Shown here: positions 1-64,000 of the stretch, piece by piece
Numbering within the stretch: the stretch's first letter is position 1
Layout of the letters: every line of letters starts with the position of its first letter
From: a virus
Length of the DNA: 64,000 nucleotides
Reading direction: 5' to 3' (one strand)
Virus record (IMG/VR): IMGVR_UViG_3300025087_000037
Span: 1 to 64,000 of that record
Program-made: the position numbers and the translations under genes
The notes under the pieces: model-generated
Seen by the model: the letters and a program-made list of their open reading frames with translations, nothing else
What the model was told of the DNA's origin: nothing
Database searches by the model: none

Positions 1-1069
1 TGGGGTCCTTCTTGATGGCCTTCATGGACAGGGCCAGCTTTCTCTGGGCCGGGTCGATCTCGAGGACGATGGCCTCGATCTCCTGGCCGATCTCCACGAC
101 GCTTGCAGGGTTCTTCACCCTCTGGTGGCTGATTTCCGTGGTGTAAATCAGGCCACGGATCATGGGGGCCACCTCGACGAATATCCCGTATTCGGTCGTC
201 GAGGTCACCAGGGCCCGGATCTTCGTGCCCTTCTTGAACTTCTCGGCGGCCTCGATCCAGGGATCCGGAAGGAGCCGCTTGATGCTCAGCTCGATCTTCT
301 CTTCCTCGGCGTTGACGTTGACGACCTTCACCTCGATGTTCTGGCCCACGGTGTACTCCTGGGTCAGATCCGTGATCTTTCCCCAGGAGACCTCCGAGAT
401 GTGGACGAGGCCATCTACACCTCCGAGGTCAAGGAACAGGCCGAACTTGGTGATGGCCTTGATGTCCCCCTTGACGACGGAGTCTGGAATGATCCGGGCA
501 AAGGCTTCGGCCATGTTGGCCTCCCTCTCCTTCTCCAGGATCGCCCTCCTGGACACGATGACATTCCTCGTGTCCTCGTTGAAGGTGATGATCTTGAAGT
601 TCATCGCCTTTCCCAGCACCTCTTCGGCCGAAACGGGGTGAAGGTCCACCTGGGAGCCGGGAAGGAAGGCGGGAACGCCGATGTCCACGGAGAAGCCGCC
701 CTTGACCTGGTTTTTTACCAGGCCGAGGATATCGAGACCTCCCACGTAGGTTTCCTTGAGGCTTTCCCAGGTCACTCCCATGTTCTTTCCTATGGAGATC
801 TGGACGGGCCGTCCATCCTTCTCGAGGCCATCGAGAATGACTTCGATGAAGTCACCCTCCTTGACGGCCAGGCTTCCATCCTTGGTCGGAAGATCTCCGA
901 CCGGGATCAAGCCCATGGTCATGCATCCCACGTCGACCATGGCGTTGATCTCGTTGATCTGGGTGATCACGCCGTCGACGACCGTGCCGATTTTGAAGAT
1001 CTTCGGCTCGAAAATCGACATGACGTTGTCTTGGGTGTATTCTGAATCTCGAACAGACGTCTTTTCCAT
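1..1069 (-). CDS. rpsA: Ribosomal protein S1-like protein (C-terminus beyond window)
   Basis: Translation of the minus strand from ATG at 1069 gives at least 356 residues with about four S1-type OB-fold repeats. Each repeat has the recurring pattern G-x-V-x-G-x-V followed by a hydrophobic strand and GLI/GLV-H-x-SE; the third contains GVDGLVHISEVSW. Ribosomal S1 tethers mRNA to the 30S subunit, so a phage copy could bias initiation towards phage messages. The start is supported by AAGGAGA about 8 bases upstream. It is the last gene of a three-gene minus-strand operon. Codon use is GC-rich, unlike the AT-rich remainder of the window. Family assignment is firm; that it replaces host S1 on ribosomes is inference. 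Confidence 0.85.
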   Translation of the reverse strand, partial: MEKTSVRDSEYTQDNVMSIFEPKIFKIGTVVDGVITQINEINAMVDVGCMTMGLIPVGDLPTKDGSLAVKEGDFIEVILDGLEKDGRPVQISIGKNMGVTWESLKETYVGGLDILGLVKNQVKGGFSVDIGVPAFLPGSQVDLHPVSAEEVLGKAMNFKIITFNEDTRNVIVSRRAILEKEREANMAEAFARIIPDSVVKGDIKAITKFGLFLDLGGVDGLVHISEVSWGKITDLTQEYTVGQNIEVKVVNVNAEEEKIELSIKRLLPDPWIEAAEKFKKGTKIRALVTSTTEYGIFVEVAPMIRGLIYTTEISHQRVKNPASVVEIGQEIEAIVLEIDPAQRKLALSMKAIKKDP

Positions 1070-1134
1070 GTAACATTCTCCTTGTTGTGAGGTGGTATGG
1101 TTTGATTCTGAGACGATTTTCTGGAACTTGGGGA

Positions 1135-1698
1135 CTAGATCTCGAACCCGGAGGCCCGGATTTCCTTCTTGAGGGCCAGGGGGATCCTCACCTTGGACAA
1201 CTCAATCCCGGAACCCAGACAGGTGGGACAATCCCTCGAGCTCTTGATCTTCCTCCCGAGGACCGGCTCGGTGCATTTTCCTGCCCCCTTGCACTTCGGG
1301 CAGGGCACATCATCTGCCCGGAAGCGATTCTTCCGGTGCACATACACGCCGGTGCCGTTGCACCGGGAACATGTTTCCACTTCGCCGGCCCGGCCGCCGC
1401 AGACGGCGCAGACGTCTGTCCGGATCCCCCGGCCTCCGCAGGATGGGCAGGTGATTTCCTCCTCCCCTATCTGGAAGATGAACTTCTGACCCGCCCCCTT
1501 GCAGGCGGGGCAGATGGGGGATGAGGGTGCCACCGACCAGGATTCTCCTGCCTCGATGGCGGCCCGGATCTTTTCGTTCTTGGCCGCCATGATGGCCTTG
1601 AACTCCTCCATGGTCTTGGTTTTCGAAATCAGGGACTCCAGACCCCGAACCTCATTGATGTCCACGTACTGGATTTCAACCTCGGCTGCATCATCCAT
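1135..1698 (-). CDS. DnaJ-type zinc-finger protein without J domain
   Basis: The 187-residue product has an N-terminal helical region of about 65 residues, then six CxxCxGxG-like units: CPACKGAG, CPSCGGRG, CAVCGG, CSRCNGTG, CPKCKGAG and CPTCLGSG. This is the cysteine-rich zinc-binding arrangement of DnaJ/Hsp40 and related scaffolds. No HPD-containing J domain is present. ATG at 1698 is chosen because AAGGGA lies 8 bases upstream and the start overlaps the stop of the preceding gene (ATGGATGA), implying translational coupling. ATG at 1707 is possible but sits within the ribosome-binding site. GC-rich like the adjoining S1 gene. Function unknown; a chaperone or RNA-binding role are both possible. 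Confidence 0.75.
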   Translation of the reverse strand: MDDAAEVEIQYVDINEVRGLESLISKTKTMEEFKAIMAAKNEKIRAAIEAGESWSVAPSSPICPACKGAGQKFIFQIGEEEITCPSCGGRGIRTDVCAVCGGRAGEVETCSRCNGTGVYVHRKNRFRADDVPCPKCKGAGKCTEPVLGRKIKSSRDCPTCLGSGIELSKVRIPLALKKEIRASGFEI

Positions 1699-2101
1699 CG
1701 GTAACATCCCTTCGTGTGGGTTTCGGCGGAAGCTCCGCCATGATGACCTTGACCATTTCAAGGTCCTTTTCTTTTTTTATTGCCATGAGCATGAGAGCGG
1801 AGCCCACCAAAATTCCTCTCTCAGAACATATGACTCCTTGTTTCTGTATCGAATTTAAGATTTTGGAAACTTCATCGTCAAGTCTCCAAAATTCTTTTAT
1901 CGGAGTTCCAGGGGTTTGACTCATGTCATTTAATTTCTGAGCAATGGTTGATATTCTTTTCCACCCATGTCGAATTCTTTTAATCATTTCAGAAGCCTCT
2001 GTTTCAAGATTTCTTTGAACATTTATTTCTTTCTTGCCCAATTTTTTGTATTCTTTTCCAGAACCTTTTCCGGCTTTTTTGGATTTCTTTTGCTCAGCCA
2101 T
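1691..2101 (-). CDS. Small basic hypothetical protein, first gene of the S1 operon
   Basis: The 136-residue product has a lysine-rich N-terminus (KKSKKAGKGSGKEYKK) and a helical remainder; I do not recognise the family. ATG at 2101 is preceded by AAGGAGA at 7 bases, so it is preferred to the longer frame starting at 2128. The gene begins AT-rich like the rest of the phage, but its last roughly 25 codons are GC-rich, and its stop overlaps the start of the zinc-finger gene. The composition boundary therefore lies inside this reading frame. Confidence 0.65.
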   Translation of the reverse strand: MAEQKKSKKAGKGSGKEYKKLGKKEINVQRNLETEASEMIKRIRHGWKRISTIAQKLNDMSQTPGTPIKEFWRLDDEVSKILNSIQKQGVICSERGILVGSALMLMAIKKEKDLEMVKVIMAELPPKPTRRDVTDG

Positions 2102-2341
2102 TCGTTTTCTCCTTGGACGTTGTAACATATTTTTAGTTTATTATATTCTGTAAAGTTAATATAATTTATCCCCATAAAGTGAGTATAAAAAATGTGTATT
2201 AAATATCTCAATTCATTAATTAATATATATAGGTTCAAAAAGAAAACATAAAAGAATCTTGTCGTTCTTCAAGATTTTAAATAAAGAAAAAATATAAAAG
2301 TAAAAGAACAAATTATTGTAAACTTTTAAAAGGAGGATTCT
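2102..2341. promoter_or_regulatory. Divergent intergenic control region
   Basis: This 240-base AT-rich gap separates the minus-strand S1 operon from the plus-strand replication genes, so it should hold promoters in both directions. GAACAAA at 2306-2312 matches the first half of the motif found upstream of other plus-strand genes. A strong AGGAGG at 2331-2336 serves the polymerase TTG start. I see no convincing coding sequence in the gap. Confidence 0.45.
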
Positions 2342-5300
2342 TTGGAATCAATAAAAAGTTCTTTGGGAAACTGTATGGAATGTTCTTTACAAAACGAACC
2401 TTCTTGTATTTTAGAAACAAATTGTGAAGATGATCTTTCAAAAGTCGATGTAATTTTCGTAGCAGAAAATCCAGGAAAAGAAGAAGTGGAATATATTCCT
2501 CCCACTCCACTTATAGGAAAGTCTGGACAAACTTTTAGAAAATATTTTAAGAAATTAAAACTTGATAAATTGAATTATTTAATTACAAATGTAGTTTGGT
2601 GTTTAACTTTAAATGAAGATGGAACAACAGGAAATCCTTCACAAAAGGTTATAGATTGTTGTAAAGAAAATTGCTTTGAGTTAATAAGAAATTGTAATCC
2701 AAAGTTGATTGTAATTATGGGAAATTCTCCTTTGTCTGCATTCAATATTGCAAAGACTGGAGTCACAAAATGTAGAGGTAAAATTTACGATTGGGAAGAT
2801 TATAAAATTTTCGTGACAGTTCATCCATCTTATGTAAATAGAAATAGGATTGTTGAAGAGCCTGAATTTGAAAGAGATTTATCAAAGGTCGCAGAGTTCT
2901 TTGGAATAAAAAATGATATTGAACAAGGAAAAGAAAGAAATATAAATATTACAAATATAAAAGGAAAATATCAATATTCTATACCTGAGAAATATTATAC
3001 AGATAATTATCGGTTGGTCGATGTCCAATATTTAGGAAGAAAAAGAGAAGTCATTTATATTTTTAGAGATAAAGATAATAAAAAGGAGATTTATAAAACA
3101 GATGATAAATATTATTGTTATACATGTTTAGATGATAATGAAAAGAAAAAAATTGTACCCTATGAAAAACTTAATCAAACGTTTTTACATTATTCTGATA
3201 AATCTTTATTAGATTTTAATTGTACGTATGAGGGTGATAATAGAATTACGTCGAAACATGCGTTAGATTATTATTTGAATTCAAAAGGCGAGGCTCCTAA
3301 ACTTGATTTAAATATTATGTATTTTGATATTGAGGTTGACACTGGAGAATCTCGTTCATTTCCAAAACCCACTGAAGCAAATTATCCAATCAATTTAATC
3401 ACAAAGATTTATCATAAGATTAAAACCACATATGTCATTGATAATAAAACAGAGGAAATTCAAAATATTGAAGGGGTTATTATAAAGAAGTTTAAAAACG
3501 AAAGAGATTTAATGTCATCTTTTATTTCTGATTTTAAGAATGATGACCCTGATATTCTGAGTGGTTGGAATTGTATCGATTTTGACCTCCAGTATATTTT
3601 TAATAGATTACCTAAAATAAATATTCGTCAAGAATCTATGTCTAAATTTGGTGAATTTTATGTTGATGGAAAAAGATTTGTTTGTAATCTTGCAGGGTGT
3701 GTTCCTTTGGACCAATGCTTTTTATATAAGAATTTTACCTTCACAAAAAAGGAAAATTATAAATTAGGATTTATCGCCCAAGATGAATTAGGTTATACGA
3801 AAGTCGCAATGGATCTTCCGATCAATCAAATGTATTCAAAACTTTTAAATAAATTCATTGGTTATAACATTCGAGATACGGAACTTCTTGAAGGCCTTGA
3901 AAATAAACTAGAACATATAAATCTCTTAAATGAAATTAGAACTATTTGTCATACGAGTTTTGATAATTGTTCGACATTTGGCCAGATTGATGCAATGTTA
4001 ATTTCTTTTTTGAAGCAAAGAGGGTTTGGTTCAAAGAATAGTAATCAACATATGGAAAAAGTTAAATATGCAGGGGCTTTTGTTTTTGAGCCAATTCCTG
4101 GCATTTATGAAAAGGTTGTAGACTTTGACTTTAAATCACTATATCCAAGTTTGATCATTACATACAATATTGGAATAAATAATTTTAGAATTAAATTAGA
4201 GGATCCTTCTTTGGGGTTTGAATTATCGAAACACCCGGAGAATCTTCCTGATGAAATATCTGTAATTTTTGATCCAACTTTCAGAGCTGAGAAAAAAATT
4301 ATAAAGAAGGAAGCACTTCTTAACATCATTAAAAAAAATAATTATATTCATACAATTAATGGTTGTTTATTTGAAAATCATGATAAAGAGTTATCTGTTT
4401 TAGGAGAAGCTTTAAAAGAGATTTTAGATTCTCGTGATAGATATAAGAAGATGATGTTTAAAGCCGTAGAAGAAAAGAAAAATGACGAATCAAAATTTTA
4501 TGATACAAGGCAACAAGTTTATAAGGTTTTGGCAAATGGAACATATGGAGTTTTAGGAAATAAAGCATTTAGATTTTATGATGAATCTTGTGCTGGTGCA
4601 ATTACATTATCAGGTCAAGAAGCTTTAAAGAATTCAATTATTTATGGAAATAATTTTATGGAAAGTTTAAATTTAGAAAAGCCGATGGTAATTCCTGATG
4701 AGATAACTAAGAAAGAAATTTTCTCAGATGAAATGCCTGATATTAGAAAAAGGATCAAATATATTGTAACTGGAGATACCGATTCAATTTTTTGTTGTTT
4801 TGAAAAATTTAAAAAGGAAAAGAATGTTGAAAATATTAGAGGCTGGTGTAAAGAAATTGAAAATTATTTAAATAATGTTATTATGCCACATATTGTTAGA
4901 ACACATAATGTCGATCCAAAAAATAGTGTTTTAAAATTAAAAAATGAATTGATTATTTCTCGTGGATTATTTTTAGCAAAAAAGAGATACGCAATTCATG
5001 TTATAAATAATGAAGGAAAATCTGTTGATAAAATGAAATTTATGGGTGTTGAAATTAAAAGATCAGATTATCCGCAAAAGTCAAAAGAGTTTTTAACTGA
5101 GTTGGTAAATTTGATTTTAAAATCAGAAAAAGTTTCTATTACAAAATTAATGAAATTTGTAGAGATGAAAGAAAAAGAATTTATTGAGGCAATAAATAAT
5201 GGAGAAAAAACAATCGCAAGACCTGTTTCAATTGGAAAAGAGATAGAAGAATATAAGACTGTTCCTCAAGGAACAAAGGCTATGTTGAATTTTAATGATT

Positions 5301-5584
5301 TAATTTATGACGCTCATGATGTTGGAAGTCGTGGATATATGTTTAAAATTAAAGGGATAAATTTAGATTTAGCTCCAGATGATGTAAAGAAAAATTATCA
5401 GAAGTTTTTATCTTCTGGAAAAAAATTGGAAGTTATTGCCATTCCTGATGAAGAACAACGATTACCAAAATATATTATTCCTGATATGAAAGAACAATTA
5501 AAATTTTCTTTTACTGATCGTTATGAACTTATGTTAAAACCTATTTTAGACATAAAAACTAAAAATACAGTTCTAACTTTTTAA
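2342..5584 (+). CDS. Family B DNA polymerase with N-terminal family 4-type uracil-DNA glycosylase domain
   Basis: The 1080-residue fusion joins two enzymes. Residues 1-190 match family 4 (Fe-S) uracil-DNA glycosylase: motif AENPG (41-45), HPSY (161-164), and cysteines C11, C14, C87 and C106/107 placed as the cluster ligands. Residues ~320-1080 are a proofreading family B polymerase: exonuclease I FDIE (D329, E331), exonuclease II N410-FD, exonuclease III Y508-x3-D512, motif A DFKSLYPS (596-603), motif B K728-x3-NGTYG, motif C GDTDS (811-815) and KKRY (880-883). All catalytic residues appear intact. The start is TTG with AGGAGG 5 bases upstream. Likely the replicative polymerase, with uracil recognition or excision coupled to synthesis; the coupling is inference. 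The family calls are strong. Confidence 0.92.
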   Translation: MESIKSSLGNCMECSLQNEPSCILETNCEDDLSKVDVIFVAENPGKEEVEYIPPTPLIGKSGQTFRKYFKKLKLDKLNYLITNVVWCLTLNEDGTTGNPSQKVIDCCKENCFELIRNCNPKLIVIMGNSPLSAFNIAKTGVTKCRGKIYDWEDYKIFVTVHPSYVNRNRIVEEPEFERDLSKVAEFFGIKNDIEQGKERNINITNIKGKYQYSIPEKYYTDNYRLVDVQYLGRKREVIYIFRDKDNKKEIYKTDDKYYCYTCLDDNEKKKIVPYEKLNQTFLHYSDKSLLDFNCTYEGDNRITSKHALDYYLNSKGEAPKLDLNIMYFDIEVDTGESRSFPKPTEANYPINLITKIYHKIKTTYVIDNKTEEIQNIEGVIIKKFKNERDLMSSFISDFKNDDPDILSGWNCIDFDLQYIFNRLPKINIRQESMSKFGEFYVDGKRFVCNLAGCVPLDQCFLYKNFTFTKKENYKLGFIAQDELGYTKVAMDLPINQMYSKLLNKFIGYNIRDTELLEGLENKLEHINLLNEIRTICHTSFDNCSTFGQIDAMLISFLKQRGFGSKNSNQHMEKVKYAGAFVFEPIPGIYEKVVDFDFKSLYPSLIITYNIGINNFRIKLEDPSLGFELSKHPENLPDEISVIFDPTFRAEKKIIKKEALLNIIKKNNYIHTINGCLFENHDKELSVLGEALKEILDSRDRYKKMMFKAVEEKKNDESKFYDTRQQVYKVLANGTYGVLGNKAFRFYDESCAGAITLSGQEALKNSIIYGNNFMESLNLEKPMVIPDEITKKEIFSDEMPDIRKRIKYIVTGDTDSIFCCFEKFKKEKNVENIRGWCKEIENYLNNVIMPHIVRTHNVDPKNSVLKLKNELIISRGLFLAKKRYAIHVINNEGKSVDKMKFMGVEIKRSDYPQKSKEFLTELVNLILKSEKVSITKLMKFVEMKEKEFIEAINNGEKTIARPVSIGKEIEEYKTVPQGTKAMLNFNDLIYDAHDVGSRGYMFKIKGINLDLAPDDVKKNYQKFLSSGKKLEVIAIPDEEQRLPKYIIPDMKEQLKFSFTDRYELMLKPILDIKTKNTVLTF

Positions 5585-5648
5585 GAAAATAAGAATATAT
5601 CAAAGAACAAACATTTATATAAAATAAAATTTTGAAAGGGTTGTGATA

Positions 5649-6353
5649 ATGGACAATATAAAAGTAATTGAGTCTTTTATAACATGGCAGGGAGAGGGGC
5701 CTGACATTGGAAAGAGAATGCTCCTTTTAAGATTTAAAACCTGTGATAGAGTCGAAAATAAAAATCCTTGTTCATGGTGTGATACAATAATTAAAATGAG
5801 ATGCTCCATTGAGCAGGAGGTTTCTCTCCAAACGATCCAAGAAACTTTAGATAAAAACAAAGCTGGTTTGATGATAACCGGAGGGGAACCTACATTTGGA
5901 GAAAACTTAAAAAATACAACCAGACTTTTAAATTTATATTATAACGTTGCTAACATTGAAACAAATGGTTTTGATCTTTTAGGCCTTTTTAAAATTATCT
6001 CCAATATTGATAAAAATATAAAAATAATTTGGTCTCCAAAAATTTTCAGCAATAAAGATTATGTCGATTTTCAAGTCAAAGTCTCAGAATTAAATTCATA
6101 TAAAAATGATGTTTATTTAAAATTTGTAATAGACAATAAAAATTTTCCAGAAGATAATTTAAGGGTAGAAAAATGTTTACAATTTATCTTAGATAATCCA
6201 AAAATTAAATTTGATATAGATAAAGTTTATTTAATGCCAGAAGGAAAAACAAGGGAAGACTTAATTAAAAATTCAGAGATTTGTTTTGACATGTGTGAGA
6301 AGTGGAATTGTAGTTTTTCTTCAAGGGATCAAATAATCTATGGTTTCGTTTAA
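5649..6353 (+). CDS. queE: 7-carboxy-7-deazaguanine synthase (QueE), radical SAM
   Basis: The 234-residue protein carries QueE hallmarks: an N-terminal SFITWQGEGPDIGKRM substrate/SAM region, cluster cysteines C32, C41 and C44, and the GGEPT motif at MITGGEPTFGE. QueE converts 6-carboxytetrahydropterin to CDG, a precursor of preQ0 and of 7-deazaguanine bases in tRNA or phage DNA. The first cysteine spacing is C-x8-C-x2-C instead of the common C-x3-C-x2-C, a variation known in the family. ATG at 5649 is 8 bases from AAGGG; GTG at 5643 is the alternative. A TGT/DpdA-like gene lies 3.5 kb downstream on the same strand. QueD, QueC and FolE are not in the window. Confidence 0.88.
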   Translation: MDNIKVIESFITWQGEGPDIGKRMLLLRFKTCDRVENKNPCSWCDTIIKMRCSIEQEVSLQTIQETLDKNKAGLMITGGEPTFGENLKNTTRLLNLYYNVANIETNGFDLLGLFKIISNIDKNIKIIWSPKIFSNKDYVDFQVKVSELNSYKNDVYLKFVIDNKNFPEDNLRVEKCLQFILDNPKIKFDIDKVYLMPEGKTREDLIKNSEICFDMCEKWNCSFSSRDQIIYGFV

Positions 6354-6369
6354 AGAAATGGAGGCTGGT

Positions 6370-6606
6370 GTGTACAGAGAAGAAGGTATTATGGTTGTTA
6401 GAAGGCATAAAGAAACATTTGAAGAAATGATGAGGCGCTTCAAAAAGAAGTATTCAAAAAGTGGTATCTTACAAGATTTGAAAAAGGTTATGTTTTTTGA
6501 AAAAGATTCTGTCCGTAAACGTCGTAAGCGTTCTGTATCTGAAAAAAGGCGCAAGAAGGAACTTGAAAAAATTTATGAATCAAAAGAAAGAAAGGAATCA
6601 AAATAA
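6370..6606 (+). CDS. rpsU: Ribosomal protein S21-like (bS21)
   Basis: The product of about 78 residues has the S21 signature: VVRRHKETFEEMMRRFKKKY followed by a helix and a very basic tail (VRKRRKRSVSEKRRKK). S21 binds near the anti-Shine-Dalgarno region of the 30S subunit, and phage copies are known from large uncultivated phages. GTG at 6370 follows GGAGG by 5 bases; ATG at 6391 follows AGAAGAAGG by 4 and would give a 71-residue product closer to bacterial length. It begins 16 bases after queE and ends one base before the GroES-like gene, so these are co-transcribed. Together with S1 it makes two ribosomal proteins in the window. Confidence 0.88.
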   Translation: MYREEGIMVVRRHKETFEEMMRRFKKKYSKSGILQDLKKVMFFEKDSVRKRRKRSVSEKRRKKELEKIYESKERKESK

Positions 6607-6607
6607 C

Positions 6608-6889
6608 ATGAATATTAAAGCGGGTTTTGATAAAGTGATTGTTAAGCCTTTTGAGGTCGAAAATAAAGTGGGTTCAATAATTCTTTCAGCGACAACCACT
6701 CCTCCTCAATCTTATGGAAAGGTTTTATCAATTGGTAAAGATGTAAAAACTGATGTTAAGATTGGCGAGGTTGCAATTTTTGCAAGATTCGCAGGGCAAA
6801 CAATTGTAGTTGGAAAAGAAGAATATCGGGTTCTTATGGATGGAGAAATTTATGGAGTTTTAGAAAACATCGAATCTTTAAATGGTTAA
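6608..6889 (+). CDS. GroES-like co-chaperonin
   Basis: The 93-residue product matches the Cpn10/GroES fold in length and pattern: an N-terminal AGFDKVIVKPFEVENKVGSI strand pair, a mobile-loop-like segment SATTTPPQ, then YGKVLSIGKDV, the basin GEVAIFARFAGQTIVV and a C-terminal GEIYGVLE. Phage co-chaperonins such as T4 gp31 replace GroES to fold the capsid protein in host GroEL; that role here is inference. ATG at 6608 is two bases after the S21 stop; an in-frame upward extension overlaps S21 and is not used. Confidence 0.85.
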   Translation: MNIKAGFDKVIVKPFEVENKVGSIILSATTTPPQSYGKVLSIGKDVKTDVKIGEVAIFARFAGQTIVVGKEEYRVLMDGEIYGVLENIESLNG

Positions 6890-6900
6890 GGATACAAAAA

Positions 6901-7542
6901 ATGAAAAAGGGTCTTGATCATATCATTGTGGTTATAGACAAAAGTGGGTCTATGGATGTTGCTAAAAATGAAACGATTACCGGGTTTAATAAATTCATTG
7001 AGGAACAAAAGAATTTAAAAGATCGAAACGCTTTTATCACAGTGATTCAATTTAATACAGATTATAATTTTTATTGCAAGAATATTCCTATCAACGAAGT
7101 GAAAGATCTTAATGAAAGTGCCTATAGACCTTATGGGTTCACTGCATATTTCGACGCTTTAGGAAAAGCGATTGATGAAACAGGAATTTATTTAGATGGC
7201 TTGACAGAAGATGAAAAGCCAGAAAATGTAATTATGGTTTCAATAACTGACGGGCAAGAAAATGCCTCAAAAGAATATAATTCTGAAAAAATTAAAAATA
7301 TGATTAAACATCAACAAGATAAATATTTGTGGAAATTTATATTTTTATCAGCCGGTGAAGAAGCTTTTAAGACTATTAAATCCCTCAATATAGATCCATC
7401 TTTTACTTATAAATTTGATAATGGCGCTAGAGGAATTAATTCTTCTTATTTATCTATGTCCATGGGGACAACTTGTATGAGAACATCTTGCTACAACAAA
7501 AAAGATATTCTAGATAAAACTGGGCAAAAAGAAAGCGATTAA
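6901..7542 (+). CDS. VWA-domain protein
   Basis: The 213-residue product is essentially one von Willebrand A domain. It has the MIDAS motif DKSGSM near residue 13, a T in the GFTAYFDAL segment, and the late acidic motif VSITDGQENASKEY. VWA domains bind metal-dependent protein ligands. No transmembrane segment is visible. It sits between the GroES-like and thymidylate-synthase-like genes with 2-11 base gaps, so it belongs to the early or middle operon. Its partner is unknown. A second, unrelated VWA protein is at 30711-31676. Confidence 0.82.
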   Translation: MKKGLDHIIVVIDKSGSMDVAKNETITGFNKFIEEQKNLKDRNAFITVIQFNTDYNFYCKNIPINEVKDLNESAYRPYGFTAYFDALGKAIDETGIYLDGLTEDEKPENVIMVSITDGQENASKEYNSEKIKNMIKHQQDKYLWKFIFLSAGEEAFKTIKSLNIDPSFTYKFDNGARGINSSYLSMSMGTTCMRTSCYNKKDILDKTGQKESD

Positions 7543-7544
7543 GA

Positions 7545-8333
7545 ATGAATTTAACTTTTATTAATGCCACAACAATTTCAGATTTGTGGTTTCAAGCAAT
7601 TTATTCAATTATTGATAATGGAAAAAGATTTAAGATTGATGAAGGCTCATACGCTGGACAAATGAGATTGGAGTTTGATTATTTTATCGGCCAAATTAAA
7701 TGTCCATGGGGTGAACCAATTCTTCCTGTAATTCCTCCGGGTTTAGACATCCCTCCACCTGTGGAAAATGATTATATTTTTGGTGGAAAAAATTATGATA
7801 GATCATATATTGAATATTTAATGACACCGACAAAAATGGCAAATGAATCATATACTTATGGTGAAAGATTAACACAATACAATGTATCAGAATTTATAAA
7901 AGAAAAGAGAGATGAAAAAAAGCATGAAATCGTCAATGTTGAAAAATATGATGATAAGATTTTATTGGCTGATAATTCAAATTTGTTCATCAATCAGATA
8001 GAATATGTTATAAATAAATATAAGACCTCAGGACATAGAAATAATCAATTGATTTTACAGGTTGGAAATCCTGATGATCTTTTGTTAGTTGATCCACCAT
8101 GTCTAAGACATATTGATACAAGAATTCAAGATAACAAACTTCATTTTTTTGTGTATTTTAGATCATGGGATTTATGGGGTGGGTTGCCAGCAAATTTAGC
8201 GGGGATACAATATTTAAAAAATTACATGTCAAATGAAATTGGGGTAGAAGATGGGGAAATGGTTGTAGAGTCAAAGGGTTTGCACATATATGGTTATGCT
8301 GAAGATCTTGTAAAATTGAGGTGCGGAAAATAA
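7545..8333 (+). CDS. Thymidylate synthase-like protein (archaeal-type)
   Basis: The C-terminal half of this 262-residue protein carries the ThyA catalytic core: PPCLRHID with nucleophile C186, FFVYFRSWDLWGGLPANLAG (R206, S207, D209, N217) and GLHIYGYAEDL (H247, Y249). The layout resembles methanogen-type thymidylate synthases more than the E. coli enzyme. It may make dTMP, or hydroxymethylate dUMP or dCMP as phage ThyA relatives do; the sequence does not decide. Its place among deazaguanine-modification genes makes a base-modification role possible. The start is 2 bases after the VWA stop. Confidence 0.78.
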   Translation: MNLTFINATTISDLWFQAIYSIIDNGKRFKIDEGSYAGQMRLEFDYFIGQIKCPWGEPILPVIPPGLDIPPPVENDYIFGGKNYDRSYIEYLMTPTKMANESYTYGERLTQYNVSEFIKEKRDEKKHEIVNVEKYDDKILLADNSNLFINQIEYVINKYKTSGHRNNQLILQVGNPDDLLLVDPPCLRHIDTRIQDNKLHFFVYFRSWDLWGGLPANLAGIQYLKNYMSNEIGVEDGEMVVESKGLHIYGYAEDLVKLRCGK

Positions 8334-8334
8334 A

Positions 8335-8982
8335 ATGGAAAAGACAAAGAAGATTTATGTAAATGAATTGATCGTTAGCGATAAATGGATTCTTAATAAT
8401 AATGAAATAAAAACTTTGGTCAATCCAAAAACTATTTTAAAAAGTGTTGAATTTGATAAAATTGAAAGACGATCTATTTTTTGTGAAGCGATGTTTTCTT
8501 CGGAAAATGCACAAACTCAATTTATTAGGGTCGGTGAAAATATTTTTCTAAATGGTGGGTATATCACAGCTAAAGTCGCAACAAAAAATCTAACAGAGTG
8601 GTTTATGGCAAGTCAAAATCATTTTAAAAAAAATAAGTTATTTGAATATGAATATTATAAATTCTTTGAATTAATTTCTTCTATTCCAGAAAATAAATCT
8701 TTATTTTATAGAACAAGTTATCCCGACTATTTATTCATTAAAGAAAATATGAATTCATCTTTTTTTCCGTTAACGCTTACATTTTTAGTAGAACTTTTTT
8801 CTATAAATGAAAAGATAAGAACTAATATAGAAATTAATAAATTTGAATTGGAACTTTTAACTCAAGACTCTCCTTTTAATTTTGATCAAAATAAAATATT
8901 TCTAAGAGATAAATTTTCTTCTTATGATCCCCGTATGTATAATTTCTTTTGGATGCTTCAAAAATTGGAAATTAATCAATGA
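8335..8982 (+). CDS. Hypothetical protein in the base-modification cassette
   Basis: The 215-residue product is rich in aromatic residues and lysine; I do not recognise the family. It has mixed alpha/beta character, no membrane segment and no cysteine clusters. It starts one base after the thymidylate-synthase-like stop and overlaps the next gene by 4 bases (ATGA), so it is translationally coupled to the queuosine-salvage-like protein. That coupling is the only clue to its role. Confidence 0.7.
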   Translation: MEKTKKIYVNELIVSDKWILNNNEIKTLVNPKTILKSVEFDKIERRSIFCEAMFSSENAQTQFIRVGENIFLNGGYITAKVATKNLTEWFMASQNHFKKNKLFEYEYYKFFELISSIPENKSLFYRTSYPDYLFIKENMNSSFFPLTLTFLVELFSINEKIRTNIEINKFELELLTQDSPFNFDQNKIFLRDKFSSYDPRMYNFFWMLQKLEINQ

Positions 8983-9830
8983 GAAGTTTTTCAACAATTC
9001 AAAATATAATCAATTTTTCAGAAAATTTCTTAAATTCTAAAAATGATTTTATTAGAATTAATGATGAAGAATATTTTAGTTTATTAGTCTCAAAGATAAA
9101 AAACTTTAATTCTAATTATAAAAAGATTGAGATAAATCCAAAAATCATTAAACAATTGATTTTAATGACATCCATTAATTTTTGTTATTGGTATGGAAAT
9201 TCATATCATAGAATTAATAATTCTTCTTCAAGTAAATTAGGAAATATTATTTATGAAGCCATAGAAAATTCTAATGGATTAAATCATAACGGTATTATAA
9301 GAGAAATAATTTCTAAAATGGTAATGGAAAGATTTCCTTTATTAGATGAGAGAATTAGAATTTTAAAAAGTATTTCTGATTGGGATATAAATTCTATAAT
9401 TAGAAATGTGACATCAACTAAAAGTTTGGAAGAAGTTTTTTCTATTTTTCTTTGTACCATTCCACATTTTGGAAATGATTTTTTTCTTAAAAAGGCATGT
9501 TTATTTTTTATCGAATTGAATAGAATTTTTGGATTATATGAAGATGAAATAAATATGTTGATAGTTCCGGCAGATTATCAAGTCCCAAAAATCCTCCATT
9601 ATTTTAATTGTTTTCAATATTCAGAATATTTAAGAAATAAGATAGATAGCGATCTTTTGATTTTACCAAATTCTAAAGAAGAAATTTCAATAAGAACAGC
9701 TACAGTTTTTTCTTGTGAACAATTGAAAAAATTAACTAATAAAAGTATCTCAGATATTGACGAATTTTTATGGGGAAATAGAGATCTTTGTAAAAATCCA
9801 TTTCATTTAACAATTACCACAGATTATTAA
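8979..9830 (+). CDS. Queuosine-salvage / DUF2419 (Qng1)-like glycosylase
   Basis: The 283-residue protein has the C-terminal features I associate with the queuosine nucleoside glycosylase family. These are HFGNDFFLKKACLF (163-176), the block ADYQVPKIL (198-206), YSEYL, EEISIRTATVFSCEQL (234-249) and IDEFLW (260-265). Known members hydrolyse queuosine nucleotides to free queuine and are built on a helix-hairpin-helix DNA-glycosylase fold. Located between a ThyA-like gene and a DpdA-like gene, it could release or salvage 7-deazaguanine bases or act on modified DNA. The assignment rests on recalled motifs, not a profile search. Confidence 0.68.
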   Translation: MRSFSTIQNIINFSENFLNSKNDFIRINDEEYFSLLVSKIKNFNSNYKKIEINPKIIKQLILMTSINFCYWYGNSYHRINNSSSSKLGNIIYEAIENSNGLNHNGIIREIISKMVMERFPLLDERIRILKSISDWDINSIIRNVTSTKSLEEVFSIFLCTIPHFGNDFFLKKACLFFIELNRIFGLYEDEINMLIVPADYQVPKILHYFNCFQYSEYLRNKIDSDLLILPNSKEEISIRTATVFSCEQLKKLTNKSISDIDEFLWGNRDLCKNPFHLTITTDY

Positions 9831-9877
9831 CATAAAGTTTTAAATGAGTCCATCGGTAACAAAACATAAAAAGGTGA

Positions 9878-11266
9878 ATGTCAATGAGTCAAAAGAAAAG
9901 TGGATTCATTTTAGCTGGAGGGGAAACTTTAAATTCCATTTGTGATAGATATTTAAAAAGTGAAGGCGAGGATTATATTACAAGAGAAGGAATTAATTCT
10001 ATGTTAAATAAATCTATCTCTGGAGTTTTACATTCTTTCGGTGAGGCTTTTGAAAAGAGAAGAAATATAAACACTCATATTAAATCTCATAGAAAAATTT
10101 TTCAGTCTATGATAGATACAAAAATTTTAGATGGAATTAATATATTTTGTGACTCTGGAGGATTTCAAGCTTCCATAGGAAGGCTCGAAAAAGAATCCAC
10201 TGATGATTTAATTCAGGCATATCATAAATTTTTAAGAGAAGAACATAATCTTATTGATAGGGCTTTTGTATTAGATTTGCCCCCAGGCCCAGGGTGCAAA
10301 ATATTTCATTCTTTTGAAGAGATATATGAAAAGAATTTAGAAACATATAAAATGGCTTCTGAATTCCCTGATGAAATTAGATCTAAAATGATTTATATTC
10401 ATCATTTTAGAACACCAAAATTATGGAATATATTTAATAGAATTCTTTTTGAAAATGATTTGTTTGAAAAGTTTTCACATTTTGCAACAGGGGGAATTGT
10501 CGCAAATACAAAAGGAGATAGTAATATACCTTGCATAATTTATGTTTTGCCTTTAATTCCCCTTTTAATACAATGTAAAAAAAGAAATATTAAAAAATTA
10601 GATTTTCATATTTTAGGAGGCGCTACATTTAGGGATTTATTTTTTTATGAGATATTAGAAAAACATATAAAAGAAGTTCATGATATTCAAGTGAATTTTA
10701 CGTTTGATTCTTCCAGTCTATTTAAAGGGTTGATGATAGGAAGATTTATTGTAATAATTGAAGAAGATGGAACTTTTAGAAAATTAGATTTGAGAAGTTC
10801 TTTATTAGATTTGAGATTTAAGGGAAAAGAAACTCATAGAACAACATATTTAAAACATTTAAATAAGATGGCTCAGAAATATAATTTTAAACCATTAAAT
10901 TTAACTGAGCCATATTCTAAAGAAACAGGAACTTTTTTTCCAATATTTTCAGTTTATACAATGTTATTTATGCTTGATCAGTTTTCTGAATGTCAAACGA
11001 TGTTTTCAAAATCCGCTACAAATTTTTATGAATTATATAAAATGGATAAGATTGAAGAGTTAAATTTTGAAACCAATGAAATTACAAAAAAAATAAACAA
11101 AGGAAATATTACAAGAAAACAAACTGCAAAAAACTTTGGGCTTATAAATTCATTAAAAATAATTACCGAACTAAATTATGATTATTGTGAATATATTGTT
11201 AACAAATGTTTATCGAAAGATGAGTTCATCAATTTATCCGATAGAAAGAAAATTCTAACGTTTTAA
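9878..11266 (+). CDS. dpdA: TGT-fold DNA/tRNA transglycosylase-like protein (DpdA-like)
   Basis: The 462-residue protein has tRNA-guanine-transglycosylase hallmarks: CDSGGFQ (91-97, general acid/base Asp92), a second acidic position in FVLDLPPGP (Asp133), FATGGIV (202-208) and HILGGATFRD further on. Phage DpdA enzymes exchange guanine in DNA for 7-deazaguanine bases, using precursors from the QueE pathway. With queE and the Qng1-like gene in the same operon, DNA modification is the best reading; tRNA modification cannot be excluded. ATG at 9878 follows AAGGTGA closely, and ATG at 9884 is an alternative. The C-terminal ~150 residues are lysine-rich and without a recognised domain. Confidence 0.78.
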   Translation: MSMSQKKSGFILAGGETLNSICDRYLKSEGEDYITREGINSMLNKSISGVLHSFGEAFEKRRNINTHIKSHRKIFQSMIDTKILDGINIFCDSGGFQASIGRLEKESTDDLIQAYHKFLREEHNLIDRAFVLDLPPGPGCKIFHSFEEIYEKNLETYKMASEFPDEIRSKMIYIHHFRTPKLWNIFNRILFENDLFEKFSHFATGGIVANTKGDSNIPCIIYVLPLIPLLIQCKKRNIKKLDFHILGGATFRDLFFYEILEKHIKEVHDIQVNFTFDSSSLFKGLMIGRFIVIIEEDGTFRKLDLRSSLLDLRFKGKETHRTTYLKHLNKMAQKYNFKPLNLTEPYSKETGTFFPIFSVYTMLFMLDQFSECQTMFSKSATNFYELYKMDKIEELNFETNEITKKINKGNITRKQTAKNFGLINSLKIITELNYDYCEYIVNKCLSKDEFINLSDRKKILTF

Positions 11267-11285
11267 TTTTTAATGGGAGGTTTAT

Positions 11286-12767
11286 GTGATTACAGAATCC
11301 TTTTTGGAATCTTGCTTTTCTATGATTCTTTCTGAATCTTCGAAAATCAAGAAGACAAAAGTTTTGTATCGAGATATATTAGAAATTATCACGTTTTATG
11401 AAAAAAGTAAAGAGATTAGTATTCCTATCAATATTCAACAAAAAACAGATCTTTTGAAAAAAATTACAGAATTACTTTCTTCAGATAAATCTTTAAATGA
11501 ATCTATAGATAGCATTTTATATAGCGAAAAGTATAAACAATTTTCTGAATATATTGATAATAAAAGAAAAGAAAAATTAAATAGTGGAGAATGGGATAGT
11601 ATTATTAATCAAATACGTTTAAGAAAAAAAATAAATGCGTTATTTAAAAATTTCGATTATTTAAATAATGTAATTGAAACTATAAAAGATGGAACATTTG
11701 ATAGTTTAGATGATGCAGTTTTAGATTATGAAAATATGGTTAGAATTTTATTTTCAAATATGATGGATAATAATAGATCGATTTCTTTAGAGGCCGCTTC
11801 TTCTTTAGATTTAAAGAAAGATGATTTTGACGATGTTCTTTCTATGATCATAAAAAAATATGAAAGAAAAAATGTAACCCCAACTGGATTTCCTTTATTT
11901 GACAGAGAGGTATTTAATGGTGGGTTTGAGCCATCGAGATTATATCTTTTTGCTGGCGGGTCAGGCTCAGGAAAATCGACACTTTTATTAAATTTAATTA
12001 CAAATAGTTCTACGAACAATTATTTAAAATTAGTTAATAAAGATGAAAAGCCAAGAGATATTCCAAACGTATATGTTTATATTACAATGGAAAATACAAT
12101 TGAAGAATCTTTACTTAGATTGTATATGCAACTTTTTAATAAGACAATTCTTGATTCTCTTGAAGATATAAAAAATCATATAGATATAAAGAAAGAAATT
12201 TTAAGATATTTAAATATTACAAATTCCACAATTATAATGAAATATTTTCCCCCAATGTCTATAAGTGCATCGGATATTATGGTCGTTTTAGATGATGCGA
12301 TAAATGAATATGGAAAGGACTCTATAAAAGGTCTTTATGTTGATTATTTAGACCTTTTAAAACTTGATGTAAAATATGATATTTATCGTTTAGAATTAGG
12401 ACATATAACTTTATCTTTAAAAACTATCGCTGTTCATTATAATATTCCCGTTATAACCGCTTCACAATTGGGAAGGGCTTCATACAGAATAAGTAAAGCG
12501 TCAGAATTGAATATCGACCAAATCGGAGAATCTATTAAAAAGGTTGAACATGCAGATTTCGTTTGTTTAATGGCTAGAAATCTTTTTAATCAAGATATTG
12601 TTCATGGAAAGGTTGGAAAGAATAGAGGCGGAAAATCAAATGTCGATATTCAGTTTAAGGTAGATTTTCAAATATATAAATTTATCAGCGCATCTAAAGA
12701 ATCTGTTATGAAGGATGGAAACATAAGTGAATCAGCAAAGTTCAATACAATCAAATCTGGTTTTTAA
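11286..12767 (+). CDS. DnaB-type replicative helicase
   Basis: The 493-residue protein has an N-terminal helical domain and a RecA-type ATPase core. Around residues 198-232 it reads TPTGFPLFDREVFNGG then the Walker A GGSGSGKST. A YITMENT segment follows, then a Walker B-like LYVDYLDLL near 350, VITASQLGR (DnaB motif 4 region) near 395 and a late KNRGG arginine-finger region. It should unwind DNA 5' to 3' ahead of the family B polymerase. The start is GTG at 11286 with GGGAGG 5 bases upstream. It ends directly at a palindrome that may be a terminator. Strong call. Confidence 0.87.
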   Translation: MITESFLESCFSMILSESSKIKKTKVLYRDILEIITFYEKSKEISIPINIQQKTDLLKKITELLSSDKSLNESIDSILYSEKYKQFSEYIDNKRKEKLNSGEWDSIINQIRLRKKINALFKNFDYLNNVIETIKDGTFDSLDDAVLDYENMVRILFSNMMDNNRSISLEAASSLDLKKDDFDDVLSMIIKKYERKNVTPTGFPLFDREVFNGGFEPSRLYLFAGGSGSGKSTLLLNLITNSSTNNYLKLVNKDEKPRDIPNVYVYITMENTIEESLLRLYMQLFNKTILDSLEDIKNHIDIKKEILRYLNITNSTIIMKYFPPMSISASDIMVVLDDAINEYGKDSIKGLYVDYLDLLKLDVKYDIYRLELGHITLSLKTIAVHYNIPVITASQLGRASYRISKASELNIDQIGESIKKVEHADFVCLMARNLFNQDIVHGKVGKNRGGKSNVDIQFKVDFQIYKFISASKESVMKDGNISESAKFNTIKSGF

Positions 12768-12786
12768 GATCTGATCTTAAGATTTT
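12764..12786 (+). terminator. Palindrome AAGATCTGATCTTAAGATTTT, copy 1
   Basis: TTAAGAT-CTG-ATCTTAA can form a 7-bp stem and is followed by GATTTT, immediately after the helicase stop. The same 21 bases recur at 20409-20429 before the capsid gene. It fits an AT-rich intrinsic terminator. A protein-binding site is the alternative, because both copies sit just before a gene group transcribed from its own leader. Confidence 0.5.
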
Positions 12787-12801
12787 GTGAAATATTTTTA
12801 T

Positions 12802-12815
12802 GAACAAAATCTAAA
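12802..12815 (+). promoter_or_regulatory. Candidate phage promoter, GAACAAA-N3-TAAA
   Basis: GAACAAA at 12802-12808 and TAAA at 12812-12815 lie 44 bases before the acidic protein start. The same spaced pair occurs at 44969, 45705 and 61671, each in front of a plus-strand gene group. Confidence 0.45.
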
Positions 12816-12858
12816 TTGATGGTGTTTTATTTTTAACAATATCTTTGGAGGTAGGGAA

Positions 12859-13653
12859 ATGTCTAAAAGAATGTCTTATCTTGAACTTTTAAGAGAGGCT
12901 GTAAATGGTGATATTGAAACTGTGACGAAGTTTGTTGATACGAAAGGCCCAATGGTTGAGCCTATCTTGTCTTATCGTGGTGAAGGGGAAATGTCCACTC
13001 ATAAGGATGCCGCTTCAATTCTTGAAAGATATTATTATAATGAAAATGAGGAGCCTTATATCCAGGTTGAGGATGAGCCAATTGATAATCCTATTTCAAC
13101 CGTCCCTGAAGAGAATCCCGAAGAGACAAAAAATGATATTGAGCAGGCTTTAACTGAGGCTGAGGAAGAGGGTGGAGAAGAGGAAAAAGAAGACAAAGAC
13201 GAAGATGAAAAAGAAGAAGATGAAGAGACTGATGAAAAAGAAGAGGACGAAGATAAGAAAGAAGTGACAACCGAAAGTATGGAAAGAACTATTATTGAGA
13301 GACTCATCTCTGAAATGGAGTCTGAGTCTGAAGAGGATGAAAAGGGTGAGGGAAGTGAAGGAGAAAAGGAAACTGAGACAGGAACAGAAGCAGCCGGTCT
13401 TGGAGATGGAAAAGAAGTTTTAGCAGAGGAAGATGATGAGGAAAATATGGATAAGGAAGATGAAGACGAGAATGATATAGAAGACGAAGATGAGGATGAA
13501 GACGAAGATGAAAGCAAAGTGGATGAGTTTGATGTTGATAATAAAATCTCTGAAGGATTTCCAATAGGTCCGATTTCTAACAGAGAAGAGAAAGATCTTC
13601 AAGAAACCTTTAAGATTTTTATGGATGAAATAAAGGTTTACAGAAAGAAATAA
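12859..13653 (+). CDS. Highly acidic low-complexity protein
   Basis: The 264-residue product has an ordinary N-terminus of about 70 residues, then a long Glu/Asp-dominated stretch from ~80 to ~225, ending in a more normal helical tail (SNREEKDLQETFKIFMDEIKVYRKK). Such acidic proteins in phages can be prohead core components or nucleic-acid mimics; nothing here decides between them. It has its own leader with a candidate promoter, a good GGAGG site, and a strong terminator after it, so it is a single-gene unit. The opposite-strand poly-Ser frames are shadows of this repeat. Confidence 0.75.
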   Translation: MSKRMSYLELLREAVNGDIETVTKFVDTKGPMVEPILSYRGEGEMSTHKDAASILERYYYNENEEPYIQVEDEPIDNPISTVPEENPEETKNDIEQALTEAEEEGGEEEKEDKDEDEKEEDEETDEKEEDEDKKEVTTESMERTIIERLISEMESESEEDEKGEGSEGEKETETGTEAAGLGDGKEVLAEEDDEENMDKEDEDENDIEDEDEDEDEDESKVDEFDVDNKISEGFPIGPISNREEKDLQETFKIFMDEIKVYRKK

Positions 13654-13690
13654 AAAGTCAAAGAAAAGCTTCAACGTAAGGAAAAATACT

Positions 13691-13740
13691 AAACCCCATT
13701 GACCTATGTTATAAAGATATAGGTCAATGGGGGTTTCTTT
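13691..13740 (+). terminator. Strong intrinsic terminator
   Basis: AAACCCCATTGACCTAT (13691-13707) pairs with ATAGGTCAATGGGGGTTT (13719-13736) across an 11-base loop with one bulged G, followed by CTTTTC. It closes the acidic-protein unit. Confidence 0.85.
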
Positions 13741-13761
13741 TCAATGAAAGAGAGAATTGAA

Positions 13762-14157
13762 ATGTCAGAGAAAAAGAAAATCTATTTAGCTGGACCGTAT
13801 TCTCATAAAGAAAAAGAAATTAGAAATAAAAGATTTGAAGATTTAAATAAAATTTCTGGAATTTTAATTTTAATGGGATATCATGTTTTTAGTCCAATAT
13901 CTCATTCTCATCCAATTGCTGAATCGGTTGAATTACCTACTGAGTTTGATTTTTGGTGTGAATATGATACGTGCTTTATTAATTGGTCTGATGGGATTTT
14001 TGTTTATTGTAATGATGGATGGAAAATAAGTAAAGGAGTTACAAAAGAGATCGAAATTGGAAAATCTTTAGATAAACCAATATATTATATTTATCCAGAG
14101 AATGTGGATTTCGAAAGAAAAAATCTTTTGGCATTTGTATCGCCACCTTTAAAATAA
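13762..14157 (+). CDS. DUF1937-type nucleoside deoxyribosyltransferase-like protein
   Basis: The 131-residue product begins KKKIYLAGPYSH and continues with VFSPISHSHPIAE, FWCEYD and GWKISKGVTKEIEIG. This is the pattern of the DUF1937 / nucleoside 2-deoxyribosyltransferase-like superfamily, which includes phage-encoded members of unclear substrate. A role in nucleotide metabolism is inferred from the fold. ATG at 13762 is preferred because the earlier ATG at 13744 lies in the terminator tail without a ribosome-binding site. Confidence 0.75.
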   Translation: MSEKKKIYLAGPYSHKEKEIRNKRFEDLNKISGILILMGYHVFSPISHSHPIAESVELPTEFDFWCEYDTCFINWSDGIFVYCNDGWKISKGVTKEIEIGKSLDKPIYYIYPENVDFERKNLLAFVSPPLK

Positions 14158-14168
14158 AAGAGGATACT

Positions 14169-14417
14169 ATGAAAGTTATAACCGTTACAAATCATTCAAT
14201 TTTAAAAGTTTCTGGAAAAGTCTTTAGAACTCCAGCAGTTTTCACAATCCACGAAAAAGAGTTGCCATCAGTTTTACTTCAATTAAAACAAAATTCATGT
14301 GAATATTTTATTAACGAAAAATCTCCAAGGGAAATTAAAAAAGAAAAATTCTCTAAGATTGAAATTACTGATAATAGTATAATTGAAGAGATTGAGGAAA
14401 CAAAGGAAGGAAAATAA
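14169..14417 (+). CDS. Small hypothetical protein
   Basis: An 82-residue product with beta-strand-like N-terminal half (KVITVTNHSILKVSGKVF) and a charged tail. It starts after GAGGATACT and sits 11 bases after the DUF1937 gene, leading into the head cassette. Family unknown; a minor virion or head-completion component is possible from position only. Confidence 0.6.
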   Translation: MKVITVTNHSILKVSGKVFRTPAVFTIHEKELPSVLLQLKQNSCEYFINEKSPREIKKEKFSKIEITDNSIIEEIEETKEGK

Positions 14418-14422
14418 ATATT

Positions 14423-14644
14423 ATGTATTATACAATTTCAATTTTTTGTAAAGATAAAAATGAACCAATCATTCTAAATATTGAAGAAGAATTAAAAGAT
14501 GAAGACTTAATCAAAATTCAAAACATGTTCACTCAAACAAATATCGTTAGGATAAAGTTAGAGAAAGAAGAAATTCTTATTCGACCCTCAACGATTTTGG
14601 CTATTCATATTAAGAATAATTTAGAAACAATAAGAGAGATATAA
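14423..14644 (+). CDS. Small hypothetical protein
   Basis: A 73-residue acidic product with alternating hydrophobic strands and no recognised motif. It follows the preceding gene by 5 bases and precedes the membrane protein by 2, so it is part of the same transcript. Nothing more can be said of its function. Confidence 0.55.
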   Translation: MYYTISIFCKDKNEPIILNIEEELKDEDLIKIQNMFTQTNIVRIKLEKEEILIRPSTILAIHIKNNLETIREI

Positions 14645-14646
14645 AA

Positions 14647-15102
14647 ATGGAATATCTATTTTTTTATTTAGGATTTATGTTATTTCTTGTTGTAATATCT
14701 TTTATTGGGATAAGGATTTTAGTTAATTTTTTACATGATAAAAACATCCATCAAAGAATTATGACGTTTGAAACATATATGGTCGTTTTAGAATATCATT
14801 TACAAAAGGCGTATAAAACTATACATAAAGATAATATATTAATTTATTCAATCTCAGCAGTTTATCACAGCGAAAAAGAAATAGATGAGTTAGCTAAAAA
14901 ATTTGTTAAATTATCATATGATTTAATTGGCCCTAATTTGATAAAAGAATTTATAATTCTTTATGGGGATGAATCAACATTTTTGAAAATTGTTTTAGAT
15001 TATTTTATAGAATCATATGAAAATGATGAAATAAGAAAGACTGCAATAAATAATTTAACTAAAGATGAAAATAAAAAAGAGACTAATATTGGGGAAATAT
15101 AA
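14647..15102 (+). CDS. Single-pass membrane protein upstream of portal
   Basis: The 151-residue product has one N-terminal transmembrane helix (about residues 3-28, FFYLGFMLFLVVISFIGIRI) followed by a soluble helical domain. It ends immediately before the portal ATG. Membrane attachment of an early head-assembly component is a possible role, as T4 prohead assembly starts at the inner membrane. That is inference from position. Confidence 0.6.
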   Translation: MEYLFFYLGFMLFLVVISFIGIRILVNFLHDKNIHQRIMTFETYMVVLEYHLQKAYKTIHKDNILIYSISAVYHSEKEIDELAKKFVKLSYDLIGPNLIKEFIILYGDESTFLKIVLDYFIESYENDEIRKTAINNLTKDENKKETNIGEI

Positions 15103-18100
15103 ATGGCTTCAATTAAAGATACGTTTGCAAAGTTAAAAACTTCTATCGTTGGAACAACCACCACAAATATTGATAATAAATTAGATCAGGCTTTAACTGA
15201 TATTAATTCATATAGAAATCAAAGTGGTAAAAATGGTTATATTGATTTAATGAAAACTTTGATTTCAAAGAATGTTGATTTTGTTCCCGACGTTGCTAAC
15301 ACCGGAACTGGGTTATTTGGGTCTGCTGGTTCTTCTCCAGCTAATTATGGACAAAGTGGCAGAATTTTAAGATATAAAGTTTATCAATCAATTGTTACAA
15401 ATATTAGTTATTGTTTTAGAGCATTGGATGTTTTAGTTGATAATATTTTATCTCCAGATGACATTACAAAAATTTCATTAGACGTAAAAGAAATTAAAAA
15501 TATAAATGATATAAATGTTCAAAGTTTGACAGAAAAAACTAAATTATTAATAAATGATATAAAGCTTGAAAAACATTTGCCTTTAATTATTAAAGAGACA
15601 TTAAAGTTTGGAGATTTCTTTGTCGAGATTAGCAATTCAAAAGATGTTTTATTTACAAAAACAATTTTAACTGAAGAGAGTATTTTAGGACAGGATGAAA
15701 ACAGAGGAAAACAAAGAATCAAATTACAAGAAAAACTTATTGATGAAAAAGATTCAAAGTTAAAAATTCCTGAAATTTTAATAGATTATAAGATATTAGA
15801 AAATGAAAGAAAAGAAGGAAAAAAAGAAGAGAAAAAATTAACTTCTAAAGATATTAAATTAGTTTTTCATGCCCCTCAAAGAGTGGTAAAATTACAGAGT
15901 GTCGCATATCCAATTTGTTTTGGATATTTAATATTTCCACAATCCTCATTTACTCCAATAGAGATGTTTCAAGACACCACAATAAATAATATTTGTAATC
16001 AAATTTTAAAAAATCTTGAATCAAATATTCCAGCGATGGGTGACTTTGATGCGCCGGATGATTTAAAAGATGTCATCCGTTTAATGATTCAAAATGCCGA
16101 TCCAACCAGAGCATTGAGTATTAGATATGTTCCGCCTAATAAAATTGCACATTTTTTGGTCCCATCTTATAAATATTATCCTTATGGAGAATCCATATAT
16201 GATAGCGCTCAATACACGGCGAAAGTTTTAATCGCTTTAGAAACGGCTTTAGCCATTCAAAGACTTTCAAGATCAACTGAGAAAAGAAAGATCACGGTTG
16301 ATATTGGATTGCCAAGAGATGCAAAAAAAGAGATTGAAAGTTTAAAAGAAGTTTTTAGAAAGAGAAAAATCAATTTAGATTCGTTTGGAACTATCGACAC
16401 TATAGCGTGTTTAGATTTGGATACTGAGATTATGTTGACAAATGGCAAATCAATGCCAATAGGAGACATTGTAAAATATTTTAATGAAGGAAAAGAATTT
16501 GAAATTTTAGCCTATGATAAAGAGTCTGGGACAATTGTTCCTGATAAAGTTGTAAGCGCTAAAATAACTGGAAGAAATGTTAAAACTATAAAGGTGATTT
16601 TAGATAATAATGAATTTGTAATTTGTACGCCTGAACATTTATTTATGATGAGAGATGGCTCATATAAGGAAGCAAAAGATCTTATTCTTGGTGATTCTTT
16701 AATGCCTTTATATACACGATCTTCAAATAGTACAACTTCTAAGGGGTTTACTTATGAAGAAATGTATCAACCTGGGTTAAATACTTGGAAATTAACCCAT
16801 CAAGTTTTTGGAAAATATTTAGGACTTTATGAAAATAAAGATGTTGTGCATCATATTAATAAAAATCCAAGAGATAATAGTTCTTGTAATCTTTTAGGAT
16901 GTACACATACAGAACATGCTGAGATTCACTCAAATGATAAAGAAAATGGTTATAACGGTGGAAATATTGGAAGGACTCAAATTAGAAAGAAAATAAATTG
17001 TGTTATTTGTGAAAAAGAATTTGAGAAAAATTATTGGGAAGAAAAACTAACTTGTTCCAATGAATGCTTTTTAATTTATAAGAAAAACTATAGCGTAAAG
17101 TCTTGGGAAACAAGAAAAGATCAAAATGAATATGTGCTTCATTCGGAAAAGTGTTTTATTTGTGGGAAAGAGTTTAAGATCACTAGATCTTTATATAATA
17201 AGATGATCGACGATGGTTTGAGATTAGTTTGTGAAAGTAAAAAATGCAAAGAAATTAATAAAGCGGTAAGAAAAGAAAGTTGTCCTATTTTTTATGTAGA
17301 ATGTGTTAATTGTAAAAGAAATTTTATATCTGAAGATAAAAATAGAAAGGCTTGCAATGTTTTTTGTTGGAATAAACATATTAAAGAAAATGGGTTTAAA
17401 CAAAATAGAGTTTCAGGAAAATGTCAAAACTGCGGAAAAAACGATATAGTATATTCTAAAGGTTTTTATAAAACATGTGATAATAAGAATTGTAAAAAAA
17501 TAACAAAATCTTTAAATACAACTTTATGTAAAAATGGAAATTGTACATTAATTGATTTTACAAAATGTTCTATATGTGGAAAAGATACTGTAATTTCCAA
17601 AAAGAAATCTGGATACACTTTTGGAACTTGTGGAATAAGATCTTGTAGCCATAAAGCAATGCATAGGGGAATTTATCGAAATAAAGATCTTCAGGTTTTA
17701 AGAGAAGGAGTGAAGATTGAAAAAAAGATTTTTTCAAATCATAAAGTTGAATCTATCGAGTATTTAAATGAAGGAAGAGATGTCGCAGACATTCAGACAT
17801 CTAAATATCATAATTTCGGACTTAAAGCTAGTATATTCGTACATAATTCGCAAATCTCCACATTCGAGGATATCTATATTCCTACCAAGGACGGTAAGGC
17901 TTTTTTCGATGTTGACACATTTACCGGTGGAAATGTTGATATTAGATCAAAAGTTGATGAGTTAAAATTCCTTAGAGATCAATTAGTTGCATCACTTTCG
18001 ATTCCACCAGCGTTTTTGGGGATAGAAGAAAACGCGATCGTTAAAGCCACGTTATCCGAAGAGAATATTCTTTTTGCTAGAACAATTATTGCAGACCAGA

Positions 18101-18447
18101 AATTTATTTCTGAACAAATAAATGATTTAATAGAAAAGATTTATCAAATTATTGATCCAGAAGAATATTTAACAGCTTGGGAAAATATTAAAATTACTTT
18201 GCCTCCGCCAAAGTCTTTACAATTTGAGAGAGAAGCAAAATATACAAATGATTTAGTCACTTTAGTTGAATCGCTTGAAAGAATAGGGATTCCAAAAAGT
18301 TATAGTGTTAAGAAATATTTACAAAATATTGACTGGAAAGAAATAGATCAAATAAAAGCTGAAGAAGAAACTGAGGAAAAACTTAATTCAAAAGACAAAG
18401 ATACAACAGGAGGAATGGGTGGCAGTGGGTTGCCTCCTATGTACTAA
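15103..18447 (+). CDS. Portal protein (T4 gp20-like) interrupted by an intein
   Basis: The 1114-codon frame encodes a portal split into N- (residues 1-435) and C-exteins (916-1114) by a 480-residue intein. Portal features include the QSGRILRYKVYQSIVTNISYC region, SYKYYPYGESIYDSAQYTAK, QISTFEDIYIPTKDGKAFF right after the intein, and LVASLSIPPAFLGIEE; a Gly-Met tail follows. Without the intein the protein is about 634 residues. The portal forms the dodecameric DNA-entry ring at one capsid vertex. Position ahead of protease and capsid genes fits T4 order. Function depends on intein splicing. Confidence 0.88.
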   Translation: MASIKDTFAKLKTSIVGTTTTNIDNKLDQALTDINSYRNQSGKNGYIDLMKTLISKNVDFVPDVANTGTGLFGSAGSSPANYGQSGRILRYKVYQSIVTNISYCFRALDVLVDNILSPDDITKISLDVKEIKNINDINVQSLTEKTKLLINDIKLEKHLPLIIKETLKFGDFFVEISNSKDVLFTKTILTEESILGQDENRGKQRIKLQEKLIDEKDSKLKIPEILIDYKILENERKEGKKEEKKLTSKDIKLVFHAPQRVVKLQSVAYPICFGYLIFPQSSFTPIEMFQDTTINNICNQILKNLESNIPAMGDFDAPDDLKDVIRLMIQNADPTRALSIRYVPPNKIAHFLVPSYKYYPYGESIYDSAQYTAKVLIALETALAIQRLSRSTEKRKITVDIGLPRDAKKEIESLKEVFRKRKINLDSFGTIDTIACLDLDTEIMLTNGKSMPIGDIVKYFNEGKEFEILAYDKESGTIVPDKVVSAKITGRNVKTIKVILDNNEFVICTPEHLFMMRDGSYKEAKDLILGDSLMPLYTRSSNSTTSKGFTYEEMYQPGLNTWKLTHQVFGKYLGLYENKDVVHHINKNPRDNSSCNLLGCTHTEHAEIHSNDKENGYNGGNIGRTQIRKKINCVICEKEFEKNYWEEKLTCSNECFLIYKKNYSVKSWETRKDQNEYVLHSEKCFICGKEFKITRSLYNKMIDDGLRLVCESKKCKEINKAVRKESCPIFYVECVNCKRNFISEDKNRKACNVFCWNKHIKENGFKQNRVSGKCQNCGKNDIVYSKGFYKTCDNKNCKKITKSLNTTLCKNGNCTLIDFTKCSICGKDTVISKKKSGYTFGTCGIRSCSHKAMHRGIYRNKDLQVLREGVKIEKKIFSNHKVESIEYLNEGRDVADIQTSKYHNFGLKASIFVHNSQISTFEDIYIPTKDGKAFFDVDTFTGGNVDIRSKVDELKFLRDQLVASLSIPPAFLGIEENAIVKATLSEENILFARTIIADQKFISEQINDLIEKIYQIIDPEEYLTAWENIKITLPPPKSLQFEREAKYTNDLVTLVESLERIGIPKSYSVKKYLQNIDWKEIDQIKAEEETEEKLNSKDKDTTGGMGGSGLPPMY
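16408..17847 (+). other. Intein in portal gene, with HNH motif and five zinc-finger-like units
   Basis: The intein begins CLDLDTEIML (Cys1, block A) and has block B-like FVICTPEHLFMM. It ends with block F/G ADIQTSKYHNFGLKASIFVHN followed by extein Ser, so splice chemistry looks complete. An HNH-type endonuclease region contains VVHHINKNPRDNSSCNLLGC near portal-frame residues 580-597. Between that and the C-terminal splicing block lie ten cysteine pairs (CVIC, CSNEC, CFIC, CESKKC, CVNC, CNVFC, CQNC, CDNKNC, CSIC, CGIRSC), read as five zinc-binding units for DNA recognition. Inteins with an HNH are mobile homing elements; the zinc array is unusually long. Confidence 0.88.
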
Positions 18448-18462
18448 GGAGATTTTAATATA

Positions 18463-19044
18463 ATGAAAAAAATTGATGAAAAAATACATGATTTAGTAAA
18501 AAAAATAAAGACAGAAACTTTTTCTGACTTTTTTAATGACTATGATAATTTAGGAGATTTTCAAGTAAGTGACAGACCCTATAATACAAATATTCCATAT
18601 ACGTTAGAACAAGAAGAAGTTCCGACAGATCCATCTTTACCTCAACAACCCCCAGTTGATGATGCATCTGGGATGCAAGATCCATCTTTACAAGGTGGAA
18701 TGGTTGGAACAGATCAATATGGAAATCCATTACCAACTGGAGAAGCGGAAATTCAAGATCCCGAAGTTTTGGGAAAAGTATATGAATTAAAAAAGATTTA
18801 TTCAAGATTGACAGACGCTTCTGATTTATTAGAAGGCATCACAGATCCTGAAATAATTCAATTGAAACGTTATACCGAAGAAACTATAGAATTATATCAA
18901 TTATTATTATCCAATGTTGAAAAGTTTGAAAATCAGCTTGATGATATTATTATACATTTTTATAATTTCATCTTAAGAATTTATGAGGAGTTAACAAATT
19001 ATTATCAAAAAGAAAAACGTAGGGATAAAGCGGAGGCTAAATAA
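18463..19044 (+). CDS. Head-cassette hypothetical protein
   Basis: The 193-residue product has a helical N-terminus, a Pro/Gly/Gln-rich middle (about residues 50-95, with a repeated DPSL motif) and a long C-terminal coiled-coil region. It lies between portal and prohead protease, the place of small core or head proteins in T4-like phages. The family is not recognised. GGAG precedes the ATG. Confidence 0.65.
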   Translation: MKKIDEKIHDLVKKIKTETFSDFFNDYDNLGDFQVSDRPYNTNIPYTLEQEEVPTDPSLPQQPPVDDASGMQDPSLQGGMVGTDQYGNPLPTGEAEIQDPEVLGKVYELKKIYSRLTDASDLLEGITDPEIIQLKRYTEETIELYQLLLSNVEKFENQLDDIIIHFYNFILRIYEELTNYYQKEKRRDKAEAK

Positions 19045-19045
19045 T

Positions 19046-19705
19046 ATGTCTCATTTTATTATGGAAAGTCCTATTTACCAAGAGCCTAAGGTTTTAAAAG
19101 ATTCAATACAAAAAGCAAGATTTCGTATGATTTTACAAGATTTAGACACTATAAATGCGAATAGAAGAATGTACCCTTCAGACGTTATTTCAGAAGGTTT
19201 GAATGATTGTAATATAAGAATGAAAAGGAAAGCCTTTTTTGGCGAATTGGATCATCCATTTCCAACAGGAAAAGAAGAGTTTGATGCGATTAGACAAACT
19301 ACAGTTTCTTTAGAGAAAGTTTCACATTATATTTGTGATTATGAAATTAAAAATAAACAAGTTATTGGAGAGATAGAAACCGCAAATACTAATTCGGGGT
19401 ATATTTTATTGGGTCTTTTAAAAGATAAAGCGGGCATTGGCATGTCCATGAGAGGCGTCGCTGAATTAGAAAGAACACGAGAATATAATAGGGTAATGAG
19501 ACCATTGACCATTATCGGCTATGATGCGGTTTCAATGCCCTCCCATACCTCTGCATTGGTCGACTTCAATGAAATGAAATTTGAATCAAAATGTTTGATG
19601 GAAAATTCAAGAATGATTTGTGTTGGGGGAAAATGTTTCTTGCCTGATTATTTTGATAAACTTGTTGAATCAAAAATTATAACCTTTTTTGATAGGTGGG
19701 TGTAA
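19046..19705 (+). CDS. Prohead core protease (T4 gp21-like, S80)
   Basis: The 219-residue protein shows the S80 prohead protease layout: NANRRMYP near 38-44, FFGELDHP with catalytic His70, and GIGMSMRGVAEL with nucleophile Ser134, followed by a late Asp-containing strand near YDAVSMPSHTSALVDF. The enzyme cleaves scaffold and capsid N-termini during maturation. It starts 2 bases after the preceding gene and is followed directly by two coiled-coil proteins and the capsid gene. Confidence 0.87.
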   Translation: MSHFIMESPIYQEPKVLKDSIQKARFRMILQDLDTINANRRMYPSDVISEGLNDCNIRMKRKAFFGELDHPFPTGKEEFDAIRQTTVSLEKVSHYICDYEIKNKQVIGEIETANTNSGYILLGLLKDKAGIGMSMRGVAELERTREYNRVMRPLTIIGYDAVSMPSHTSALVDFNEMKFESKCLMENSRMICVGGKCFLPDYFDKLVESKIITFFDRWV

Positions 19706-19987
19706 ATGGAAATTATTATCGAGAATGAAGGAAGAAAATTAAATGATATTGAATTTAAGAATATTGTAGAATCTTTTGCAAAAAGTTTTGACCCTGAAGT
19801 TCAGAAACAAATTGATAAGTTAGATAAACAAATTTATATCACAGAAGAAAAGTTATCAAGACAAAAAGAATTAATTGCTAAATCAAAGGATTTGAAAGAT
19901 ATGATGATTAAAGAAAATGATGAATTGGATAATAGAATCTTTTTACTAAAATCTCAAATTTTACAAAAGTTAGGGGGTGACTTGTGA
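19706..19987 (+). CDS. Coiled-coil protein, candidate scaffold component
   Basis: The 93-residue product is nearly all helical with heptad-like spacing between residues 35 and 85 (KLDKQIYITEEKLSRQKELIAKS region). It starts directly after the protease stop and overlaps the next gene by 4 bases. A prohead core or scaffold role is suggested by position and coiled-coil nature only. Confidence 0.6.
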   Translation: MEIIIENEGRKLNDIEFKNIVESFAKSFDPEVQKQIDKLDKQIYITEEKLSRQKELIAKSKDLKDMMIKENDELDNRIFLLKSQILQKLGGDL

Positions 19988-20379
19988 ATATCGAAGCAAC
20001 TGAAATGCCAGATATTTTATCTGAGAATATAGATAAAATAAAAGTGAAATTGGCTGATTCATTAATAGATAAAATTAAGCCTTTGGTTAATTTAGGGTAT
20101 GAAAAAAGAAATAATATAATTAAAGAATTGGAATTAAAGATTTTACAAAATAAGCAAATAATGGAATCTTTAAAAAATAACCTTGTTAGTATCGATAAAG
20201 AAAAAAAGAAAAAAAATAAAACGATTGAATTATTAGAAAATACCCTTAGATTAGTCTCAAAAGAAAATTTATCAAAATTAGCTTCAAGAAATGAATTGGT
20301 CACTTTGATAAATATTTCTGATAAAGTGAGTATAGATAGATTGGAAGAACATATTCGATTTATCAAAAATATGTTATAA
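19984..20379 (+). CDS. Coiled-coil protein, candidate prohead scaffold (gp22 position)
   Basis: The 131-residue lysine- and leucine-rich product is predicted helical throughout, with a strong coiled-coil between about 30 and 90. It starts at GTG 19984, overlapping the previous stop, with a GGGGGTGA site upstream. It occupies the slot of the T4 gp22 scaffold, immediately before the capsid gene, but is much shorter than gp22. Sequence homology to gp22 is not evident. Confidence 0.6.
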   Translation: MNIEATEMPDILSENIDKIKVKLADSLIDKIKPLVNLGYEKRNNIIKELELKILQNKQIMESLKNNLVSIDKEKKKKNKTIELLENTLRLVSKENLSKLASRNELVTLINISDKVSIDRLEEHIRFIKNML

Positions 20380-20430
20380 GATCTGATCTGAATAAATATT
20401 TTTAATTTAAGATCTGATCTTAAGATTTTT
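20378..20430 (+). repeat. Palindromic repeats AAGATCTGATCT(T/G), copies 2 and 3
   Basis: AAGATCTGATCTG at 20378-20390 and AAGATCTGATCTTAAGATTTTT at 20409-20430 lie in tandem between the scaffold candidate and the capsid gene. The second copy is identical over 21 bases to that at 12766-12786. The stem plus T-run fits a terminator, and the doubled arrangement also fits an operator. Confidence 0.6.
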
Positions 20431-20523
20431 TAAGTTCTGTTATATGTAATATTAAAGAACAAAAAAATAACTAAAGTTTATAACTATTTATTGATTTAGA
20501 TAGCAACCTAAAGGAGGAAATGT
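20431..20523 (+). promoter_or_regulatory. Capsid gene leader
   Basis: This untranslated stretch has GAACAAA at 20457-20463 with TAAA seven bases further on instead of three, and a strong AAGGAGG at 20511-20517. A separate promoter for the highly expressed capsid gene is plausible. Confidence 0.35.
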
Positions 20524-21981
20524 GTGATGAAGGAACTTTTACTTGAGGTTTATAAGACGACAAAGAGGCTTACTTCGGTTGACCCCAGTAAGCCAGGAAA
20601 TTTAAAACCTTTCCTGGTGGATGACAATGCTTTCAAGACTTATATGGAAGGACTTTGCGAGTCTTTTCAGAACAAGAAGGACCGTGAGGCTTTTATGGTC
20701 CTGGCGGAAAATACTCGAGTTCGTTTACTTGAAAACTCTATGTTCCAAATGAACCCCTATGAATCTTTAATTTTTCCTGTTTTAAGAGTTTTCTATCCAA
20801 AGCTTGTTGCCAAGGAAGCCGTGACTGTGACTCCTATGGACAAGCCTGAAACCGTGCAAGCTATTTTGACAGCGACTTTCACCCAAGCGAATGGCAACAC
20901 TCAGTATACCGCCCCCGTGACTTCTCAGGACATTTCCGGTGGGCCTTCTGTGGGAACTCCAGTGGCGGCTTCAATGCCTGTTCCTAGCACAGATTATGAT
21001 GTTTTGGCTCAGATCAGCTTAACCAGTACTCAGGCTCATCTTGAGAGAGATTTTGAAATTACTGGCGTTTCTGCCGATGGTACAAATTTTACCTCAGTCT
21101 CGATTCAACCCGCTGTGGAAGGACATTTTGCTTCTTCAGTGACCATCGTTGGAACTGGAACCGATGTCATTACGGGTAAGGTTGATTATCTCAATGGCAC
21201 GGTTTCTGTGGCTAGCACAAGCGCAGTCGTGACTTTTATTCGTTACACGGTTACATGTTCCCTCGAAGAGAATAGAATTAACCCGACTGTGACTCTTTCT
21301 GTGGATAAGCTCAGACTGTACTCAAAGGATCGTCAGATCACTGCGAACTGGAGCGTGAACTTTGAGCAAGATATGCGTTCACTGTTTGACATGAATACCC
21401 AAGCTGAAATGGTTAATATTATTGGTCAGCAGGTCGCGCTTGATATTGACAGAGAAATCGTCAATGCTTTAATCGCGGCTAACACGAATTTAAATGCTGC
21501 CACCCATAGACGGACTTTTAATAGAACTCCCCCTGGAACTTACGTGTGGGGCGTTAAGTATTGGCACGAAAATATTATTTCCGATCTGAATATTCTTTCT
21601 TCGAGAATTTTTACCGATACAAATATTGACCAAGGCAATACCATTTTAGCGAATCCCGTTGACGTTGCCATTTTAGAAGATATCAATACTTTCAATTATA
21701 CCGGTACTTCGAGCGTTGATGGGGAAGTTGGTTATCGGTCAGCTACCGTGGCCGGTGGAAAATGGAAGATTCTCACTTCCAATGTGGTTCCCGCTGGAAG
21801 CATGATTGTGATTTACAAACCAGTTGAAGACATGAAAGCCATTTATATTTATGCGCCTTATATTCCGGCTGTGTTGCATCCTTACCCACTGGGTGCTAAG
21901 CCCTCCTTGACGATTTTAAGTCGGTACGCTAATGCCATGGTGAGAAGCAATGGCGTTGCGGTTCTGACAATCGGTGCGTAA
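20524..21981 (+). CDS. Major capsid protein (T4 gp23-like)
   Basis: The 485-residue product sits at the gp23 position and has an HK97-fold-like composition. There is a helical N-terminus (about 1-100), a beta-rich insertion (about 125-240) and a late domain containing YIYAPYIPAVLHPYPLGAKPSLTILSRYA, which recalls gp23-type C-termini. The start is GTG 20524 or ATG 20527; AAGGAGG lies 6 or 9 bases upstream. Codons are clearly GC-richer than in neighbouring genes, consistent with selection for high expression. A strong terminator follows. Assignment rests on order, length and C-terminal pattern. Confidence 0.85.
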   Translation: MMKELLLEVYKTTKRLTSVDPSKPGNLKPFLVDDNAFKTYMEGLCESFQNKKDREAFMVLAENTRVRLLENSMFQMNPYESLIFPVLRVFYPKLVAKEAVTVTPMDKPETVQAILTATFTQANGNTQYTAPVTSQDISGGPSVGTPVAASMPVPSTDYDVLAQISLTSTQAHLERDFEITGVSADGTNFTSVSIQPAVEGHFASSVTIVGTGTDVITGKVDYLNGTVSVASTSAVVTFIRYTVTCSLEENRINPTVTLSVDKLRLYSKDRQITANWSVNFEQDMRSLFDMNTQAEMVNIIGQQVALDIDREIVNALIAANTNLNAATHRRTFNRTPPGTYVWGVKYWHENIISDLNILSSRIFTDTNIDQGNTILANPVDVAILEDINTFNYTGTSSVDGEVGYRSATVAGGKWKILTSNVVPAGSMIVIYKPVEDMKAIYIYAPYIPAVLHPYPLGAKPSLTILSRYANAMVRSNGVAVLTIGA

Positions 21982-22002
21982 TTTACCTTAAAAATTAGCA
22001 AA

Positions 22003-22042
22003 AAAATGTCCCGGGGATGAAGCAAATTCCCCGGGACATTTT
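22003..22042. terminator. Bidirectional intrinsic terminator
   Basis: AAAATGTCCCCGGGGA-type arms at 22003-22017 and 22027-22042 (ATGTCCCGGGGA / TCCCCGGGACAT) form a GC-rich stem flanked by A-run and T-run. It separates the plus-strand capsid gene from the convergent minus-strand gene. Confidence 0.9.
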
Positions 22043-22072
22043 CCTCTCGTCGGTTTGAGCCTTCCTTAAACT

Positions 22073-22594
22073 TTATCCTTTAAGATTTTTTATCTCGGCA
22101 TGAAATTCCTGGATCGTTTTTTGGAGTCGAGTAATTACCAACCCTTTTTGATAAACTTCTTCCTCGAGTTCTTCAACCCTTTTCTGAAGGGCAAGACATC
22201 GTTTTTCAGATGGGGTAAGACTTCTGTTTCTTGGAATCAATGAGACAATTTCTCCATCGATCCTAATTAATCCCAAATCAATCAAATTTTTAAATAAAGG
22301 CAGCCTTACTTTTTCAACGTTTAATGATCTTCGAGCTTTTCTTAATTCTGAAATAGTGCATGAACCTTTGCACCGTTTTAGAGTTCTTAGAACTGTTGAT
22401 CCAACTTCCTTACTAAAATCTCTTGTCAATTTAAATCCATTTTCAACCTTCTCCACACCAGGCTTACGATTTAGACGAATATTTACAAAGGTTTGCGGCA
22501 GATCCCATTCGTCCGCAAACTCTTTATAAGAAATCACCTCCCCAATTTTTTTCATTCCCAAAGCGAGGTTAATCAGCTGAGCTTCTTTTTGCAT
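22073..22594 (-). CDS. Winged-helix DNA-binding protein with coiled-coil tail
   Basis: The 173-residue product has helix-turn-helix-like segments in the first 55 residues (ISYKEFADEWDLPQTFVNIRLNR). A second helical wing-like part spans about 70-115 (SCTISELRKARRSLNVEKVRLPLFKNLIDLGLI), and the C-terminus is a coiled coil (EKRCLALQKRVEELEEEV). It resembles phage transcription regulators in architecture, but I cannot name a family. GGGGAG precedes the ATG by 7 bases. It is convergent with the capsid gene. Confidence 0.65.
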   Translation of the reverse strand: MQKEAQLINLALGMKKIGEVISYKEFADEWDLPQTFVNIRLNRKPGVEKVENGFKLTRDFSKEVGSTVLRTLKRCKGSCTISELRKARRSLNVEKVRLPLFKNLIDLGLIRIDGEIVSLIPRNRSLTPSEKRCLALQKRVEELEEEVYQKGLVITRLQKTIQEFHAEIKNLKG

Positions 22595-22625
22595 CTTTTT
22601 CTCCCCTCTTGTTTATGATAGTGGG

Positions 22626-22678
22626 ATAATCTGAGAGTTTGATCAAACGAAAAACACTTGATCAAACTCTCAGATTAT
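22626..22678. terminator. 21-bp perfect inverted repeat
   Basis: ATAATCTGAGAGTTTGATCAA at 22626-22646 is the exact complement of 22658-22678 with an 11-base loop. It lies between two minus-strand genes and ends in ATTTAGTTT on the plus strand. It may be a terminator or a structured leader of the regulator gene. Confidence 0.65.
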
Positions 22679-22696
22679 TTAGTTTATAATTTTCGA

Positions 22697-22858
22697 TTAT
22701 GATTCAAATATCAATTCATCTGGTTCATCAAGGGGAAATCCTTCTTCATCCCAGTCTTCTTGAAATGTTCTCTCCAAATTCTTTGGGCCAGTTTCTTTAT
22801 TTTTTCTTGACGATAAGCGATAGGTTTCGTTCTCAGACCCACCATGATGATATGCCAT
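22697..22858 (-). CDS. Small acidic protein (53 residues)
   Basis: ATG at 22858 has GGGAGA 7 bases upstream. The 53-residue product starts MAYHHGGSENETYRLSS and ends with an acidic tail DEEGFPLDEPDELIFES. The family is unknown. Another frame over the same bases is longer but has no ribosome-binding site, so this shorter frame is preferred. Confidence 0.55.
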   Translation of the reverse strand: MAYHHGGSENETYRLSSRKNKETGPKNLERTFQEDWDEEGFPLDEPDELIFES

Positions 22859-22981
22859 CTTTTAATCTCCCATTCTGAGAAGAGTGAAGAGAAGAAAATC
22901 AAAGATTAATAATGGAGTTGTTTTCTTTTATGGTACATCTGAAGAAGGGCGGAAAAAATTTTAAATATATCAAATCCTTTC

Positions 22982-23056
22982 TGGCAGACCCGGGAGGATT
23001 CGAACCTCCGAATGCAGGAACCAAAATCCTGTGTCTTACCGCTTGACGACGGGTCT
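22982..23056 (-). tRNA. tRNA-Gln (TTG)
   Basis: A cloverleaf is evident: acceptor AGACCCG/CGGGTCT, anticodon stem CAGGA/TCCTG with loop TTTTGGT (anticodon TTG), T-arm GGAGG-TTCGAAT-CCTCC, and an encoded CCA. Confidence 0.95.
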
Positions 23057-23064
23057 TTAGCGAC

Positions 23065-23406
23065 TCAATGAAATACTATATTTATCCATTCTTTAGATTC
23101 TTTAGACCATATTTTCTTTTTTTCTAAAAATATTAAAAGAATAATCAAAGCTTTTTCTATCGTATCTTCTTTAAAAGAGAAACCATTATAATCAACCATA
23201 AATTCATTTTCTAATTTTGTAATATTAAGTTTAGAATCTGGATATTTTTCAAACATTTTAAAAAGTTGTTCTTTATGTGGAATCCATATGGTATCTTTGA
23301 TATGACTACCCTCATAACCTAAAACATAATCACCTTTTTTAGGAATCCAAAAACTTTGGACTTCTTCAGTACTACATAAATTTATAAACTCATTTGAAAA
23401 ATCCAT
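23065..23406 (-). CDS. Hypothetical protein
   Basis: The 113-residue product contains SFWIPKKGDYVLGYEG and a helical C-terminus; the family is not recognised. It lies between tRNA-Gln and other small minus-strand genes that form the accessory region. No membrane segment or metal motif is visible. Confidence 0.6.
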   Translation of the reverse strand: MDFSNEFINLCSTEEVQSFWIPKKGDYVLGYEGSHIKDTIWIPHKEQLFKMFEKYPDSKLNITKLENEFMVDYNGFSFKEDTIEKALIILLIFLEKKKIWSKESKEWINIVFH

Positions 23407-23421
23407 AGACTTTTGACCCTT

Positions 23422-23685
23422 TTACTTCTCTTTCCTTTTATTTTTTTGAATCGTCTCTAAAGTTAAAAAAGTTGTAATCCATTTTGAATCATCTTTTTTT
23501 TGAATACAAAAAGGAATCCAACCATTTTTAATAAATAAATTTTTTATATCTTTGTATTTCAATTCCATATTCATTGTTGGTTGAATTGTGAATGGAGTTC
23601 TTGGCCAAATATAAATTTTTCCTTTAATCCACGCTTTTATAAAATGAATTAAAAATAAAATTTTCTTCAAATTATATAAGACCAA
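23422..23685 (-). CDS. Hypothetical protein
   Basis: The frame encodes up to 87 residues, with the conserved-looking IYIWPRTPFTIQPTMNMELKYKDIKNLF stretch in the middle and a basic tail. The start is uncertain: TTG at 23685 overlaps the end of the preceding gene and has no clear ribosome-binding site, so translation may be coupled. Function unknown. Confidence 0.5.
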   Translation of the reverse strand: MVLYNLKKILFLIHFIKAWIKGKIYIWPRTPFTIQPTMNMELKYKDIKNLFIKNGWIPFCIQKKDDSKWITTFLTLETIQKNKRKEK

Positions 23686-23843
23686 AACATAATTTCATTT
23701 CTATCAAATTCATTTGTCCCATCTGTGAAATATATCCCATTCCAATATACAATTCTATAATATGGTTTATCAAATTTTTTAATTTTTACAATTAGCTCAG
23801 ATTCATCTGTTGGCATATTCTCAACATCAGACCTAAATCTCAT
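23667..23843 (-). CDS. Small hypothetical protein (58 residues)
   Basis: ATG at 23843 is preceded by AAGGAGG at 10 bases. The product begins MRFRSDVENMPTDESELIVK and contains YYRIVYWNGIYFTDG, a beta-rich pattern. It overlaps the start of the next gene. The family is unknown, but coding potential is good. Confidence 0.6.
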   Translation of the reverse strand: MRFRSDVENMPTDESELIVKIKKFDKPYYRIVYWNGIYFTDGTNEFDRNEIMFWSYII

Positions 23844-23893
23844 TCTTCAAAAACCTCCTTGAAAATCTTTTATAATTGAAACATTATTTTGTC

Positions 23894-23969
23894 TGGCTCC
23901 GGGAGGAGGGATCGAACCTCCGACTGTCACATTAACAGTGTGATGCTCTTCCGCTGAGCTATCCCGGAG
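23894..23969 (-). tRNA. tRNA-Asn (GTT)
   Basis: Acceptor CTCCGGG/CCCGGAG with discriminator C and CCA encoded; anticodon stem TCACA/TGTGA with loop CTGTTAA giving GTT; T-arm GGAGG-TTCGATC-CCTCC. Confidence 0.95.
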
Positions 23970-24061
23970 AGTTTGAGGGGCTATAGAAATTAGGCGACGT
24001 TTAAGCACAGAGTATATGAATTTTCTCGAAAGTCATTTCTTTCTCCTAGTTTTTTAGTTTT

Positions 24062-24137
24062 TGGTGGAAGCAAAGAGATTTGAACTCTTATCTTTCGCCT
24101 TGCAAAAGCGATGCTTTCCCTATTAAGCTATGCCCCC
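24062..24137 (-). tRNA. tRNA-Ala (TGC)
   Basis: Acceptor GGGGGCA/TGCTTCC (two G-U pairs), anticodon stem TCGCT/GGCGA with loop TTTGCAA giving TGC, T-arm AGAG-TTCAAAT-CTCT, encoded ACCA. Confidence 0.92.
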
Positions 24138-24144
24138 TAATAAT

Positions 24145-24360
24145 TTAAATAATAGCCTCTATAATATTATTTAGTTCTTTTAGTCTATTTCCTTTTGAAT
24201 GACCTAAATGCCATTTCTTACAAAAAGCACATTTATAAACGCTAACAGAAATTTGTTTCTCAAATTTTAATTCTTTTCGAGCTTTTAAGGCGATGTCTTC
24301 ATTGCTATATTTATGTTTAAATCGACATTGATTTCTCTTAAGTCTTCGTTTACTTGACAA
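24145..24360 (-). CDS. Small zinc-binding-like protein
   Basis: The 71-residue basic product has a helical N-terminus and a single C-x2-C followed by two histidines (YKCAFCKKWHLGHSKG), a plausible zinc site. The start is taken as TTG at 24360, 12 bases after AAGGAGG; the distance is long, so the start is uncertain. Function unknown; a nucleic-acid-binding role is possible. Confidence 0.6.
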   Translation of the reverse strand: MSSKRRLKRNQCRFKHKYSNEDIALKARKELKFEKQISVSVYKCAFCKKWHLGHSKGNRLKELNNIIEAII

Positions 24361-24397
24361 TTCAAATTTTATCCTCCTTTCTTTTTTAATTTGTTCA

Positions 24398-24781
24398 TTA
24401 TAATAATTTTAAATTCTTTGTTATTTTATCAATATCTTCAGATTTAGCTGGCCCAATAGCAATACATGTTTCTGTTGGAATTCCATGAAATTCTGTTAAG
24501 CCTGCATCAATTATTAAAGATGCTGGAAACCCGTTATCCAAAGCTTTTTGATATATCTCTAATAATTCTTCTTTTGAATTGACTTGCAAACAAATTTTTG
24601 TAAAAAGTCCATTTAACCATTCTGAAATGTTTTCATCCAATTCTAATGTCCAATTGTCATTATTTATTTTTGACATTTTATCTAATAAAATTTTCATTGA
24701 CGCATGTGCGCCTTGAGCGATCATTTTTCCTTTTCTCATATTTAAATCTGTTCTCATTAATATAACTTGTTTAACCTTCAT
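24398..24781 (-). CDS. pth2: Peptidyl-tRNA hydrolase, type 2 (Pth2)
   Basis: The 127-residue product has the full Pth2 signature: KQVILMRTDLNMRKGKMIAQGAHAS at the N-terminus, KICLQVNSKEELLEIYQKA, then LIIDAGLTEFHGIPTETCIAIGP. Pth2 releases stalled peptidyl-tRNAs and is typical of archaea and eukaryotes, scattered in bacteria and phages. It overlaps the phosphatase gene by 11 bases and lies in the tRNA region, which fits a role in sustaining translation alongside the phage tRNAs and tmRNA. Confidence 0.9.
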   Translation of the reverse strand: MKVKQVILMRTDLNMRKGKMIAQGAHASMKILLDKMSKINNDNWTLELDENISEWLNGLFTKICLQVNSKEELLEIYQKALDNGFPASLIIDAGLTEFHGIPTETCIAIGPAKSEDIDKITKNLKLL

Positions 24782-25535
24782 ATTTTTCTTTCATTTCTTT
24801 TAAAAGTTCTAATTCATTGGCTATTTTTTCTATTTGAATCACCTTCATTGATGGCAAAACTATACAAGATAATTTCCCACCCATATCTAAATATGCGGCT
24901 CCGGTATCTATACCAATTTTTCCATATTTAACATAAATGTCAGATATATATTTTCCTTCAAAAAATGGTGTATGTCCAAACACAATTGTTTTACCAAAAT
25001 TTGAAAAATCTTTATATAAAAATAAATCTCGAATCCAAAGGATTTCAGTGTAAAATGGTTTTTCAGCACTGGGATCTATTGTGGTTACAATTTCTTCTAA
25101 ATCAAGATCTTCAAATTTAGGATTTGGATTTTTTACCATATTAATTCCGCCATGAATAAAGAAATAATTTTCAGTTACATAAAACTTTTTAAGTTTATTT
25201 TTAATAAATTCAATGTGTTCATCAGGAATTTTATGGTTATAACTTTTAATAGTTTGATATCCGCCATTATATATAAACACTCCTTCATCAATACCCATCA
25301 TATAATTATTAAACATTTCTTCATGATTTCCCATCAAAGGAATGACAGAATTGGGATATTTTGAAACTAGACTTATAATATAAGAAATAACTTTATTCGA
25401 GTCTGGGCCTCGATCAATATAATCTCCGATAAAAATCAATTGATCTTTTTCATAATCAATTTCTTTTTCTATTTTTGCCATCAAAGATATTAACATATCA
25501 TATTGACCATGTATATCTCCGATTACATAGTACAT
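24771..25535 (-). CDS. Calcineurin-like phosphatase (lambda PP / PrpE type)
   Basis: The 254-residue protein has all metal-site motifs of the PPP family: GDIHGQYD, GDYIDRGPDS, GNHE, HGG and GHTPF, with a final GIDTGAAY. Members act as Ser/Thr protein phosphatases or as diadenosine tetraphosphatases; the sequence does not separate these. It overlaps pth2, indicating coupled translation. Phage members can reverse host phosphorylation. Confidence 0.88.
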   Translation of the reverse strand: MYYVIGDIHGQYDMLISLMAKIEKEIDYEKDQLIFIGDYIDRGPDSNKVISYIISLVSKYPNSVIPLMGNHEEMFNNYMMGIDEGVFIYNGGYQTIKSYNHKIPDEHIEFIKNKLKKFYVTENYFFIHGGINMVKNPNPKFEDLDLEEIVTTIDPSAEKPFYTEILWIRDLFLYKDFSNFGKTIVFGHTPFFEGKYISDIYVKYGKIGIDTGAAYLDMGGKLSCIVLPSMKVIQIEKIANELELLKEMKEKYEG

Positions 25536-25556
25536 ATCTTTTCTCCTTTCAAAAAT

Positions 25557-25745
25557 CTAACTATCAATATATTCTTCATCAAAAGATTCATCCCATAATT
25601 GAATTTCTTTTAAACAATCATCACATGTGATCATTTCATATCCGTCTCTACCGCCTTTAAATTTAACTATTTTTCCACAATTAACACATTTAAATTTATT
25701 TTCATCTATCCTATGTTTTTCTAATTCTTCAAAAGAAATAGTCAT
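25557..25745 (-). CDS. Small zinc-ribbon protein
   Basis: The 62-residue product carries CVNC and CDDC separated by about 19 residues (FKCVNCGKIVKF...MITCDDCLKEI), a treble-clef or ribbon zinc site, and an acidic tail. Its ATG overlaps the stop of the preceding small gene (ATGA). Function unknown. Confidence 0.65.
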   Translation of the reverse strand: MTISFEELEKHRIDENKFKCVNCGKIVKFKGGRDGYEMITCDDCLKEIQLWDESFDEEYIDS

Positions 25746-25912
25746 TTTATCCTCATTTCCTTTATTGGAAATAAATAAACAGTTAGTTTTGGGGTTGGAT
25801 CAGTATTTAAAACTGCATCTTGAATTACAAACCATTTGCCTTCCTTTTTTATTTTATTTCCAACTATATCAAGGGGTGATTTCCATGATAAACCTTCTTT
25901 TTCTTTAGCCAT
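25742..25912 (-). CDS. Small hypothetical protein (56 residues)
   Basis: ATG at 25912 has AGAGGG 8 bases upstream, and the frame ends in an ATGA overlap with the zinc-ribbon gene. The product contains LSWKSPLDIVGNKIKKEGKW and a strand-rich second half. The family is unknown. Confidence 0.6.
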   Translation of the reverse strand: MAKEKEGLSWKSPLDIVGNKIKKEGKWFVIQDAVLNTDPTPKLTVYLFPIKEMRIK

Positions 25913-25944
25913 GTAAAACCCTCTTGAGAAAGAGTTTTATTTTT

Positions 25945-25981
25945 AGGCTGGCTCTAGTCATAAGTCGACTAGAGCCAGCCT
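25945..25981. terminator. Hairpin between TAXI-type gene and zinc-ribbon unit
   Basis: AGGCTGGCTCTAGTC (25945-25959) pairs with GACTAGAGCCAGCCT (25967-25981) across 7 bases. It lies 27 bases after the stop of the minus-strand TAXI-type gene; the T-run is on the plus-strand side, so termination direction is uncertain. Confidence 0.65.
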
Positions 25982-26007
25982 TTATTAATTGATCAGTATT
26001 TTAAATT

Positions 26008-26964
26008 CTACTTCAAAGGAACCTCATATTTGATCCAAGAAACTTTTTCAGGGTCTTCCACCTCTTGCCAAGCTGGGTGGGATGCCCTATCTTCTTTAAT
26101 TTCTTCGAGATTCTCAATGATTGCATTCTTTAGAGCAATTAGATCTGCTGCTCTTTTTCCTTTATAATTCCATACAAACAGTTCATTTTGAACAGACAAA
26201 CAGGGAAGCCCAAACAGTCCCAAATTTTTGTAAGAGACTTTTGTCGGAATATAAAAATTTCCCAGTCTTTGAATATCAGAAGGATCAAAAGCTGCAAGGT
26301 TAAACATTTTTCCATCGAGTTTTTCTACCCACGAAAGAGGTTTTCCACCCATAGCCAAAAAGGCGACAACCTCATTGTTTTGGAGTTTTGAAATTCCCTC
26401 TTCAGGTTTGAAAACCTCAATAGCGTCAATGCTTAGCTGAAGACGTTCATTTATAATTGTCGAAGTGGGAAGTGCGCTTCCAAGAACCGCCACTTTCTTT
26501 CCACGGAGATCTCTCATGTCTACAATGATTTGCCTTTGTTCTTTCGAGGATCCATAACCAAGGAACCCTTCAGAACCTTCCTTCAAAAGAATTCCATTTC
26601 TAAGAACAATAATGTGCATTGTATTTGCATGAAGTGACATGAGAGACCTAATATTTTTTGTTACCATTGAATCGGTTCTTTGAACAATATCAATGGTATC
26701 GGACTGTGCAAGACCAACGTCTGCATTTCTTCGAAGAATATTTAGAATATTATCAAATCCACCTGTCGTATTTGAATTCTCGCATAAATTAGGATAATAA
26801 GCGGAAATATTTTTAAACATCTTTGCATATGTATTTTGAGGATTTCCAGTCGAAAAAATCAAATAATTATCGGGGCATGTTTCTGATGGCTCAGTGGCGA
26901 AGCAATAAAAAGGATTAATCAAAAAAGAGATTAGGATGAGAAAACCCAGAACCCAACGTTTCAT
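26008..26964 (-). CDS. TAXI-type periplasmic solute-binding protein
   Basis: The 318-residue product begins with a signal peptide (MKRWVLGFLILISFLINPFYCFA). It continues with the TAXI-family pattern LIFSTGNPQNTYAKMFKNIS, then NTTGGFDNILNILRRNADVGLAQSD and later LRGKKVAVLGSALPTSTII. Such proteins bind small organic anions for TRAP transporters. No TRAP membrane subunits are visible; the next upstream genes are two membrane proteins of unknown type. A binding protein of this kind is unexpected in a phage. It may sense or sequester a periplasmic ligand. Confidence 0.78.
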   Translation of the reverse strand: MKRWVLGFLILISFLINPFYCFATEPSETCPDNYLIFSTGNPQNTYAKMFKNISAYYPNLCENSNTTGGFDNILNILRRNADVGLAQSDTIDIVQRTDSMVTKNIRSLMSLHANTMHIIVLRNGILLKEGSEGFLGYGSSKEQRQIIVDMRDLRGKKVAVLGSALPTSTIINERLQLSIDAIEVFKPEEGISKLQNNEVVAFLAMGGKPLSWVEKLDGKMFNLAAFDPSDIQRLGNFYIPTKVSYKNLGLFGLPCLSVQNELFVWNYKGKRAADLIALKNAIIENLEEIKEDRASHPAWQEVEDPEKVSWIKYEVPLK

Positions 26965-27004
26965 GAAAACTCCTTTTCTCCGGATATCAGTGATTTATAT
27001 AATT

Positions 27005-27172
27005 CTATTTATAAAACTTAGGTCCATTATTTATGGGTTGAGATTGTGTAATATTTTCCTCAGAATAAATTTCATTATTTATTGATTTTGTTTTCATGGA
27101 TCCAAAAATTACAATTCCTATGAGAAATATCATGAGAATCAGGCCTACGATTTTAATAACCTTGTAGTACAT
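27005..27172 (-). CDS. Small single-pass membrane protein (55 residues)
   Basis: ATG at 27172 follows GGAGGG by 3 bases. Residues 5-24 form a transmembrane helix (VIKIVGLILMIFLIGIVIFG), and the rest is a polar tail. It sits between the coiled-coil membrane protein and the TAXI-type gene in one transcript. Its role is unknown, but co-location suggests an envelope complex. Confidence 0.65.
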   Translation of the reverse strand: MYYKVIKIVGLILMIFLIGIVIFGSMKTKSINNEIYSEENITQSQPINNGPKFYK

Positions 27173-27195
27173 TCGCCCTCCTGGAAAAGATGATT

Positions 27196-27924
27196 CTATT
27201 CTCCAGTATTTTCTACCAATAGTTCAGTTTTTGCATGCCTAATAAATTCTCCGTCAATTTCCAAATCTGCAAATGCCCTATCAAAATTTTCCGAAATTGC
27301 ATTGGAGGCTTCTTCAGCCAATAGGTCTCTGGTAATTGTTTCTTTATCAGTTGACGAAACACTCGAAAGTGCATCAGCGCTAGCAATGGCGAATTCTTGT
27401 TGAAATTTTTGTCTTTCTACCTCATTTTTAAATTCAATTAGGGCTTCTTCAAATTTCTTTAGCTTAGCACTTTGCATCTCAAAGAGTTTTCTCATTTTCT
27501 CAAGGGCTTGACGTTCCTTACTCAAATTACAATTGGGATCTCTTTTTTCTCTTTCTTCAATAAGTCTTTGTAATCCCTGAACTTTTGAAAAAAGGACTTT
27601 TGTTCCATTTTTAAATATCGCTACATGTTCTGACCGTGCGATAATGGTATTTTCCAATTGTTCAATCGGGTTTTGTCTTGCTTCAACTTTTCTCATTTTA
27701 ATAATCCAGTTTTCTAATTTTTGTCCCATAAGAGGAATTGTCATAACCACTCCAGTTCCAACAATTCCGATGGCTCCAATTGCAAAGAGACTGACTGCTG
27801 CAACTAGAGCATTATAAATAATAAATGAAAAACCGGCTAAAGCGCCAACCATTGTCAAACCAGTTAATGTTTTGATAGCTACAGCCTTTTTATTTATAGA
27901 TACTTGTGGGAGATGAGGGGTCAT
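27196..27924 (-). CDS. Membrane-anchored coiled-coil protein
   Basis: The 242-residue product has two hydrophobic segments between about residues 16 and 68 (LTGLTMVGALAGFSFIIYNALVAAV, then the IGAIGIVGTGVVMTIPL region). A long charged coiled coil of about 110 residues follows, reminiscent in style of PspA-like proteins though I claim no homology. It heads the membrane/TAXI group on the minus strand. Function unknown; a membrane-stress or scaffold role is possible. Confidence 0.6.
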   Translation of the reverse strand: MTPHLPQVSINKKAVAIKTLTGLTMVGALAGFSFIIYNALVAAVSLFAIGAIGIVGTGVVMTIPLMGQKLENWIIKMRKVEARQNPIEQLENTIIARSEHVAIFKNGTKVLFSKVQGLQRLIEEREKRDPNCNLSKERQALEKMRKLFEMQSAKLKKFEEALIEFKNEVERQKFQQEFAIASADALSSVSSTDKETITRDLLAEEASNAISENFDRAFADLEIDGEFIRHAKTELLVENTGE

Positions 27925-28026
27925 CCTTCATTCCTTTGACGGGATTTATTAGGGGAGAATTTATTTCACTCTTAATTTTTTTAATGTCTTTAAAATTAAA
28001 TATAATCGGAGGATTTAATTCAATCT

Positions 28027-28266
28027 TCAAAGTTTTTCTCGAGGAAAAATTTCAGTGAAAAATCTAAATTTTTTAAAGTCTTCATGAAGAGAGTCATAAC
28101 ATCCATTTATAGTATAAATGAACAATTTATCTTTTTCTTCTAAAGGAATAATTCTTTTTACAAAAACCCAATTAGATTCATTTGTATCTTCATCCGTTTC
28201 TAGATAAAGAATACTATACTTTTTATTAAAAGAATCTAAAATATATTTTACTTGTTCTTTTGTCAT
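28027..28266 (-). CDS. Hypothetical protein
   Basis: The 79-residue product starts MTKEQVKYILDSFNKKY; the longer in-frame extension runs through tRNA-Leu and is rejected. Its ATG overlaps the stop of the tiny membrane gene upstream (ATGA). Mixed strand and helix pattern; family unknown. Confidence 0.6.
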   Translation of the reverse strand: MTKEQVKYILDSFNKKYSILYLETDEDTNESNWVFVKRIIPLEEKDKLFIYTINGCYDSLHEDFKKFRFFTEIFPREKL

Positions 28267-28340
28267 TTGGTTTTCGTTCCTAAATAACCAGCTAAAATAA
28301 CTATTGCTACAATCGCTAAAAGAATTAATCCAAAAGCCAT
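28263..28340 (-). CDS. Tiny membrane protein (25 residues)
   Basis: ATG at 28340 is preceded by GAAAGGAACGA. The product, MAFGLILLAIVAIVILAGY plus GTKTK, is one transmembrane helix with a basic end. The stop overlaps the next start (ATGA). The size is below usual thresholds, but the ribosome-binding site, overlap and composition make it credible. Confidence 0.55.
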   Translation of the reverse strand: MAFGLILLAIVAIVILAGYLGTKTK

Positions 28341-28367
28341 TCGTTCCTTTCCTTTCTAGATATTTTT

Positions 28368-28457
28368 TGGTGCCGAGGACGGGAGTCGAACCCGTACAGG
28401 GATTTCTCCACCGAGGGATTTTAAGTCCCTTGCGTCTACCAGTTCCGCCACCCCGGC
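28368..28457 (-). tRNA. tRNA-Leu (TAA)
   Basis: A class II tRNA: acceptor GCCGGGG/CCTCGGC with ACCA encoded, D-arm GGCGGAACTGGTAGACGC, anticodon stem AGGGA/TCCCT with loop CTTAAAA giving TAA, long variable arm, T-arm ACGGG-TTCGACT-CCCGT. Confidence 0.95.
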
Positions 28458-28476
28458 ACAAGATTATATTAGACTT

Positions 28477-29808
28477 TTAACAGATTGAATTGAAAAAGGT
28501 TTTATCTATATGTTTAGGGCCAAAAGATAATATTTTGATAGGAACTTCAGTTTCTTCTCTTATAAATCTAAAAAATTTACTTTCCCATCCCCTTCCTTGA
28601 AAAGTTTCATAAGAGGGTTTAACAAAAGGTAAATATTTTGTAAGAAAGTTCTCTTCTGAAAGATCATATATTTCATTAGATTGAATATATTCGAAAAACA
28701 ATTTATCTATATTTTTTAGTTCATCAAAAACATAATTTGTACAAACCTTTATTTTATCCATTTTATTAAGAAGATCAATATGGGTCAAAGCAATTCCATC
28801 TAAACCATTCGAAATATTTAAAGAATATTTCAAAGCAACTAAATCTAAATGTCCAATTCTAAATTTTCCCTGCCATCCATTATTTACATTATGTTTATCA
28901 AAAAATCTTAGAGATTCATCTTCTGTAATTAATGGGCCATTACCATGTCTTGTGGTAAAAATTCTTGAAATGCCAATCATTTGAATATTTTCAATATCTT
29001 TAAAATCTATCGGATTAATGGCAACATGTCTTTTTGTTACATATGGCAAGACCCCATATCTTGGGTCAAGAAGATTTCCTTGGGAGCTCTCAAAGATTAT
29101 AACATCATTTGAAATTTCATCGAGCTTTTCAAAAGGAAGATTATGAACATGACTTTCAATATATACTTTAAATTTTTTATATTCAGAATGTAAAAATTTA
29201 ATATATTTTTTATTTATAAAAGTACTAATAATTTTATCTTCTCGTATTGAAGAAGGAAATTCATCTAACAATTCATTTAAAATAAAATTGATTTTATCAA
29301 GCAAATATTTATCAGGTTTAAATAAATCAATGACTTTCAAAGTTGGGATATTTTTTTGTTTAGACCTTACATATTCTCCAACTCCAGCACCGCATGTGCT
29401 AAATTTTTTAACCCTATCATATTCTCTTTTTCTGCCGAATAAAACATGAAAAGGAAGAATCAATTCACAATTTTCATGGATATCTATTCTTTCCCAAATA
29501 TTTCTCGTTTTTGTATTTAATACTTTCGCTTCTTCCATCATAGTCAAAGGGTCAAAAACCATATCTTCTGAATAAACGGTATTTGACTTTAAGTTTGATA
29601 AAGAATTGGAACCGAAGTGACTAAAACAATGATGAATATTTTTATTTATAACATTATGAGCGGCTTGATGTGCTCCATTAAATCGAATAGCTGTTGAAGG
29701 CCCAAACTTATGTCCAAGGGCATCAATAATACTTCCTTTTCCTTCATCTCCATAATTTAAGCCGAAAATCAAAAAACATTTTTTTCCTTTAAATATTTTA
29801 TTATTCAT
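28477..29808 (-). CDS. Adenylosuccinate synthetase (PurA)-like protein
   Basis: The 443-residue protein keeps the PurA core: FGLNYGDEGKGSIID with the catalytic Asp at residue 21, FNGAHQAAHNV with His51, then FESSQGNLLDPRYGVLPYVT, TTRHGNGPLITEDESL and IGHLDLVALKYSLNI. PurA joins IMP and aspartate using GTP. Phage PurZ relatives act on dGMP in the 2-aminoadenine pathway but usually lose this Asp, which is retained here as in PurZ0-type enzymes. No DatZ, MazZ or family A polymerase is visible, so a Z-genome is not supported. It overlaps the PK-like gene by 8 bases. The substrate is unknown. Confidence 0.82.
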   Translation of the reverse strand: MNNKIFKGKKCFLIFGLNYGDEGKGSIIDALGHKFGPSTAIRFNGAHQAAHNVINKNIHHCFSHFGSNSLSNLKSNTVYSEDMVFDPLTMMEEAKVLNTKTRNIWERIDIHENCELILPFHVLFGRKREYDRVKKFSTCGAGVGEYVRSKQKNIPTLKVIDLFKPDKYLLDKINFILNELLDEFPSSIREDKIISTFINKKYIKFLHSEYKKFKVYIESHVHNLPFEKLDEISNDVIIFESSQGNLLDPRYGVLPYVTKRHVAINPIDFKDIENIQMIGISRIFTTRHGNGPLITEDESLRFFDKHNVNNGWQGKFRIGHLDLVALKYSLNISNGLDGIALTHIDLLNKMDKIKVCTNYVFDELKNIDKLFFEYIQSNEIYDLSEENFLTKYLPFVKPSYETFQGRGWESKFFRFIREETEVPIKILSFGPKHIDKTFFNSIC

Positions 29809-30709
29809 TTTTATATTCAGGATTGAAAGGATATATATAGTTTGGAGTGATTACCGCTTTATGAGATATTTCATCCCCCAAAAGAAAATTTTTATAACCA
29901 AGAGATTTCATAAATTTTATATCCATAAAATTAGCCATATTATTTGGTTCTACATCTAAAGGAAGGTCTGTCGCTAAAATAGCTTCAGGATCCTTTTTAA
30001 TAATAAAGTCTAAATAAAGGGTGAAGAAATTTATATCATTTAATGAATTTATAAATAAATCTTGCCTCGCTGCCATCAAATTACATTTTAAATCAGAAAG
30101 ATTTTTAGGGCTTATGGTTGTCAAAAGACGAAGCCCTTCCATTGATTCGATTTTTAATATAAGATTAGATTCTGGATAAAGATCTCTTATTATCTGCAGA
30201 TCTTCATATTTTTCAAAAAAGGAAATCATAAAATTCTGACAAGAAAACTCTTTACAAGCCTTAATAAATTCTAAATCTTCATTAGTTAAAAACCCGTCAA
30301 CCTTTAAATTTTTTCCAATGATATTAACTGATTGCCCTTTTCCTACAGCATACCTCGGAATAGGGTCAACAAAAATTTTATTTCCAACTATTGATTTAAT
30401 TTCACTTGGTTCAGAAGAACCTCTGAAATATATTGTAGCGGGGAGATCAACTTTTACATTATGATTTAATAATATATCTCCATATTTTGGAAACGCCCAT
30501 TCAAGAATTCTTAATTGCCTTCCTTTAAGATCAACCCATAAATTTTTATCAAATCTTATGCATTCTCGTGTCAAAAATTCTATTGTTTTAAAAGGAGTTA
30601 GATCCGAAGTACATCCGGTATTATATCTAACATTTTTAATTTTTTCATTTTTTAAAATATCATAAAGAATTTTTGTTTGATATATTGGAGGTAAAGTACA
30701 ATATAGCAA
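29801..30709 (-). CDS. Pyruvate-kinase-like TIM-barrel protein
   Basis: The 302-residue protein resembles the pyruvate kinase/HpcH barrel. It has an N-terminal CTLPP strand, LWVDLKGRQLRI (compare the DLKGPEIR loop), a beta-domain-like middle, LTNEDLEFIKACKEFSCQNFMISF, LILKIESMEGLRLL (the catalytic Lys-Ile-Glu strand) and NLMAARQDLFI (compare ARGDLG). It lacks the C-terminal allosteric domain of true pyruvate kinase. A TTG start at 30709 is used. Overlap with the PurA-like gene indicates joint action, perhaps synthesis of a nucleotide-like metabolite, which is inference. Confidence 0.72.
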   Translation of the reverse strand: MLYCTLPPIYQTKILYDILKNEKIKNVRYNTGCTSDLTPFKTIEFLTRECIRFDKNLWVDLKGRQLRILEWAFPKYGDILLNHNVKVDLPATIYFRGSSEPSEIKSIVGNKIFVDPIPRYAVGKGQSVNIIGKNLKVDGFLTNEDLEFIKACKEFSCQNFMISFFEKYEDLQIIRDLYPESNLILKIESMEGLRLLTTISPKNLSDLKCNLMAARQDLFINSLNDINFFTLYLDFIIKKDPEAILATDLPLDVEPNNMANFMDIKFMKSLGYKNFLLGDEISHKAVITPNYIYPFNPEYKNE

Positions 30710-30710
30710 T

Positions 30711-31676
30711 TTATAATTTTCTTATAGAACTTTTTCTAGAAATATTTGATTGTTCAGGAAGTTTATTTATAGGAACCGAGGGAACTAATGATCTACAAAA
30801 TTCTCCAAGACTATTAGAAACATTTTCAATTCTTTCATTTGTTTGTTTTCTATTTTTCATATCATCAATATAACTTGACATATCTCTTGAATTATAAGCC
30901 ATGGCTATAATTCCCAAAATAATATCGATCACAGATTTTTCTTCTTTTAGAAGAATAATATTTTGAGAAGGAAGCATTGCTTTCCAAGAGCGAATAATAC
31001 TTTCTTCAAAATCAAATCCCTGATATTTATTTAACAAAACAAAAACATTATTTTTAAATTTTTTCATAAGTTTCGTAAATATTGTTTTTGAGGGGATTTC
31101 ATTGTTAAGGGTAATATTTAAGATTGATGAACTTATTCTATTTGTTAAATATGAATATGGACTTTCATCAGCGAGAAAGAAAAAGAATGGAAATACATCT
31201 TTATGGGTTAATTTACATTTTTCATTAAAGTACTCAGCAGCCAATTCATAAGTTTCCGTTTGTTGCCCACCACCACTTCCCTCTAGATATAATTTTTCAA
31301 TCCATTTTTCATTTTCAATTCCATAAGCAAAATCAGAAATTTGTAAAGGGGCTGAATCACAATATGCATCTCCAACTGCGGAGAAGGAAAGTTCAAATTC
31401 ATCTTTTGGCAAATAACCTTGTTGTTCAATTTGTCCATGTAACATTGGGGCCTTGTCATAAAATACCTTTGCAAAATTTATATTTGATCCCGTAACGTCA
31501 AGCATCAATACAATTGGATGTTTAGCCGAACATACAATATTTCTTTTTGGGTCTAAATCTTTATGTAATTCCTCAGATTTAAAAATTGTATTGGAAACTG
31601 TTGAGGCCATACCACTGCCAAAATTGGAAGATGACCTACTGCCATAGACAGGTCTGTCATATGATGAGCCGCCCAT
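30711..31676 (-). CDS. VWA-domain protein of the signalling cluster
   Basis: The 321-residue product has a Gly/Ser-rich N-terminus and then a VWA domain with MIDAS-like D60-V-T-G-S64 (PIVLMLDVTGSNINFAK). FSAVGDAYCDSAPLQISDF and EGSGGGQQTETYELAAEYF follow, a pattern I have seen in VWA proteins paired with kinases and AAA ATPases. It lies one base from the pseudokinase and one from the PK-like gene, so all are one operon. It probably acts as the metal-dependent adaptor of the complex. Confidence 0.78.
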   Translation of the reverse strand: MGGSSYDRPVYGSRSSSNFGSGMASTVSNTIFKSEELHKDLDPKRNIVCSAKHPIVLMLDVTGSNINFAKVFYDKAPMLHGQIEQQGYLPKDEFELSFSAVGDAYCDSAPLQISDFAYGIENEKWIEKLYLEGSGGGQQTETYELAAEYFNEKCKLTHKDVFPFFFFLADESPYSYLTNRISSSILNITLNNEIPSKTIFTKLMKKFKNNVFVLLNKYQGFDFEESIIRSWKAMLPSQNIILLKEEKSVIDIILGIIAMAYNSRDMSSYIDDMKNRKQTNERIENVSNSLGEFCRSLVPSVPINKLPEQSNISRKSSIRKL

Positions 31677-31677
31677 T

Positions 31678-32769
31678 TCATATTCCCTTCCCTGGAACTT
31701 TATCTAAGAAATCTCTAAAACGATCTGGTCCAAAATATTTGGTTCTAATTTTTTCTAATTTTTCCCATTCTTGAAAACAATCATCAGATCTTTTTTTAGG
31801 ATTTGACTCAACCATTTTTTGAATTAGAGAATCAAAATCTGGATAATCTTTTATATTTTTTTGATAATTATTTTCATTGTTTCCTGACAACAAATATATC
31901 ATAGATTTTCCTATTGAGAATAAATCAGTTCTTGGATGGGGTGAAAGGTCTTTAGTTATTTCTGGAGCTGAAAAATCATTTAATAAACTATATTTTGCAT
32001 CATTTGAATTAGCATCTTGGATCGCTCCGCAAAAATCAATTATGGTTACGTTATGATTATAATGGGTTACAATTAAATTTGAAGGTTCAATGAGGCCATG
32101 AATAATTAATTTTGAATGTAAATTACCACAGGCTGATAAAATTCTTTCAAGTATCCATACAGCATTCGAAACAGAAATTCCTTCAGTATAAAAATTTTGT
32201 AAAGTACAAAAATCAAACCCCTCAATATATTTAGTTACATTGGCTAAAGAATCATCTGAAAATTTAAAATGATCTAAATAAACAGGAAATGACAATGGGT
32301 TTAAATTTTTTTGAATATGTATTAACATTTCTTTTTCATGTAAAATTAAATCATTGGAATCTTTTGAAACCTTCATACAAACTTTTATTTTTGCTCCGGT
32401 GTGATATTCTCGATCACATAAATAAATATTTGAGAAATCTCCTTCTATCATATGTTTTAAAATATGATAAGTTTTATCATTTATTTTAAATATACTTTCA
32501 TTTTTATCCATTCGTTTAAAAGGAATATTATTATCGAGACAAAAAAGTACAAGGTCTTTTAATTCAGTTAAATGTCTAAATGCTTCATTTGACAATTCTT
32601 GTTCTTTACTTGTCATAGGATTACATTTATCTGGATGGAGAATAAACAAAAATGATCGATAGCACGAAATAATTTCTTTTTTGCCTTGATAAAGTATCCC
32701 ACCAAAAAGATCTTTTGGATCAATGATTTTTAAAATTTTTTCACAAAAATCTTTTTGTTCTTGATCCAA
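31678..32769 (-). CDS. J-domain / protein-kinase-like fusion (probable pseudokinase)
   Basis: The 363-residue protein has an N-terminal J-like domain with YRSFLFILHPDKCN (H45-P46-D47). A kinase-like domain of about 95-345 follows: glycine-loop region near 106-118, VAIK-type Lys133, Glu145, and DFC at 245-247 in place of DFG. The catalytic loop reads HGLIEPSN (224-231), so the HRD aspartate and the following lysine are replaced. Catalysis is therefore doubtful and a pseudokinase or scaffold role is likely. The HPD suggests recruitment of an Hsp70. It is 3 bases from the AAA ATPase gene. Confidence 0.8.
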   Translation of the reverse strand: MDQEQKDFCEKILKIIDPKDLFGGILYQGKKEIISCYRSFLFILHPDKCNPMTSKEQELSNEAFRHLTELKDLVLFCLDNNIPFKRMDKNESIFKINDKTYHILKHMIEGDFSNIYLCDREYHTGAKIKVCMKVSKDSNDLILHEKEMLIHIQKNLNPLSFPVYLDHFKFSDDSLANVTKYIEGFDFCTLQNFYTEGISVSNAVWILERILSACGNLHSKLIIHGLIEPSNLIVTHYNHNVTIIDFCGAIQDANSNDAKYSLLNDFSAPEITKDLSPHPRTDLFSIGKSMIYLLSGNNENNYQKNIKDYPDFDSLIQKMVESNPKKRSDDCFQEWEKLEKIRTKYFGPDRFRDFLDKVPGKGI

Positions 32770-32772
32770 GTC

Positions 32773-34083
32773 TTATATCTTCTCCTTCCAAAATAGATTC
32801 AAGGCTAAAGTTGAACATCTCTCTTGAAATTGTGCTCCGGTATCTCCATCTCCATCTTGAACTATTTTATTTATTTCATCAGGAAAATCAGAAAGGATTC
32901 TTTCAGCGATTTCTAATCTACATTTTTCATCAAGAATTGTTAAATGAATAATTCTATCTATTCTTCCGGGCCTTATTGTCATTTTTCCATTTGAGACTTT
33001 TGAAGCGATTGCGTCATCTAAATGATCTATATTATTTGTAGTTATGAAAGTTAAAATTCCATTTGAATTATAAATTCCATCTATGCAATTTAATAGACAA
33101 TCAAATGAAAGAGGTTTTTTTAACATGTCTTGTTTTGATATATTTTCTCTTTTTTTGAACGTTGCGTCAATATCTTCAAAAAGTGCAATACAAGGAGAAT
33201 TAGAAAGCATTTCATTCCAATTTGTTATAAGCTCTTCATTTGATAAAGTTGATAAATCAAAAGACCAAATGGGAAAATCAAATTCTTGCCCAAGAGAACG
33301 AACTAAAGATGTTTTTCCTGTTCCGGGCAAACCATATAATAATATTCCTCTTTTCCAAGGAATTCCTTTTTCTTTAAACCAATCTCTACTTTCTTTCCAT
33401 GTTTTTATTTCGTTAATAATATTTTTTATTTCTTCAGGAAACGCCAAATTTTTTATTGGTGTATTATGAATTGAAGAAGTTATATCATCGAGATCAAAAT
33501 TAAGTATTCTTTTTGATCTAAAAAAATATGAATCTTGTGAAAAATCTATATTATTTTGATTCGGTTGAGAACGCTCAATTGAAGGAGATTTCCCCATTAC
33601 TCTGGTTACAAAAAACCTTTGAGGAAAATTGCCCGCATTGTCATTAAATTCTTTTACTATTTCAGAAATAAATTTATCTGGATCTAAAGTTCCCCTTAAA
33701 AAAGTTATAGTAAAAGAAATGTTATATTCTTCATTTCTAATATGTTTTTGTACTCCATTTATAAATAAAATTTTAAATCCATTTCTAAATATTAAATTAG
33801 GAGCATTAATTTTTTGATAAGAAACGAGAACATTTCTATCTTTTGATTTAGAAAATGTGAAAACAGAATTATAAGTTTTATTTAAGATTTTTAAAGGCTT
33901 ATAATTTTTTAGTATATTTGAGATTGCTAAATCTATTAAATTATTATTTTCAATTTTTACTGTCACAAAAATTAAACTAAATAAATGTTGAAGAATGGTT
34001 TTCACTTTTTCCCAAAATGCTGCAATGAAGCCGGCTGCGGCACCTCCCAATAAGATAGAACTTCCTGAAAGATTTTCTAGCAT
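32773..34083 (-). CDS. BCS1-like AAA ATPase, membrane-anchored
   Basis: The 436-residue protein has an N-terminal Gly-rich hydrophobic segment (about 9-24) and a second (33-42), a beta-rich linker domain, and a BCS1-type AAA module. The module comprises Walker A GLPGTGKT (251-258), Walker B LFEDID (301-306), sensor 1 TTN (348-350) and RPGRID (371-376) with the arginine finger. All ATPase residues are present. BCS1-like proteins translocate or remodel folded proteins at membranes. It likely drives the AAA/pseudokinase/VWA assembly. ATG 34083 follows GGAG. Confidence 0.88.
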   Translation of the reverse strand: MLENLSGSSILLGGAAAGFIAAFWEKVKTILQHLFSLIFVTVKIENNNLIDLAISNILKNYKPLKILNKTYNSVFTFSKSKDRNVLVSYQKINAPNLIFRNGFKILFINGVQKHIRNEEYNISFTITFLRGTLDPDKFISEIVKEFNDNAGNFPQRFFVTRVMGKSPSIERSQPNQNNIDFSQDSYFFRSKRILNFDLDDITSSIHNTPIKNLAFPEEIKNIINEIKTWKESRDWFKEKGIPWKRGILLYGLPGTGKTSLVRSLGQEFDFPIWSFDLSTLSNEELITNWNEMLSNSPCIALFEDIDATFKKRENISKQDMLKKPLSFDCLLNCIDGIYNSNGILTFITTNNIDHLDDAIASKVSNGKMTIRPGRIDRIIHLTILDEKCRLEIAERILSDFPDEINKIVQDGDGDTGAQFQERCSTLALNLFWKEKI

Positions 34084-34107
34084 CTTTTCTCCTTAACCTG
34101 GTCTGGA

Positions 34108-34143
34108 GGGGCCCCTCATGAGAAAAGTCTCACAAGGGGCCCC
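34108..34143. terminator. GC-rich hairpin upstream of AAA gene
   Basis: GGGGCCCCT (34108-34116) pairs with AGGGGCCCC (34135-34143), with an inner AGA/TCT pairing. It lies 25 bases before the AAA ATPase start on the minus strand. It may attenuate or protect the downstream message. Confidence 0.7.
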
Positions 34144-34150
34144 ATACAAT

Positions 34151-34264
34151 TCAACGGAAAAACAAACTAATAATTCCATCTAAAATATCTGGTTCTTTTA
34201 TGAGAAGAATGAAACAGAAAAACGAAATCCAAGATATAGTTCTAAAAAATAAATATTTTGTCAT
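34151..34264 (-). CDS. Tiny membrane protein (37 residues)
   Basis: ATG at 34264 has AAGGAT upstream. The product reads MTKYLFFRTISWISFFCFIL then LIKEPDILDGIISLFFR, one hydrophobic helix with a short tail. It lies between the coiled-coil genes and the AAA gene, which is itself membrane-anchored. Function unknown. Confidence 0.5.
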   Translation of the reverse strand: MTKYLFFRTISWISFFCFILLIKEPDILDGIISLFFR

Positions 34265-34310
34265 TTTAATCCTTTCTATGGATTTATCTCATTCTTTATA
34301 ATTTTTAGAC

Positions 34311-34976
34311 TTAAAACATTCTTTCAAATTCTTCATAACTTTTATCAAATAATAAAAAACATGCTTTATCAATTTCGGAAATATTTTTATCAAAACGAGG
34401 AATTGAAGGAAGGATCTTATTTTCTTCTAAATTTTTAAAATCTATTAAATTATTCAAAAACTTTTTTCTAATGCTATCCAATAAAATATCAAAACAAATT
34501 TTTGTTATTTTAGTTCCAAGAATTACTAACAAGTCTTCAAAATCTTGAGTATTTTTCTCTATTTTATTTAAGGACGCTTCAATATTTTTCTTATATTCGT
34601 CCAATGCTTTATCAAAAATAATACTTTCATTTTCATCAATTTTATAATCTAATTCTTTTACAACGTTTTTAGCAAATTCTAACCATCCACCATTTATACG
34701 TTTTTGTTTATGTAATTTTATTTGTTTATCTTCAATATCATTATACTTTTGGAAAATTGCACAAAATTCTTCAATTGTTCTCCTTAGAGAATCTCTCATT
34801 GACAGTGATGCAAATTTATTTCCATAAATAAATTGAATTTTTTTGATTGAAAATTCACAATTAAACTTATCTAATTCTGAATCTGTTATATTTAAGGAAT
34901 CAAAAAAAGAACTTATATCTATTTCAATAAAATGACTCGTAAAAAATTTTGAGATAGAATCCGAAAATAATTTCAT
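34311..34976 (-). CDS. Helical protein, paralogue of the 35988-36824 product
   Basis: The 221-residue helical product shares two segments with the 278-residue protein two genes upstream. One is an N-terminal FF-x-S...KFN-x-(E/D)FSI...I pattern; the other is a LLVILGTKITKICFDILL segment matching LLNILGANISNLCYKLLL. It overlaps the TelA-like gene (ATGA). Its role is unknown; duplication suggests hetero-oligomer partners in the signalling complex. Confidence 0.65.
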   Translation of the reverse strand: MKLFSDSISKFFTSHFIEIDISSFFDSLNITDSELDKFNCEFSIKKIQFIYGNKFASLSMRDSLRRTIEEFCAIFQKYNDIEDKQIKLHKQKRINGGWLEFAKNVVKELDYKIDENESIIFDKALDEYKKNIEASLNKIEKNTQDFEDLLVILGTKITKICFDILLDSIRKKFLNNLIDFKNLEENKILPSIPRFDKNISEIDKACFLLFDKSYEEFERMF

Positions 34977-35971
34977 TCAATAAATCTTGTATCAGATGTG
35001 CTTCCCATTAATTTAGGTAATTCTTTTCTTAACCGAGCATCTTCCGCAATAACTTTATTTGCGGTTTCGATACATTTTGCTCTTCCGTTTTCGACAGCAG
35101 CTTTTACCCCTTCCAGAAGTTTTATTGTGGATATTGAAACTTGTCCAATTGTTTCAGGAAATATATCCGGAGACGATACCATTTCAGTGACTCTTTTTGT
35201 ATCCGATGCGATTGTTTGGCTGCATTGAACGACAAGAGAATTTAATCCATTTCTAACCGAAGTGACTTTCTCACTTGTTAAAGCGTTTCCTAATTGCATG
35301 ATATATGTGGATAATTCGGTTTTAATTAGAACATTTAATTGAGGATAGGTATTTTCGATAAAATCTAAGAGAAGTTCAATTTCTGTTATTTGCCCTCCTA
35401 GATGAATAATATTATTTTTAAAAATAAAAAGAAATGAATCAATATTTACAAGAGTTTTCTTCAACTTATCTAACATTTTTGAATTATCATTTATATTATT
35501 TTCAATATTATCTGATTTATTATTTTGGACGTTTTCAATTTCTTTTGATATATCTTTTCTTAAAATATTCAATTCTGAAACTATCTGTTCTGCTTTTGAC
35601 CCATAACTATAACAAGTTTCCATTTTAGCTTTAAGTTTGATAGCGTCTTCATCAAATGATTTTTTGATATCTTCCAAAACATCGCTGACCATTTTTCTAT
35701 CAGTTATTTTTGAAACAATGGAACGTTTTGTTTTTTGATAAAATTTATCTATAAATGAAGGAAGAAATTTCGTTTTTTGATCCTTGAGGTTTTCAATGCA
35801 GGAATTCATTCTTTCTATTGTATTTTTCATGTCTTCTAAATCAGCCATATTTGTATTGGCTAAAATTCCATCACTAATTTTTGTCGCCTCTTGAAAAATT
35901 ACAGAAATTCTTTCTTTGACTGAAGTATATGCATCGTTGGGGCGAACATAAGAAAAAAGCTGACCCGGCAT
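34973..35971 (-). CDS. Long coiled-coil protein, weakly TelA-like
   Basis: The 332-residue product is helical almost throughout. The C-terminal part (SISTIKLLEGVKAAVENGRAK followed by CIETANKVIAEDARLRKELPKL) recalls the late repeat of TelA/KlaA toxic-anion-resistance proteins; I rate this as weak. TelA proteins occur with VWA and kinase genes in tellurite-resistance-type neighbourhoods, which fits the genes downstream. It is flanked by two paralogous helical proteins. Confidence 0.6.
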   Translation of the reverse strand: MPGQLFSYVRPNDAYTSVKERISVIFQEATKISDGILANTNMADLEDMKNTIERMNSCIENLKDQKTKFLPSFIDKFYQKTKRSIVSKITDRKMVSDVLEDIKKSFDEDAIKLKAKMETCYSYGSKAEQIVSELNILRKDISKEIENVQNNKSDNIENNINDNSKMLDKLKKTLVNIDSFLFIFKNNIIHLGGQITEIELLLDFIENTYPQLNVLIKTELSTYIMQLGNALTSEKVTSVRNGLNSLVVQCSQTIASDTKRVTEMVSSPDIFPETIGQVSISTIKLLEGVKAAVENGRAKCIETANKVIAEDARLRKELPKLMGSTSDTRFIE

Positions 35972-35987
35972 GTTTAGTTTCTCTTTC

Positions 35988-36824
35988 TTATGAGATATTC
36001 AGTATTTCTAATTCATCTTTTCCTGCATGCCAAGAACAACATTCAGGAAAATCTACAATAAATTCTCCATCAGATGAACGTTCTTTAATATATCCAATGC
36101 TTTCTGGTGTGACACTTCCCCAACTGTATCTTGGGGTAATTCCTTTTTTGACTTTTACGGCTGTTCCTTTATCTAAATAAAATCCTAAACATTGAAAACA
36201 ATGTTCTATAAATCCATCTGAATAATATTTTGTATTTACATAAATTTTTTCTCCATCTTTGAACTTAATTAATATATCCATATGTAATTGACCTAAAAAA
36301 TGCAATAATAATTTATAACACAGATTTGAAATATTAGCCCCTAAAATGTTTAATAAGTTTTTTGTTTCTTTTATGTTTTCAGATAATTTATCAACAATAA
36401 TACCATAATTATTTTCAACATCTAAATAAGATTTTTGAAATAATTTTTTATCATCTTTTTCTTTTTCATTAATCATATCTGAGCCGATTAATATTTCTAA
36501 TTTTTCTGTCATGTCATTGATTACTTTTAAAGTAATTTTTGTTTTTCCTATATATTCACATAAATCATCTTGTTCTTTTTGTAGTTTTGTAAATGTTGAA
36601 TATATCCTTAAAAACTCATTGCAACTTTTTAAAATATCTGTTTTATAAATTTCACCTTGATATTTTTTCTGACTTAACAATTGTTTTATTTGCTCTATTG
36701 AAAAATCTGAATTAAATTTTTTTATAGTATCCGTATCAATTGATTTGAAAAAATCTAATGATTCTCCATCTAATTTATTTTTCTTTTTAAATATTTTCTT
36801 ATAAAAAGGTGTGTTAACTGACAT
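35988..36824 (-). CDS. Helical protein with C-terminal beta domain
   Basis: The 278-residue product has a helical part (1-190) paralogous to the 34311-34976 product. Its C-terminal domain of about 80 residues contains ITPRYSWGSVTPESIGYIKE and GEFIVDFPECCSWHAGKDELEI, a pattern like MIB/HERC2 or Mind-bomb-type beta domains. It is the first large gene of the signalling block. Its ATG overlaps the end of the preceding small gene. Confidence 0.65.
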   Translation of the reverse strand: MSVNTPFYKKIFKKKNKLDGESLDFFKSIDTDTIKKFNSDFSIEQIKQLLSQKKYQGEIYKTDILKSCNEFLRIYSTFTKLQKEQDDLCEYIGKTKITLKVINDMTEKLEILIGSDMINEKEKDDKKLFQKSYLDVENNYGIIVDKLSENIKETKNLLNILGANISNLCYKLLLHFLGQLHMDILIKFKDGEKIYVNTKYYSDGFIEHCFQCLGFYLDKGTAVKVKKGITPRYSWGSVTPESIGYIKERSSDGEFIVDFPECCSWHAGKDELEILNIS

Positions 36825-36978
36825 TTGAAAATTTAATCAACACACTTTCTTTTAATTTCATTATATCTTTTTTGACAAATAAACAATAATAATCACAAAT
36901 CCTTATTAAAATACATTGTTTACAGTTTAAAAATTTTTTTCCATAATAATGAAAAATCATAGGATTTAAGTCAAACAT
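36814..36978 (-). CDS. Small cysteine-motif protein (54 residues)
   Basis: ATG at 36978 opens a 54-residue frame containing CKQCILIRICDYYC, a C-x2-C-x5-C-x3-C motif also present at 39083-39490 and 40453-40779. It overlaps the next start by 11 bases. No clear ribosome-binding site is seen; the shared motif is the main support. Confidence 0.5.
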   Translation of the reverse strand: MFDLNPMIFHYYGKKFLNCKQCILIRICDYYCLFVKKDIMKLKESVLIKFSNVS

Positions 36979-36993
36979 AATAAATTTGGGCGA

Positions 36994-37341
36994 TTAATCT
37001 TTTTCAACTTTATATCCTTCTTTAGGAATATTATATGTTTGATATTTTATAATTTTTGTCATTCCACAATGTTCACAAGTTGATGTCTCAACTTCTTCTT
37101 TTATTTCTAATTCAACATAATTATATCCGTGTCCTGTTTCTGGATCATTTCCGTTTGTTAAATCCACTGAATTCCACCAGACCATTTCTTCATCACAAAT
37201 TGGACACTTCCATTTCTCTTGTAAAGGAATTTCATCATCCACCCAAGAATAATTTCCAGTTGGATTTTTTGGATCAAAAGAGTCAAATGAAAATTGATGA
37301 CCATTTTTACAAAGTATTTGATCATAACCTTCATAGGACAT
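36994..37341 (-). CDS. Zinc-ribbon protein
   Basis: The 115-residue acidic product has three cysteine groups: an N-terminal CKNGH, a central CPICDEEMVWW and a late CEHCGMTK, enough for at least one zinc site. GAAAGGAAA precedes the ATG at 37341. The family is unknown; it adjoins tRNA-Pro. Confidence 0.6.
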   Translation of the reverse strand: MSYEGYDQILCKNGHQFSFDSFDPKNPTGNYSWVDDEIPLQEKWKCPICDEEMVWWNSVDLTNGNDPETGHGYNYVELEIKEEVETSTCEHCGMTKIIKYQTYNIPKEGYKVEKD

Positions 37342-37404
37342 ATTTGGCGTTTCCTTTCAGAGTTTTTGAGTTCAATTAATATTTTTATTTTAAGATGAAA
37401 AGGT

Positions 37405-37481
37405 TGGTCAGGGCGAGAGGATTTGAACCTCCGACATCCAGCTCCCAAAGCTGGCGCGCTACCAGACTGCGCTACGCCCTG
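37405..37481 (-). tRNA. tRNA-Pro (TGG)
   Basis: Acceptor CAGGGCG/CGCCCTG with ACCA encoded, anticodon stem CCAGC/GCTGG with loop TTTGGGA giving TGG, T-arm GGAGG-TTCAAAT-CCTCT. Confidence 0.95.
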
Positions 37482-37489
37482 ACTTGAAA

Positions 37490-37789
37490 CTATTTACTTA
37501 GAGACTTTATTTTCGATTCTTTCCATTCAAAAAGTTTTTCACCACTTTCACTTTGAAGACAGAAGAAATACATTGGGCCGTTAGACCATGGAGTACATTG
37601 AACTATTTCTTTTATAATTATGCCAGTTTTTGTTTTATATTGTTTTAGACATGGACACCATCCCATATCATTCTCAGTTGGTTGATTATAAATTGTTCCT
37701 ATTGGGGTTCCTTTTTTATCTAAATTACAGTTTGTTTTTAACCATTCCTTTGCTTTTTTAGTCAACCCAACTTCCTGGTATGATCTCAT
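37490..37789 (-). CDS. Hypothetical protein
   Basis: The 99-residue product has a possible metal-binding WCPCLKQYK and a strand-rich C-terminal half. AAGGAG lies upstream of ATG 37789. The family is not recognised. Confidence 0.6.
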   Translation of the reverse strand: MRSYQEVGLTKKAKEWLKTNCNLDKKGTPIGTIYNQPTENDMGWCPCLKQYKTKTGIIIKEIVQCTPWSNGPMYFFCLQSESGEKLFEWKESKIKSLSK

Positions 37790-37873
37790 GAAACTCCTTG
37801 GAGAGGGATTGGATTGAATGGATTGATTGTGAGATTAGAAATTTACAAAGATGACATGAAAATTAAAAATATT

Positions 37874-38169
37874 TGGCGCGCTCGGAAAGATTCGAACTTT
37901 CGACCTACAGCTTCATACCACTACGGCTTTCACCGCCAATTAGAAATTGTTTGTGGTCTGGACTTTGCCTTTACCATGCGCAAATATTGCGTTTAGGTAC
38001 CCCCCGTCAAGTCTCTACACCTTCCCAAAAATCTTGGGCTTGGCTCGGCGTTACCATCGACTTTACGTTAAGGATTCACCGAGTTTGAGGGAATTCGACA
38101 TTGAGTTTCCTCAATGAAGTCCAATAGTTACATAGAAGGCTGTTGCTCTATCCGCTGAGCTACGAGCGC
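37874..38169 (-). tRNA. tRNA-Arg (TCT) split by a group I intron
   Basis: The 5' exon (38134-38169) begins GCGCTCGTAGCTCAGCGGAT and ends ...ACAGCCTTCT. The 3' exon (37874-37913) is AAGCTGT...TTCGAATCTTTCCGAGCGCGCCA. Joined they make a 76-base tRNA with acceptor GCGCTCG/CGAGCGC, discriminator G, encoded CCA, and anticodon stem ACAGC/GCTGT with loop CTTCTAA giving TCT. The interruption falls directly after the third anticodon base. Confidence 0.9.
37914..38133 (-). ncRNA. Group I self-splicing intron (220 bases)
   Basis: The insert follows a U-ending 5' exon and ends with G, as group I chemistry requires. Recognisable core segments in order are ACTCGGTGAATCC (P-like), TAACGCCGAGCCAAGCC (Q-like), GTGTAGAGACTTGACGG (R-like) and AAGGCAAAGTCCAGACCAC (S-like). 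A P2-like hairpin CATTGAG-GAAA-CTCAATG sits near the 5' end. No endonuclease frame is present. The small plus-strand frames over it are shadows. Confidence 0.85.
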
Positions 38170-38210
38170 GTGATTTATTCTTTATTTTATCACTTTAATA
38201 ATTTTCTCTC

Positions 38211-38558
38211 CTAAGAAATTAATTCTTGTTCAATTTCTCTGACCAATCTCAAAAGATTATTTTTTCGGGTAATAGAAGTATTATATTCCCACAATATACC
38301 TCTAGTGCTTACTAATGCATGAATTGTCGCTAATTCATCATTTGAGGTAAAAGTCCAAATCCAATTTCGATGAGAATAATTTTTTGTCGTATATTGTTTT
38401 CCAAATTTGTTTTTAAAATATTCTTTATTTTTTAAATCTTTTACCCTCTCATGATATTTTTTAATGAAATCGATGTTATTATAGAAAAAACATTCTCTTA
38501 AAACATTACTTAAGGGATCGGTATTATTCTCATCATATGTAACTAAGTTGATTTTCAT
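38211..38558 (-). CDS. Hypothetical protein
   Basis: The 115-residue product begins MKINLVTYDENNTDPLSNVL. ATG 38558 has AAAGGAAA upstream and is preferred to the longer frame from 38594, which overlaps the preceding gene. It contains SHRNWIWTFTSNDELATIHALVS; the family is unknown. Confidence 0.6.
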   Translation of the reverse strand: MKINLVTYDENNTDPLSNVLRECFFYNNIDFIKKYHERVKDLKNKEYFKNKFGKQYTTKNYSHRNWIWTFTSNDELATIHALVSTRGILWEYNTSITRKNNLLRLVREIEQELIS

Positions 38559-38572
38559 ATAATATTTTCCTT

Positions 38573-39043
38573 TCAAAGCGGATTTAAAAAACATAAATAT
38601 TTTTTATCTTGTTCTTTCGGAATTTCAAAAGTTTTATCTTCATCTAAATAAAATGTCTCAGTTAATCCCACTGTAAATAAAAGACAATCTTTTGTTCTAG
38701 TACATGTTTTTATATATCCGTTTCTAAATTTATTAGCCAACCCATAAGATTCTGAACAAAAAATAATTTTTCGACCTTGTATCGATTTTCCCATATCCAA
38801 TTCTTTTAGGACATCTGGATGGATATTATCAAAATGATAATGCCACGGAACCCATTTAATAATAACTAAATCTAAAAGAGGTAACATGTATTGATAATTT
38901 CCATTAAGAGGGAAACAAAAAATTAACCCTTGTTCTTTTAATCTTTTTCCCACTTTTGAACATAAAGGACAAAATAATGTTTCACTCGCAGCTTCTTTTA
39001 TAAATTCTTGTCTACAAGATGCACAATATATTTTTTCTTCCAT
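38573..39043 (-). CDS. Zinc-ribbon protein
   Basis: The 156-residue product has an N-terminal ribbon (CASC...CPLC, within residues 7-28), then a globular domain with WVPWHYHFDNIHPD and further cysteines. The zinc site suggests nucleic-acid or protein contacts. Family unknown. Confidence 0.6.
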   Translation of the reverse strand: MEEKIYCASCRQEFIKEAASETLFCPLCSKVGKRLKEQGLIFCFPLNGNYQYMLPLLDLVIIKWVPWHYHFDNIHPDVLKELDMGKSIQGRKIIFCSESYGLANKFRNGYIKTCTRTKDCLLFTVGLTETFYLDEDKTFEIPKEQDKKYLCFLNPL

Positions 39044-39082
39044 TTATTTTGACCCCAGAATTTTAGAAGAAGGATTTAATTT

Positions 39083-39490
39083 TTATTTTAGTTCTATGTA
39101 TTTTTTCCAGTCACTATTATATATTTGAAAAAGTGGTCTCTTACGTATAGTAATTAATTTATCTTTTAAAAATTTATTATATTCAATTGGAAGCAATTTA
39201 TAAACATAAAATGTTGATAAAAATAAATCAAAAAATAAATATGCATTATTTATATTTAAAACAAGTCGTTGATCATTTTTATTAAGATGATAAATGATTT
39301 TACATTTTTTACAAATCATTGTTAAAAGGCTAGTATCATAGTCATCTATAATCTCTAAAAATTGATTTGGACAAAATATACATTTTATCTCTGAAAAATG
39401 AGATGAAATATTAGCTTTTAAAAAATTTTTAGTATTGATACATAAATTATCACAAGAAGGATTTAAAATACATGACGGGCAAGGAAACAT
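39083..39490 (-). CDS. Cysteine-motif protein
   Basis: The 135-residue product starts MFPCPSCILNPSCDNLC, the C-x2-C-x5-C-x3-C motif. A second pair of ribbons follows in the middle (CIFC...CKKCK). At least two zinc or cluster sites are likely. GGAAAAG precedes ATG 39490. Function unknown. Confidence 0.6.
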   Translation of the reverse strand: MFPCPSCILNPSCDNLCINTKNFLKANISSHFSEIKCIFCPNQFLEIIDDYDTSLLTMICKKCKIIYHLNKNDQRLVLNINNAYLFFDLFLSTFYVYKLLPIEYNKFLKDKLITIRKRPLFQIYNSDWKKYIELK

Positions 39491-39544
39491 ATTCTTTTCC
39501 TTTCTTTAAAATATTTTAAAAAATTAATAATTTTCTTTATGTGA

Positions 39545-39595
39545 ACTTCTGGACAGCTGAAGCCGCCAGTCTTCTTCAGACTACAGCTCAATAAA
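39545..39595 (-). other. Structured intergenic RNA element or terminator
   Basis: On the minus strand AGCTG...CAGCT encloses AGTCT-GAAG-AGACT-like and GAAG/CTTC pairings immediately after a gene stop. It may be a terminator or a small structured element; there is no clear U-run. Confidence 0.4.
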
Positions 39596-39599
39596 AATT

Positions 39600-39929
39600 T
39601 TAATGTACTGGTTTTTTAGTTTCAACAAAAGGACAAAATTCTTTCATTTCACGATCCCCACAAAATTCTATATCGTTAATAATCTCAGAAATATCAAAAT
39701 AACCTTTTTTAAATTGTTCAGAAAAAGTTTTAAAACATTTTTTAGTATCATGCTTTACGTCAAAACAAAAAGCAATTTCTCCACTAACATCCTGTTGCCA
39801 ATTATCATCTGAATAAATTAATGTAAATCCTATTAAAGGATCAATTTCGGCTATAATGCAGGTTTCTATTAAAATATCTTTACTTTGAATCTTGATAACT
39901 TTCCCCTTTAATTCTTTTAAGTCTTCCAT
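39600..39929 (-). CDS. Hypothetical protein
   Basis: The 109-residue product starts MEDLKELKGKVIKIQSKDIL, with AAGGGA 5 bases upstream of ATG 39929. The longer frame enters the adjacent tRNA and is rejected. The strand-rich N-terminal half looks like a small beta barrel; family unknown. Confidence 0.6.
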   Translation of the reverse strand: MEDLKELKGKVIKIQSKDILIETCIIAEIDPLIGFTLIYSDDNWQQDVSGEIAFCFDVKHDTKKCFKTFSEQFKKGYFDISEIINDIEFCGDREMKEFCPFVETKKPVH

Positions 39930-39950
39930 AAGAATCCCTTCTTTTTGAAA

Positions 39951-40026
39951 TGGTGGGCCCACCTGGGTTCGAACCAGGGACCGACCGGTTATGAGCCGGT
40001 GGCTCTACCATCTGAGCTATGGGCCC
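39951..40026 (-). tRNA. tRNA with CAT anticodon (Met or Ile2)
   Basis: Acceptor GGGCCCA/TGGGCCC with ACCA encoded, anticodon stem ACCGG/CCGGT with loop CTCATAA, T-arm CCTGG-TTCGAAC-CCAGG. The sequence resembles both elongator Met and lysidine-type Ile2 tRNAs, and I cannot decide between them. Confidence 0.92.
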
Positions 40027-40041
40027 AAAAAATAGTTTAAG

Positions 40042-40419
40042 TTATTTTTGATTTAATTTATTTTTGATTCTTATGAATAATTCTTTTTGAGTCGCTGAGT
40101 CTTTTTCACATTTTGAAATGATCGCCCCATCCACTACTAAAAACCAATGTTCATCATTTTTTAATATCGTTGCCTCAAAATCACTTTCATTTTTGATTGG
40201 GACTCTAACTTTTTTTCCGTTCAATAATTCATTAAATTTTTCAGTTGGATGATTATCTGAATAATTAATATTTTTTGAAAAATTTTCTAGCGACCTCATA
40301 CAATTTTTATAAAATGAATAAGCATTTCTAATCATTTCAGGATCATTAAGATCAATCAACATCTTAAAAAATTTTTCAACAGTAAAGTTATTGGGAATCG
40401 GTCCTTTTTCCTCTGTCAT
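40042..40419 (-). CDS. Hypothetical protein
   Basis: The 125-residue product has a helical N-terminal half and a late strand pattern RVPIKNESDFEATILKNDEHWFLVVDG. AAAGGAACG precedes ATG 40419. It follows a tRNA by 15 bases. Family unknown. Confidence 0.6.
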   Translation of the reverse strand: MTEEKGPIPNNFTVEKFFKMLIDLNDPEMIRNAYSFYKNCMRSLENFSKNINYSDNHPTEKFNELLNGKKVRVPIKNESDFEATILKNDEHWFLVVDGAIISKCEKDSATQKELFIRIKNKLNQK

Positions 40420-40452
40420 TTTTTCGTTCCTTTCGTCTCTTTAACCTTTAAT

Positions 40453-40779
40453 TCATTTTTTCCTTTTATTATAATATCTCCTATATTTTTCACAGCTCAT
40501 TACACAATCGTCTTCAAGTTCACAGCCATCACAGGGATGGTTTGTTTTAGAATTATTTTTATTCTCAATAGCAATACACTTTTCGTGTCTTAGAGTGCCT
40601 TTTTTAAAATCAAGTTCTAACCCGATCTTTCCGCCCAATTCTTCAGAAAATAATCGGCATTGATATGTTCTGCCCATATTTGAAACGACTAATTGAGGAC
40701 ATTTCACACCACATAATTCTTTATTGAAAGGATTGATTGGAACGTAGACATACTTGAGATTTTTCAGATCATCTTCCAT
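40453..40779 (-). CDS. Cysteine-rich protein with C-x2-C-x5-C-x3-C motif
   Basis: The 108-residue product has an early pair (CGVKC, then YQCRLF) and a C-terminal CDGCELEDDCVMSC motif before a basic tail. The whole recalls Fe-S or zinc proteins but no family is named. A structured leader lies upstream. GGGAGATTATC precedes ATG 40779. Confidence 0.6.
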   Translation of the reverse strand: MEDDLKNLKYVYVPINPFNKELCGVKCPQLVVSNMGRTYQCRLFSEELGGKIGLELDFKKGTLRHEKCIAIENKNNSKTNHPCDGCELEDDCVMSCEKYRRYYNKRKK

Positions 40780-41026
40780 ATGATAATCTCCCTTTTTGAA
40801 GTACCCAGGGCCCTATAGTCTGAGAGGCCGGAATGACCCTATAGAGCCCTGGGACTTGTAACTAGCCCGTTTGCCGTGGTGTTGTCGTCTGAATCGGTTT
40901 AATTCGGAGGGGAACGAGCCATGTTGGCTCCTTTCAGAAAGAGTTAAAATAATTCCTTAAAGGTCGTATATATAATTTCTCAGGGTCGATTCATCTTGAA
41001 GATTTGAATTCAAACCCTGAGAAAAA
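40780..41026 (-). ncRNA. Structured GC-richer leader or small RNA region
   Basis: This 247-base gap has no good gene over 50 codons. CCCAGGGC-C-CTATAG at 40805-40819 pairs with CTATAG-A-GCCCTGGG at 40840-40854 across about 20 bases. Further upstream on the minus strand is a GC-richer stretch and a 7-codon frame MARSPPN with AAGGAGCC before it. It could be a regulatory leader for the cysteine-rich gene or an independent RNA. Confidence 0.4.
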
Positions 41027-41227
41027 TCACTTAGTTTCAAACTCCAATCGACACTCAATTCGATTAAGCATTTTATATTCTCTTCTTTTGATTTTTAAAA
41101 TTTTTCTGGCTTTTGGCTCTTGACACCATTCTGAAATATAAAATGTTCGTCCTGTATAATTAGAGAAACATATGACTCTGGCGGATTGATTTGATATTGG
41201 TAGATTCTTTTTCTTAGCCAATATCAT
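41027..41227 (-). CDS. Small basic protein
   Basis: The 66-residue product is rich in Lys and Arg and contains VICFSNYTGRTFYISEW and a basic helix ARKILKIKRREYK. AAAGGAG lies close to ATG 41227. A nucleic-acid-binding role is possible; family unknown. Confidence 0.55.
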   Translation of the reverse strand: MILAKKKNLPISNQSARVICFSNYTGRTFYISEWCQEPKARKILKIKRREYKMLNRIECRLEFETK

Positions 41228-41234
41228 ACTCCTT

Positions 41235-41525
41235 TCATTGATTTTGATAATTGGAGATTGTGAATGAGATGCCTTTTTCCACTAGCCACAATATATCAGT
41301 GAGGAGACAATCAATTATATAATGCGGAATGATAATTAATTCGGGACCTTGATTTTTTTGAATTTCCTCGGGAGATTGTTCTCGAAAAGAAAGGTCAATT
41401 ATTTTTAAATTATCATTGAGAAATTTAGATACGGAATCAATGAGGGTTCTAAAACCAATTGATTCATAATCACTATAATCGAATCGAACCTCAACCTTTT
41501 CATCAGAAATCTTGGAAACCTTCAT
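41235..41525 (-). CDS. Hypothetical protein
   Basis: The 96-residue product has an N-terminal strand-turn-strand (KISDEKVEVRFDYSDY) and helical remainder. GGAAAGGG precedes ATG 41525. It is 7 bases from the next gene and 30 from tRNA-Tyr. Confidence 0.55.
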   Translation of the reverse strand: MKVSKISDEKVEVRFDYSDYESIGFRTLIDSVSKFLNDNLKIIDLSFREQSPEEIQKNQGPELIIIPHYIIDCLLTDILWLVEKGISFTISNYQNQ

Positions 41526-41555
41526 GGAACGACCCTTTCCATTCTTAACATATTG

Positions 41556-41644
41556 TGGTGCGGAGGGGAGGATTCGAACCTCCAGTGTTTCCTATGTGCC
41601 TGATTTACAGTCAGGTGCCTTCAACCAGTTCGGCGCACCTCCGC
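41556..41644 (-). tRNA. tRNA-Tyr (GTA)
   Basis: A class II tRNA: acceptor GCGGAGG/CCTCCGC with ACCA encoded, anticodon loop CTGTAAA between CCTGA/TCAGG giving GTA, long variable arm, T-arm GGAGG-TTCGAAT-CCTCC. Confidence 0.93.
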
Positions 41645-41671
41645 GTATTTTATCTTAAATAAATTCTTTCT

Positions 41672-42130
41672 TTAATCGTCATCATATTGTTTTTCAAATC
41701 CCAATCTAATTCTTCCTTCATTTTCAATTTGTTCAGTTAAATATTGCATTCTATCTATTAAATCATTGCATTTATCTTGGATCATTTCATTTGCTTTTTC
41801 TGTTAACATTCTTTCTAATTGATCATACATATCATTCAAAGTTTTTCTTGCTGGAATTTTAATTCCATTGACAATTAATTCTACGTCAAACGTCCAATCT
41901 TCTCCAGCCTTATGGTTATTATGAAGATTTTCAACTTTATGGTTTTTAGAATAAAAATCGCCCAAGCATGTCATTACAAACCAATAGAAGAAAGAACCTT
42001 GATCATTTTTAAATGAAAATTCATCTTTATTTTTTTCAATTTCTTCCAATAATTTATTTGCCTTTTCTTTAGCTTGTTCCTGAGCTTCAGGAGACATTCG
42101 TTTTCTTAGTTCTTCGAATGGTTTAGCCAT
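41672..42130 (-). CDS. Hypothetical helical protein
   Basis: The 152-residue product has a charged helical N-terminus (LRKRMSPEAQEQAKEKANKLLEE), a central GSFFYWFVMTCLGDFYSKN and a long C-terminal helix. A family is not recognised; the pattern recurs in phage early regions. GGAG precedes the ATG. Confidence 0.6.
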   Translation of the reverse strand: MAKPFEELRKRMSPEAQEQAKEKANKLLEEIEKNKDEFSFKNDQGSFFYWFVMTCLGDFYSKNHKVENLHNNHKAGEDWTFDVELIVNGIKIPARKTLNDMYDQLERMLTEKANEMIQDKCNDLIDRMQYLTEQIENEGRIRLGFEKQYDDD

Positions 42131-42139
42131 TTATCTCCT

Positions 42140-42430
42140 TCAATCAATCCAAGGAATCCCAGGGTTATTATAATATGCGCAATACGCTGCGGTTACCACA
42201 TAATGCTCATCAAAATAAGGTTTAAATTTTTTATAAAAAGTTACTTTTGAACGAATAAATGCAGCACATTTAGGGCCTATGCAAAATTCATCATTTCTTC
42301 TTGGACATTTTCTTCCAGAAACAATTCCTTCACTCTGAGCTGATAATGACATTGCAGTATTTTTATTATTAATATTTTTTTGATTTATACTAAGAAAAGC
42401 AAGAGAGTCTGGAAAATCATGAACGGTCAT
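42140..42430 (-). CDS. Hypothetical protein
   Basis: The 96-residue product has a cysteine set (KCPRRNDEFCIGPKCAAF, plus a late YCAYYN) that could hold a metal or Fe-S cluster. GGAG precedes ATG 42430. Family unknown. Confidence 0.55.
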   Translation of the reverse strand: MTVHDFPDSLAFLSINQKNINNKNTAMSLSAQSEGIVSGRKCPRRNDEFCIGPKCAAFIRSKVTFYKKFKPYFDEHYVVTAAYCAYYNNPGIPWID

Positions 42431-42486
42431 ATTTTCTCCTTTTTGAAGAAAGTAGTCGTTTAAAAATAAATCAATTAAAATATGTT

Positions 42487-43260
42487 TTATTTATCTTTCT
42501 TTCTTTTTTTACCTTCGGACATTTTTCTAAATGACCATTTATCAAATCCTTTTTTAATTAACATATCTTTATCAGAAATATTTACAATGGGATTTTCCGT
42601 TCTAGGCAAAACCCCACCAATGAACATTGATAATTCTTGAAAGGCGGTTTGAGCATCCATGACCTTAAAAAATTCATAATCTTTTAACATTGGATTTTTT
42701 GTGAATATGCCATTGATGCTTCTATCAAGACGAGATATTGGGGGCTCACCTAATAAAATTGGTATTTTATTTTCTACAACATATCTCTTATATTTTTCAC
42801 TTCCATTTTCTAAAAAGATGTTATCAAGAATTGTATCATATGAATCTTCTTTTCTCCTAAAGGAGATTTTTTCTAACCATTTCCAATGTATAAATAACTC
42901 TTTAATTTTTTCTTCTTTAATATTATAAGATTCTAATTTTTTTAAAAAGCTTTCTTTTGTATAATGAAAAGAAATTAAGGTTTTAGGATGTACTTCAACC
43001 ATCTTATAATTTTCAATCATAAAGGAAAAAGATAGTCGTATCCCCCTATAATATTTTCCACAGAAAATAATGAAAAACTCATCAATATTTAAATTGTTTC
43101 GCATTTTTATAGTTATGTAACAATTATGAAAAAGAGGAATGCTTAATTCTTTAATTCCAAAAATTTCATCTTCAAACTTTCTATTAAAAATTAAGGTTCT
43201 ATCTTGCCCTTGTTTTTGAACTCCATCATAATAATCATGTCGAGAGTCAATGATCCTCAA
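42487..43260 (-). CDS. Conserved-type phage hypothetical protein
   Basis: The 257-residue product opens MRIIDSRHDYYDGVQKQG. Its C-terminal stretch, DAQTAFQELSMFIGGVLPR and then KKGFDKWSFRKMSEGKKRKK, is the layout of a widespread phage protein of unknown function as I recall it. The start follows AAAGGAG. It lies downstream of a three-way-junction RNA element and the tRNA/tmRNA pair. Confidence 0.65.
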   Translation of the reverse strand: MRIIDSRHDYYDGVQKQGQDRTLIFNRKFEDEIFGIKELSIPLFHNCYITIKMRNNLNIDEFFIIFCGKYYRGIRLSFSFMIENYKMVEVHPKTLISFHYTKESFLKKLESYNIKEEKIKELFIHWKWLEKISFRRKEDSYDTILDNIFLENGSEKYKRYVVENKIPILLGEPPISRLDRSINGIFTKNPMLKDYEFFKVMDAQTAFQELSMFIGGVLPRTENPIVNISDKDMLIKKGFDKWSFRKMSEGKKRKKDK

Positions 43261-43284
43261 TATATATCTCCTTTCTTTTTAAAA

Positions 43285-43356
43285 TGGGGGAGTCATCTAC
43301 GGGATTGCAACGCACTCCCTAGAAAGTCTTTAGAAGACTTTCCGATGACTCCCCCA
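43285..43356 (-). ncRNA. Three-way-junction RNA element
   Basis: GGGGGAGTCATC and GATGACTCCCCC close a 12-bp stem around two hairpins, GGGA-N11-TCCC and GAAAGTCTT-TAG-AAGACTTTC. It lies between the tRNA-like gene and the next coding gene. It may be a terminator, a processing signal or an independent RNA. Confidence 0.6.
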
Positions 43357-43407
43357 AGTAAAATTAGCGATCCTCTTCCGTCTCCTATGGATAGGGAAGG
43401 TTTGTTC

Positions 43408-43498
43408 TGGCGCCCGGATCCTGATTCGAACAGGAAACTCATTTTTCACCTTGGATCGCTCTAGATGAAAATCGCTTTGCCTTTTAAGCTATCCGGGT
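43408..43498 (-). tRNA. tRNA-like gene with expanded anticodon arm (type unassigned)
   Basis: The 91-base element has acceptor ACCCGGA/TCCGGGC (A1-C72 mismatch), G73 and CCA, a T-A followed by D-stem GCTT/AAGC, a 5-base variable region GAGTT, and T-arm TCCTG-TTCGAAT-CAGGA. The anticodon stem ATTTT/AAAAT encloses 22 bases instead of 7, which extend into CATCT/AGGTG with an 11-base loop. No normal anticodon can be placed. It ends 5 bases downstream of the tmRNA. Confidence 0.6.
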
Positions 43499-43503
43499 CA
43501 AAA

Positions 43504-43915
43504 TGGTGGAGGTGCACGGGAGCTGCCCCCGTGGTCCGCAATGTTTTTCGCATGAAGATCCTACGCTCATAGTCTTCATAAATACTCACATAAAACAGAA
43601 GACCTTTTTATGTGAGGGAAGATATCCAAAACAACATTCGAAATCAAAAGACCTGGAACTTCCAATTCAGTCTAACGATTTCTATTCCTCTGTCGTTACG
43701 CCTCAATGAGACTCAAAGAGGAAGACAGTCTCAAAGAAACGTGCCCGTCGAGCGGACAATGCTGCGTTAAGCTATTAAGCGGCCAAAGCCACCTCATAGC
43801 CATCAGCAGCGGCAAACGTGAAGTTCGCGGTTATTTTGTTCCGGCATTTTCGGAAGCCAGGCTCCGGAGCGCACTTCAAAGCTACTAATACACCACGTCG
43901 AATCTACGCACCCCC
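43504..43915 (-). ncRNA. ssrA: tmRNA (SsrA)
   Basis: The 412-base RNA has a tRNA-like end GGGGGTG/CACCTCC with ACCA, a typical start GGGGGTGCGTAGATTCGACG, and a T-arm CGGGAGCTGCCCCCG-like segment near the 3' end. The tag frame starts at the resume codon GCG (43828) and ends TAA TAG (stop 43775-43777), encoding ANFTFAAADGYEVALAA with the usual hydrophobic AA ending. tmRNA with SmpB rescues stalled ribosomes and tags the nascent chain for proteolysis. No smpB is seen in the window. Confidence 0.93.
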
Positions 43916-43926
43916 AAAAGTATTCT

Positions 43927-44292
43927 TTAAAGATGGATTTGAGATTCTCTGAACTTATCTAAAAAGATTTTATAATTTTTAACCATGTTTTCAAAGATTT
44001 CTTCTTCCCAAGGTTCATCAGTATGAAATAAATGAATTGTACACATATTTATTTGACAAGAAATTCTAAAAGAATTTAACAAAACAATTATATTTTCTAG
44101 GCCACAAATTTTAACTATTTCTTTTTCTGTTAAGGATATAATTTTGTTCTTTTTTAACCATGATGCTAGTTCAAAATCATTAACATCGTCACTTGTCCAT
44201 TTCATGAAATATTTTAAATATGTTTTTTGTTCATTGAACATATCTCCCTTAACAGAAATACCTAAAAGATAATAATATTTTTTCTCAATCAT
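43927..44292 (-). CDS. Hypothetical protein
   Basis: The 121-residue product has a helical fold-like pattern (KYFMKWTSDDVNDFELASWLKKN) and a late HLFHTDEPWEEEIFENMVKNY. Its ATG overlaps the stop of the previous gene by 4 bases. It lies just upstream of the tmRNA on the same strand. Confidence 0.6.
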   Translation of the reverse strand: MIEKKYYYLLGISVKGDMFNEQKTYLKYFMKWTSDDVNDFELASWLKKNKIISLTEKEIVKICGLENIIVLLNSFRISCQINMCTIHLFHTDEPWEEEIFENMVKNYKIFLDKFRESQIHL

Positions 44293-44504
44293 AAGTTATT
44301 ATTATCATTATTAAATTTAGGATCTTTAATATAAAAGATCCCAGTTCCTCTTGAATTATTAAGCCATTCATCCAAACAATCATGAAGAAACACCCTATGA
44401 TTTAAATTTATAGAATTAAAATCACAACCTTTTGGCTCAATATCTGAATGAACCCAAGTTCCATCTTCTCTTTGATATTCGATCTCAGCTCGTATTTCAG
44501 GCAT
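44289..44504 (-). CDS. Small hypothetical protein
   Basis: The 71-residue product begins MPEIRAEIEYQREDGTWVHS, a beta-strand pattern. ATG 44504 follows AAGGAGA. It is coupled to the next gene by overlap. Family unknown. Confidence 0.6.
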   Translation of the reverse strand: MPEIRAEIEYQREDGTWVHSDIEPKGCDFNSINLNHRVFLHDCLDEWLNNSRGTGIFYIKDPKFNNDNNNL

Positions 44505-44515
44505 CAAAAATCTCC

Positions 44516-44947
44516 TTAAATTTCTCTATTGGGAACTTCATCATTTCTTTCCCATGGAAAAACTATCCACATATCATTTGAAATTTCTTCGACAAAAACA
44601 TCTGGCTTAATTATAGATCGATGTTTATAAAATAATGATGCGGAATATATTTTTTCAAATGCTGAGTTTTCCACAGAAGTCCATTCAATAAAAGTTTTAA
44701 GAGTTTTTCCTGTGTCAACAATATCATCGACAAAAAGTACGGTTTTTTTATCTATAGTAAAAAGATCAAATTCATCAAAAAATGGAATTTTTAAATAATG
44801 TGATAAATGAACAGCAATCGGCAGTCCGCCTCTGACCGGGCCATAAATACCATCAATATGTCTTACAGGAAGGTTTCCTATAATCAATTGTTCTAATCTG
44901 TTTAATAAAAATCCATATCGTTCATATGTTATGATGTCTTTTTTCAT
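44516..44947 (-). CDS. Phosphoribosyltransferase family protein
   Basis: The 143-residue protein has the PRPP-binding motif VLFVDDIVDTGKTL and an upstream IYGPVRGGLPIAVHLSH loop, typical of type I PRTases such as hypoxanthine- or xanthine-type enzymes. It would transfer ribose 5-phosphate to a base, for salvage or for a nucleoside-like product. It heads the minus-strand region, opposite to the late plus-strand genes, with GGAGG before its ATG. Confidence 0.85.
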   Translation of the reverse strand: MKKDIITYERYGFLLNRLEQLIIGNLPVRHIDGIYGPVRGGLPIAVHLSHYLKIPFFDEFDLFTIDKKTVLFVDDIVDTGKTLKTFIEWTSVENSAFEKIYSASLFYKHRSIIKPDVFVEEISNDMWIVFPWERNDEVPNREI

Positions 44948-44968
44948 TCTGCCTCCTTATCAAAGTTA

Positions 44969-44982
44969 GAACAAAAATTAAA
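44969..44982 (+). promoter_or_regulatory. Candidate phage promoter, GAACAAA-N3-TAAA
   Basis: GAACAAA at 44969-44975 and TAAA at 44979-44982 lie in the divergent gap, 32 bases before the zinc-finger gene at 45015. Confidence 0.5.
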
Positions 44983-45014
44983 TCTTTAATCCATTTTTTG
45001 AAAGGATAAAATTC

Positions 45015-45644
45015 ATGAATGAAGAATCCACAAAAGTGACTTGTCAAATCTGCAATAAAGAATTTAATGTAATCACTCCAGCACATTTGCAAAAGAGTCA
45101 TCAAATTTCAATGAAAGAATATCGAAACCAATTTCCAAATTCAAAACTTGTTTCAAAAGAAACTAGAGCCAGAACAGCATATTCTCTTTCCCAACTATTT
45201 AAGAATAATCAACAAACAAATGAGATTAAAGATTTATCTCCTCAAGAGGAAAGAATTTTCGAAGAAATTTCAACTGATAGGGTTCCTATAATCCAGGAAA
45301 TAGAAGATATCACTCCAATAAAAAAAGTAGAAAAGAAAAAAGATATCAAGGAAAATCTTCTTGACATTATTCATAGATATCTTCCTTTCGCAAAGAGAGA
45401 TTTCTTGATTCGCTTTCAAGAAAAAGATGGAAGGTTAAGATACGAATATATTTCAGATATTGCTGATCCAAAAAATAAAATATTTTTTGATTTTCCTGAA
45501 ATGTTTATGCATAATAAAGACAAATATATTGATCCCTCAAGAGATGTTCAATTGAAAGATGATGGATGGATTATCATTTCAGTTTTAGGGGCATCGCCCT
45601 CAACAAAAACTTTAGAGGAAGAATTAAAAAAAATAAAATTATAA
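45015..45644 (+). CDS. MucR/Ros-like zinc-finger protein
   Basis: The 209-residue product begins with a finger resembling the MucR/Ros type: CQICNKEFNVITPAHLQKSHQISMKEYRNQFP. A charged linker follows, then a C-terminal domain with FAKRDFLIRFQEKDGRLRYEYISD and FFDFPEMFMHNKDKYIDP, which could be a nuclease-like or phage-specific domain. Ros-type fingers bind DNA, so regulation of late genes or an endonuclease are the options. It is the first plus-strand gene after the tRNA region. Confidence 0.7.
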   Translation: MNEESTKVTCQICNKEFNVITPAHLQKSHQISMKEYRNQFPNSKLVSKETRARTAYSLSQLFKNNQQTNEIKDLSPQEERIFEEISTDRVPIIQEIEDITPIKKVEKKKDIKENLLDIIHRYLPFAKRDFLIRFQEKDGRLRYEYISDIADPKNKIFFDFPEMFMHNKDKYIDPSRDVQLKDDGWIIISVLGASPSTKTLEEELKKIKL

Positions 45645-45668
45645 ACCTTCTCTATCATTTATTAATAT

Positions 45669-45691
45669 ATATAGCAAAATATTGCTATACA
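45669..45691 (+). terminator. Short AT hairpin
   Basis: TATAGCAA-AATA-TTGCTATA after the zinc-finger gene can form an 8-bp stem. It is a weak terminator candidate. Confidence 0.4.
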
Positions 45692-45704
45692 GATTTATTT
45701 TTTA

Positions 45705-45718
45705 GAACAAATACTAAA
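45705..45718 (+). promoter_or_regulatory. Candidate phage promoter, GAACAAA-N3-TAAA
   Basis: GAACAAA at 45705-45711 and TAAA at 45715-45718 lie 50 bases before the fibre gene at 45768. Confidence 0.5.
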
Positions 45719-45767
45719 TCCGTAAAAAGCATTTTCTCATTAAAGAAAAATACAATGGGAGATTTTG

Positions 45768-48002
45768 ATGAGTATTTATCCCGCTCAGGCTAGGGCTGTT
45801 GATCCATATGCATCTTATGACAGCAATGTGATTAATCGTCTCACACGTTTGATCTCTAAGGGAAGAAATTGCATATTTCATTCTAACGCTGTCGACGTTG
45901 CCTTAGATACAACAAGCCCATCTGATTATGTTGTGGTTACAAATGGACAAATTATTAAAGATGATGTTCTTATAGATTTTACCGGAAACCATAGAGTTCA
46001 GATGAGTGATTCCACATATTACCTCCCATTGTCGTCTCCTTTTAGCGAAGCTGGAATATATTATATTGCTTTAAATTATTCATATATAAAATCTAGACCT
46101 GCGCCAAGGGCGTCTATAAGAATTCTTCTTCCAAGTCAACGAGCAAATATTTCAGATGCCTCATACTTATTTTTAAAAGCAGTGTCAGTAAGTTTTAATG
46201 GAGTTTCCTATCAGGTTGATTCTTTTCATGATCTTGACCCAACAAACAATTCTGTAAAAAGAGAATATACCCAAGTTTGGGCTGGAACAGAAACGACCCT
46301 CCCATCTTTCGATTCAACAAATGATGAATCAAGATTGATATATGTTCAAAATGAAAAGGAATTATATTTTGGAACCTCAACTGGTTGGGAATCTTTTAAT
46401 TCGATAAGAACGGCAGCAAATACGTCTTTATGTTCTGTGGGTCAAATGGTTTATATCTCCACAGATGGATTTGCAAGACCGGCAATTGCGACAAATGAAT
46501 CTTATTTATGCGATGCTGGAGTTTTGTCTGTTGGAACGGTTTTAGCCGGAACAGGAAAAGTTCGTTTATATGGTTTTGTACAAAGCGTTCCCATAGAATC
46601 GGGAAGATCAATTCATTACGGAGAAAATGTTTATTTATCTGAAACTGAAGCTGGGTCAATCACTGATTTGGCTCCATCAGATTTTCAACAATTTTTAGGA
46701 ATCTCAGTAACCGCAGGCTCCAGTACAACAGTTTGTGATATTTGGTTTATGCCAGCGAGATCATCAATCCCTGGGCCAATTTCTAGATTTGATAGATATC
46801 AAGATCTTTTATTAGCGTCAGTCTTTAAAAGATTGACCGTTGATGATTTTAGCAATTTGGAATACACAGATATGATTTTAACCACTTCGACTTTAAATAC
46901 AGATAATTATAGAATGGAAGGAACTTCAGGAGAACAATTTGTTTCTAAAAATTTAACAGAATCCGGATATGATGGAACATTTATCACATCTGCGCAAATC
47001 ACTTCAGATAGCACAGGGGATATAGATTGGTTTATTACAAATGATGGAACGACTTGGGAAAATGCAACTTTAAATTCAATTCATATGTTTGCAACATATT
47101 CCCAAACAATATCATTGGTCTCAGGAACTTTTATTCCTAATGAACAAGTTTTATATGGAACTTCTGGAAACTCAGCAATAATTGCTGGGACAGATGGAAC
47201 ATCGACTTTATTAATTTCAAATGTTTTAGACACAACGGCATTTGAAATCTTTGAGACTATTACCGGTCAAACAAGTGGAGCGATTGCAACCCTTCTTACA
47301 AGTGTACAAAAAAATAGCGGGTTTGATTTAAGAATCAAAGCGGTTTTTAATGAAACAGGAAATATAAATGATTATGGGGTTATTTACGATCCCGACTTAT
47401 CTTTGTTTTCAGTCTTAACGGGAATGGGTTCTGAAGAGGAAGAAGATTTTATAAGAAAGTTCGTTGGTAAATCTGGCGCTGGGTCAGAAATGCCAACATA
47501 TTCTTCAACAAATTATATCTCCCAAAGTTCTTCTTTAGAAACTGCAATTGGAGTTTTAGATAACGAAATGCCCATTGAGCCAGCCTATATAAGAACGTTT
47601 ATTGGCAAGACCGGCGCTGGCTCTGAAACTCCGACTTATAGTTCTCATAATATTTTAGTAAATGGGCAGAGTCTTGAAACCTCTTTATCATTATTGGATT
47701 TATATCATGGATATGTTCCATTTCTTGAAAATAATACAACGGGAACGGTTGCAGCTTATAATTTAGTTAATGGAAAAAAAGTTGGATTAATTTCAATGAA
47801 CGGAACTGACCTCACGACTATAACCGGTGGAGATTCTGGACAAATTATAATTTGTTTATTTTTAGCTTCTTGCTCAATTATATCTGGCGCAACAATTCTT
47901 CTTCAGGGTGGAATCGATTTTGATGGTGAAGCTGGGGATACGTTAACAATTTGTTTAACAGCTTTAGGATGGCTCGAAATTGGAAGAAGTGTAAATTCTT
48001 AA
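45768..48002 (+). CDS. Tail fibre or baseplate-associated structural protein
   Basis: The 744-residue product is Ser/Thr/Gly-rich with beta-strand character. It contains two copies of a repeat, RKFVGKSGAGSEMPTYSS and RTFIGKTGAGSETPTYSS, each followed by SLET-x6-LD, near residues 560-650. The C-terminus ends LGWLEIGRSVNS, similar to the next gene's end (WYELARSVNT). ATG 45768 follows GGGAG by 6. It opens the fibre gene cluster. Receptor binding is inferred from context. Confidence 0.72.
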   Translation: MSIYPAQARAVDPYASYDSNVINRLTRLISKGRNCIFHSNAVDVALDTTSPSDYVVVTNGQIIKDDVLIDFTGNHRVQMSDSTYYLPLSSPFSEAGIYYIALNYSYIKSRPAPRASIRILLPSQRANISDASYLFLKAVSVSFNGVSYQVDSFHDLDPTNNSVKREYTQVWAGTETTLPSFDSTNDESRLIYVQNEKELYFGTSTGWESFNSIRTAANTSLCSVGQMVYISTDGFARPAIATNESYLCDAGVLSVGTVLAGTGKVRLYGFVQSVPIESGRSIHYGENVYLSETEAGSITDLAPSDFQQFLGISVTAGSSTTVCDIWFMPARSSIPGPISRFDRYQDLLLASVFKRLTVDDFSNLEYTDMILTTSTLNTDNYRMEGTSGEQFVSKNLTESGYDGTFITSAQITSDSTGDIDWFITNDGTTWENATLNSIHMFATYSQTISLVSGTFIPNEQVLYGTSGNSAIIAGTDGTSTLLISNVLDTTAFEIFETITGQTSGAIATLLTSVQKNSGFDLRIKAVFNETGNINDYGVIYDPDLSLFSVLTGMGSEEEEDFIRKFVGKSGAGSEMPTYSSTNYISQSSSLETAIGVLDNEMPIEPAYIRTFIGKTGAGSETPTYSSHNILVNGQSLETSLSLLDLYHGYVPFLENNTTGTVAAYNLVNGKKVGLISMNGTDLTTITGGDSGQIIICLFLASCSIISGATILLQGGIDFDGEAGDTLTICLTALGWLEIGRSVNS

Positions 48003-48014
48003 GGAGTTTTATAA

Positions 48015-48767
48015 ATGCCTGATTTAAAAGAAGTTAACACAAGACAATATAGAAAAATTTCAACGGGGGCGGATTATAATCGTCCGGTTGGAGTTTTGAA
48101 AGATGAGATACTTATTGTAGACACTACAGAATCAGGTTATATAGAAATACAAACAGGCTTTTATTATAATATGGGAATCAACGAATTAGAAGTTTATTTA
48201 AATGGGATTTTATTAAGATCAATTCAAACCATCGATGGAATTGATTATGGAGAATATTCTGAATATTCTAATTATTCAGTTTTATTTGAGCCGTTGATTA
48301 TAACAACTGGAGATATTTTAAGATTTAGAGTCACTTCTGCAAATTATAGAAATAATGGGTCTGGACTCATCAGCATTTCAAATATTATTGATTCTTTACA
48401 AACCCAACAAAATAATATTTTGCGTTTAGCAAGAGAAATTTTTGGATCGAATTATTCTTTTATTGGAGGCGGAGCCACACCCCTTGCTAGAGCCATTGGG
48501 GTTATAACCGTTGGAGATGCGACTCCAGATTTATCTGATAGACATGCTTGGTTTGTTCCTGCATTGGGAGTCACAGTTACAAATTTTGATGGGTGTTTAG
48601 AAGGAGATATAAGATATCTCATTTTTCAAGGAAATAACACAATTCAAAATAATGCAAATATTAAGTTAAATAATGCAACAAACTTTTCTGCCGTAAATTT
48701 AGATACTTTAACAATTATTTTTGATGGAACAATTTGGTATGAATTAGCCAGAAGTGTGAATACTTAA
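48015..48767 (+). CDS. Tail fibre-like structural protein
   Basis: The 250-residue product has an N-terminal strand-rich domain and a C-terminal domain ending FDGTIWYELARSVNT. That ending matches the end of the preceding protein and is common in phage fibre or decoration tips. AAGGAG precedes the ATG, and the gene is 12 bases from its neighbour. Specific role unknown. Confidence 0.65.
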   Translation: MPDLKEVNTRQYRKISTGADYNRPVGVLKDEILIVDTTESGYIEIQTGFYYNMGINELEVYLNGILLRSIQTIDGIDYGEYSEYSNYSVLFEPLIITTGDILRFRVTSANYRNNGSGLISISNIIDSLQTQQNNILRLAREIFGSNYSFIGGGATPLARAIGVITVGDATPDLSDRHAWFVPALGVTVTNFDGCLEGDIRYLIFQGNNTIQNNANIKLNNATNFSAVNLDTLTIIFDGTIWYELARSVNT

Positions 48768-48811
48768 AAAATATTTTAAATATTTTTTTGAATAAAATGG
48801 AGGAATAAAAC

Positions 48812-49462
48812 GTGGGAAGAAGAGGATTTATAGGGCCTGAAATTGTTGCGACCGAAGCTCTAATTTTAAAAGAAGCTTCGCAGCCAGCCCAAGAAATTGG
48901 ATTTGGAAAATTATATGTCGATACGACAAATAATGATTTATATTATTTACATCCAGTAGATGGTTTATATAATTTGCTTAAATCTTTAGTTCCTATCGGA
49001 ACAGTGATCGCAGTGTCTTCTGAAATTATTCCTGACCCAAATACATATTTGGAGTGCAACGGCGCTCTCATTTCAAAAACTGATTTTCCAGAATTATATG
49101 CTTATTATTTATTAGCTGGTGGCGGGGTCACGGCTCTTTATGGAGAAACTGCAACAGATTTTTATTTGCCAGATTATCAAGGGAGATTTTTGAGAGGCTG
49201 GGATAATTCAGCTGGGAGAGATCCAGATGCCGCTTCAAGAACTATGGATCACGGGGCTTTAATTGGAGATTATGTTGGAACAATACAAAGTGATAATGTC
49301 GGTGCTCATGATCATGATTATTATAGAAGGGTTGACGGTTCTGCAGATAGCGGTGGAAAAGGGCTAGATAACGGTTTGACTACAACGGCTACCGTTAATA
49401 ATCCAACAGGAGAAACTCGTCCATTGAATATCAATGTCATGTATTGTGTAAAGTTTATTTAA
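48812..49462 (+). CDS. Tail fibre with phage tail-collar domain
   Basis: The 216-residue product carries the tail-collar signature: GTVIAVSSEIIPDPNTYLECNGALISKTDFPELY, then FYLPDYQGRFLRGWDNSAGRDPDA and GAHDHDYY, ending RPLNINVMYCVKF. In T4 gp12 the corresponding HxH residues bind zinc in the trimeric receptor-binding tip. The start is GTG 48812 with GGAGG upstream. Strong family call. Confidence 0.87.
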   Translation: MGRRGFIGPEIVATEALILKEASQPAQEIGFGKLYVDTTNNDLYYLHPVDGLYNLLKSLVPIGTVIAVSSEIIPDPNTYLECNGALISKTDFPELYAYYLLAGGGVTALYGETATDFYLPDYQGRFLRGWDNSAGRDPDAASRTMDHGALIGDYVGTIQSDNVGAHDHDYYRRVDGSADSGGKGLDNGLTTTATVNNPTGETRPLNINVMYCVKFI

Positions 49463-49482
49463 AAATATAAAGGGAGATTTAA

Positions 49483-50040
49483 ATGAAAGTTTATTCCTTT
49501 GATAGAAATACAAGAGAATATATCTATGAAAGAGAGGCTAGAGAAAATCCGAGGTCTCCTGGGGATTTTATTATTCCTGCAAATTCAACCACAATAAAGC
49601 CTCCAGAACCAGAACAAAATAAAAAAGCAATTTTTTCTGGGGAAGGTTGGGAATTAATTCCTGATTATAGGGATCAAATATTTTTTAGTAAAGAGAATGG
49701 AACAAAATGTATAATTAAAGAACTTGGGTTTGAACCACCAAAAAATTATATTTCTGAAGAACCTCCAAAACATTTTCATAAGCCAAAATATAAATATAAT
49801 AAATGGACTGAAACTTCTTTAATTTTTGAAAATGTTTCTGTTGAGACAAAAGAAGATGTTTTAAAAATTATTTATAATAAAATATCTAATTTAGGAGAAC
49901 AAAGAGCTCAAACCGAAAAACTTATTTCCATAGAAAAGAACGAACCATGCCCTTTATGGGATGAATTTATTTTAAGAAGAAATGAATTATTAGAGTTGGC
50001 CAATAATTTTATTAAAGATAATGGATTGGATAAGGATTAA
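49483..50040 (+). CDS. Tail fibre assembly-like protein
   Basis: The 185-residue product has the pattern of fibre-assembly proteins: RNTREYIYEREARENPRSPGDF, then IIPANSTTIKPPEP, KAIFSGEGWELIPDYRDQ and a helical C-terminus. Such chaperones help fibres trimerise. It follows the collar-domain fibre gene directly, the usual place. Confidence 0.75.
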   Translation: MKVYSFDRNTREYIYEREARENPRSPGDFIIPANSTTIKPPEPEQNKKAIFSGEGWELIPDYRDQIFFSKENGTKCIIKELGFEPPKNYISEEPPKHFHKPKYKYNKWTETSLIFENVSVETKEDVLKIIYNKISNLGEQRAQTEKLISIEKNEPCPLWDEFILRRNELLELANNFIKDNGLDKD

Positions 50041-50044
50041 AATA

Positions 50045-50299
50045 ATGTATAGTATAAAACCTTCCAATGAATTTTTAGATGAATTAAGAAAGTTAAAAGA
50101 GAAAGAAGAATCTTTAAATATTCAACATACTTTAAAAGCAAAAATTATTCATTTAGAAGAGGAAATTATTATTTTAAAAGAAATATTAAAATTGGGAAAG
50201 GTAAATATTAGATATAATCCAAGAGCCAAATTGTTCTTTAATTATTTAAACGGAACTATAATGGAGGAAAGCAATGAACCAACAACCCAAGAGTGCTAA
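50045..50299 (+). CDS. Small coiled-coil protein
   Basis: The 84-residue product starts MYSIKPSNEFLDELRKLKEK, is mostly coiled coil, and has AAGGATT before ATG 50045. It follows the assembly-like gene. Role unknown. Confidence 0.55.
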   Translation: MYSIKPSNEFLDELRKLKEKEESLNIQHTLKAKIIHLEEEIIILKEILKLGKVNIRYNPRAKLFFNYLNGTIMEESNEPTTQEC

Positions 50300-50305
50300 A
50301 AGCAT

Positions 50306-50602
50306 ATGGAGAAAAACTTAAAAATGTTACAGATAGAACTTCTTTGTAAAAGACTTTTAGAACAATTACAAAATAAAAGTAAAGGAACTAATTTAATCGA
50401 GTCAGTTAACGTAATTTGTGAATATCTTGAAAACAAAGAAGATCCTGAGACTTATGAGATCGAGCTAATAAGCGATATGTATCAATTACAAGAAAGACTT
50501 AGAATTATTGAATCTGAATTAAATATGATTTTAAAGAAATCATTAAAGAGAAATTTACTTGGTGAAAAAATAAACGAACTACATAATAAAATAGATTTTT
50601 GA
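50306..50602 (+). CDS. Small helical protein
   Basis: The 98-residue product is helical and leucine-rich, starting at TTG or ATG near 50306. No motif is recognised. It is co-transcribed with its neighbours. Confidence 0.5.
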   Translation: MEKNLKMLQIELLCKRLLEQLQNKSKGTNLIESVNVICEYLENKEDPETYEIELISDMYQLQERLRIIESELNMILKKSLKRNLLGEKINELHNKIDF

Positions 50603-50669
50603 ACAGAGATTTAATTTATCGAAAAAATAAATATTTTAATAGCTCTTTCTACGGAGGAATAAAAATCTT

Positions 50670-51089
50670 ATGGCTGAAGGCAAGCAATTAAGTCGAGACG
50701 ATCTTTATTTATTAATGTCATCTTATGAAAACTGGATTAAGTCGTATTCAGTGCTTTCAGAACAACAGAAAAGAAATATTGAAAAATCAGATGAAATATA
50801 TGATTTGATTGAAGATATTAAAACGAAAATTGCAGATTTAAAAGATAATGGAAATAAGTCTGAAGATGAATTATGTGATAAAATTTCTGAGTTAGATAAA
50901 AGATTGAATGAAAAGATTGGCTCTTCAAATGTCGAAGCTATAAAAAATTATAATAGTTTAAAGATAATGTTATGGGGCGCATTCTTTGGAATGGTTGGCA
51001 TTATAGGAAGTCTTATAAAACTGTATTTTGATTTTAAATCTAATTTTGATATTTTAAAAGAATTGATAAAAAGTTTGGGGTTACCTTAA
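50670..51089 (+). CDS. Coiled-coil protein with C-terminal membrane helix
   Basis: The 139-residue product has a coiled-coil central part and one transmembrane helix near residues 97-117 (MLWGAFFGMVGIIGSLIKLYF). It resembles T4-like hypothetical or holin-type accessory membrane proteins. GGAGG precedes ATG. It lies before the response regulator gene. Confidence 0.6.
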   Translation: MAEGKQLSRDDLYLLMSSYENWIKSYSVLSEQQKRNIEKSDEIYDLIEDIKTKIADLKDNGNKSEDELCDKISELDKRLNEKIGSSNVEAIKNYNSLKIMLWGAFFGMVGIIGSLIKLYFDFKSNFDILKELIKSLGLP

Positions 51090-51112
51090 TAATTTTTTCG
51101 GAGGTTGAATTG

Positions 51113-52405
51113 ATGGTTATGGACGAAAAATCTATTATATATGTCATAGATGATGATATAGCCTCAAATTCTGTTATAAGCGATTGGATAGAAAAATTTT
51201 TTCCCAATTGCATTGTTAAATCTTTTTGTAGTTTTGAAGATGCAAATAAAGATGATTATATTGAATTGGTTGATGTTTTTATAATCGATGTAATGTTAAA
51301 AACTTTACCTTACAATGGGATGGAACTTTGTAGAAAAATTCATGAAAATAGAAATAAAAGTGCATCGTATCTCTTCATATCTGGTTACGAAGATGGGAGA
51401 GATATGGTTGATAAAGTTTTAGACAATTCAGATTGTTTATTTGATTTTATTTCAAAACCTTTTTTACTTGAGCCCTTTATCAATAGATTAAAACTTTTAA
51501 TTAAAACATCTCATTTAACTAGGCAAAATGAAAATAAATACAATTTGAGTGAAGGAAAATTTAAATATTTATATGAGGCTTCAGATGAGGGGATCATTAT
51601 ACATCACAATAATAAAATAGTTCATGCTAATATTTCGTTTTGTAATTTGTTTAAAATAGATTGTGATAAGATTTTTAAGGGAAGATATAAGGTCACTGAT
51701 TTTATTACTAAAAGTGATCATGTTGTATTTTTTGATAAATTAAAAAATAATGAAAAATCAATTTATAAAATCAATGCATTGAAAAATGACAATACAGAAT
51801 TTTTAGCAGAGTTTTCAACTGGTTATATGTTAAATAATATTGAAAAATGTGATGAAGAAAATGTTTTGGTCACAACAATTAGAGACTTAAGTGAAGTTAA
51901 AAAAGCTAAGGAAACCATTTCTTTTATTTGGAGTATATTTAATTATTCTAAATTTTTTGTTTTAGTTTTATCCAATGATTTTAAGGTAAAATTATGCAAT
52001 TGGTATTTGGCATCTAGATTAGGATATGATGATGAAACAAAAATTATAGGGTCAGATTGGAGAAGATTTGTCCCTCAAAATTATATTCCAATTTTAGGAA
52101 ATTTAAGGGATATTATTTTAAAAAATAGCGATAATAATTATCAAGAATTTGTGAATGATATTATTACTTTAGATAATAAGGTCATAACCGTTAGATGGTT
52201 TAACGGCATGATTCAAACAAATGGAAAAGGAATATTCTCGATAGGCGTTCCTATTGAGCAAACAAATGCAATTTTAGATTCTGAAGAGTCGATTCGGTCT
52301 TATTGGAAAAATATGATTTTAAAAGATGGACAAGCCTTAGACATAATGAAAGAGGTTATAAAGGGTCAGCCAAAACAAAATCCAAATTCGTTTCTCGATA
52401 TATAG
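51113..52405 (+). CDS. Response-regulator receiver plus PAS-domain protein
   Basis: The 430-residue protein starts with a receiver domain: acidic D13-D15, phospho-acceptor D59 (FIIDVML), S90 (FISGYE) and K115 (ISKPF), all key positions present. Two PAS-like domains follow at about 150-270 and 275-405. No histidine kinase, DNA-binding or cyclase output is visible. Receiver/PAS proteins sense signals in bacteria, and one in a phage late region is unusual. It may be captured from a host two-component system. GGAGG lies 8 bases before ATG 51113. Confidence 0.82.
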   Translation: MVMDEKSIIYVIDDDIASNSVISDWIEKFFPNCIVKSFCSFEDANKDDYIELVDVFIIDVMLKTLPYNGMELCRKIHENRNKSASYLFISGYEDGRDMVDKVLDNSDCLFDFISKPFLLEPFINRLKLLIKTSHLTRQNENKYNLSEGKFKYLYEASDEGIIIHHNNKIVHANISFCNLFKIDCDKIFKGRYKVTDFITKSDHVVFFDKLKNNEKSIYKINALKNDNTEFLAEFSTGYMLNNIEKCDEENVLVTTIRDLSEVKKAKETISFIWSIFNYSKFFVLVLSNDFKVKLCNWYLASRLGYDDETKIIGSDWRRFVPQNYIPILGNLRDIILKNSDNNYQEFVNDIITLDNKVITVRWFNGMIQTNGKGIFSIGVPIEQTNAILDSEESIRSYWKNMILKDGQALDIMKEVIKGQPKQNPNSFLDI

Positions 52406-52416
52406 AGAGGGTTTTT

Positions 52417-52800
52417 ATGCTAACTGACAATTATAAGACACCTTCAAAAAGTGTTTCAACCACAACAATTGAGAATAGTGTCGTGTTTACAAATAATAAT
52501 TTACAAGGACAATTTTATTTTGTTGATGCGACTGGAGAAATAACCGTGACGCTTGAGGATGTTGTGGATTGTATAGATGGAGCCAGTGCCACTTTTAGAA
52601 CGTTAAACGCTCAAGTTTTAAATATAAGACCCGATGCGACAGATAGAATTATAAATTCTGATGGAACAGTTTTGGCCGTAGGAAATAAATTGACTTCTTC
52701 AGGCGCAGCAGGAGATCAGGTTACAATTTTAAAAGATAGTTTAAGTGGATGGTCTGTGGTTGGACGAGGTGAACAGGCATGGACAGATGGCGGGGCCTAA
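52417..52800 (+). CDS. Small beta-rich phage structural protein
   Basis: The 127-residue product (ATG 52417 with GAGAGGG before it) has a strand-rich pattern: QFYFVDATGEITVTLEDVVDCIDGASATF, then IRPDATDRIINSDGTVL and SLSGWSVVGRG. It resembles decoration or fibre-tip modules. It follows the response regulator gene by 11 bases and precedes the lysis genes. Confidence 0.65.
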   Translation: MLTDNYKTPSKSVSTTTIENSVVFTNNNLQGQFYFVDATGEITVTLEDVVDCIDGASATFRTLNAQVLNIRPDATDRIINSDGTVLAVGNKLTSSGAAGDQVTILKDSLSGWSVVGRGEQAWTDGGA

Positions 52801-52908
52801 AAAATTTGGCTCATTTTATATCTGAAAACATAACTTTATCTATAAAAATTATATTTGGTAAAGAACCGTTTTTAAAATCAATGAAGAGAAATTTGGAGAA
52901 AAGACATC

Positions 52909-53550
52909 ATGGCTAATTTCGAAATCTCATATAATAAAACTTTAAATTTTGAGGGTGGATATGCAAATCATCCAAATGATATGGGTGGGGAAACTTATAA
53001 AGGTGTAGCACGAAAAAAGAATCCAAATTGGGAAGGGTGGCCTATCATTGATCAGATGAGGAATAAACCAGGCTTTCCTTCAAATTTAGATTCTATTTCT
53101 GAATTACAAAAATATATAAGAAATTTCTATAAAGCTGAGTTTTGGGATAAGTTTTGGGGAGACAAACAATCAAGTCAAAATATAGCGAATGAATTATTTG
53201 ATACGTCTATTCTTTGCGGTCCGGGAACAGCTATAGGGTTTCTTCAAGTTGCTTTAAATGTTTTGAATAAAGGTGGAAAATTATATCCGGAAATAAGTGA
53301 AGATGGTAATTATGGCATGAATACAAATAATTCTATTATAGCTTATTTAAAGAAAGATGATGAAAATCTTTTGTTAAAGATTTTAAATGTTTTATTGGGA
53401 TATCATTTTATAAAATTATCGAGAAATAAAGAAACCCAAGAAGACTTTATTAGAGGGTGGTTTAAAAGAGTTGAATTACCATTAAATGATGATAATGAAT
53501 TTAGATCACAGGTTCAAAATGCTTTGACATTTAAACCATTGAGGTTCTAA
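52909..53550 (+). CDS. Endolysin, GH108 N-acetylmuramidase type
   Basis: The 213-residue protein has the GH108 motif FEGGYANHPNDMGGETYKGV with catalytic Glu15, then FYKAEFWDKFWGD and a C-terminal peptidoglycan-binding-like half. It hydrolyses the glycan backbone of the cell wall at lysis. The following genes encode holin and spanin candidates. GGAG precedes the ATG. Confidence 0.87.
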   Translation: MANFEISYNKTLNFEGGYANHPNDMGGETYKGVARKKNPNWEGWPIIDQMRNKPGFPSNLDSISELQKYIRNFYKAEFWDKFWGDKQSSQNIANELFDTSILCGPGTAIGFLQVALNVLNKGGKLYPEISEDGNYGMNTNNSIIAYLKKDDENLLLKILNVLLGYHFIKLSRNKETQEDFIRGWFKRVELPLNDDNEFRSQVQNALTFKPLRF

Positions 53551-53554
53551 AGCC

Positions 53555-53917
53555 ATGAAAGACGAAACTTTAAAAAAATCAGTAAAAATAAGATTTTTAG
53601 AGAATATTATGTCAGTTAAAGTTTGGATGTATTTGATCTCACTTTTCGTTTTAGGATTTTTTGGGGCATGGATAATTTACAATGATTTTGAATTGGTTTT
53701 TAGAGTTTTAAAATCTGATTTACAACCTGATTCATATGTATATATAGTTGAAATGTCAAGGGTTATAAAGGATACATTTTTAGGTTTATGTATGTCAATA
53801 ACGAGCTTAGTGGGAACTATTGTGGTTGTTAGAGAAACCTTTAAGGTTGGAAAACTAAGAGCCTTGAATAATGAGAAAACTGATAATTCAGAAACCATAA
53901 AAAGAATGGATATATAA
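53555..53917 (+). CDS. Holin-like membrane protein
   Basis: The 120-residue product has two hydrophobic helices, at about 22-42 (VWMYLISLFVLGFFGAWIIY) and about 72-90 (LGLCMSITSLVGTIVVV), with a basic N-terminus and polar C-terminus. It starts 4 bases after the endolysin stop. Holin function is inferred from topology and position. Confidence 0.65.
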   Translation: MKDETLKKSVKIRFLENIMSVKVWMYLISLFVLGFFGAWIIYNDFELVFRVLKSDLQPDSYVYIVEMSRVIKDTFLGLCMSITSLVGTIVVVRETFKVGKLRALNNEKTDNSETIKRMDI

Positions 53918-53919
53918 AA

Positions 53920-54312
53920 ATGGATCCAAATTCAATTTTAACCTATGGAAAAGACACTTTAGATTATGTCGATGTTTTAAAATATGGTTTGGGTGGAATA
54001 GGCGTCTTTGGAATTTTAATGTTAATTTTTTCTAAAGGATTAGGCTTTCTATCTAAACGAAATATTCAAAATCATGAAAATACAGTTCAGAATGCGATTC
54101 CCTTAATTAACAATGTTACACAAAAACAAACAGAGGTTTTACAAAAAATTGATGCTTTAGAAAATGTCGAAAAAGATAAAAAAGAAGAAATTAAAAAAAT
54201 AATCGAAGATACAAATCAAGAAGTAAATGAAGCTTTGAATAGTTCTTCATTGAATATGACAAATAATTCTGTGAGGTCTAAATGGGAAGAATTACAAAAG
54301 CGGCATCGATAA
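53920..54312 (+). CDS. Holin-like or i-spanin-like membrane protein
   Basis: The 130-residue product has one membrane helix (about 24-44, YGLGGIGVFGILMLIFSKGLG) and a long coiled-coil tail, the topology of an inner-membrane spanin subunit or holin. Its end overlaps the lipoprotein gene by 31 bases in another frame, the arrangement of paired spanins. Role inferred. Confidence 0.65.
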   Translation: MDPNSILTYGKDTLDYVDVLKYGLGGIGVFGILMLIFSKGLGFLSKRNIQNHENTVQNAIPLINNVTQKQTEVLQKIDALENVEKDKKEEIKKIIEDTNQEVNEALNSSSLNMTNNSVRSKWEELQKRHR

Positions 54313-54848
54313 TTTGTTTTTTACTTTTTTTTAGTTTATCCTGTGCTTCTGCTCCCTATGAAAAACAATTAATTCCTGAACCAAACTTTCCTGAAAGTTT
54401 TAATTCTCCAGAAATAAAAATAGATCCGAAGGAATTTTTAAAACAAATTAAAATTCCTGATATGCCCAATTTTATATTTGTTAATATTGATCAAACAGGA
54501 AAGATCATTCAAGTTCCTGATAATCAAATTGATGATGCAAAATACATTTTAATGACAGATGATGGATATAAGAAATTAGATGCTTTATTAAGCATTATTT
54601 TAAAATATGAAGAATTGATGATAGCAAATGGAGAATTAACAAATATAAAAATTGAAAAAATTAATTTGTTAATTGATGCTTTAAAATTTGAAAGATATAA
54701 AGCTGATACATATAAAAGTTTATGGCAAAACACGGAAGAAACTTTAAGAAAAGAACAAAAATATAATAAATTAAGAGAAAGTATAGATAATGGAGTTTTT
54801 AGAGTTTTATCAGTTGGAGCGATAATCGCTTTAATAATGAGTTTATAA
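54282..54848 (+). CDS. Lipoprotein, o-spanin-like
   Basis: The 188-residue product has a signal sequence ending FSLSCASA, a lipobox-type site. It is followed by a Pro-rich stretch, a long helical part and a C-terminal hydrophobic segment (SVGAIIALIMSL). It starts inside the preceding gene. The combination with the coiled-coil membrane protein suggests a spanin pair for outer-membrane disruption; the C-terminal hydrophobic helix is atypical. Confidence 0.65.
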   Translation: MGRITKAASIICFLLFFSLSCASAPYEKQLIPEPNFPESFNSPEIKIDPKEFLKQIKIPDMPNFIFVNIDQTGKIIQVPDNQIDDAKYILMTDDGYKKLDALLSIILKYEELMIANGELTNIKIEKINLLIDALKFERYKADTYKSLWQNTEETLRKEQKYNKLRESIDNGVFRVLSVGAIIALIMSL

Positions 54849-54863
54849 GGAGCCAAAAAATAT

Positions 54864-57209
54864 ATGCATCTTATTGGCCGAATCGGAATCATGCCTTCAG
54901 GAACTCCACCTGGCCCCACTTATATTTTGAATATGCCCCTTTTATTAAATTTTACGGATACGATTAGCAGTACATCTGGAACGACTTCTAGAACTGGCTC
55001 GGGCATGAATCCAACCGGAGGTATTTTAGTTCAAGACACAGAAAATCAACCTGTTTTTAATGATGGATTAATTTATGTGCCACAAATTACAAATTATAGC
55101 ATTGGAGAAACTTTAAGTAGTTCACAATATTGGAATTATATAGATGTGAGTATTGGGTCTGGAATTATCTCTTCGCCTTTATCTGGAGTCAATTCAGATT
55201 CAATTCAAGCGATAAATGGTTTTGGTGGTTTCGGGCTTCATCTTCTTTTTGGAAAATATTCGGGAAGCAGAATCCCTGCTGTTGAAAATGATAATTTTTT
55301 AGTCATGGCGGCAACGAAAAATGGGATATATAATGGAGCGTTAGGATTTAATTTTAGCAATAGCGGTGTCCCAGTTTCTTTACCTGTCGCTGTGGTAAAT
55401 AATGGCGTAATCACTCTTGAGACAGATCTTCTTTCCGCTGGAGGAACTTTTAATTTTTCTGGCATAATTTCTTTATCAAATGGGTGGAGTATTATTTATA
55501 TCTCAGGAACGGCTCCTGCCGGAATTGATGGCATGGAACCAACAATCGCCATTTTTGATGGAAATAATCCATCTGTTAATGGAACCGGAACAAATGATTT
55601 TTATGTTTTTGGACTTTTGACTTTAAAAACAGATTATCCCCTTCCTATTTTAATAAGAGATGTTATTTTACCAAAAGTTAATTTTGGAGATTATTCAGAT
55701 CATACTTTAATTACAGATTTAAATTGGGTTTATGGACCGGGTTGGGAAATTATGTCATCGACATTAATTAACCCAAATGTTCCAAATATTGATCCCGGAG
55801 AAGAAATTGTAAATTATGATTTTTCAACTTGGACAGATCCTCAATGTCCAGATGGTTGGGCTTTAGAGTTCACCCCGGATTTAAATAATTATGTTGAACA
55901 AAGTGTGAGCGGGCATCTTCATATTGTTTCAAATGGAGATACTAGAGTTATTTTATCCAAAGGTTTAAATACGTTATTTAATTATCTTTATCATCAAATT
56001 ATTTTTACGTTAGAACCTGGTGGAGGCGGTGTCATAGATCTTATATCAATCGGAAGGGATTTTTCAGGAGGGTATCCTTATATTAATAGAGATATCTCTG
56101 CAAATTTTACAATTGCCTCTATAGGAATTGGGCAAGGAGTTTTAAATGATGCGCTATTTCTCAGAGCTGGAGAAGTACTTGATTTAGTTGTAGAATCTAT
56201 TTCATCGAAGCCAGTCACTGATATTGAAAATTGTTTAGCCTGTGTCACGACACAAGACTATACCGATAGTTTTGAAATTGAGTGTGCAGTGGGAGGCCAG
56301 GGTGTTGGTGGATTATTTATGATGGTGGACGATCCAACAAATCCTCAATATGGAGTTTTTGCCATAACTAATCGAGGAGGGGGATTTATAATCGCCTTAG
56401 TCGCTGGGGCGTACGCTCTTATCGATTCAATTTTTATTGGAGACTATGATCCTAAAACTATAAATTTCGCAATTACACAATTACCTTCTGGTGGAGGCTT
56501 ACAAGTTAGAGCAATTTTCTCTCCTACTCATTGGGTCACTGCCAATATTGACGATTCAATTTATACCTTTGGAAATAATGGATATTATGGCGTAACGACA
56601 ATTACTTGTTCAAGTAATGAAATGAGTTTTTATAATTGTGATTTTCCTTTACCAGATTTTAATAGATCTGAGGATATAAATACTTTTGTCAGAACCGCAA
56701 GTTTAGATAATGCGCTTTCAGATGAAGGGACATGTGTGGCTCAGATTATCCCATGGTTTGACTCGAGTGATCAGAGTATTTGGGATGAAGCCGCTGCGAC
56801 CCCTCCGGGAACAGTGATTGATTTAGTTAATTTAACCTCGACCATAGGTGGAGGCATGAGTCTATATTTTCCGGCTGGAGGTTCATCAACTGATATTGTT
56901 TTAATTTATCTTGATTTAGGAACATTTACAGCTGCGTCAGTTTCGTGTGAATTTACACGATTTGAGACTTTTTGGATTGGAATTCAATGGAGAAATAACG
57001 GAACTGAAGTTAGAATGTGCAGACGTTTTAATGGCGAAGATTGGGTTTATGGCGCGTGGACGGCTACTACAGGTTTTGATTTAAGCAATCCAAATATGAT
57101 TATTGGCGGTTCAGGAGGGGCTTCAAAAAGACCTTTCAAAACAAAAAATTTAAAAGCTACGGATTCTGTTTTGGATGTTGCCACTATGAACTCTCAATTT
57201 GGATTCTAA
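54864..57209 (+). CDS. Large beta-rich tail or adhesin protein
   Basis: The 781-residue product is Gly/Ser/Thr- and Asp-rich with repeated beta-sandwich-like segments: TGSGMNPTGGILV early, a middle domain VNYDFSTWTDPQCPDGWALEFTPD, and lectin-like GVFAITNRGGGFIIALVAGAY. It fits a tail fibre or carbohydrate-binding adhesin. GGAG precedes the ATG. No enzyme motif is seen. Confidence 0.65.
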   Translation: MHLIGRIGIMPSGTPPGPTYILNMPLLLNFTDTISSTSGTTSRTGSGMNPTGGILVQDTENQPVFNDGLIYVPQITNYSIGETLSSSQYWNYIDVSIGSGIISSPLSGVNSDSIQAINGFGGFGLHLLFGKYSGSRIPAVENDNFLVMAATKNGIYNGALGFNFSNSGVPVSLPVAVVNNGVITLETDLLSAGGTFNFSGIISLSNGWSIIYISGTAPAGIDGMEPTIAIFDGNNPSVNGTGTNDFYVFGLLTLKTDYPLPILIRDVILPKVNFGDYSDHTLITDLNWVYGPGWEIMSSTLINPNVPNIDPGEEIVNYDFSTWTDPQCPDGWALEFTPDLNNYVEQSVSGHLHIVSNGDTRVILSKGLNTLFNYLYHQIIFTLEPGGGGVIDLISIGRDFSGGYPYINRDISANFTIASIGIGQGVLNDALFLRAGEVLDLVVESISSKPVTDIENCLACVTTQDYTDSFEIECAVGGQGVGGLFMMVDDPTNPQYGVFAITNRGGGFIIALVAGAYALIDSIFIGDYDPKTINFAITQLPSGGGLQVRAIFSPTHWVTANIDDSIYTFGNNGYYGVTTITCSSNEMSFYNCDFPLPDFNRSEDINTFVRTASLDNALSDEGTCVAQIIPWFDSSDQSIWDEAAATPPGTVIDLVNLTSTIGGGMSLYFPAGGSSTDIVLIYLDLGTFTAASVSCEFTRFETFWIGIQWRNNGTEVRMCRRFNGEDWVYGAWTATTGFDLSNPNMIIGGSGGASKRPFKTKNLKATDSVLDVATMNSQFGF

Positions 57210-57213
57210 AAAA

Positions 57214-57486
57214 ATGAATGAGAATATGAATAAAGCCCAAGAATTGTTTTTTGAAATGGTTGAATATTTAGTGAACAAATATAATTGTGAAATAGAAGAA
57301 ATGAAATTAGATTCTTTTAATCTTCATGTTAAGATAAATGGAAATAAAAAAGATCAATCTCTTTGTTATATTGAAATAGATGTTTTATATAAATTGATTT
57401 ATCAAAGAATGATGACTGATTCTGATGATGAAAATGAATTGGATGAAAATAATACTTTTGACAATTGGAAACATTTGATTGTTTAG
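57214..57486 (+). CDS. Small acidic hypothetical protein
   Basis: The 90-residue product starts MNENMNKAQELFFEMVEYLV, is mixed helix and strand, and ends in an acidic stretch. ATG 57214 is preferred over a TTG at 57199 that overlaps the previous gene. Role unknown. Confidence 0.5.
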   Translation: MNENMNKAQELFFEMVEYLVNKYNCEIEEMKLDSFNLHVKINGNKKDQSLCYIEIDVLYKLIYQRMMTDSDDENELDENNTFDNWKHLIV

Positions 57487-57498
57487 TAGGGGAATCCT

Positions 57499-58158
57499 AT
57501 GCCTATAAGCCAAAAACAAATAAGAAATTTAGTTTTTTCATCTGTCTCTGAAGCTGAGAATAATGGAAATAATGGAGAATTTTGCGTTGTGCTTTCAACG
57601 AGAATGTTTTATAGATATATAAAATATGGGGCGGCATATACAATTGATCATGTTGTGGTTTTAGAAACCGGCAATGGTGGAGATACAAGATGGGTTGCTG
57701 AAGCACATGGAAATTTGTACGGTTTGGATAGTGATGATCATCCACAATATTTATTGAGAACAGATAATATAAAAACCATTGGGCTGTCTTTATGTGATAA
57801 AGATACGGCGTTAACAACGGGGCTTGAAAAGATTTGTCTTCCTATTCCCTCAGAATATGATCAATGGTATATTATCAATGTTCAATTACATGCGTCAACG
57901 GCTTCCACATCAGGAGGGGTTGAATGCAATTTAGATAAAAAAAGTATTTCAGATGATTCGACTTCTGAGATTTTAACACAGAATGTTTTTTTAGATCAAG
58001 ATGAAAGGGACAGCTCTTCTGCTACGACCCAGCCAACAATTGATATTTTAAATAACCAGGTTTTTACCGGGGATGAATTATGGCCAGGAGTCATAGATGA
58101 TGGGACTGGAGCAAAAGGGGTTATTATGACTATCACTTTAAGCCTCTATCAGATTTAG
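57499..58158 (+). CDS. Tail fibre module protein, MPISQKQ-type N-terminus
   Basis: The 219-residue product starts MPISQKQIRNLVFSSVSEAENN, with IKYGAAYTIDHVVVLE around residues 41-56. This ~70-residue head is shared with the 59595-60104 product. A GLDSDDHPQYLLR segment, typical of fibre attachment, follows, then a distinct beta-rich tip. It probably belongs to an exchangeable fibre set. Confidence 0.7.
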   Translation: MPISQKQIRNLVFSSVSEAENNGNNGEFCVVLSTRMFYRYIKYGAAYTIDHVVVLETGNGGDTRWVAEAHGNLYGLDSDDHPQYLLRTDNIKTIGLSLCDKDTALTTGLEKICLPIPSEYDQWYIINVQLHASTASTSGGVECNLDKKSISDDSTSEILTQNVFLDQDERDSSSATTQPTIDILNNQVFTGDELWPGVIDDGTGAKGVIMTITLSLYQI

Positions 58159-58168
58159 GAAAAAATAA

Positions 58169-58597
58169 ATGGCTGCGACTATTGAATTTTTAATTGCAAG
58201 AAGAGATGAAATTGAAGAGCATAGATGGAAACAAGGAGATATTATTGGAGCACATTTATCTCCTCATGCATGGGGAACAAAAGAACTTCTTCATTATTTG
58301 GTTGTTCCAGCAACAGGAATTTCTTTTGATAATGCAAGAAAATTAGCTGTGGAACTTTTAGAAAATGAAGATTTTTTAATTTCAAGAAGAATTGCAAAAA
58401 GAAAATATAAAATACCATTAGAAATTATAAAAGATGGTTGGTATCCTGAAATGAGCATTCCTTTGATCTCTGATAAAACATTTGGAGATCAACCCCTTAA
58501 AGCTAATAATATTGTGATAGATTTTTCTGAACATGTATCAATTTGTTTTGACAAACAAAAAAATTCTTTTAAATATTTGACTAAAAAGGTAAAATAA
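58169..58597 (+). CDS. Hypothetical protein in fibre cluster
   Basis: The 142-residue product begins MAATIEFLIARRDEIEEHRWKQ and contains GAHLSPHAWGTKELLHYLVV. No family is recognised. It lies between two fibre module genes and may be a structural or assembly component. Confidence 0.6.
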   Translation: MAATIEFLIARRDEIEEHRWKQGDIIGAHLSPHAWGTKELLHYLVVPATGISFDNARKLAVELLENEDFLISRRIAKRKYKIPLEIIKDGWYPEMSIPLISDKTFGDQPLKANNIVIDFSEHVSICFDKQKNSFKYLTKKVK

Positions 58598-58601
58598 GAA
58601 T

Positions 58602-59555
58602 ATGGCCTCAGCCTGGATTATGCCATCAAGTTATAATATCAGTACATATGGAACTATTGGATACGATTATACTTTGCTTTCAGCGTGGGAAGGGGATACC
58701 GATATTAATCTTGTGCTTGCGGCAAAAGGAGAAGTTCTTCAATGTGCTGAAGGACTTTATGATGACAAAGTGGATATTAGTGCGGCAACTGCAAATACAA
58801 ATTATTTTAGAGTTATTATGCCAATTTCAGGACAAGAAAATGATGGAACCGCATTGACAGGCCCTAGATTTAATTGGACAACAAATGATTTATCTAACCT
58901 TTCATGGGCTTTTACAATGACAGGGGAAAATGCTCCAGGATTTTATGGGGTGTCAATCACATCGACAAATCAAAATACTGCGGATAATATTGGAAATATT
59001 TTTATAAATGGATGTCCTAACGCAAAAGTTATTTCTTGTATAGGAAATGGCGGAACGAATATTGGTTCTGGAGCGTACTCAGGTTTACATGTTTATTCTA
59101 TGGGGGGAGGAAACGCATATATTGTAAATACTATTATTTATAAAACTGAATATGGCTTTATTTGTAATCCAGTTGGGGGAACAGGGTATTTTTATAATTG
59201 TGATACTATTTCTTGTACTCAAGTTGGGTTTTATCTTGCCTCTGGAGTTGGTGTTTCAAAAAATTGTATATCTGAAAGCAATGGAACAAATTGGTTTGGG
59301 GCATGGACAAAAACTAATTTCACAGATGGCGGAGGGGTGGTTTTTCTTGATGCTTTGAATGATAATTATCATTTAGATCCCACTGACACAATTGCCAGGG
59401 GTCAAGGCTCTGATTTATCATCAGATCTTTCATATCCTTTTAATGACACAATTGAAAAAATCTTAAGAACTGCTCCTTGGGATATAGGCGCGACACAAGA
59501 CGCTTCTTCCCCCCCTGTTACAGAGATAAAACAACTTTATTTTTATTTTATGTAA
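58602..59555 (+). CDS. Beta-helix-like tail protein
   Basis: The 317-residue product is Gly/Asn/Thr-rich with a parallel beta-helix rhythm in the middle (IGNIFINGCPNAKVISCIGN, AYIVNTIIYKTEYGFICN, YFYNCDTISC). It ends with an APWDIGATQ segment common in phage and bacterial beta-helix proteins. It may bind or cleave surface polysaccharide; no catalytic motif is assigned. Confidence 0.7.
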   Translation: MASAWIMPSSYNISTYGTIGYDYTLLSAWEGDTDINLVLAAKGEVLQCAEGLYDDKVDISAATANTNYFRVIMPISGQENDGTALTGPRFNWTTNDLSNLSWAFTMTGENAPGFYGVSITSTNQNTADNIGNIFINGCPNAKVISCIGNGGTNIGSGAYSGLHVYSMGGGNAYIVNTIIYKTEYGFICNPVGGTGYFYNCDTISCTQVGFYLASGVGVSKNCISESNGTNWFGAWTKTNFTDGGGVVFLDALNDNYHLDPTDTIARGQGSDLSSDLSYPFNDTIEKILRTAPWDIGATQDASSPPVTEIKQLYFYFM

Positions 59556-59594
59556 AAAAATAAGATACCCTTGAGTTTTTGATAGGAATTTAAC

Positions 59595-60104
59595 ATGCCT
59601 ATAAGTCAAAAACAAGTTAGAAATTTAATTTTTAATTCTATTGCACAAGCAGAAACAGAGGGAAGAAATGGAGAATATTGTGTCATATTAGAAGTCAATT
59701 CAATTTATAAATTTATAAAATATGGATCTGAATATGTGATAGATCATTTAAGAGTTTTAGAAACGTCACAAGGAGAAGAATCTAGATGGGTTTCTTTTGC
59801 TGGAGAATATTCATATGTGGACATAAAAAATTCTATTTTAATAAAACCATCTGATTATTTGATTAAAGAAATTGATCATACAATTTTAATTAATGGAAGT
59901 TTAAATTCTGTAAATATTTCTTTACCACCATCAAATGGTTTAGAAGGGAAAAAATATAATATAAAATGTATAAATGATTCTTTTCAATGTTCTGTAACCC
60001 CACATGGCCTTGAAACTATTGATAACGAAAATTCCCCCATCACTTTAATTCAAAATGAGTCAGTCACAATTCAATCTGATAATACAAATTGGTGGATTAT
60101 TTAA
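59595..60104 (+). CDS. Tail fibre module protein, MPISQKQ-type N-terminus (paralogue)
   Basis: The 169-residue product shares its N-terminal ~70 residues with the 57499-58158 product (MPISQKQVRNLIFNSIAQAE; IKYGSEYVIDHLRVLE) but has a different C-terminal beta domain ending NTNWWII. Paired fibres with a common base-attachment head and distinct tips are the likely reading. Confidence 0.7.
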   Translation: MPISQKQVRNLIFNSIAQAETEGRNGEYCVILEVNSIYKFIKYGSEYVIDHLRVLETSQGEESRWVSFAGEYSYVDIKNSILIKPSDYLIKEIDHTILINGSLNSVNISLPPSNGLEGKKYNIKCINDSFQCSVTPHGLETIDNENSPITLIQNESVTIQSDNTNWWII

Positions 60105-60167
60105 CCCAACCTTTTAATTTTTTCGAAATTTCCTTTAAAAGTTTTTTGTAGTTTGGAGAATATTCAA

Positions 60168-61121
60168 ATGACAGTTTTACGGAAAATACATTTGACTGAT
60201 TCTAATGAAATGAACATTGTTTCTAAAGAAGATATTAATGGAGATTTTAATCTTGGGGTTTCTGTAATTCAAAGTTGCCATATTGATCTAAATAATAGTT
60301 CTGAAGAAAATTTGATAAGCAATGAAACATATATTGGATCGTCAACATGCACAGAAAATTTTACTGGAGTTCAAGTATGTTTAAAAACTGATCAAAATTG
60401 TATTGTATATTTGGATCAATCTCATGATGGAACAAATTGGGACATAACAAATGATTTTGAATATTATTATTCAATGGGAGGAAAAGGCTGGATAATTCAA
60501 TCAGTAACAATGTTTATACGGGTTCGTGTTACAAATTTAAGTACAAATAACACAACCGTTTTTAGATTGCAAACAAGTTTTTGCCCAGTTTTATCGACTC
60601 TACCAAAAAGTCTAGATAAAAAGGGACGTTTGAAAACCACAACAAGAATTATAGATTCAGAGAATGAAAAAGAAGTTTATATTACTTATGCCAGAGAAAT
60701 GAAAACTATGCAACCAACAAGATTAATAGGAACGGCATTTCACGATAATACAAAAGATACAAATTTTTGGACAGAAACTGTGACTGGTTCTGGTTCAGCT
60801 TCTCAATCTGGAAAAATAGTTTTAGGAACCGGGGCAACGGCAAATTCTACGGTAAAATATCAATCGAATAGAAAAGCAAGAAATATTGCCGGAACAATTA
60901 ATAGTTTTAGAGGAGCGGTGTCTTTCACTTCAGACGCGACAAGTGACAATGTTAGAAGAGTTGGGTGTTTCGATTCAAATAATGGTTTTTTCTTTCAATT
61001 ATCTGGAAACACTTTAAGTGTCGCAAATAGAGATTCTGGATCTGACACAATAGTTTCTTCAGGAGATTTTAATGGGACATATGGAAATGATTTTTTATGG
61101 ATAATAATTATCATTGTTTAG
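60168..61121 (+). CDS. Tail fibre protein, upstream part before frameshift site
   Basis: The 317-residue upstream frame starts ATG 60168 after GGAGAA. It is beta-rich, with a lectin-like region ending GNTLSVANRDSGSDTIVSSG, then DFNGTYGNDFL, before running out of frame as WIIIIIV. The next frame (61097-61585) continues the same domain. At 61091-61097 the codons read GAT TTT TTA, a perfect T-TTT-TTA slippery heptamer; a -1 shift would join the two parts. A sequencing error in the T-run, or a true mutation, are alternatives. Confidence 0.7.
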   Translation: MTVLRKIHLTDSNEMNIVSKEDINGDFNLGVSVIQSCHIDLNNSSEENLISNETYIGSSTCTENFTGVQVCLKTDQNCIVYLDQSHDGTNWDITNDFEYYYSMGGKGWIIQSVTMFIRVRVTNLSTNNTTVFRLQTSFCPVLSTLPKSLDKKGRLKTTTRIIDSENEKEVYITYAREMKTMQPTRLIGTAFHDNTKDTNFWTETVTGSGSASQSGKIVLGTGATANSTVKYQSNRKARNIAGTINSFRGAVSFTSDATSDNVRRVGCFDSNNGFFFQLSGNTLSVANRDSGSDTIVSSGDFNGTYGNDFLWIIIIIV

Positions 61122-61585
61122 TAATTGATTATTCCGCTATGGGGGCACAATTTTATGTCGATGAAATTTTATTACATGCAATAATCTGTGGCCTTGGCCC
61201 TTTAACAAATAGTCTCGTTTTTCCTTGCACTGTCGAAAATATAAATTCAAATGGGTATGGAGCGAATATTTTATTTACAATTCGAATGATGTCAATTAGT
61301 AGCTATGCAAAAATGTTAACCCTTCCAGTATATAAACATATTTCAACCTCGACCACAACTATTTGTAAATATGGCCCAGGCATGTTACATAAAATAGTTT
61401 TAAATAATCCGACAAATAATTTTATTACAGTTTATGACAATACTGCGGCTTCAGGAAATATAATTGCTATTATTGATCCCGATGCCAGCGCAACACCAAT
61501 TGGTTTAGAATATAAATGTCCTTTTTTCACAGGGTTAACAATTGTGACAGAGGGAACTCCAGATTTGACTGTTATTTATGAATAA
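61097..61585 (+). CDS. Tail fibre protein, downstream part after frameshift site
   Basis: The 162-residue frame, MDNNYHCLVIDYSAMGAQFYVDE onward, lies -1 relative to the preceding gene. It begins exactly at the end of the slippery heptamer and has no ribosome-binding site of its own. Its first 25 residues continue the strand pattern of a concanavalin-type domain begun upstream. Free translation from ATG 61097 is possible but less likely. Confidence 0.65.
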   Translation: MDNNYHCLVIDYSAMGAQFYVDEILLHAIICGLGPLTNSLVFPCTVENINSNGYGANILFTIRMMSISSYAKMLTLPVYKHISTSTTTICKYGPGMLHKIVLNNPTNNFITVYDNTAASGNIIAIIDPDASATPIGLEYKCPFFTGLTIVTEGTPDLTVIYE

Positions 61586-61670
61586 TTTTTAAAAAATAAA
61601 ATCTTAAAATTTTTAGTTTTAGTCTTTAACTTTTTTGGGAAAACTATTTAGATATATTTACAAAAAGTAT

Positions 61671-61684
61671 GAACAAATTTTAAA
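61671..61684 (+). promoter_or_regulatory. Candidate phage promoter, GAACAAA-N3-TAAA
   Basis: GAACAAA at 61671-61677 and TAAA at 61681-61684 lie 54 bases before the metallophosphoesterase gene in a 150-base gap. Confidence 0.5.
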
Positions 61685-61737
61685 CCCCTTCTCAGGGTTG
61701 ACTTTGAGCTTTTAACCAAAAAAGTTGGAGGCTTATA

Positions 61738-62970
61738 ATGGGTAATGATTATTCAAAATTATATGATTTTGTTTTAACAAGTATTAAAGAAAATAAATCA
61801 AGACGAGAAACTTACGAAAAAGCTGTTAATGATTATGAATACAAATCATCTTTTGAAGGCTTTAAAACTTTATGGAAAAGAGTTAATCGAAAGTTCAATA
61901 ATTCAACCCCAATTATAAAAAAATGGTTTCCCACTCCTGAAGAATTTAAAGAAAGTGTTATTCAAGATAATTCCTTTATAGATATCATTAAGAAAAAGAA
62001 AAATATAAAAATAACAGAATTATGTGATTTGTTATATTGTCCCCCTATACGCATAATTGAATTTGTGGATTATTATAGATCAAAAGGTTATGAGATAAGT
62101 GTGTTTTCAGATTTTGTTTGTCTGAGTAAAGACGCCCCAAATTTAAATGTTTCAAAGGTTGAAAAATTAGAAGATAAAGAAATTATCTTTGGCGTTGCCT
62201 CTGATATTCACTTCGGTTCAACATCCTGCCAAATCACCGCTTTAAATGAATTCGCTGAGATATGTAAAAACAATAATGTTAAATATATGTTTTCTCCAGG
62301 AGATTTAGTTTCTGGAATTAAAATGTTTCCAGGTCATGAATATGACGTTTATGAAATGTCAGCCGAAGGCCAAGAAAATTCCGCAATTATAAATCTTCCA
62401 AAAGGTTTTATCTGGTATATTCTTGGCGGAAATCACGATTATTCTTTTATCACAAAAGGAGGCGGACATAATCCTTTGTTAAGAGTTTCATCAGAAAGAG
62501 AAGATGTAAATTATGTTGGGTATGATGAAGTCGATATTCCTATATTAAATGGTGTGGATATGAAAATGTGGCATCCTTCAGGTGGGGTTCCCTACGCTAT
62601 GTCTTATAGATTACAAAAAGGAATTGAACAAGCTGCCTATAATGAATTATCTAGCATCGCTAATGGTTTGAAAAATAAACAGAGTTTGAGATTTGTTTTA
62701 TGTGGTCATTTACATATTCAATTACAAGCAATGTTTGGCTCTATTTTTGGAGCACAATGTGGAACGTTTGAAGGAAAAACAAACTATTTAAAAAAGAAAG
62801 GTTTGACTCCAAATATCGGCGGATATATTATCAAGGCTACATTAGATAAAAATGGAATGTTCAAAAACTTCTCAGCAAAATTTTATGTATTTCCTGAGAT
62901 TGAAAATGATTGGAAAAATTATAAACATTCAGTAACAAATAATAAAATAGAAAAACCTATTTTTGGATAG
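61738..62970 (+). CDS. Metallophosphoesterase with N-terminal helical domain
   Basis: The 410-residue protein has an N-terminal helix-rich part with a possible winged helix (TELCDLLYCPPIRIIEFVDYYRSKG, about 95-125). A calcineurin-type phosphoesterase follows: ASDIHFGS, SPGDLVSG, LGGNHDYS, WHPSGG and CGHLHIQ. Related phage proteins are of unknown substrate. It has its own promoter candidate and GGAGG site. Confidence 0.82.
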   Translation: MGNDYSKLYDFVLTSIKENKSRRETYEKAVNDYEYKSSFEGFKTLWKRVNRKFNNSTPIIKKWFPTPEEFKESVIQDNSFIDIIKKKKNIKITELCDLLYCPPIRIIEFVDYYRSKGYEISVFSDFVCLSKDAPNLNVSKVEKLEDKEIIFGVASDIHFGSTSCQITALNEFAEICKNNNVKYMFSPGDLVSGIKMFPGHEYDVYEMSAEGQENSAIINLPKGFIWYILGGNHDYSFITKGGGHNPLLRVSSEREDVNYVGYDEVDIPILNGVDMKMWHPSGGVPYAMSYRLQKGIEQAAYNELSSIANGLKNKQSLRFVLCGHLHIQLQAMFGSIFGAQCGTFEGKTNYLKKKGLTPNIGGYIIKATLDKNGMFKNFSAKFYVFPEIENDWKNYKHSVTNNKIEKPIFG

Positions 62971-62976
62971 GAAAAT

Positions 62977-63204
62977 ATGATGCTAATCGAAGAAAACTTG
63001 AGAAGAAATAATTCTTTTCTGGAGTGTGATCAAAAAGATAAATGTTTCTTTTGTGATATTCCTTTAATAGAAATTTGGCAGAGAATAACTGAAGAAACAA
63101 AAGGTTCAATTTCTGGACCAATTATGTATGAATGTAAGATATGTAAGCAGAAGTATTTAACACGAACATTTTTATTGAAAGGAAAAGAAAATGTCATCAT
63201 TTAA
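62977..63204 (+). CDS. Small zinc-ribbon protein
   Basis: The 75-residue product has CFFC (residues about 23-26) and CKIC (about 52-55), a zinc-ribbon pair. It overlaps the next gene by 14 bases. Function unknown. Confidence 0.6.
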   Translation: MMLIEENLRRNNSFLECDQKDKCFFCDIPLIEIWQRITEETKGSISGPIMYECKICKQKYLTRTFLLKGKENVII

Positions 63205-63475
63205 AACGGAAGATGTTGTTGTACTGGTTATCGCGACTGTATGTTTTTCCACTGAGTCGGAAAAATTTTTTAAGATTATCTCGATACCTGGAAATATTCC
63301 TCCTTATGTGAAAGAAGTTTCTGTTGATTTTATATCTGTTCCTTTAAAAGAAATATTTTTAGACATTGATGATAAACAATACAAATTTTATAAATTTTTA
63401 GGTTTAGATAAACAAAAAACTTTTTTGGAATATAAAGAATTGTTTATATCTAGAGGTTGGGTTAAAAAGAACTGA
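63191..63475 (+). CDS. Hypothetical protein
   Basis: The 94-residue product starts MSSFKTEDVVVLVIATVCFS, a hydrophobic start that could be a strand or weak membrane segment, followed by a soluble part. AAGGAAAAG precedes the ATG within the previous gene. Family unknown. Confidence 0.55.
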   Translation: MSSFKTEDVVVLVIATVCFSTESEKFFKIISIPGNIPPYVKEVSVDFISVPLKEIFLDIDDKQYKFYKFLGLDKQKTFLEYKELFISRGWVKKN

Positions 63476-63476
63476 A

Positions 63477-63725
63477 ATGAAAAAAGAACTTGATGGAAAT
63501 ATTGTAGATATAGATTTAGAAAATGTGAGATGTGAATTAAAAGATTTAGGGTTTTATTCTTTTCCAAAGGAATATTTTTCATATGATAAAATCCATCTAA
63601 ATTATAATTTTAAAATCTATTTTGAAAATAATCAACTATTATTTGAAGATAAAACACCTATCCCTGAAACAGAAGAAAATTTTATAGACTTATTGTATAT
63701 CAAAGAACAGATGGAAAGGCTATAA
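63477..63725 (+). CDS. Small hypothetical protein
   Basis: The 82-residue acidic, aromatic-rich product has no recognised motif. It starts one base after the preceding stop and ends one base before the next start, so all three form one transcript. Confidence 0.5.
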   Translation: MKKELDGNIVDIDLENVRCELKDLGFYSFPKEYFSYDKIHLNYNFKIYFENNQLLFEDKTPIPETEENFIDLLYIKEQMERL

Positions 63726-63726
63726 A

Positions 63727-64000
63727 ATGGATTTTAAAATTGTTATAGAAACTGATTCTCATTTTGAGAATATCTCTAATATATTAATCAATAATTTTAA
63801 AAGATTGAATTGTAAGGTTGAAGAAATAAAATATATTCCTTTTTCTTTGAAAGATAGCTATAATAATCTTTTTACTGGAGAATATATGTTTCCCTTAGGA
63901 TCCATCAATATGATGAGATCATTACAGAGATGTGAAAAGAAAGAAAATTTGATTGATTTTTGTGGATGGCCTTTATTCTCTTTTACAAATTGTTTTATGA
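63727..64000 (+). CDS. Hypothetical protein, 3' end beyond window
   Basis: ATG 63727 opens a frame of at least 91 codons that runs off the window. It contains MFPLGSINMMRSLQRCEKK, a pattern I associate loosely with phage ATP-grasp-like proteins (N-terminal domain); this is tentative. It is the last gene of the metallophosphoesterase transcript visible here. Confidence 0.5.
   Translation, partial: MDFKIVIETDSHFENISNILINNFKRLNCKVEEIKYIPFSLKDSYNNLFTGEYMFPLGSINMMRSLQRCEKKENLIDFCGWPLFSFTNCFM

Follow-up and report, generated by a model that had tools for sequence, protein, structure and literature searches.

Comparative sequence analysis indicates that part of the ten-gene cluster at positions 26,008 to 36,824 of the window (the whole 64,000-nucleotide stretch of viral DNA analysed here) is a mobile three-gene cassette, in which a protein with a J-domain-like segment and a protein-kinase fold (JK) and a VWA-fold protein are accompanied by an enzyme that is either PurA-like or a pyruvate-kinase-like barrel (PKb). 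The cassette occurs in many unrelated phages and on chromosomes of soil bacteria. The unit itself, its gene order, the exchange of one enzyme for the other, the matching kinase state and the neighbourhood links to NrtR-type Nudix repressors and NAMPT all emerge from comparison of the loci. The window carries both enzymes, and JK, VWA, PKb and PurA are the four of its ten cluster genes that form the conserved unit. No paper on this gene combination was found in the open-access full-text literature. The window virus is a tailed phage with portal, major head, DNA polymerase and helicase genes. All ten cluster genes lie on the minus strand, with coordinates as in the initial annotation, and the features needed here are as follows.

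28368-28457: tRNA-Leu gene
28477..29808, minus strand: PurA-like enzyme from a divergent subfamily specific to the cassette (Pfam 2.8e-58)
29801..30709, minus strand: PKb, a barrel of the pyruvate-kinase family in which the B region is short and the C-terminal domain is missing
30711..31676, minus strand: VWA-fold protein with a DxTGS motif, a cassette core gene (phrog_2971, function unknown in PHROG, 3e-29)
31678..32769, minus strand: JK, an N-terminal J-domain-like segment (HPD) followed by a protein-kinase fold (Pfam Pkinase 1.5e-14)
32773..34083, minus strand: AAA ATPase, 3 nt upstream of JK (Pfam AAA 4e-17)

The genes had been described as tightly packed from the coiled-coil genes through the PurA-like enzyme. 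This is accurate from the AAA gene through the PurA-like gene, where AAA, JK, VWA and PKb are separated by gaps of 3, 1 and 1 nt and PKb then overlaps PurA by 8 nt, but the description fails over the full span. AAA lies 227 nt away from the coiled-coil and TelA genes, and the tRNA-Leu gene plus approximately 550 nt lie between PurA and the membrane coiled-coil and TAXI genes. A promoter and terminator scan gave signal no better than shuffled sequence. The AAA gene is probably co-transcribed with JK in the window. We place it outside the conserved unit because it accompanies the cassette in only 1 of 132 viral loci, which is the window itself. The same count applies to the TelA-like gene, the two paralogous coiled-coil genes and the TAXI gene, and we therefore rejected the idea that the whole cluster is one unit, retaining only the part comprising JK, VWA and the PK-like and PurA-like enzymes, which recurs across phages. 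Of the domain calls made at the outset, AAA (4e-17) and PurA-like (3e-58) are sound. The TelA identity is not accepted, given that its Pfam match (3e-5) is below the cut-off and an unrelated coiled-coil family scores the same, and the TAXI-type call amounts to a weak match (2e-5) that is also below the cut-off.

Among the 132 non-redundant viral loci, the neighbour of the VWA gene is PurA in 117, PKb in 12, both in one (the window) and neither in two. Retrieval led by PurA recovered VWA in 77 of 80 loci, with the three misses located near contig ends, and retrieval led by PKb recovered both VWA and JK in 12 of 12. JK is detectable within 6 kb in 91 of the 132 loci and undetected in 41; when a J protein was sought elsewhere in JK-less phages, weak partial matches were seen in only 2 of 17. 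Where tested, PurA and PKb are mutually exclusive genome-wide except in the window: PKb was found in 0 of 29 PurA-type records (controls 6/6 matched) and PurA in 0 of 13 PKb-type records (two other records matched). The initial annotation had proposed recurrent co-occurrence of at least four of its families as support for a unit. Three do co-occur widely, but the set of four (JK, VWA, PKb and PurA) is present only in the window, since everywhere else one of the two enzymes takes the place of the other. Genes flanking the cassette otherwise differ between phages, and identities to the window proteins are often 20-30%.

The two non-enzymatic proteins required different types of evidence. A Pfam search of the window VWA protein did not detect a VWA domain, and a VWA profile searched against PDB sequences produced no meaningful match. 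The original VWA call is supported by an AlphaFold model (pLDDT 86.5) that Foldseek matches to integrin/vWF A domains with probability 1.00. The VWA alignment has 22 rows, and the bacterial genome scan was run with 7 rows. The J domain of the window JK, proposed earlier, is weak in Pfam (DnaJ, 0.043) but carries the HPD motif, and relatives reach 1e-14 (L003) and 9e-9 (L024) with HPD conserved. HPD is also kept in nearly all of 59 bacterial JK proteins. The pseudokinase call likewise stands, since the window kinase is catalytically dead by its motifs (HGLIEPSN and DFC). No C-terminal domain was detected in this protein.

The PK-like call, which the initial annotation had itself named as a point on which its proposal might fail, is correct. 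Although Pfam returns only 2e-4 for the single protein, the PKb profile reaches PDB pyruvate kinases at up to 7e-12, and pyruvate kinases constitute all of the top 50 Foldseek matches to the window protein. Alignment to E. coli PykF shows that the active-site Arg/Asn/Asp/Lys/Glu/Asp residues are kept, with ARGD changed to ARQD in the window. Thus PKb shares the barrel fold and the PEP/phosphate residues with pyruvate kinase. In contrast to that enzyme, it lacks the C-terminal (allosteric) domain and a full B domain, and is partnered by VWA and JK; the 302-aa window chain stops after the barrel. A C-C lyase (CitE) identity was considered, but the profile favours pyruvate kinase. A search for PKb in five actinobacterial genomes yielded housekeeping-length pyruvate kinases only.

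The domain match makes us certain that the window protein is PurA-like, and the family it belongs to is unusual. Cassette enzymes have the fold, P-loop and general acid of PurA and PurZ/PurZ0, but they are almost always encoded beside VWA and reach neither the purA nor the PurZ cut-off of NCBIfam. Asp13, Lys16, His41 and Gln224 are kept in 71 of 71 sequences. Unlike in PurA, the aspartate-binding loop (Thr300/Thr301/Arg303/Arg305) is replaced across the 71 by W/F/Y, Q, gap and F/L, with Gln at position 301 in 69 of 71 and both arginine positions lost, and Lys331 is replaced by Cys or His. Therefore, the PurA-like enzyme may not make adenylosuccinate. PurZ participates in 2-aminoadenine synthesis for phage DNA, and every phage PurZ has Ser where all 71 cassette enzymes have Asp at position 13 (PMC12884076); on this catalytic residue we rejected a PurZ role in 2-aminoadenine synthesis. 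In the window, PurA keeps 24 of 25 near-invariant positions whereas PKb keeps just 33 of 65. Because PurA is well conserved and PKb has diverged, the enzyme at work here is probably PurA, and the locus probably records a switch between enzyme types.

The predicted state of the kinase tracks the type of enzyme, being active with PKb and dead with PurA. The catalytic Asp is kept in 12 of 12 viral JK proteins that partner PKb and in none of those that partner PurA (0/49 viral, 0/59 bacterial), a match that does not represent 61 independent events because PKb is a single clade. It may reflect one evolutionary event. In the trees, the partners of PKb form one clade for both VWA (100/100) and JK (100/100), with the window at the base of each (100/100 and 93/98, respectively).

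The initial annotation treated the cluster as phage-borne. This is correct for the window, but the JK-VWA-PurA triad is also chromosomal in actinobacteria, where an NrtR-type Nudix repressor (NrtR-like) is beside 75 of 80 loci and an adenine-phosphoribosyltransferase-like gene is near seven. About half of the sampled Micromonosporaceae (76 of 151) have one copy of the cassette, and several Micromonospora loci have a common gene order around it. NAMPT is common in large phages, and ligands vary within the NrtR family, with AraR sensing a sugar. Among the 132 viral loci, nine have NAMPT nearby and seven have an NrtR-like match; in some (L221 and L278), NAMPT sits between VWA and PurA. Ten of the 22 phage records with the cassette contain a NAMPT/NAPRTase family gene, and none was found in the window's 139-kb record. 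Insertion of NAMPT and NrtR genes in some phages points to NAD+/adenylate metabolism. Furthermore, NrtR has been described as an ADP-ribose sensor, in ARG-centric systems where a vWA protein has been proposed to act as a chaperone that binds peptides in a Mg-dependent manner (PMC9503650). These systems share an NrtR-type Nudix regulator and VWA with our cassette, and phage NAD+ salvage or reconstitution shares the NAMPT found beside some phage cassettes; a further likeness is an ADP-ribosylglycohydrolase encoded 4 kb downstream in L003. However, the PurA/PKb enzyme and the J-pseudokinase are features outside both published types of system.

Given these associations, we tentatively favour a chaperone-linked, VWA-scaffolded metabolic module that sustains adenylate/NAD+ pools, a reading with a real but less than even chance of being correct. 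The J domain would recruit Hsp70/DnaK, the VWA metal site would serve as a peptide-binding scaffold, and JK and VWA might jointly act on the partner enzyme by folding, assembling or switching it; that enzyme would work on adenine-nucleotide supply. The PurA type would activate a purine nucleotide as a step towards AMP or some related product substituted at N6. The PK type would move phosphate between PEP and a nucleotide. The kinase domain would be only a binding module in PurA cassettes, but still able to phosphorylate in PK cassettes. In bacteria, NrtR as an ADP-ribose-type sensor would activate the operon in response to a disturbance of NAD+ metabolism, and phages would carry the cassette to maintain adenylate/NAD+ pools while they infect. 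We counted against this reading the adjacency of NAMPT in just 9 of 132 loci, its frequency in large phages and absence from the window's record, the failure to detect JK in 41 loci, the varied ligands of the NrtR family, the replaced aspartate-binding loop of PurA and the possibility that the PKb/active-kinase match arose once.

The initial annotation had likened the cluster to the Ter stress systems, which comprise TerB/C/D/F, TelA and PRTase/HAD biosynthesis. Their likeness to the cassette consists of VWA, a nucleotide-enzyme theme and a weak TelA-like neighbour that occurs with the cassette nowhere outside the window. A Ter identity is not sustained: Pfam searches of the ten cluster proteins found no TerB, TerC, TerD or Ter-type biosynthesis domain, and the genome has no PP2C. 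The annotation's general idea, that a VWA/kinase module is tied to nucleotide metabolism, is supported, and the anti-defence or superinfection role that it suggested would be a candidate at most. A related proposal is signalling or defence resembling TerY-P, an antiphage triad (PMC7699616; PMC11090510) of the VWA protein TerY, a PP2C phosphatase and a Ser/Thr kinase with a C-terminal Zn ribbon or OB fold. VWA and kinase would then work as a switch, through phosphorylation or binding, that is directed at rival phages. The enzyme would make a nucleotide signal, and the cassette would let phages exclude superinfection or would serve them as a decoy for host systems. We consider this unlikely. The two share adjoining VWA and protein-kinase-fold genes in one operon, which does not imply TerY subfamily membership, the JK kinase resembles the PADLOC defence kinases PD-T4-6 and MAD6, dead kinase domains are known from conflict systems (PMC7159879), and the single-copy distribution in Micromonosporaceae would suit defence. 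However, PP2C (PF13672) is absent from the window genome and most cassette phages and, where present, is not adjacent in the cassettes checked, most JK kinases are dead and have an N-terminal J domain, and the enzyme partner is nearly constant. TerY-P membership was rejected on the lack of PP2C and on the dead window kinase without the C-terminal Zn ribbon or OB fold. Moreover, no nuclease or other effector was seen beside the cassette, the shared Micromonospora gene order is unlike a defence island, and VWA, PKb and PurA have no PADLOC match.

It is unlikely that the divergent PurA joins a non-aspartate amine to an activated purine, yielding a modified DNA precursor or signal nucleotide with VWA and JK as assembly factors. 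The retained activation residues and replaced acceptor loop in 71 of 71 enzymes would fit, as would the kinship with PurZ, but the catalytic Asp, the PK-like swap and the bacterial operon, whose recurrent neighbours include no polymerase gene, fit poorly. A role in virion assembly, in which VWA and the J protein would chaperone structural proteins and the enzyme gene would be a passenger, seems improbable. In its favour, jumbo phages have MoxR-vWA pairs and DnaJ proteins for which a function as assembly chaperones has been proposed (PMC7824862), and the cassette follows the lysis genes in mycobacteriophage LinStu. Yet no partner is as constant as the enzyme, JK can be absent, and the same triad resides on bacterial chromosomes. 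Finally, chance or shared descent of close phages is extremely improbable as the reason that the four genes occur together: PKb cassettes are indeed one clade, but retrieval by three different genes leads to the same neighbourhood, the flanks differ, identities are often low, and copies exist on bacterial chromosomes.

Returning to the adenylate/NAD+ module, we propose with still greater caution that it could be an undescribed type of system, in which an Hsp70-linked J-(pseudo)kinase and VWA control unit is plugged onto interchangeable PurA-like or pyruvate-kinase-like enzymes, with kinase activity retained or given up depending on what the enzyme requires. Actinobacteria, via an ADP-ribose-type repressor, and phages might use it to protect or restore the adenylate/NAD+ pools of infected cells, and the window phage would be a living intermediate. 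About 189 sequenced mycobacteriophages carry a gene family so far annotated as hypothetical proteins or (probably wrongly) as 2-amino adenylosuccinate synthetase, which proves to be one part of a conserved cassette that actinobacterial chromosomes also have. That two unrelated enzymes are exchanged while the kinase is lost or retained accordingly offers a natural experiment on the role of the regulators. If the NAD+/adenylate reading is true, a regulated metabolic arm is added to the phage-host contest over NAD+ and ATP.

A conserved gene cassette, in which a J-domain/(pseudo)kinase protein (JK) and a VWA-fold protein (VWA) are accompanied by an enzyme resembling either PurA or pyruvate kinase (PKb), almost certainly exists. 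Its copy in the window belongs to a tailed phage (portal, major head, DNA polymerase, DnaB-like helicase) whose record is 139,369 bases long, the window being bases 1-64000. All ten minus-strand genes named by the initial annotation are present. The tight packing it described holds for the following five, with gaps of 3, 1 and 1 nt and then an 8-nt overlap, but not for the rest:

32773-34083, minus strand, AAA ATPase
31678-32769, minus strand, JK
30711-31676, minus strand, VWA
29801-30709, minus strand, PKb, a pyruvate-kinase-like barrel
28477-29808, minus strand, PurA-like enzyme

A 227-nt gap separates this set from the coiled-coil/TelA genes, and a tRNA-Leu gene plus ~550 nt lie between PurA and the next protein genes. 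The coiled-coil genes CC221 (34311-34976) and CC278 (35988-36824) are mutual paralogues. Seven tRNA genes are dispersed among the minus-strand genes at 22982-41644, one within the reported cluster (28368-28457).

The window's PurA-like protein has a Pfam match at 2.8e-58, and its JK matches protein kinases at 1.5e-14. The J domain of JK is weak in the window (0.043) and clear in homologues (1e-14, 9e-9); the HPD motif is found in the window protein. The window VWA protein has no Pfam match above cut-off. Its AlphaFold model, built from 46 sequences (mean pLDDT 86.5), has integrin beta-I and vWF A domains as best PDB matches (probability 1.00), and all 22 aligned rows share DxTGS and a C-terminal Asp. 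A seven-row PKb profile matches pyruvate kinases in the PDB (best 7e-12), 6/7 members match Pfam PK, and the top 50 structural matches of the model are all pyruvate kinases (50/50). Aligned with E. coli PykF, PKb retains the R..N, DxKG..R, KIE and AR.D motifs, with the B region shortened and the C-terminal domain absent. PurA-type enzymes retain Asp13, Lys16, His41 and Gln224 in 71/71, with a rebuilt acceptor loop. By curated cut-offs, the cassette enzymes qualify as neither PurA nor pyruvate kinase.

The first VWA homologues met were in cluster C mycobacteriophages and a 485-kb uncultured phage. LinStu has a kinase, VWA, a small gene and PurA in that order, and LR745208 has J-kinase, VWA and PKb. 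Pooled viral-contig scans led by VWA, PKb and PurA gave 132 non-redundant loci, in which the enzyme partner is PurA in 117, PKb in 12, both in one (the window) and neither in two; the genome of one of these two, L058, encodes a cassette-type PurA at another site. In 91 of the 132, JK is no more than 6 kb away. For the 89 loci collected first, the enzyme shares a strand with VWA in 86/86, and in 72/86 it begins no more than 300 bases after VWA. PurA-led retrieval found VWA in 77/80, the three misses beginning near a contig end, and PKb-led retrieval found JK and VWA in 12/12. Because other neighbour genes mostly differ between loci, this is not simple phage relatedness.

In VWA-PurA loci without JK (L100:5654-5998, L072:5389-5997 and similar), the place immediately upstream of VWA is taken by one of two other families, a coiled-coil protein of 115-130 aa or a protein of ~200 aa. 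A Thg1-type tRNA-His guanylyltransferase gene lies downstream of the PKb cassette at L003:16156-17049, L005:10237-11022 and L038:9096-9920, and an ADP-ribosylglycohydrolase gene at L003:18867-20051. A membrane coiled-coil protein, weakly similar to the defence protein DruC, occurs near the cassette in 3/132 loci (window 27196-27924, L038:2042-2854, L245:10671-11309).

A scan of bacterial genomes recovered at least 558 relatives. Actinobacteria account for all of the best 80, many of which lie on large chromosomal contigs; among them PurA adjoins VWA in 78/80, 75/80 have an NrtR-like Nudix/winged-helix gene no farther than 3 kb away, an adenine-phosphoribosyltransferase-like (APT) gene is found by seven, and JK was detected in 59, being a pseudokinase in 59/59 with HPD retained in nearly all. 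Exactly one copy is present in 76/151 Micromonosporaceae genomes, and 2/297 genomes evenly sampled across the phylum carry one. A search for PKb in five copy-bearing genomes returned only pyruvate-kinase-length genes.

The state of the kinase follows the enzyme. In 12/12 PKb loci its domain retains HGDxKPxN and DFG/DYG, and in 49/49 viral PurA loci it has lost the catalytic Asp (Fisher p 6e-13, which overstates the number of independent events because PKb forms a single clade in the VWA and JK trees alike). PKb was found in 0/29 PurA-type phage records (6/6 positive controls detected) and PurA in 0/13 PKb-type records (detected in two others), although these records may be incomplete. The window combines both enzymes with a dead kinase. 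In the unrooted VWA tree, the window and L028, which has PurA only and in which JK was not found, group with the PKb clade as its sisters (14 rows, 100/100); in the unrooted JK tree, the window has a long branch and falls as sister to PKb (93/98). Near-invariant positions are retained at 24/25 in the window's PurA and 33/65 in its PKb. The plainest reading of these sequences and unrooted trees is that the window locus may be an intermediate in enzyme exchange, PurA now being the constrained enzyme.

In six large-phage loci (L042, L051, L052, L053, L221, L260), NrtR-like and NAMPT genes stand in a row with VWA, PurA and JK, and NAMPT sits between VWA and PurA in L221 and L278; among the 132 viral loci, NAMPT is near the cassette in nine and NrtR-like matches in seven. 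Published work describes NrtR relatives as ADP-ribose sensors and suggests that, in ADP-ribose systems, vWA domains may act as chaperones that bind peptides in a Mg-dependent manner (PMC9503650). Jumbo phages can encode J proteins and vWA co-chaperones (PMC7824862), and bacterial defence by NAD+ depletion is countered by phages (PMC12774641). For the window phage the NAD+/ADP-ribose link is indirect, since NAMPT is absent from its record. Retention of HPD in proteins with a dead kinase suggests that the constant job of JK is recruiting DnaK. A tentative mechanism, which we consider possible rather than probable from sequence comparison, is that JK would recruit DnaK, VWA would be a constant scaffold, and the enzyme would be the variable working part, the PurA type acting on purine nucleotides and the PK type on PEP and nucleotides; adenylate and NAD+ supply would be the common denominator of PurA, PK, APT, NAMPT and NrtR.

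The likeness to Ter stress systems that had been proposed for the cluster did not survive a domain search of its proteins, which went against Ter membership. The cassette would work somewhat like VWA/kinase signalling modules. We reject identity with TerY-P (VWA TerY, PP2C and kinase), from which it differs in having neither PP2C nor a Zn-ribbon/OB kinase. Identity of its PurA with PurZ is likewise rejected, as the catalytic Asp is retained. VWA, PKb and PurA match none of the PADLOC models, and no earlier notice of the cassette was found in the open-access full text covered. LinStu gp260 (L002:12412-13740) is annotated as 2-aminooxy adenylosuccinate synthetase, a label that is probably wrong because it retains the catalytic Asp that PurZ lacks.

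Elsewhere in the window, a second, canonical VWA-domain gene (6901-7542; PF00092, just over cut-off) is unrelated in position to the cassette. Thymidylate-synthase-like, unassigned, queuosine-salvage-family (Pfam 1e-18) and weakly tRNA-guanine-transglycosylase-like genes lie in a row at 7545-11266, possibly a set for queuosine/7-deazaguanine or nucleotide modification. A PTH2 peptidyl-tRNA hydrolase gene and a calcineurin-type phosphoesterase gene that overlap each other (24398-25535) adjoin tRNA genes, and a long portal-protein gene (15103-18447) has an HNH-endonuclease-like stretch, perhaps an intein.
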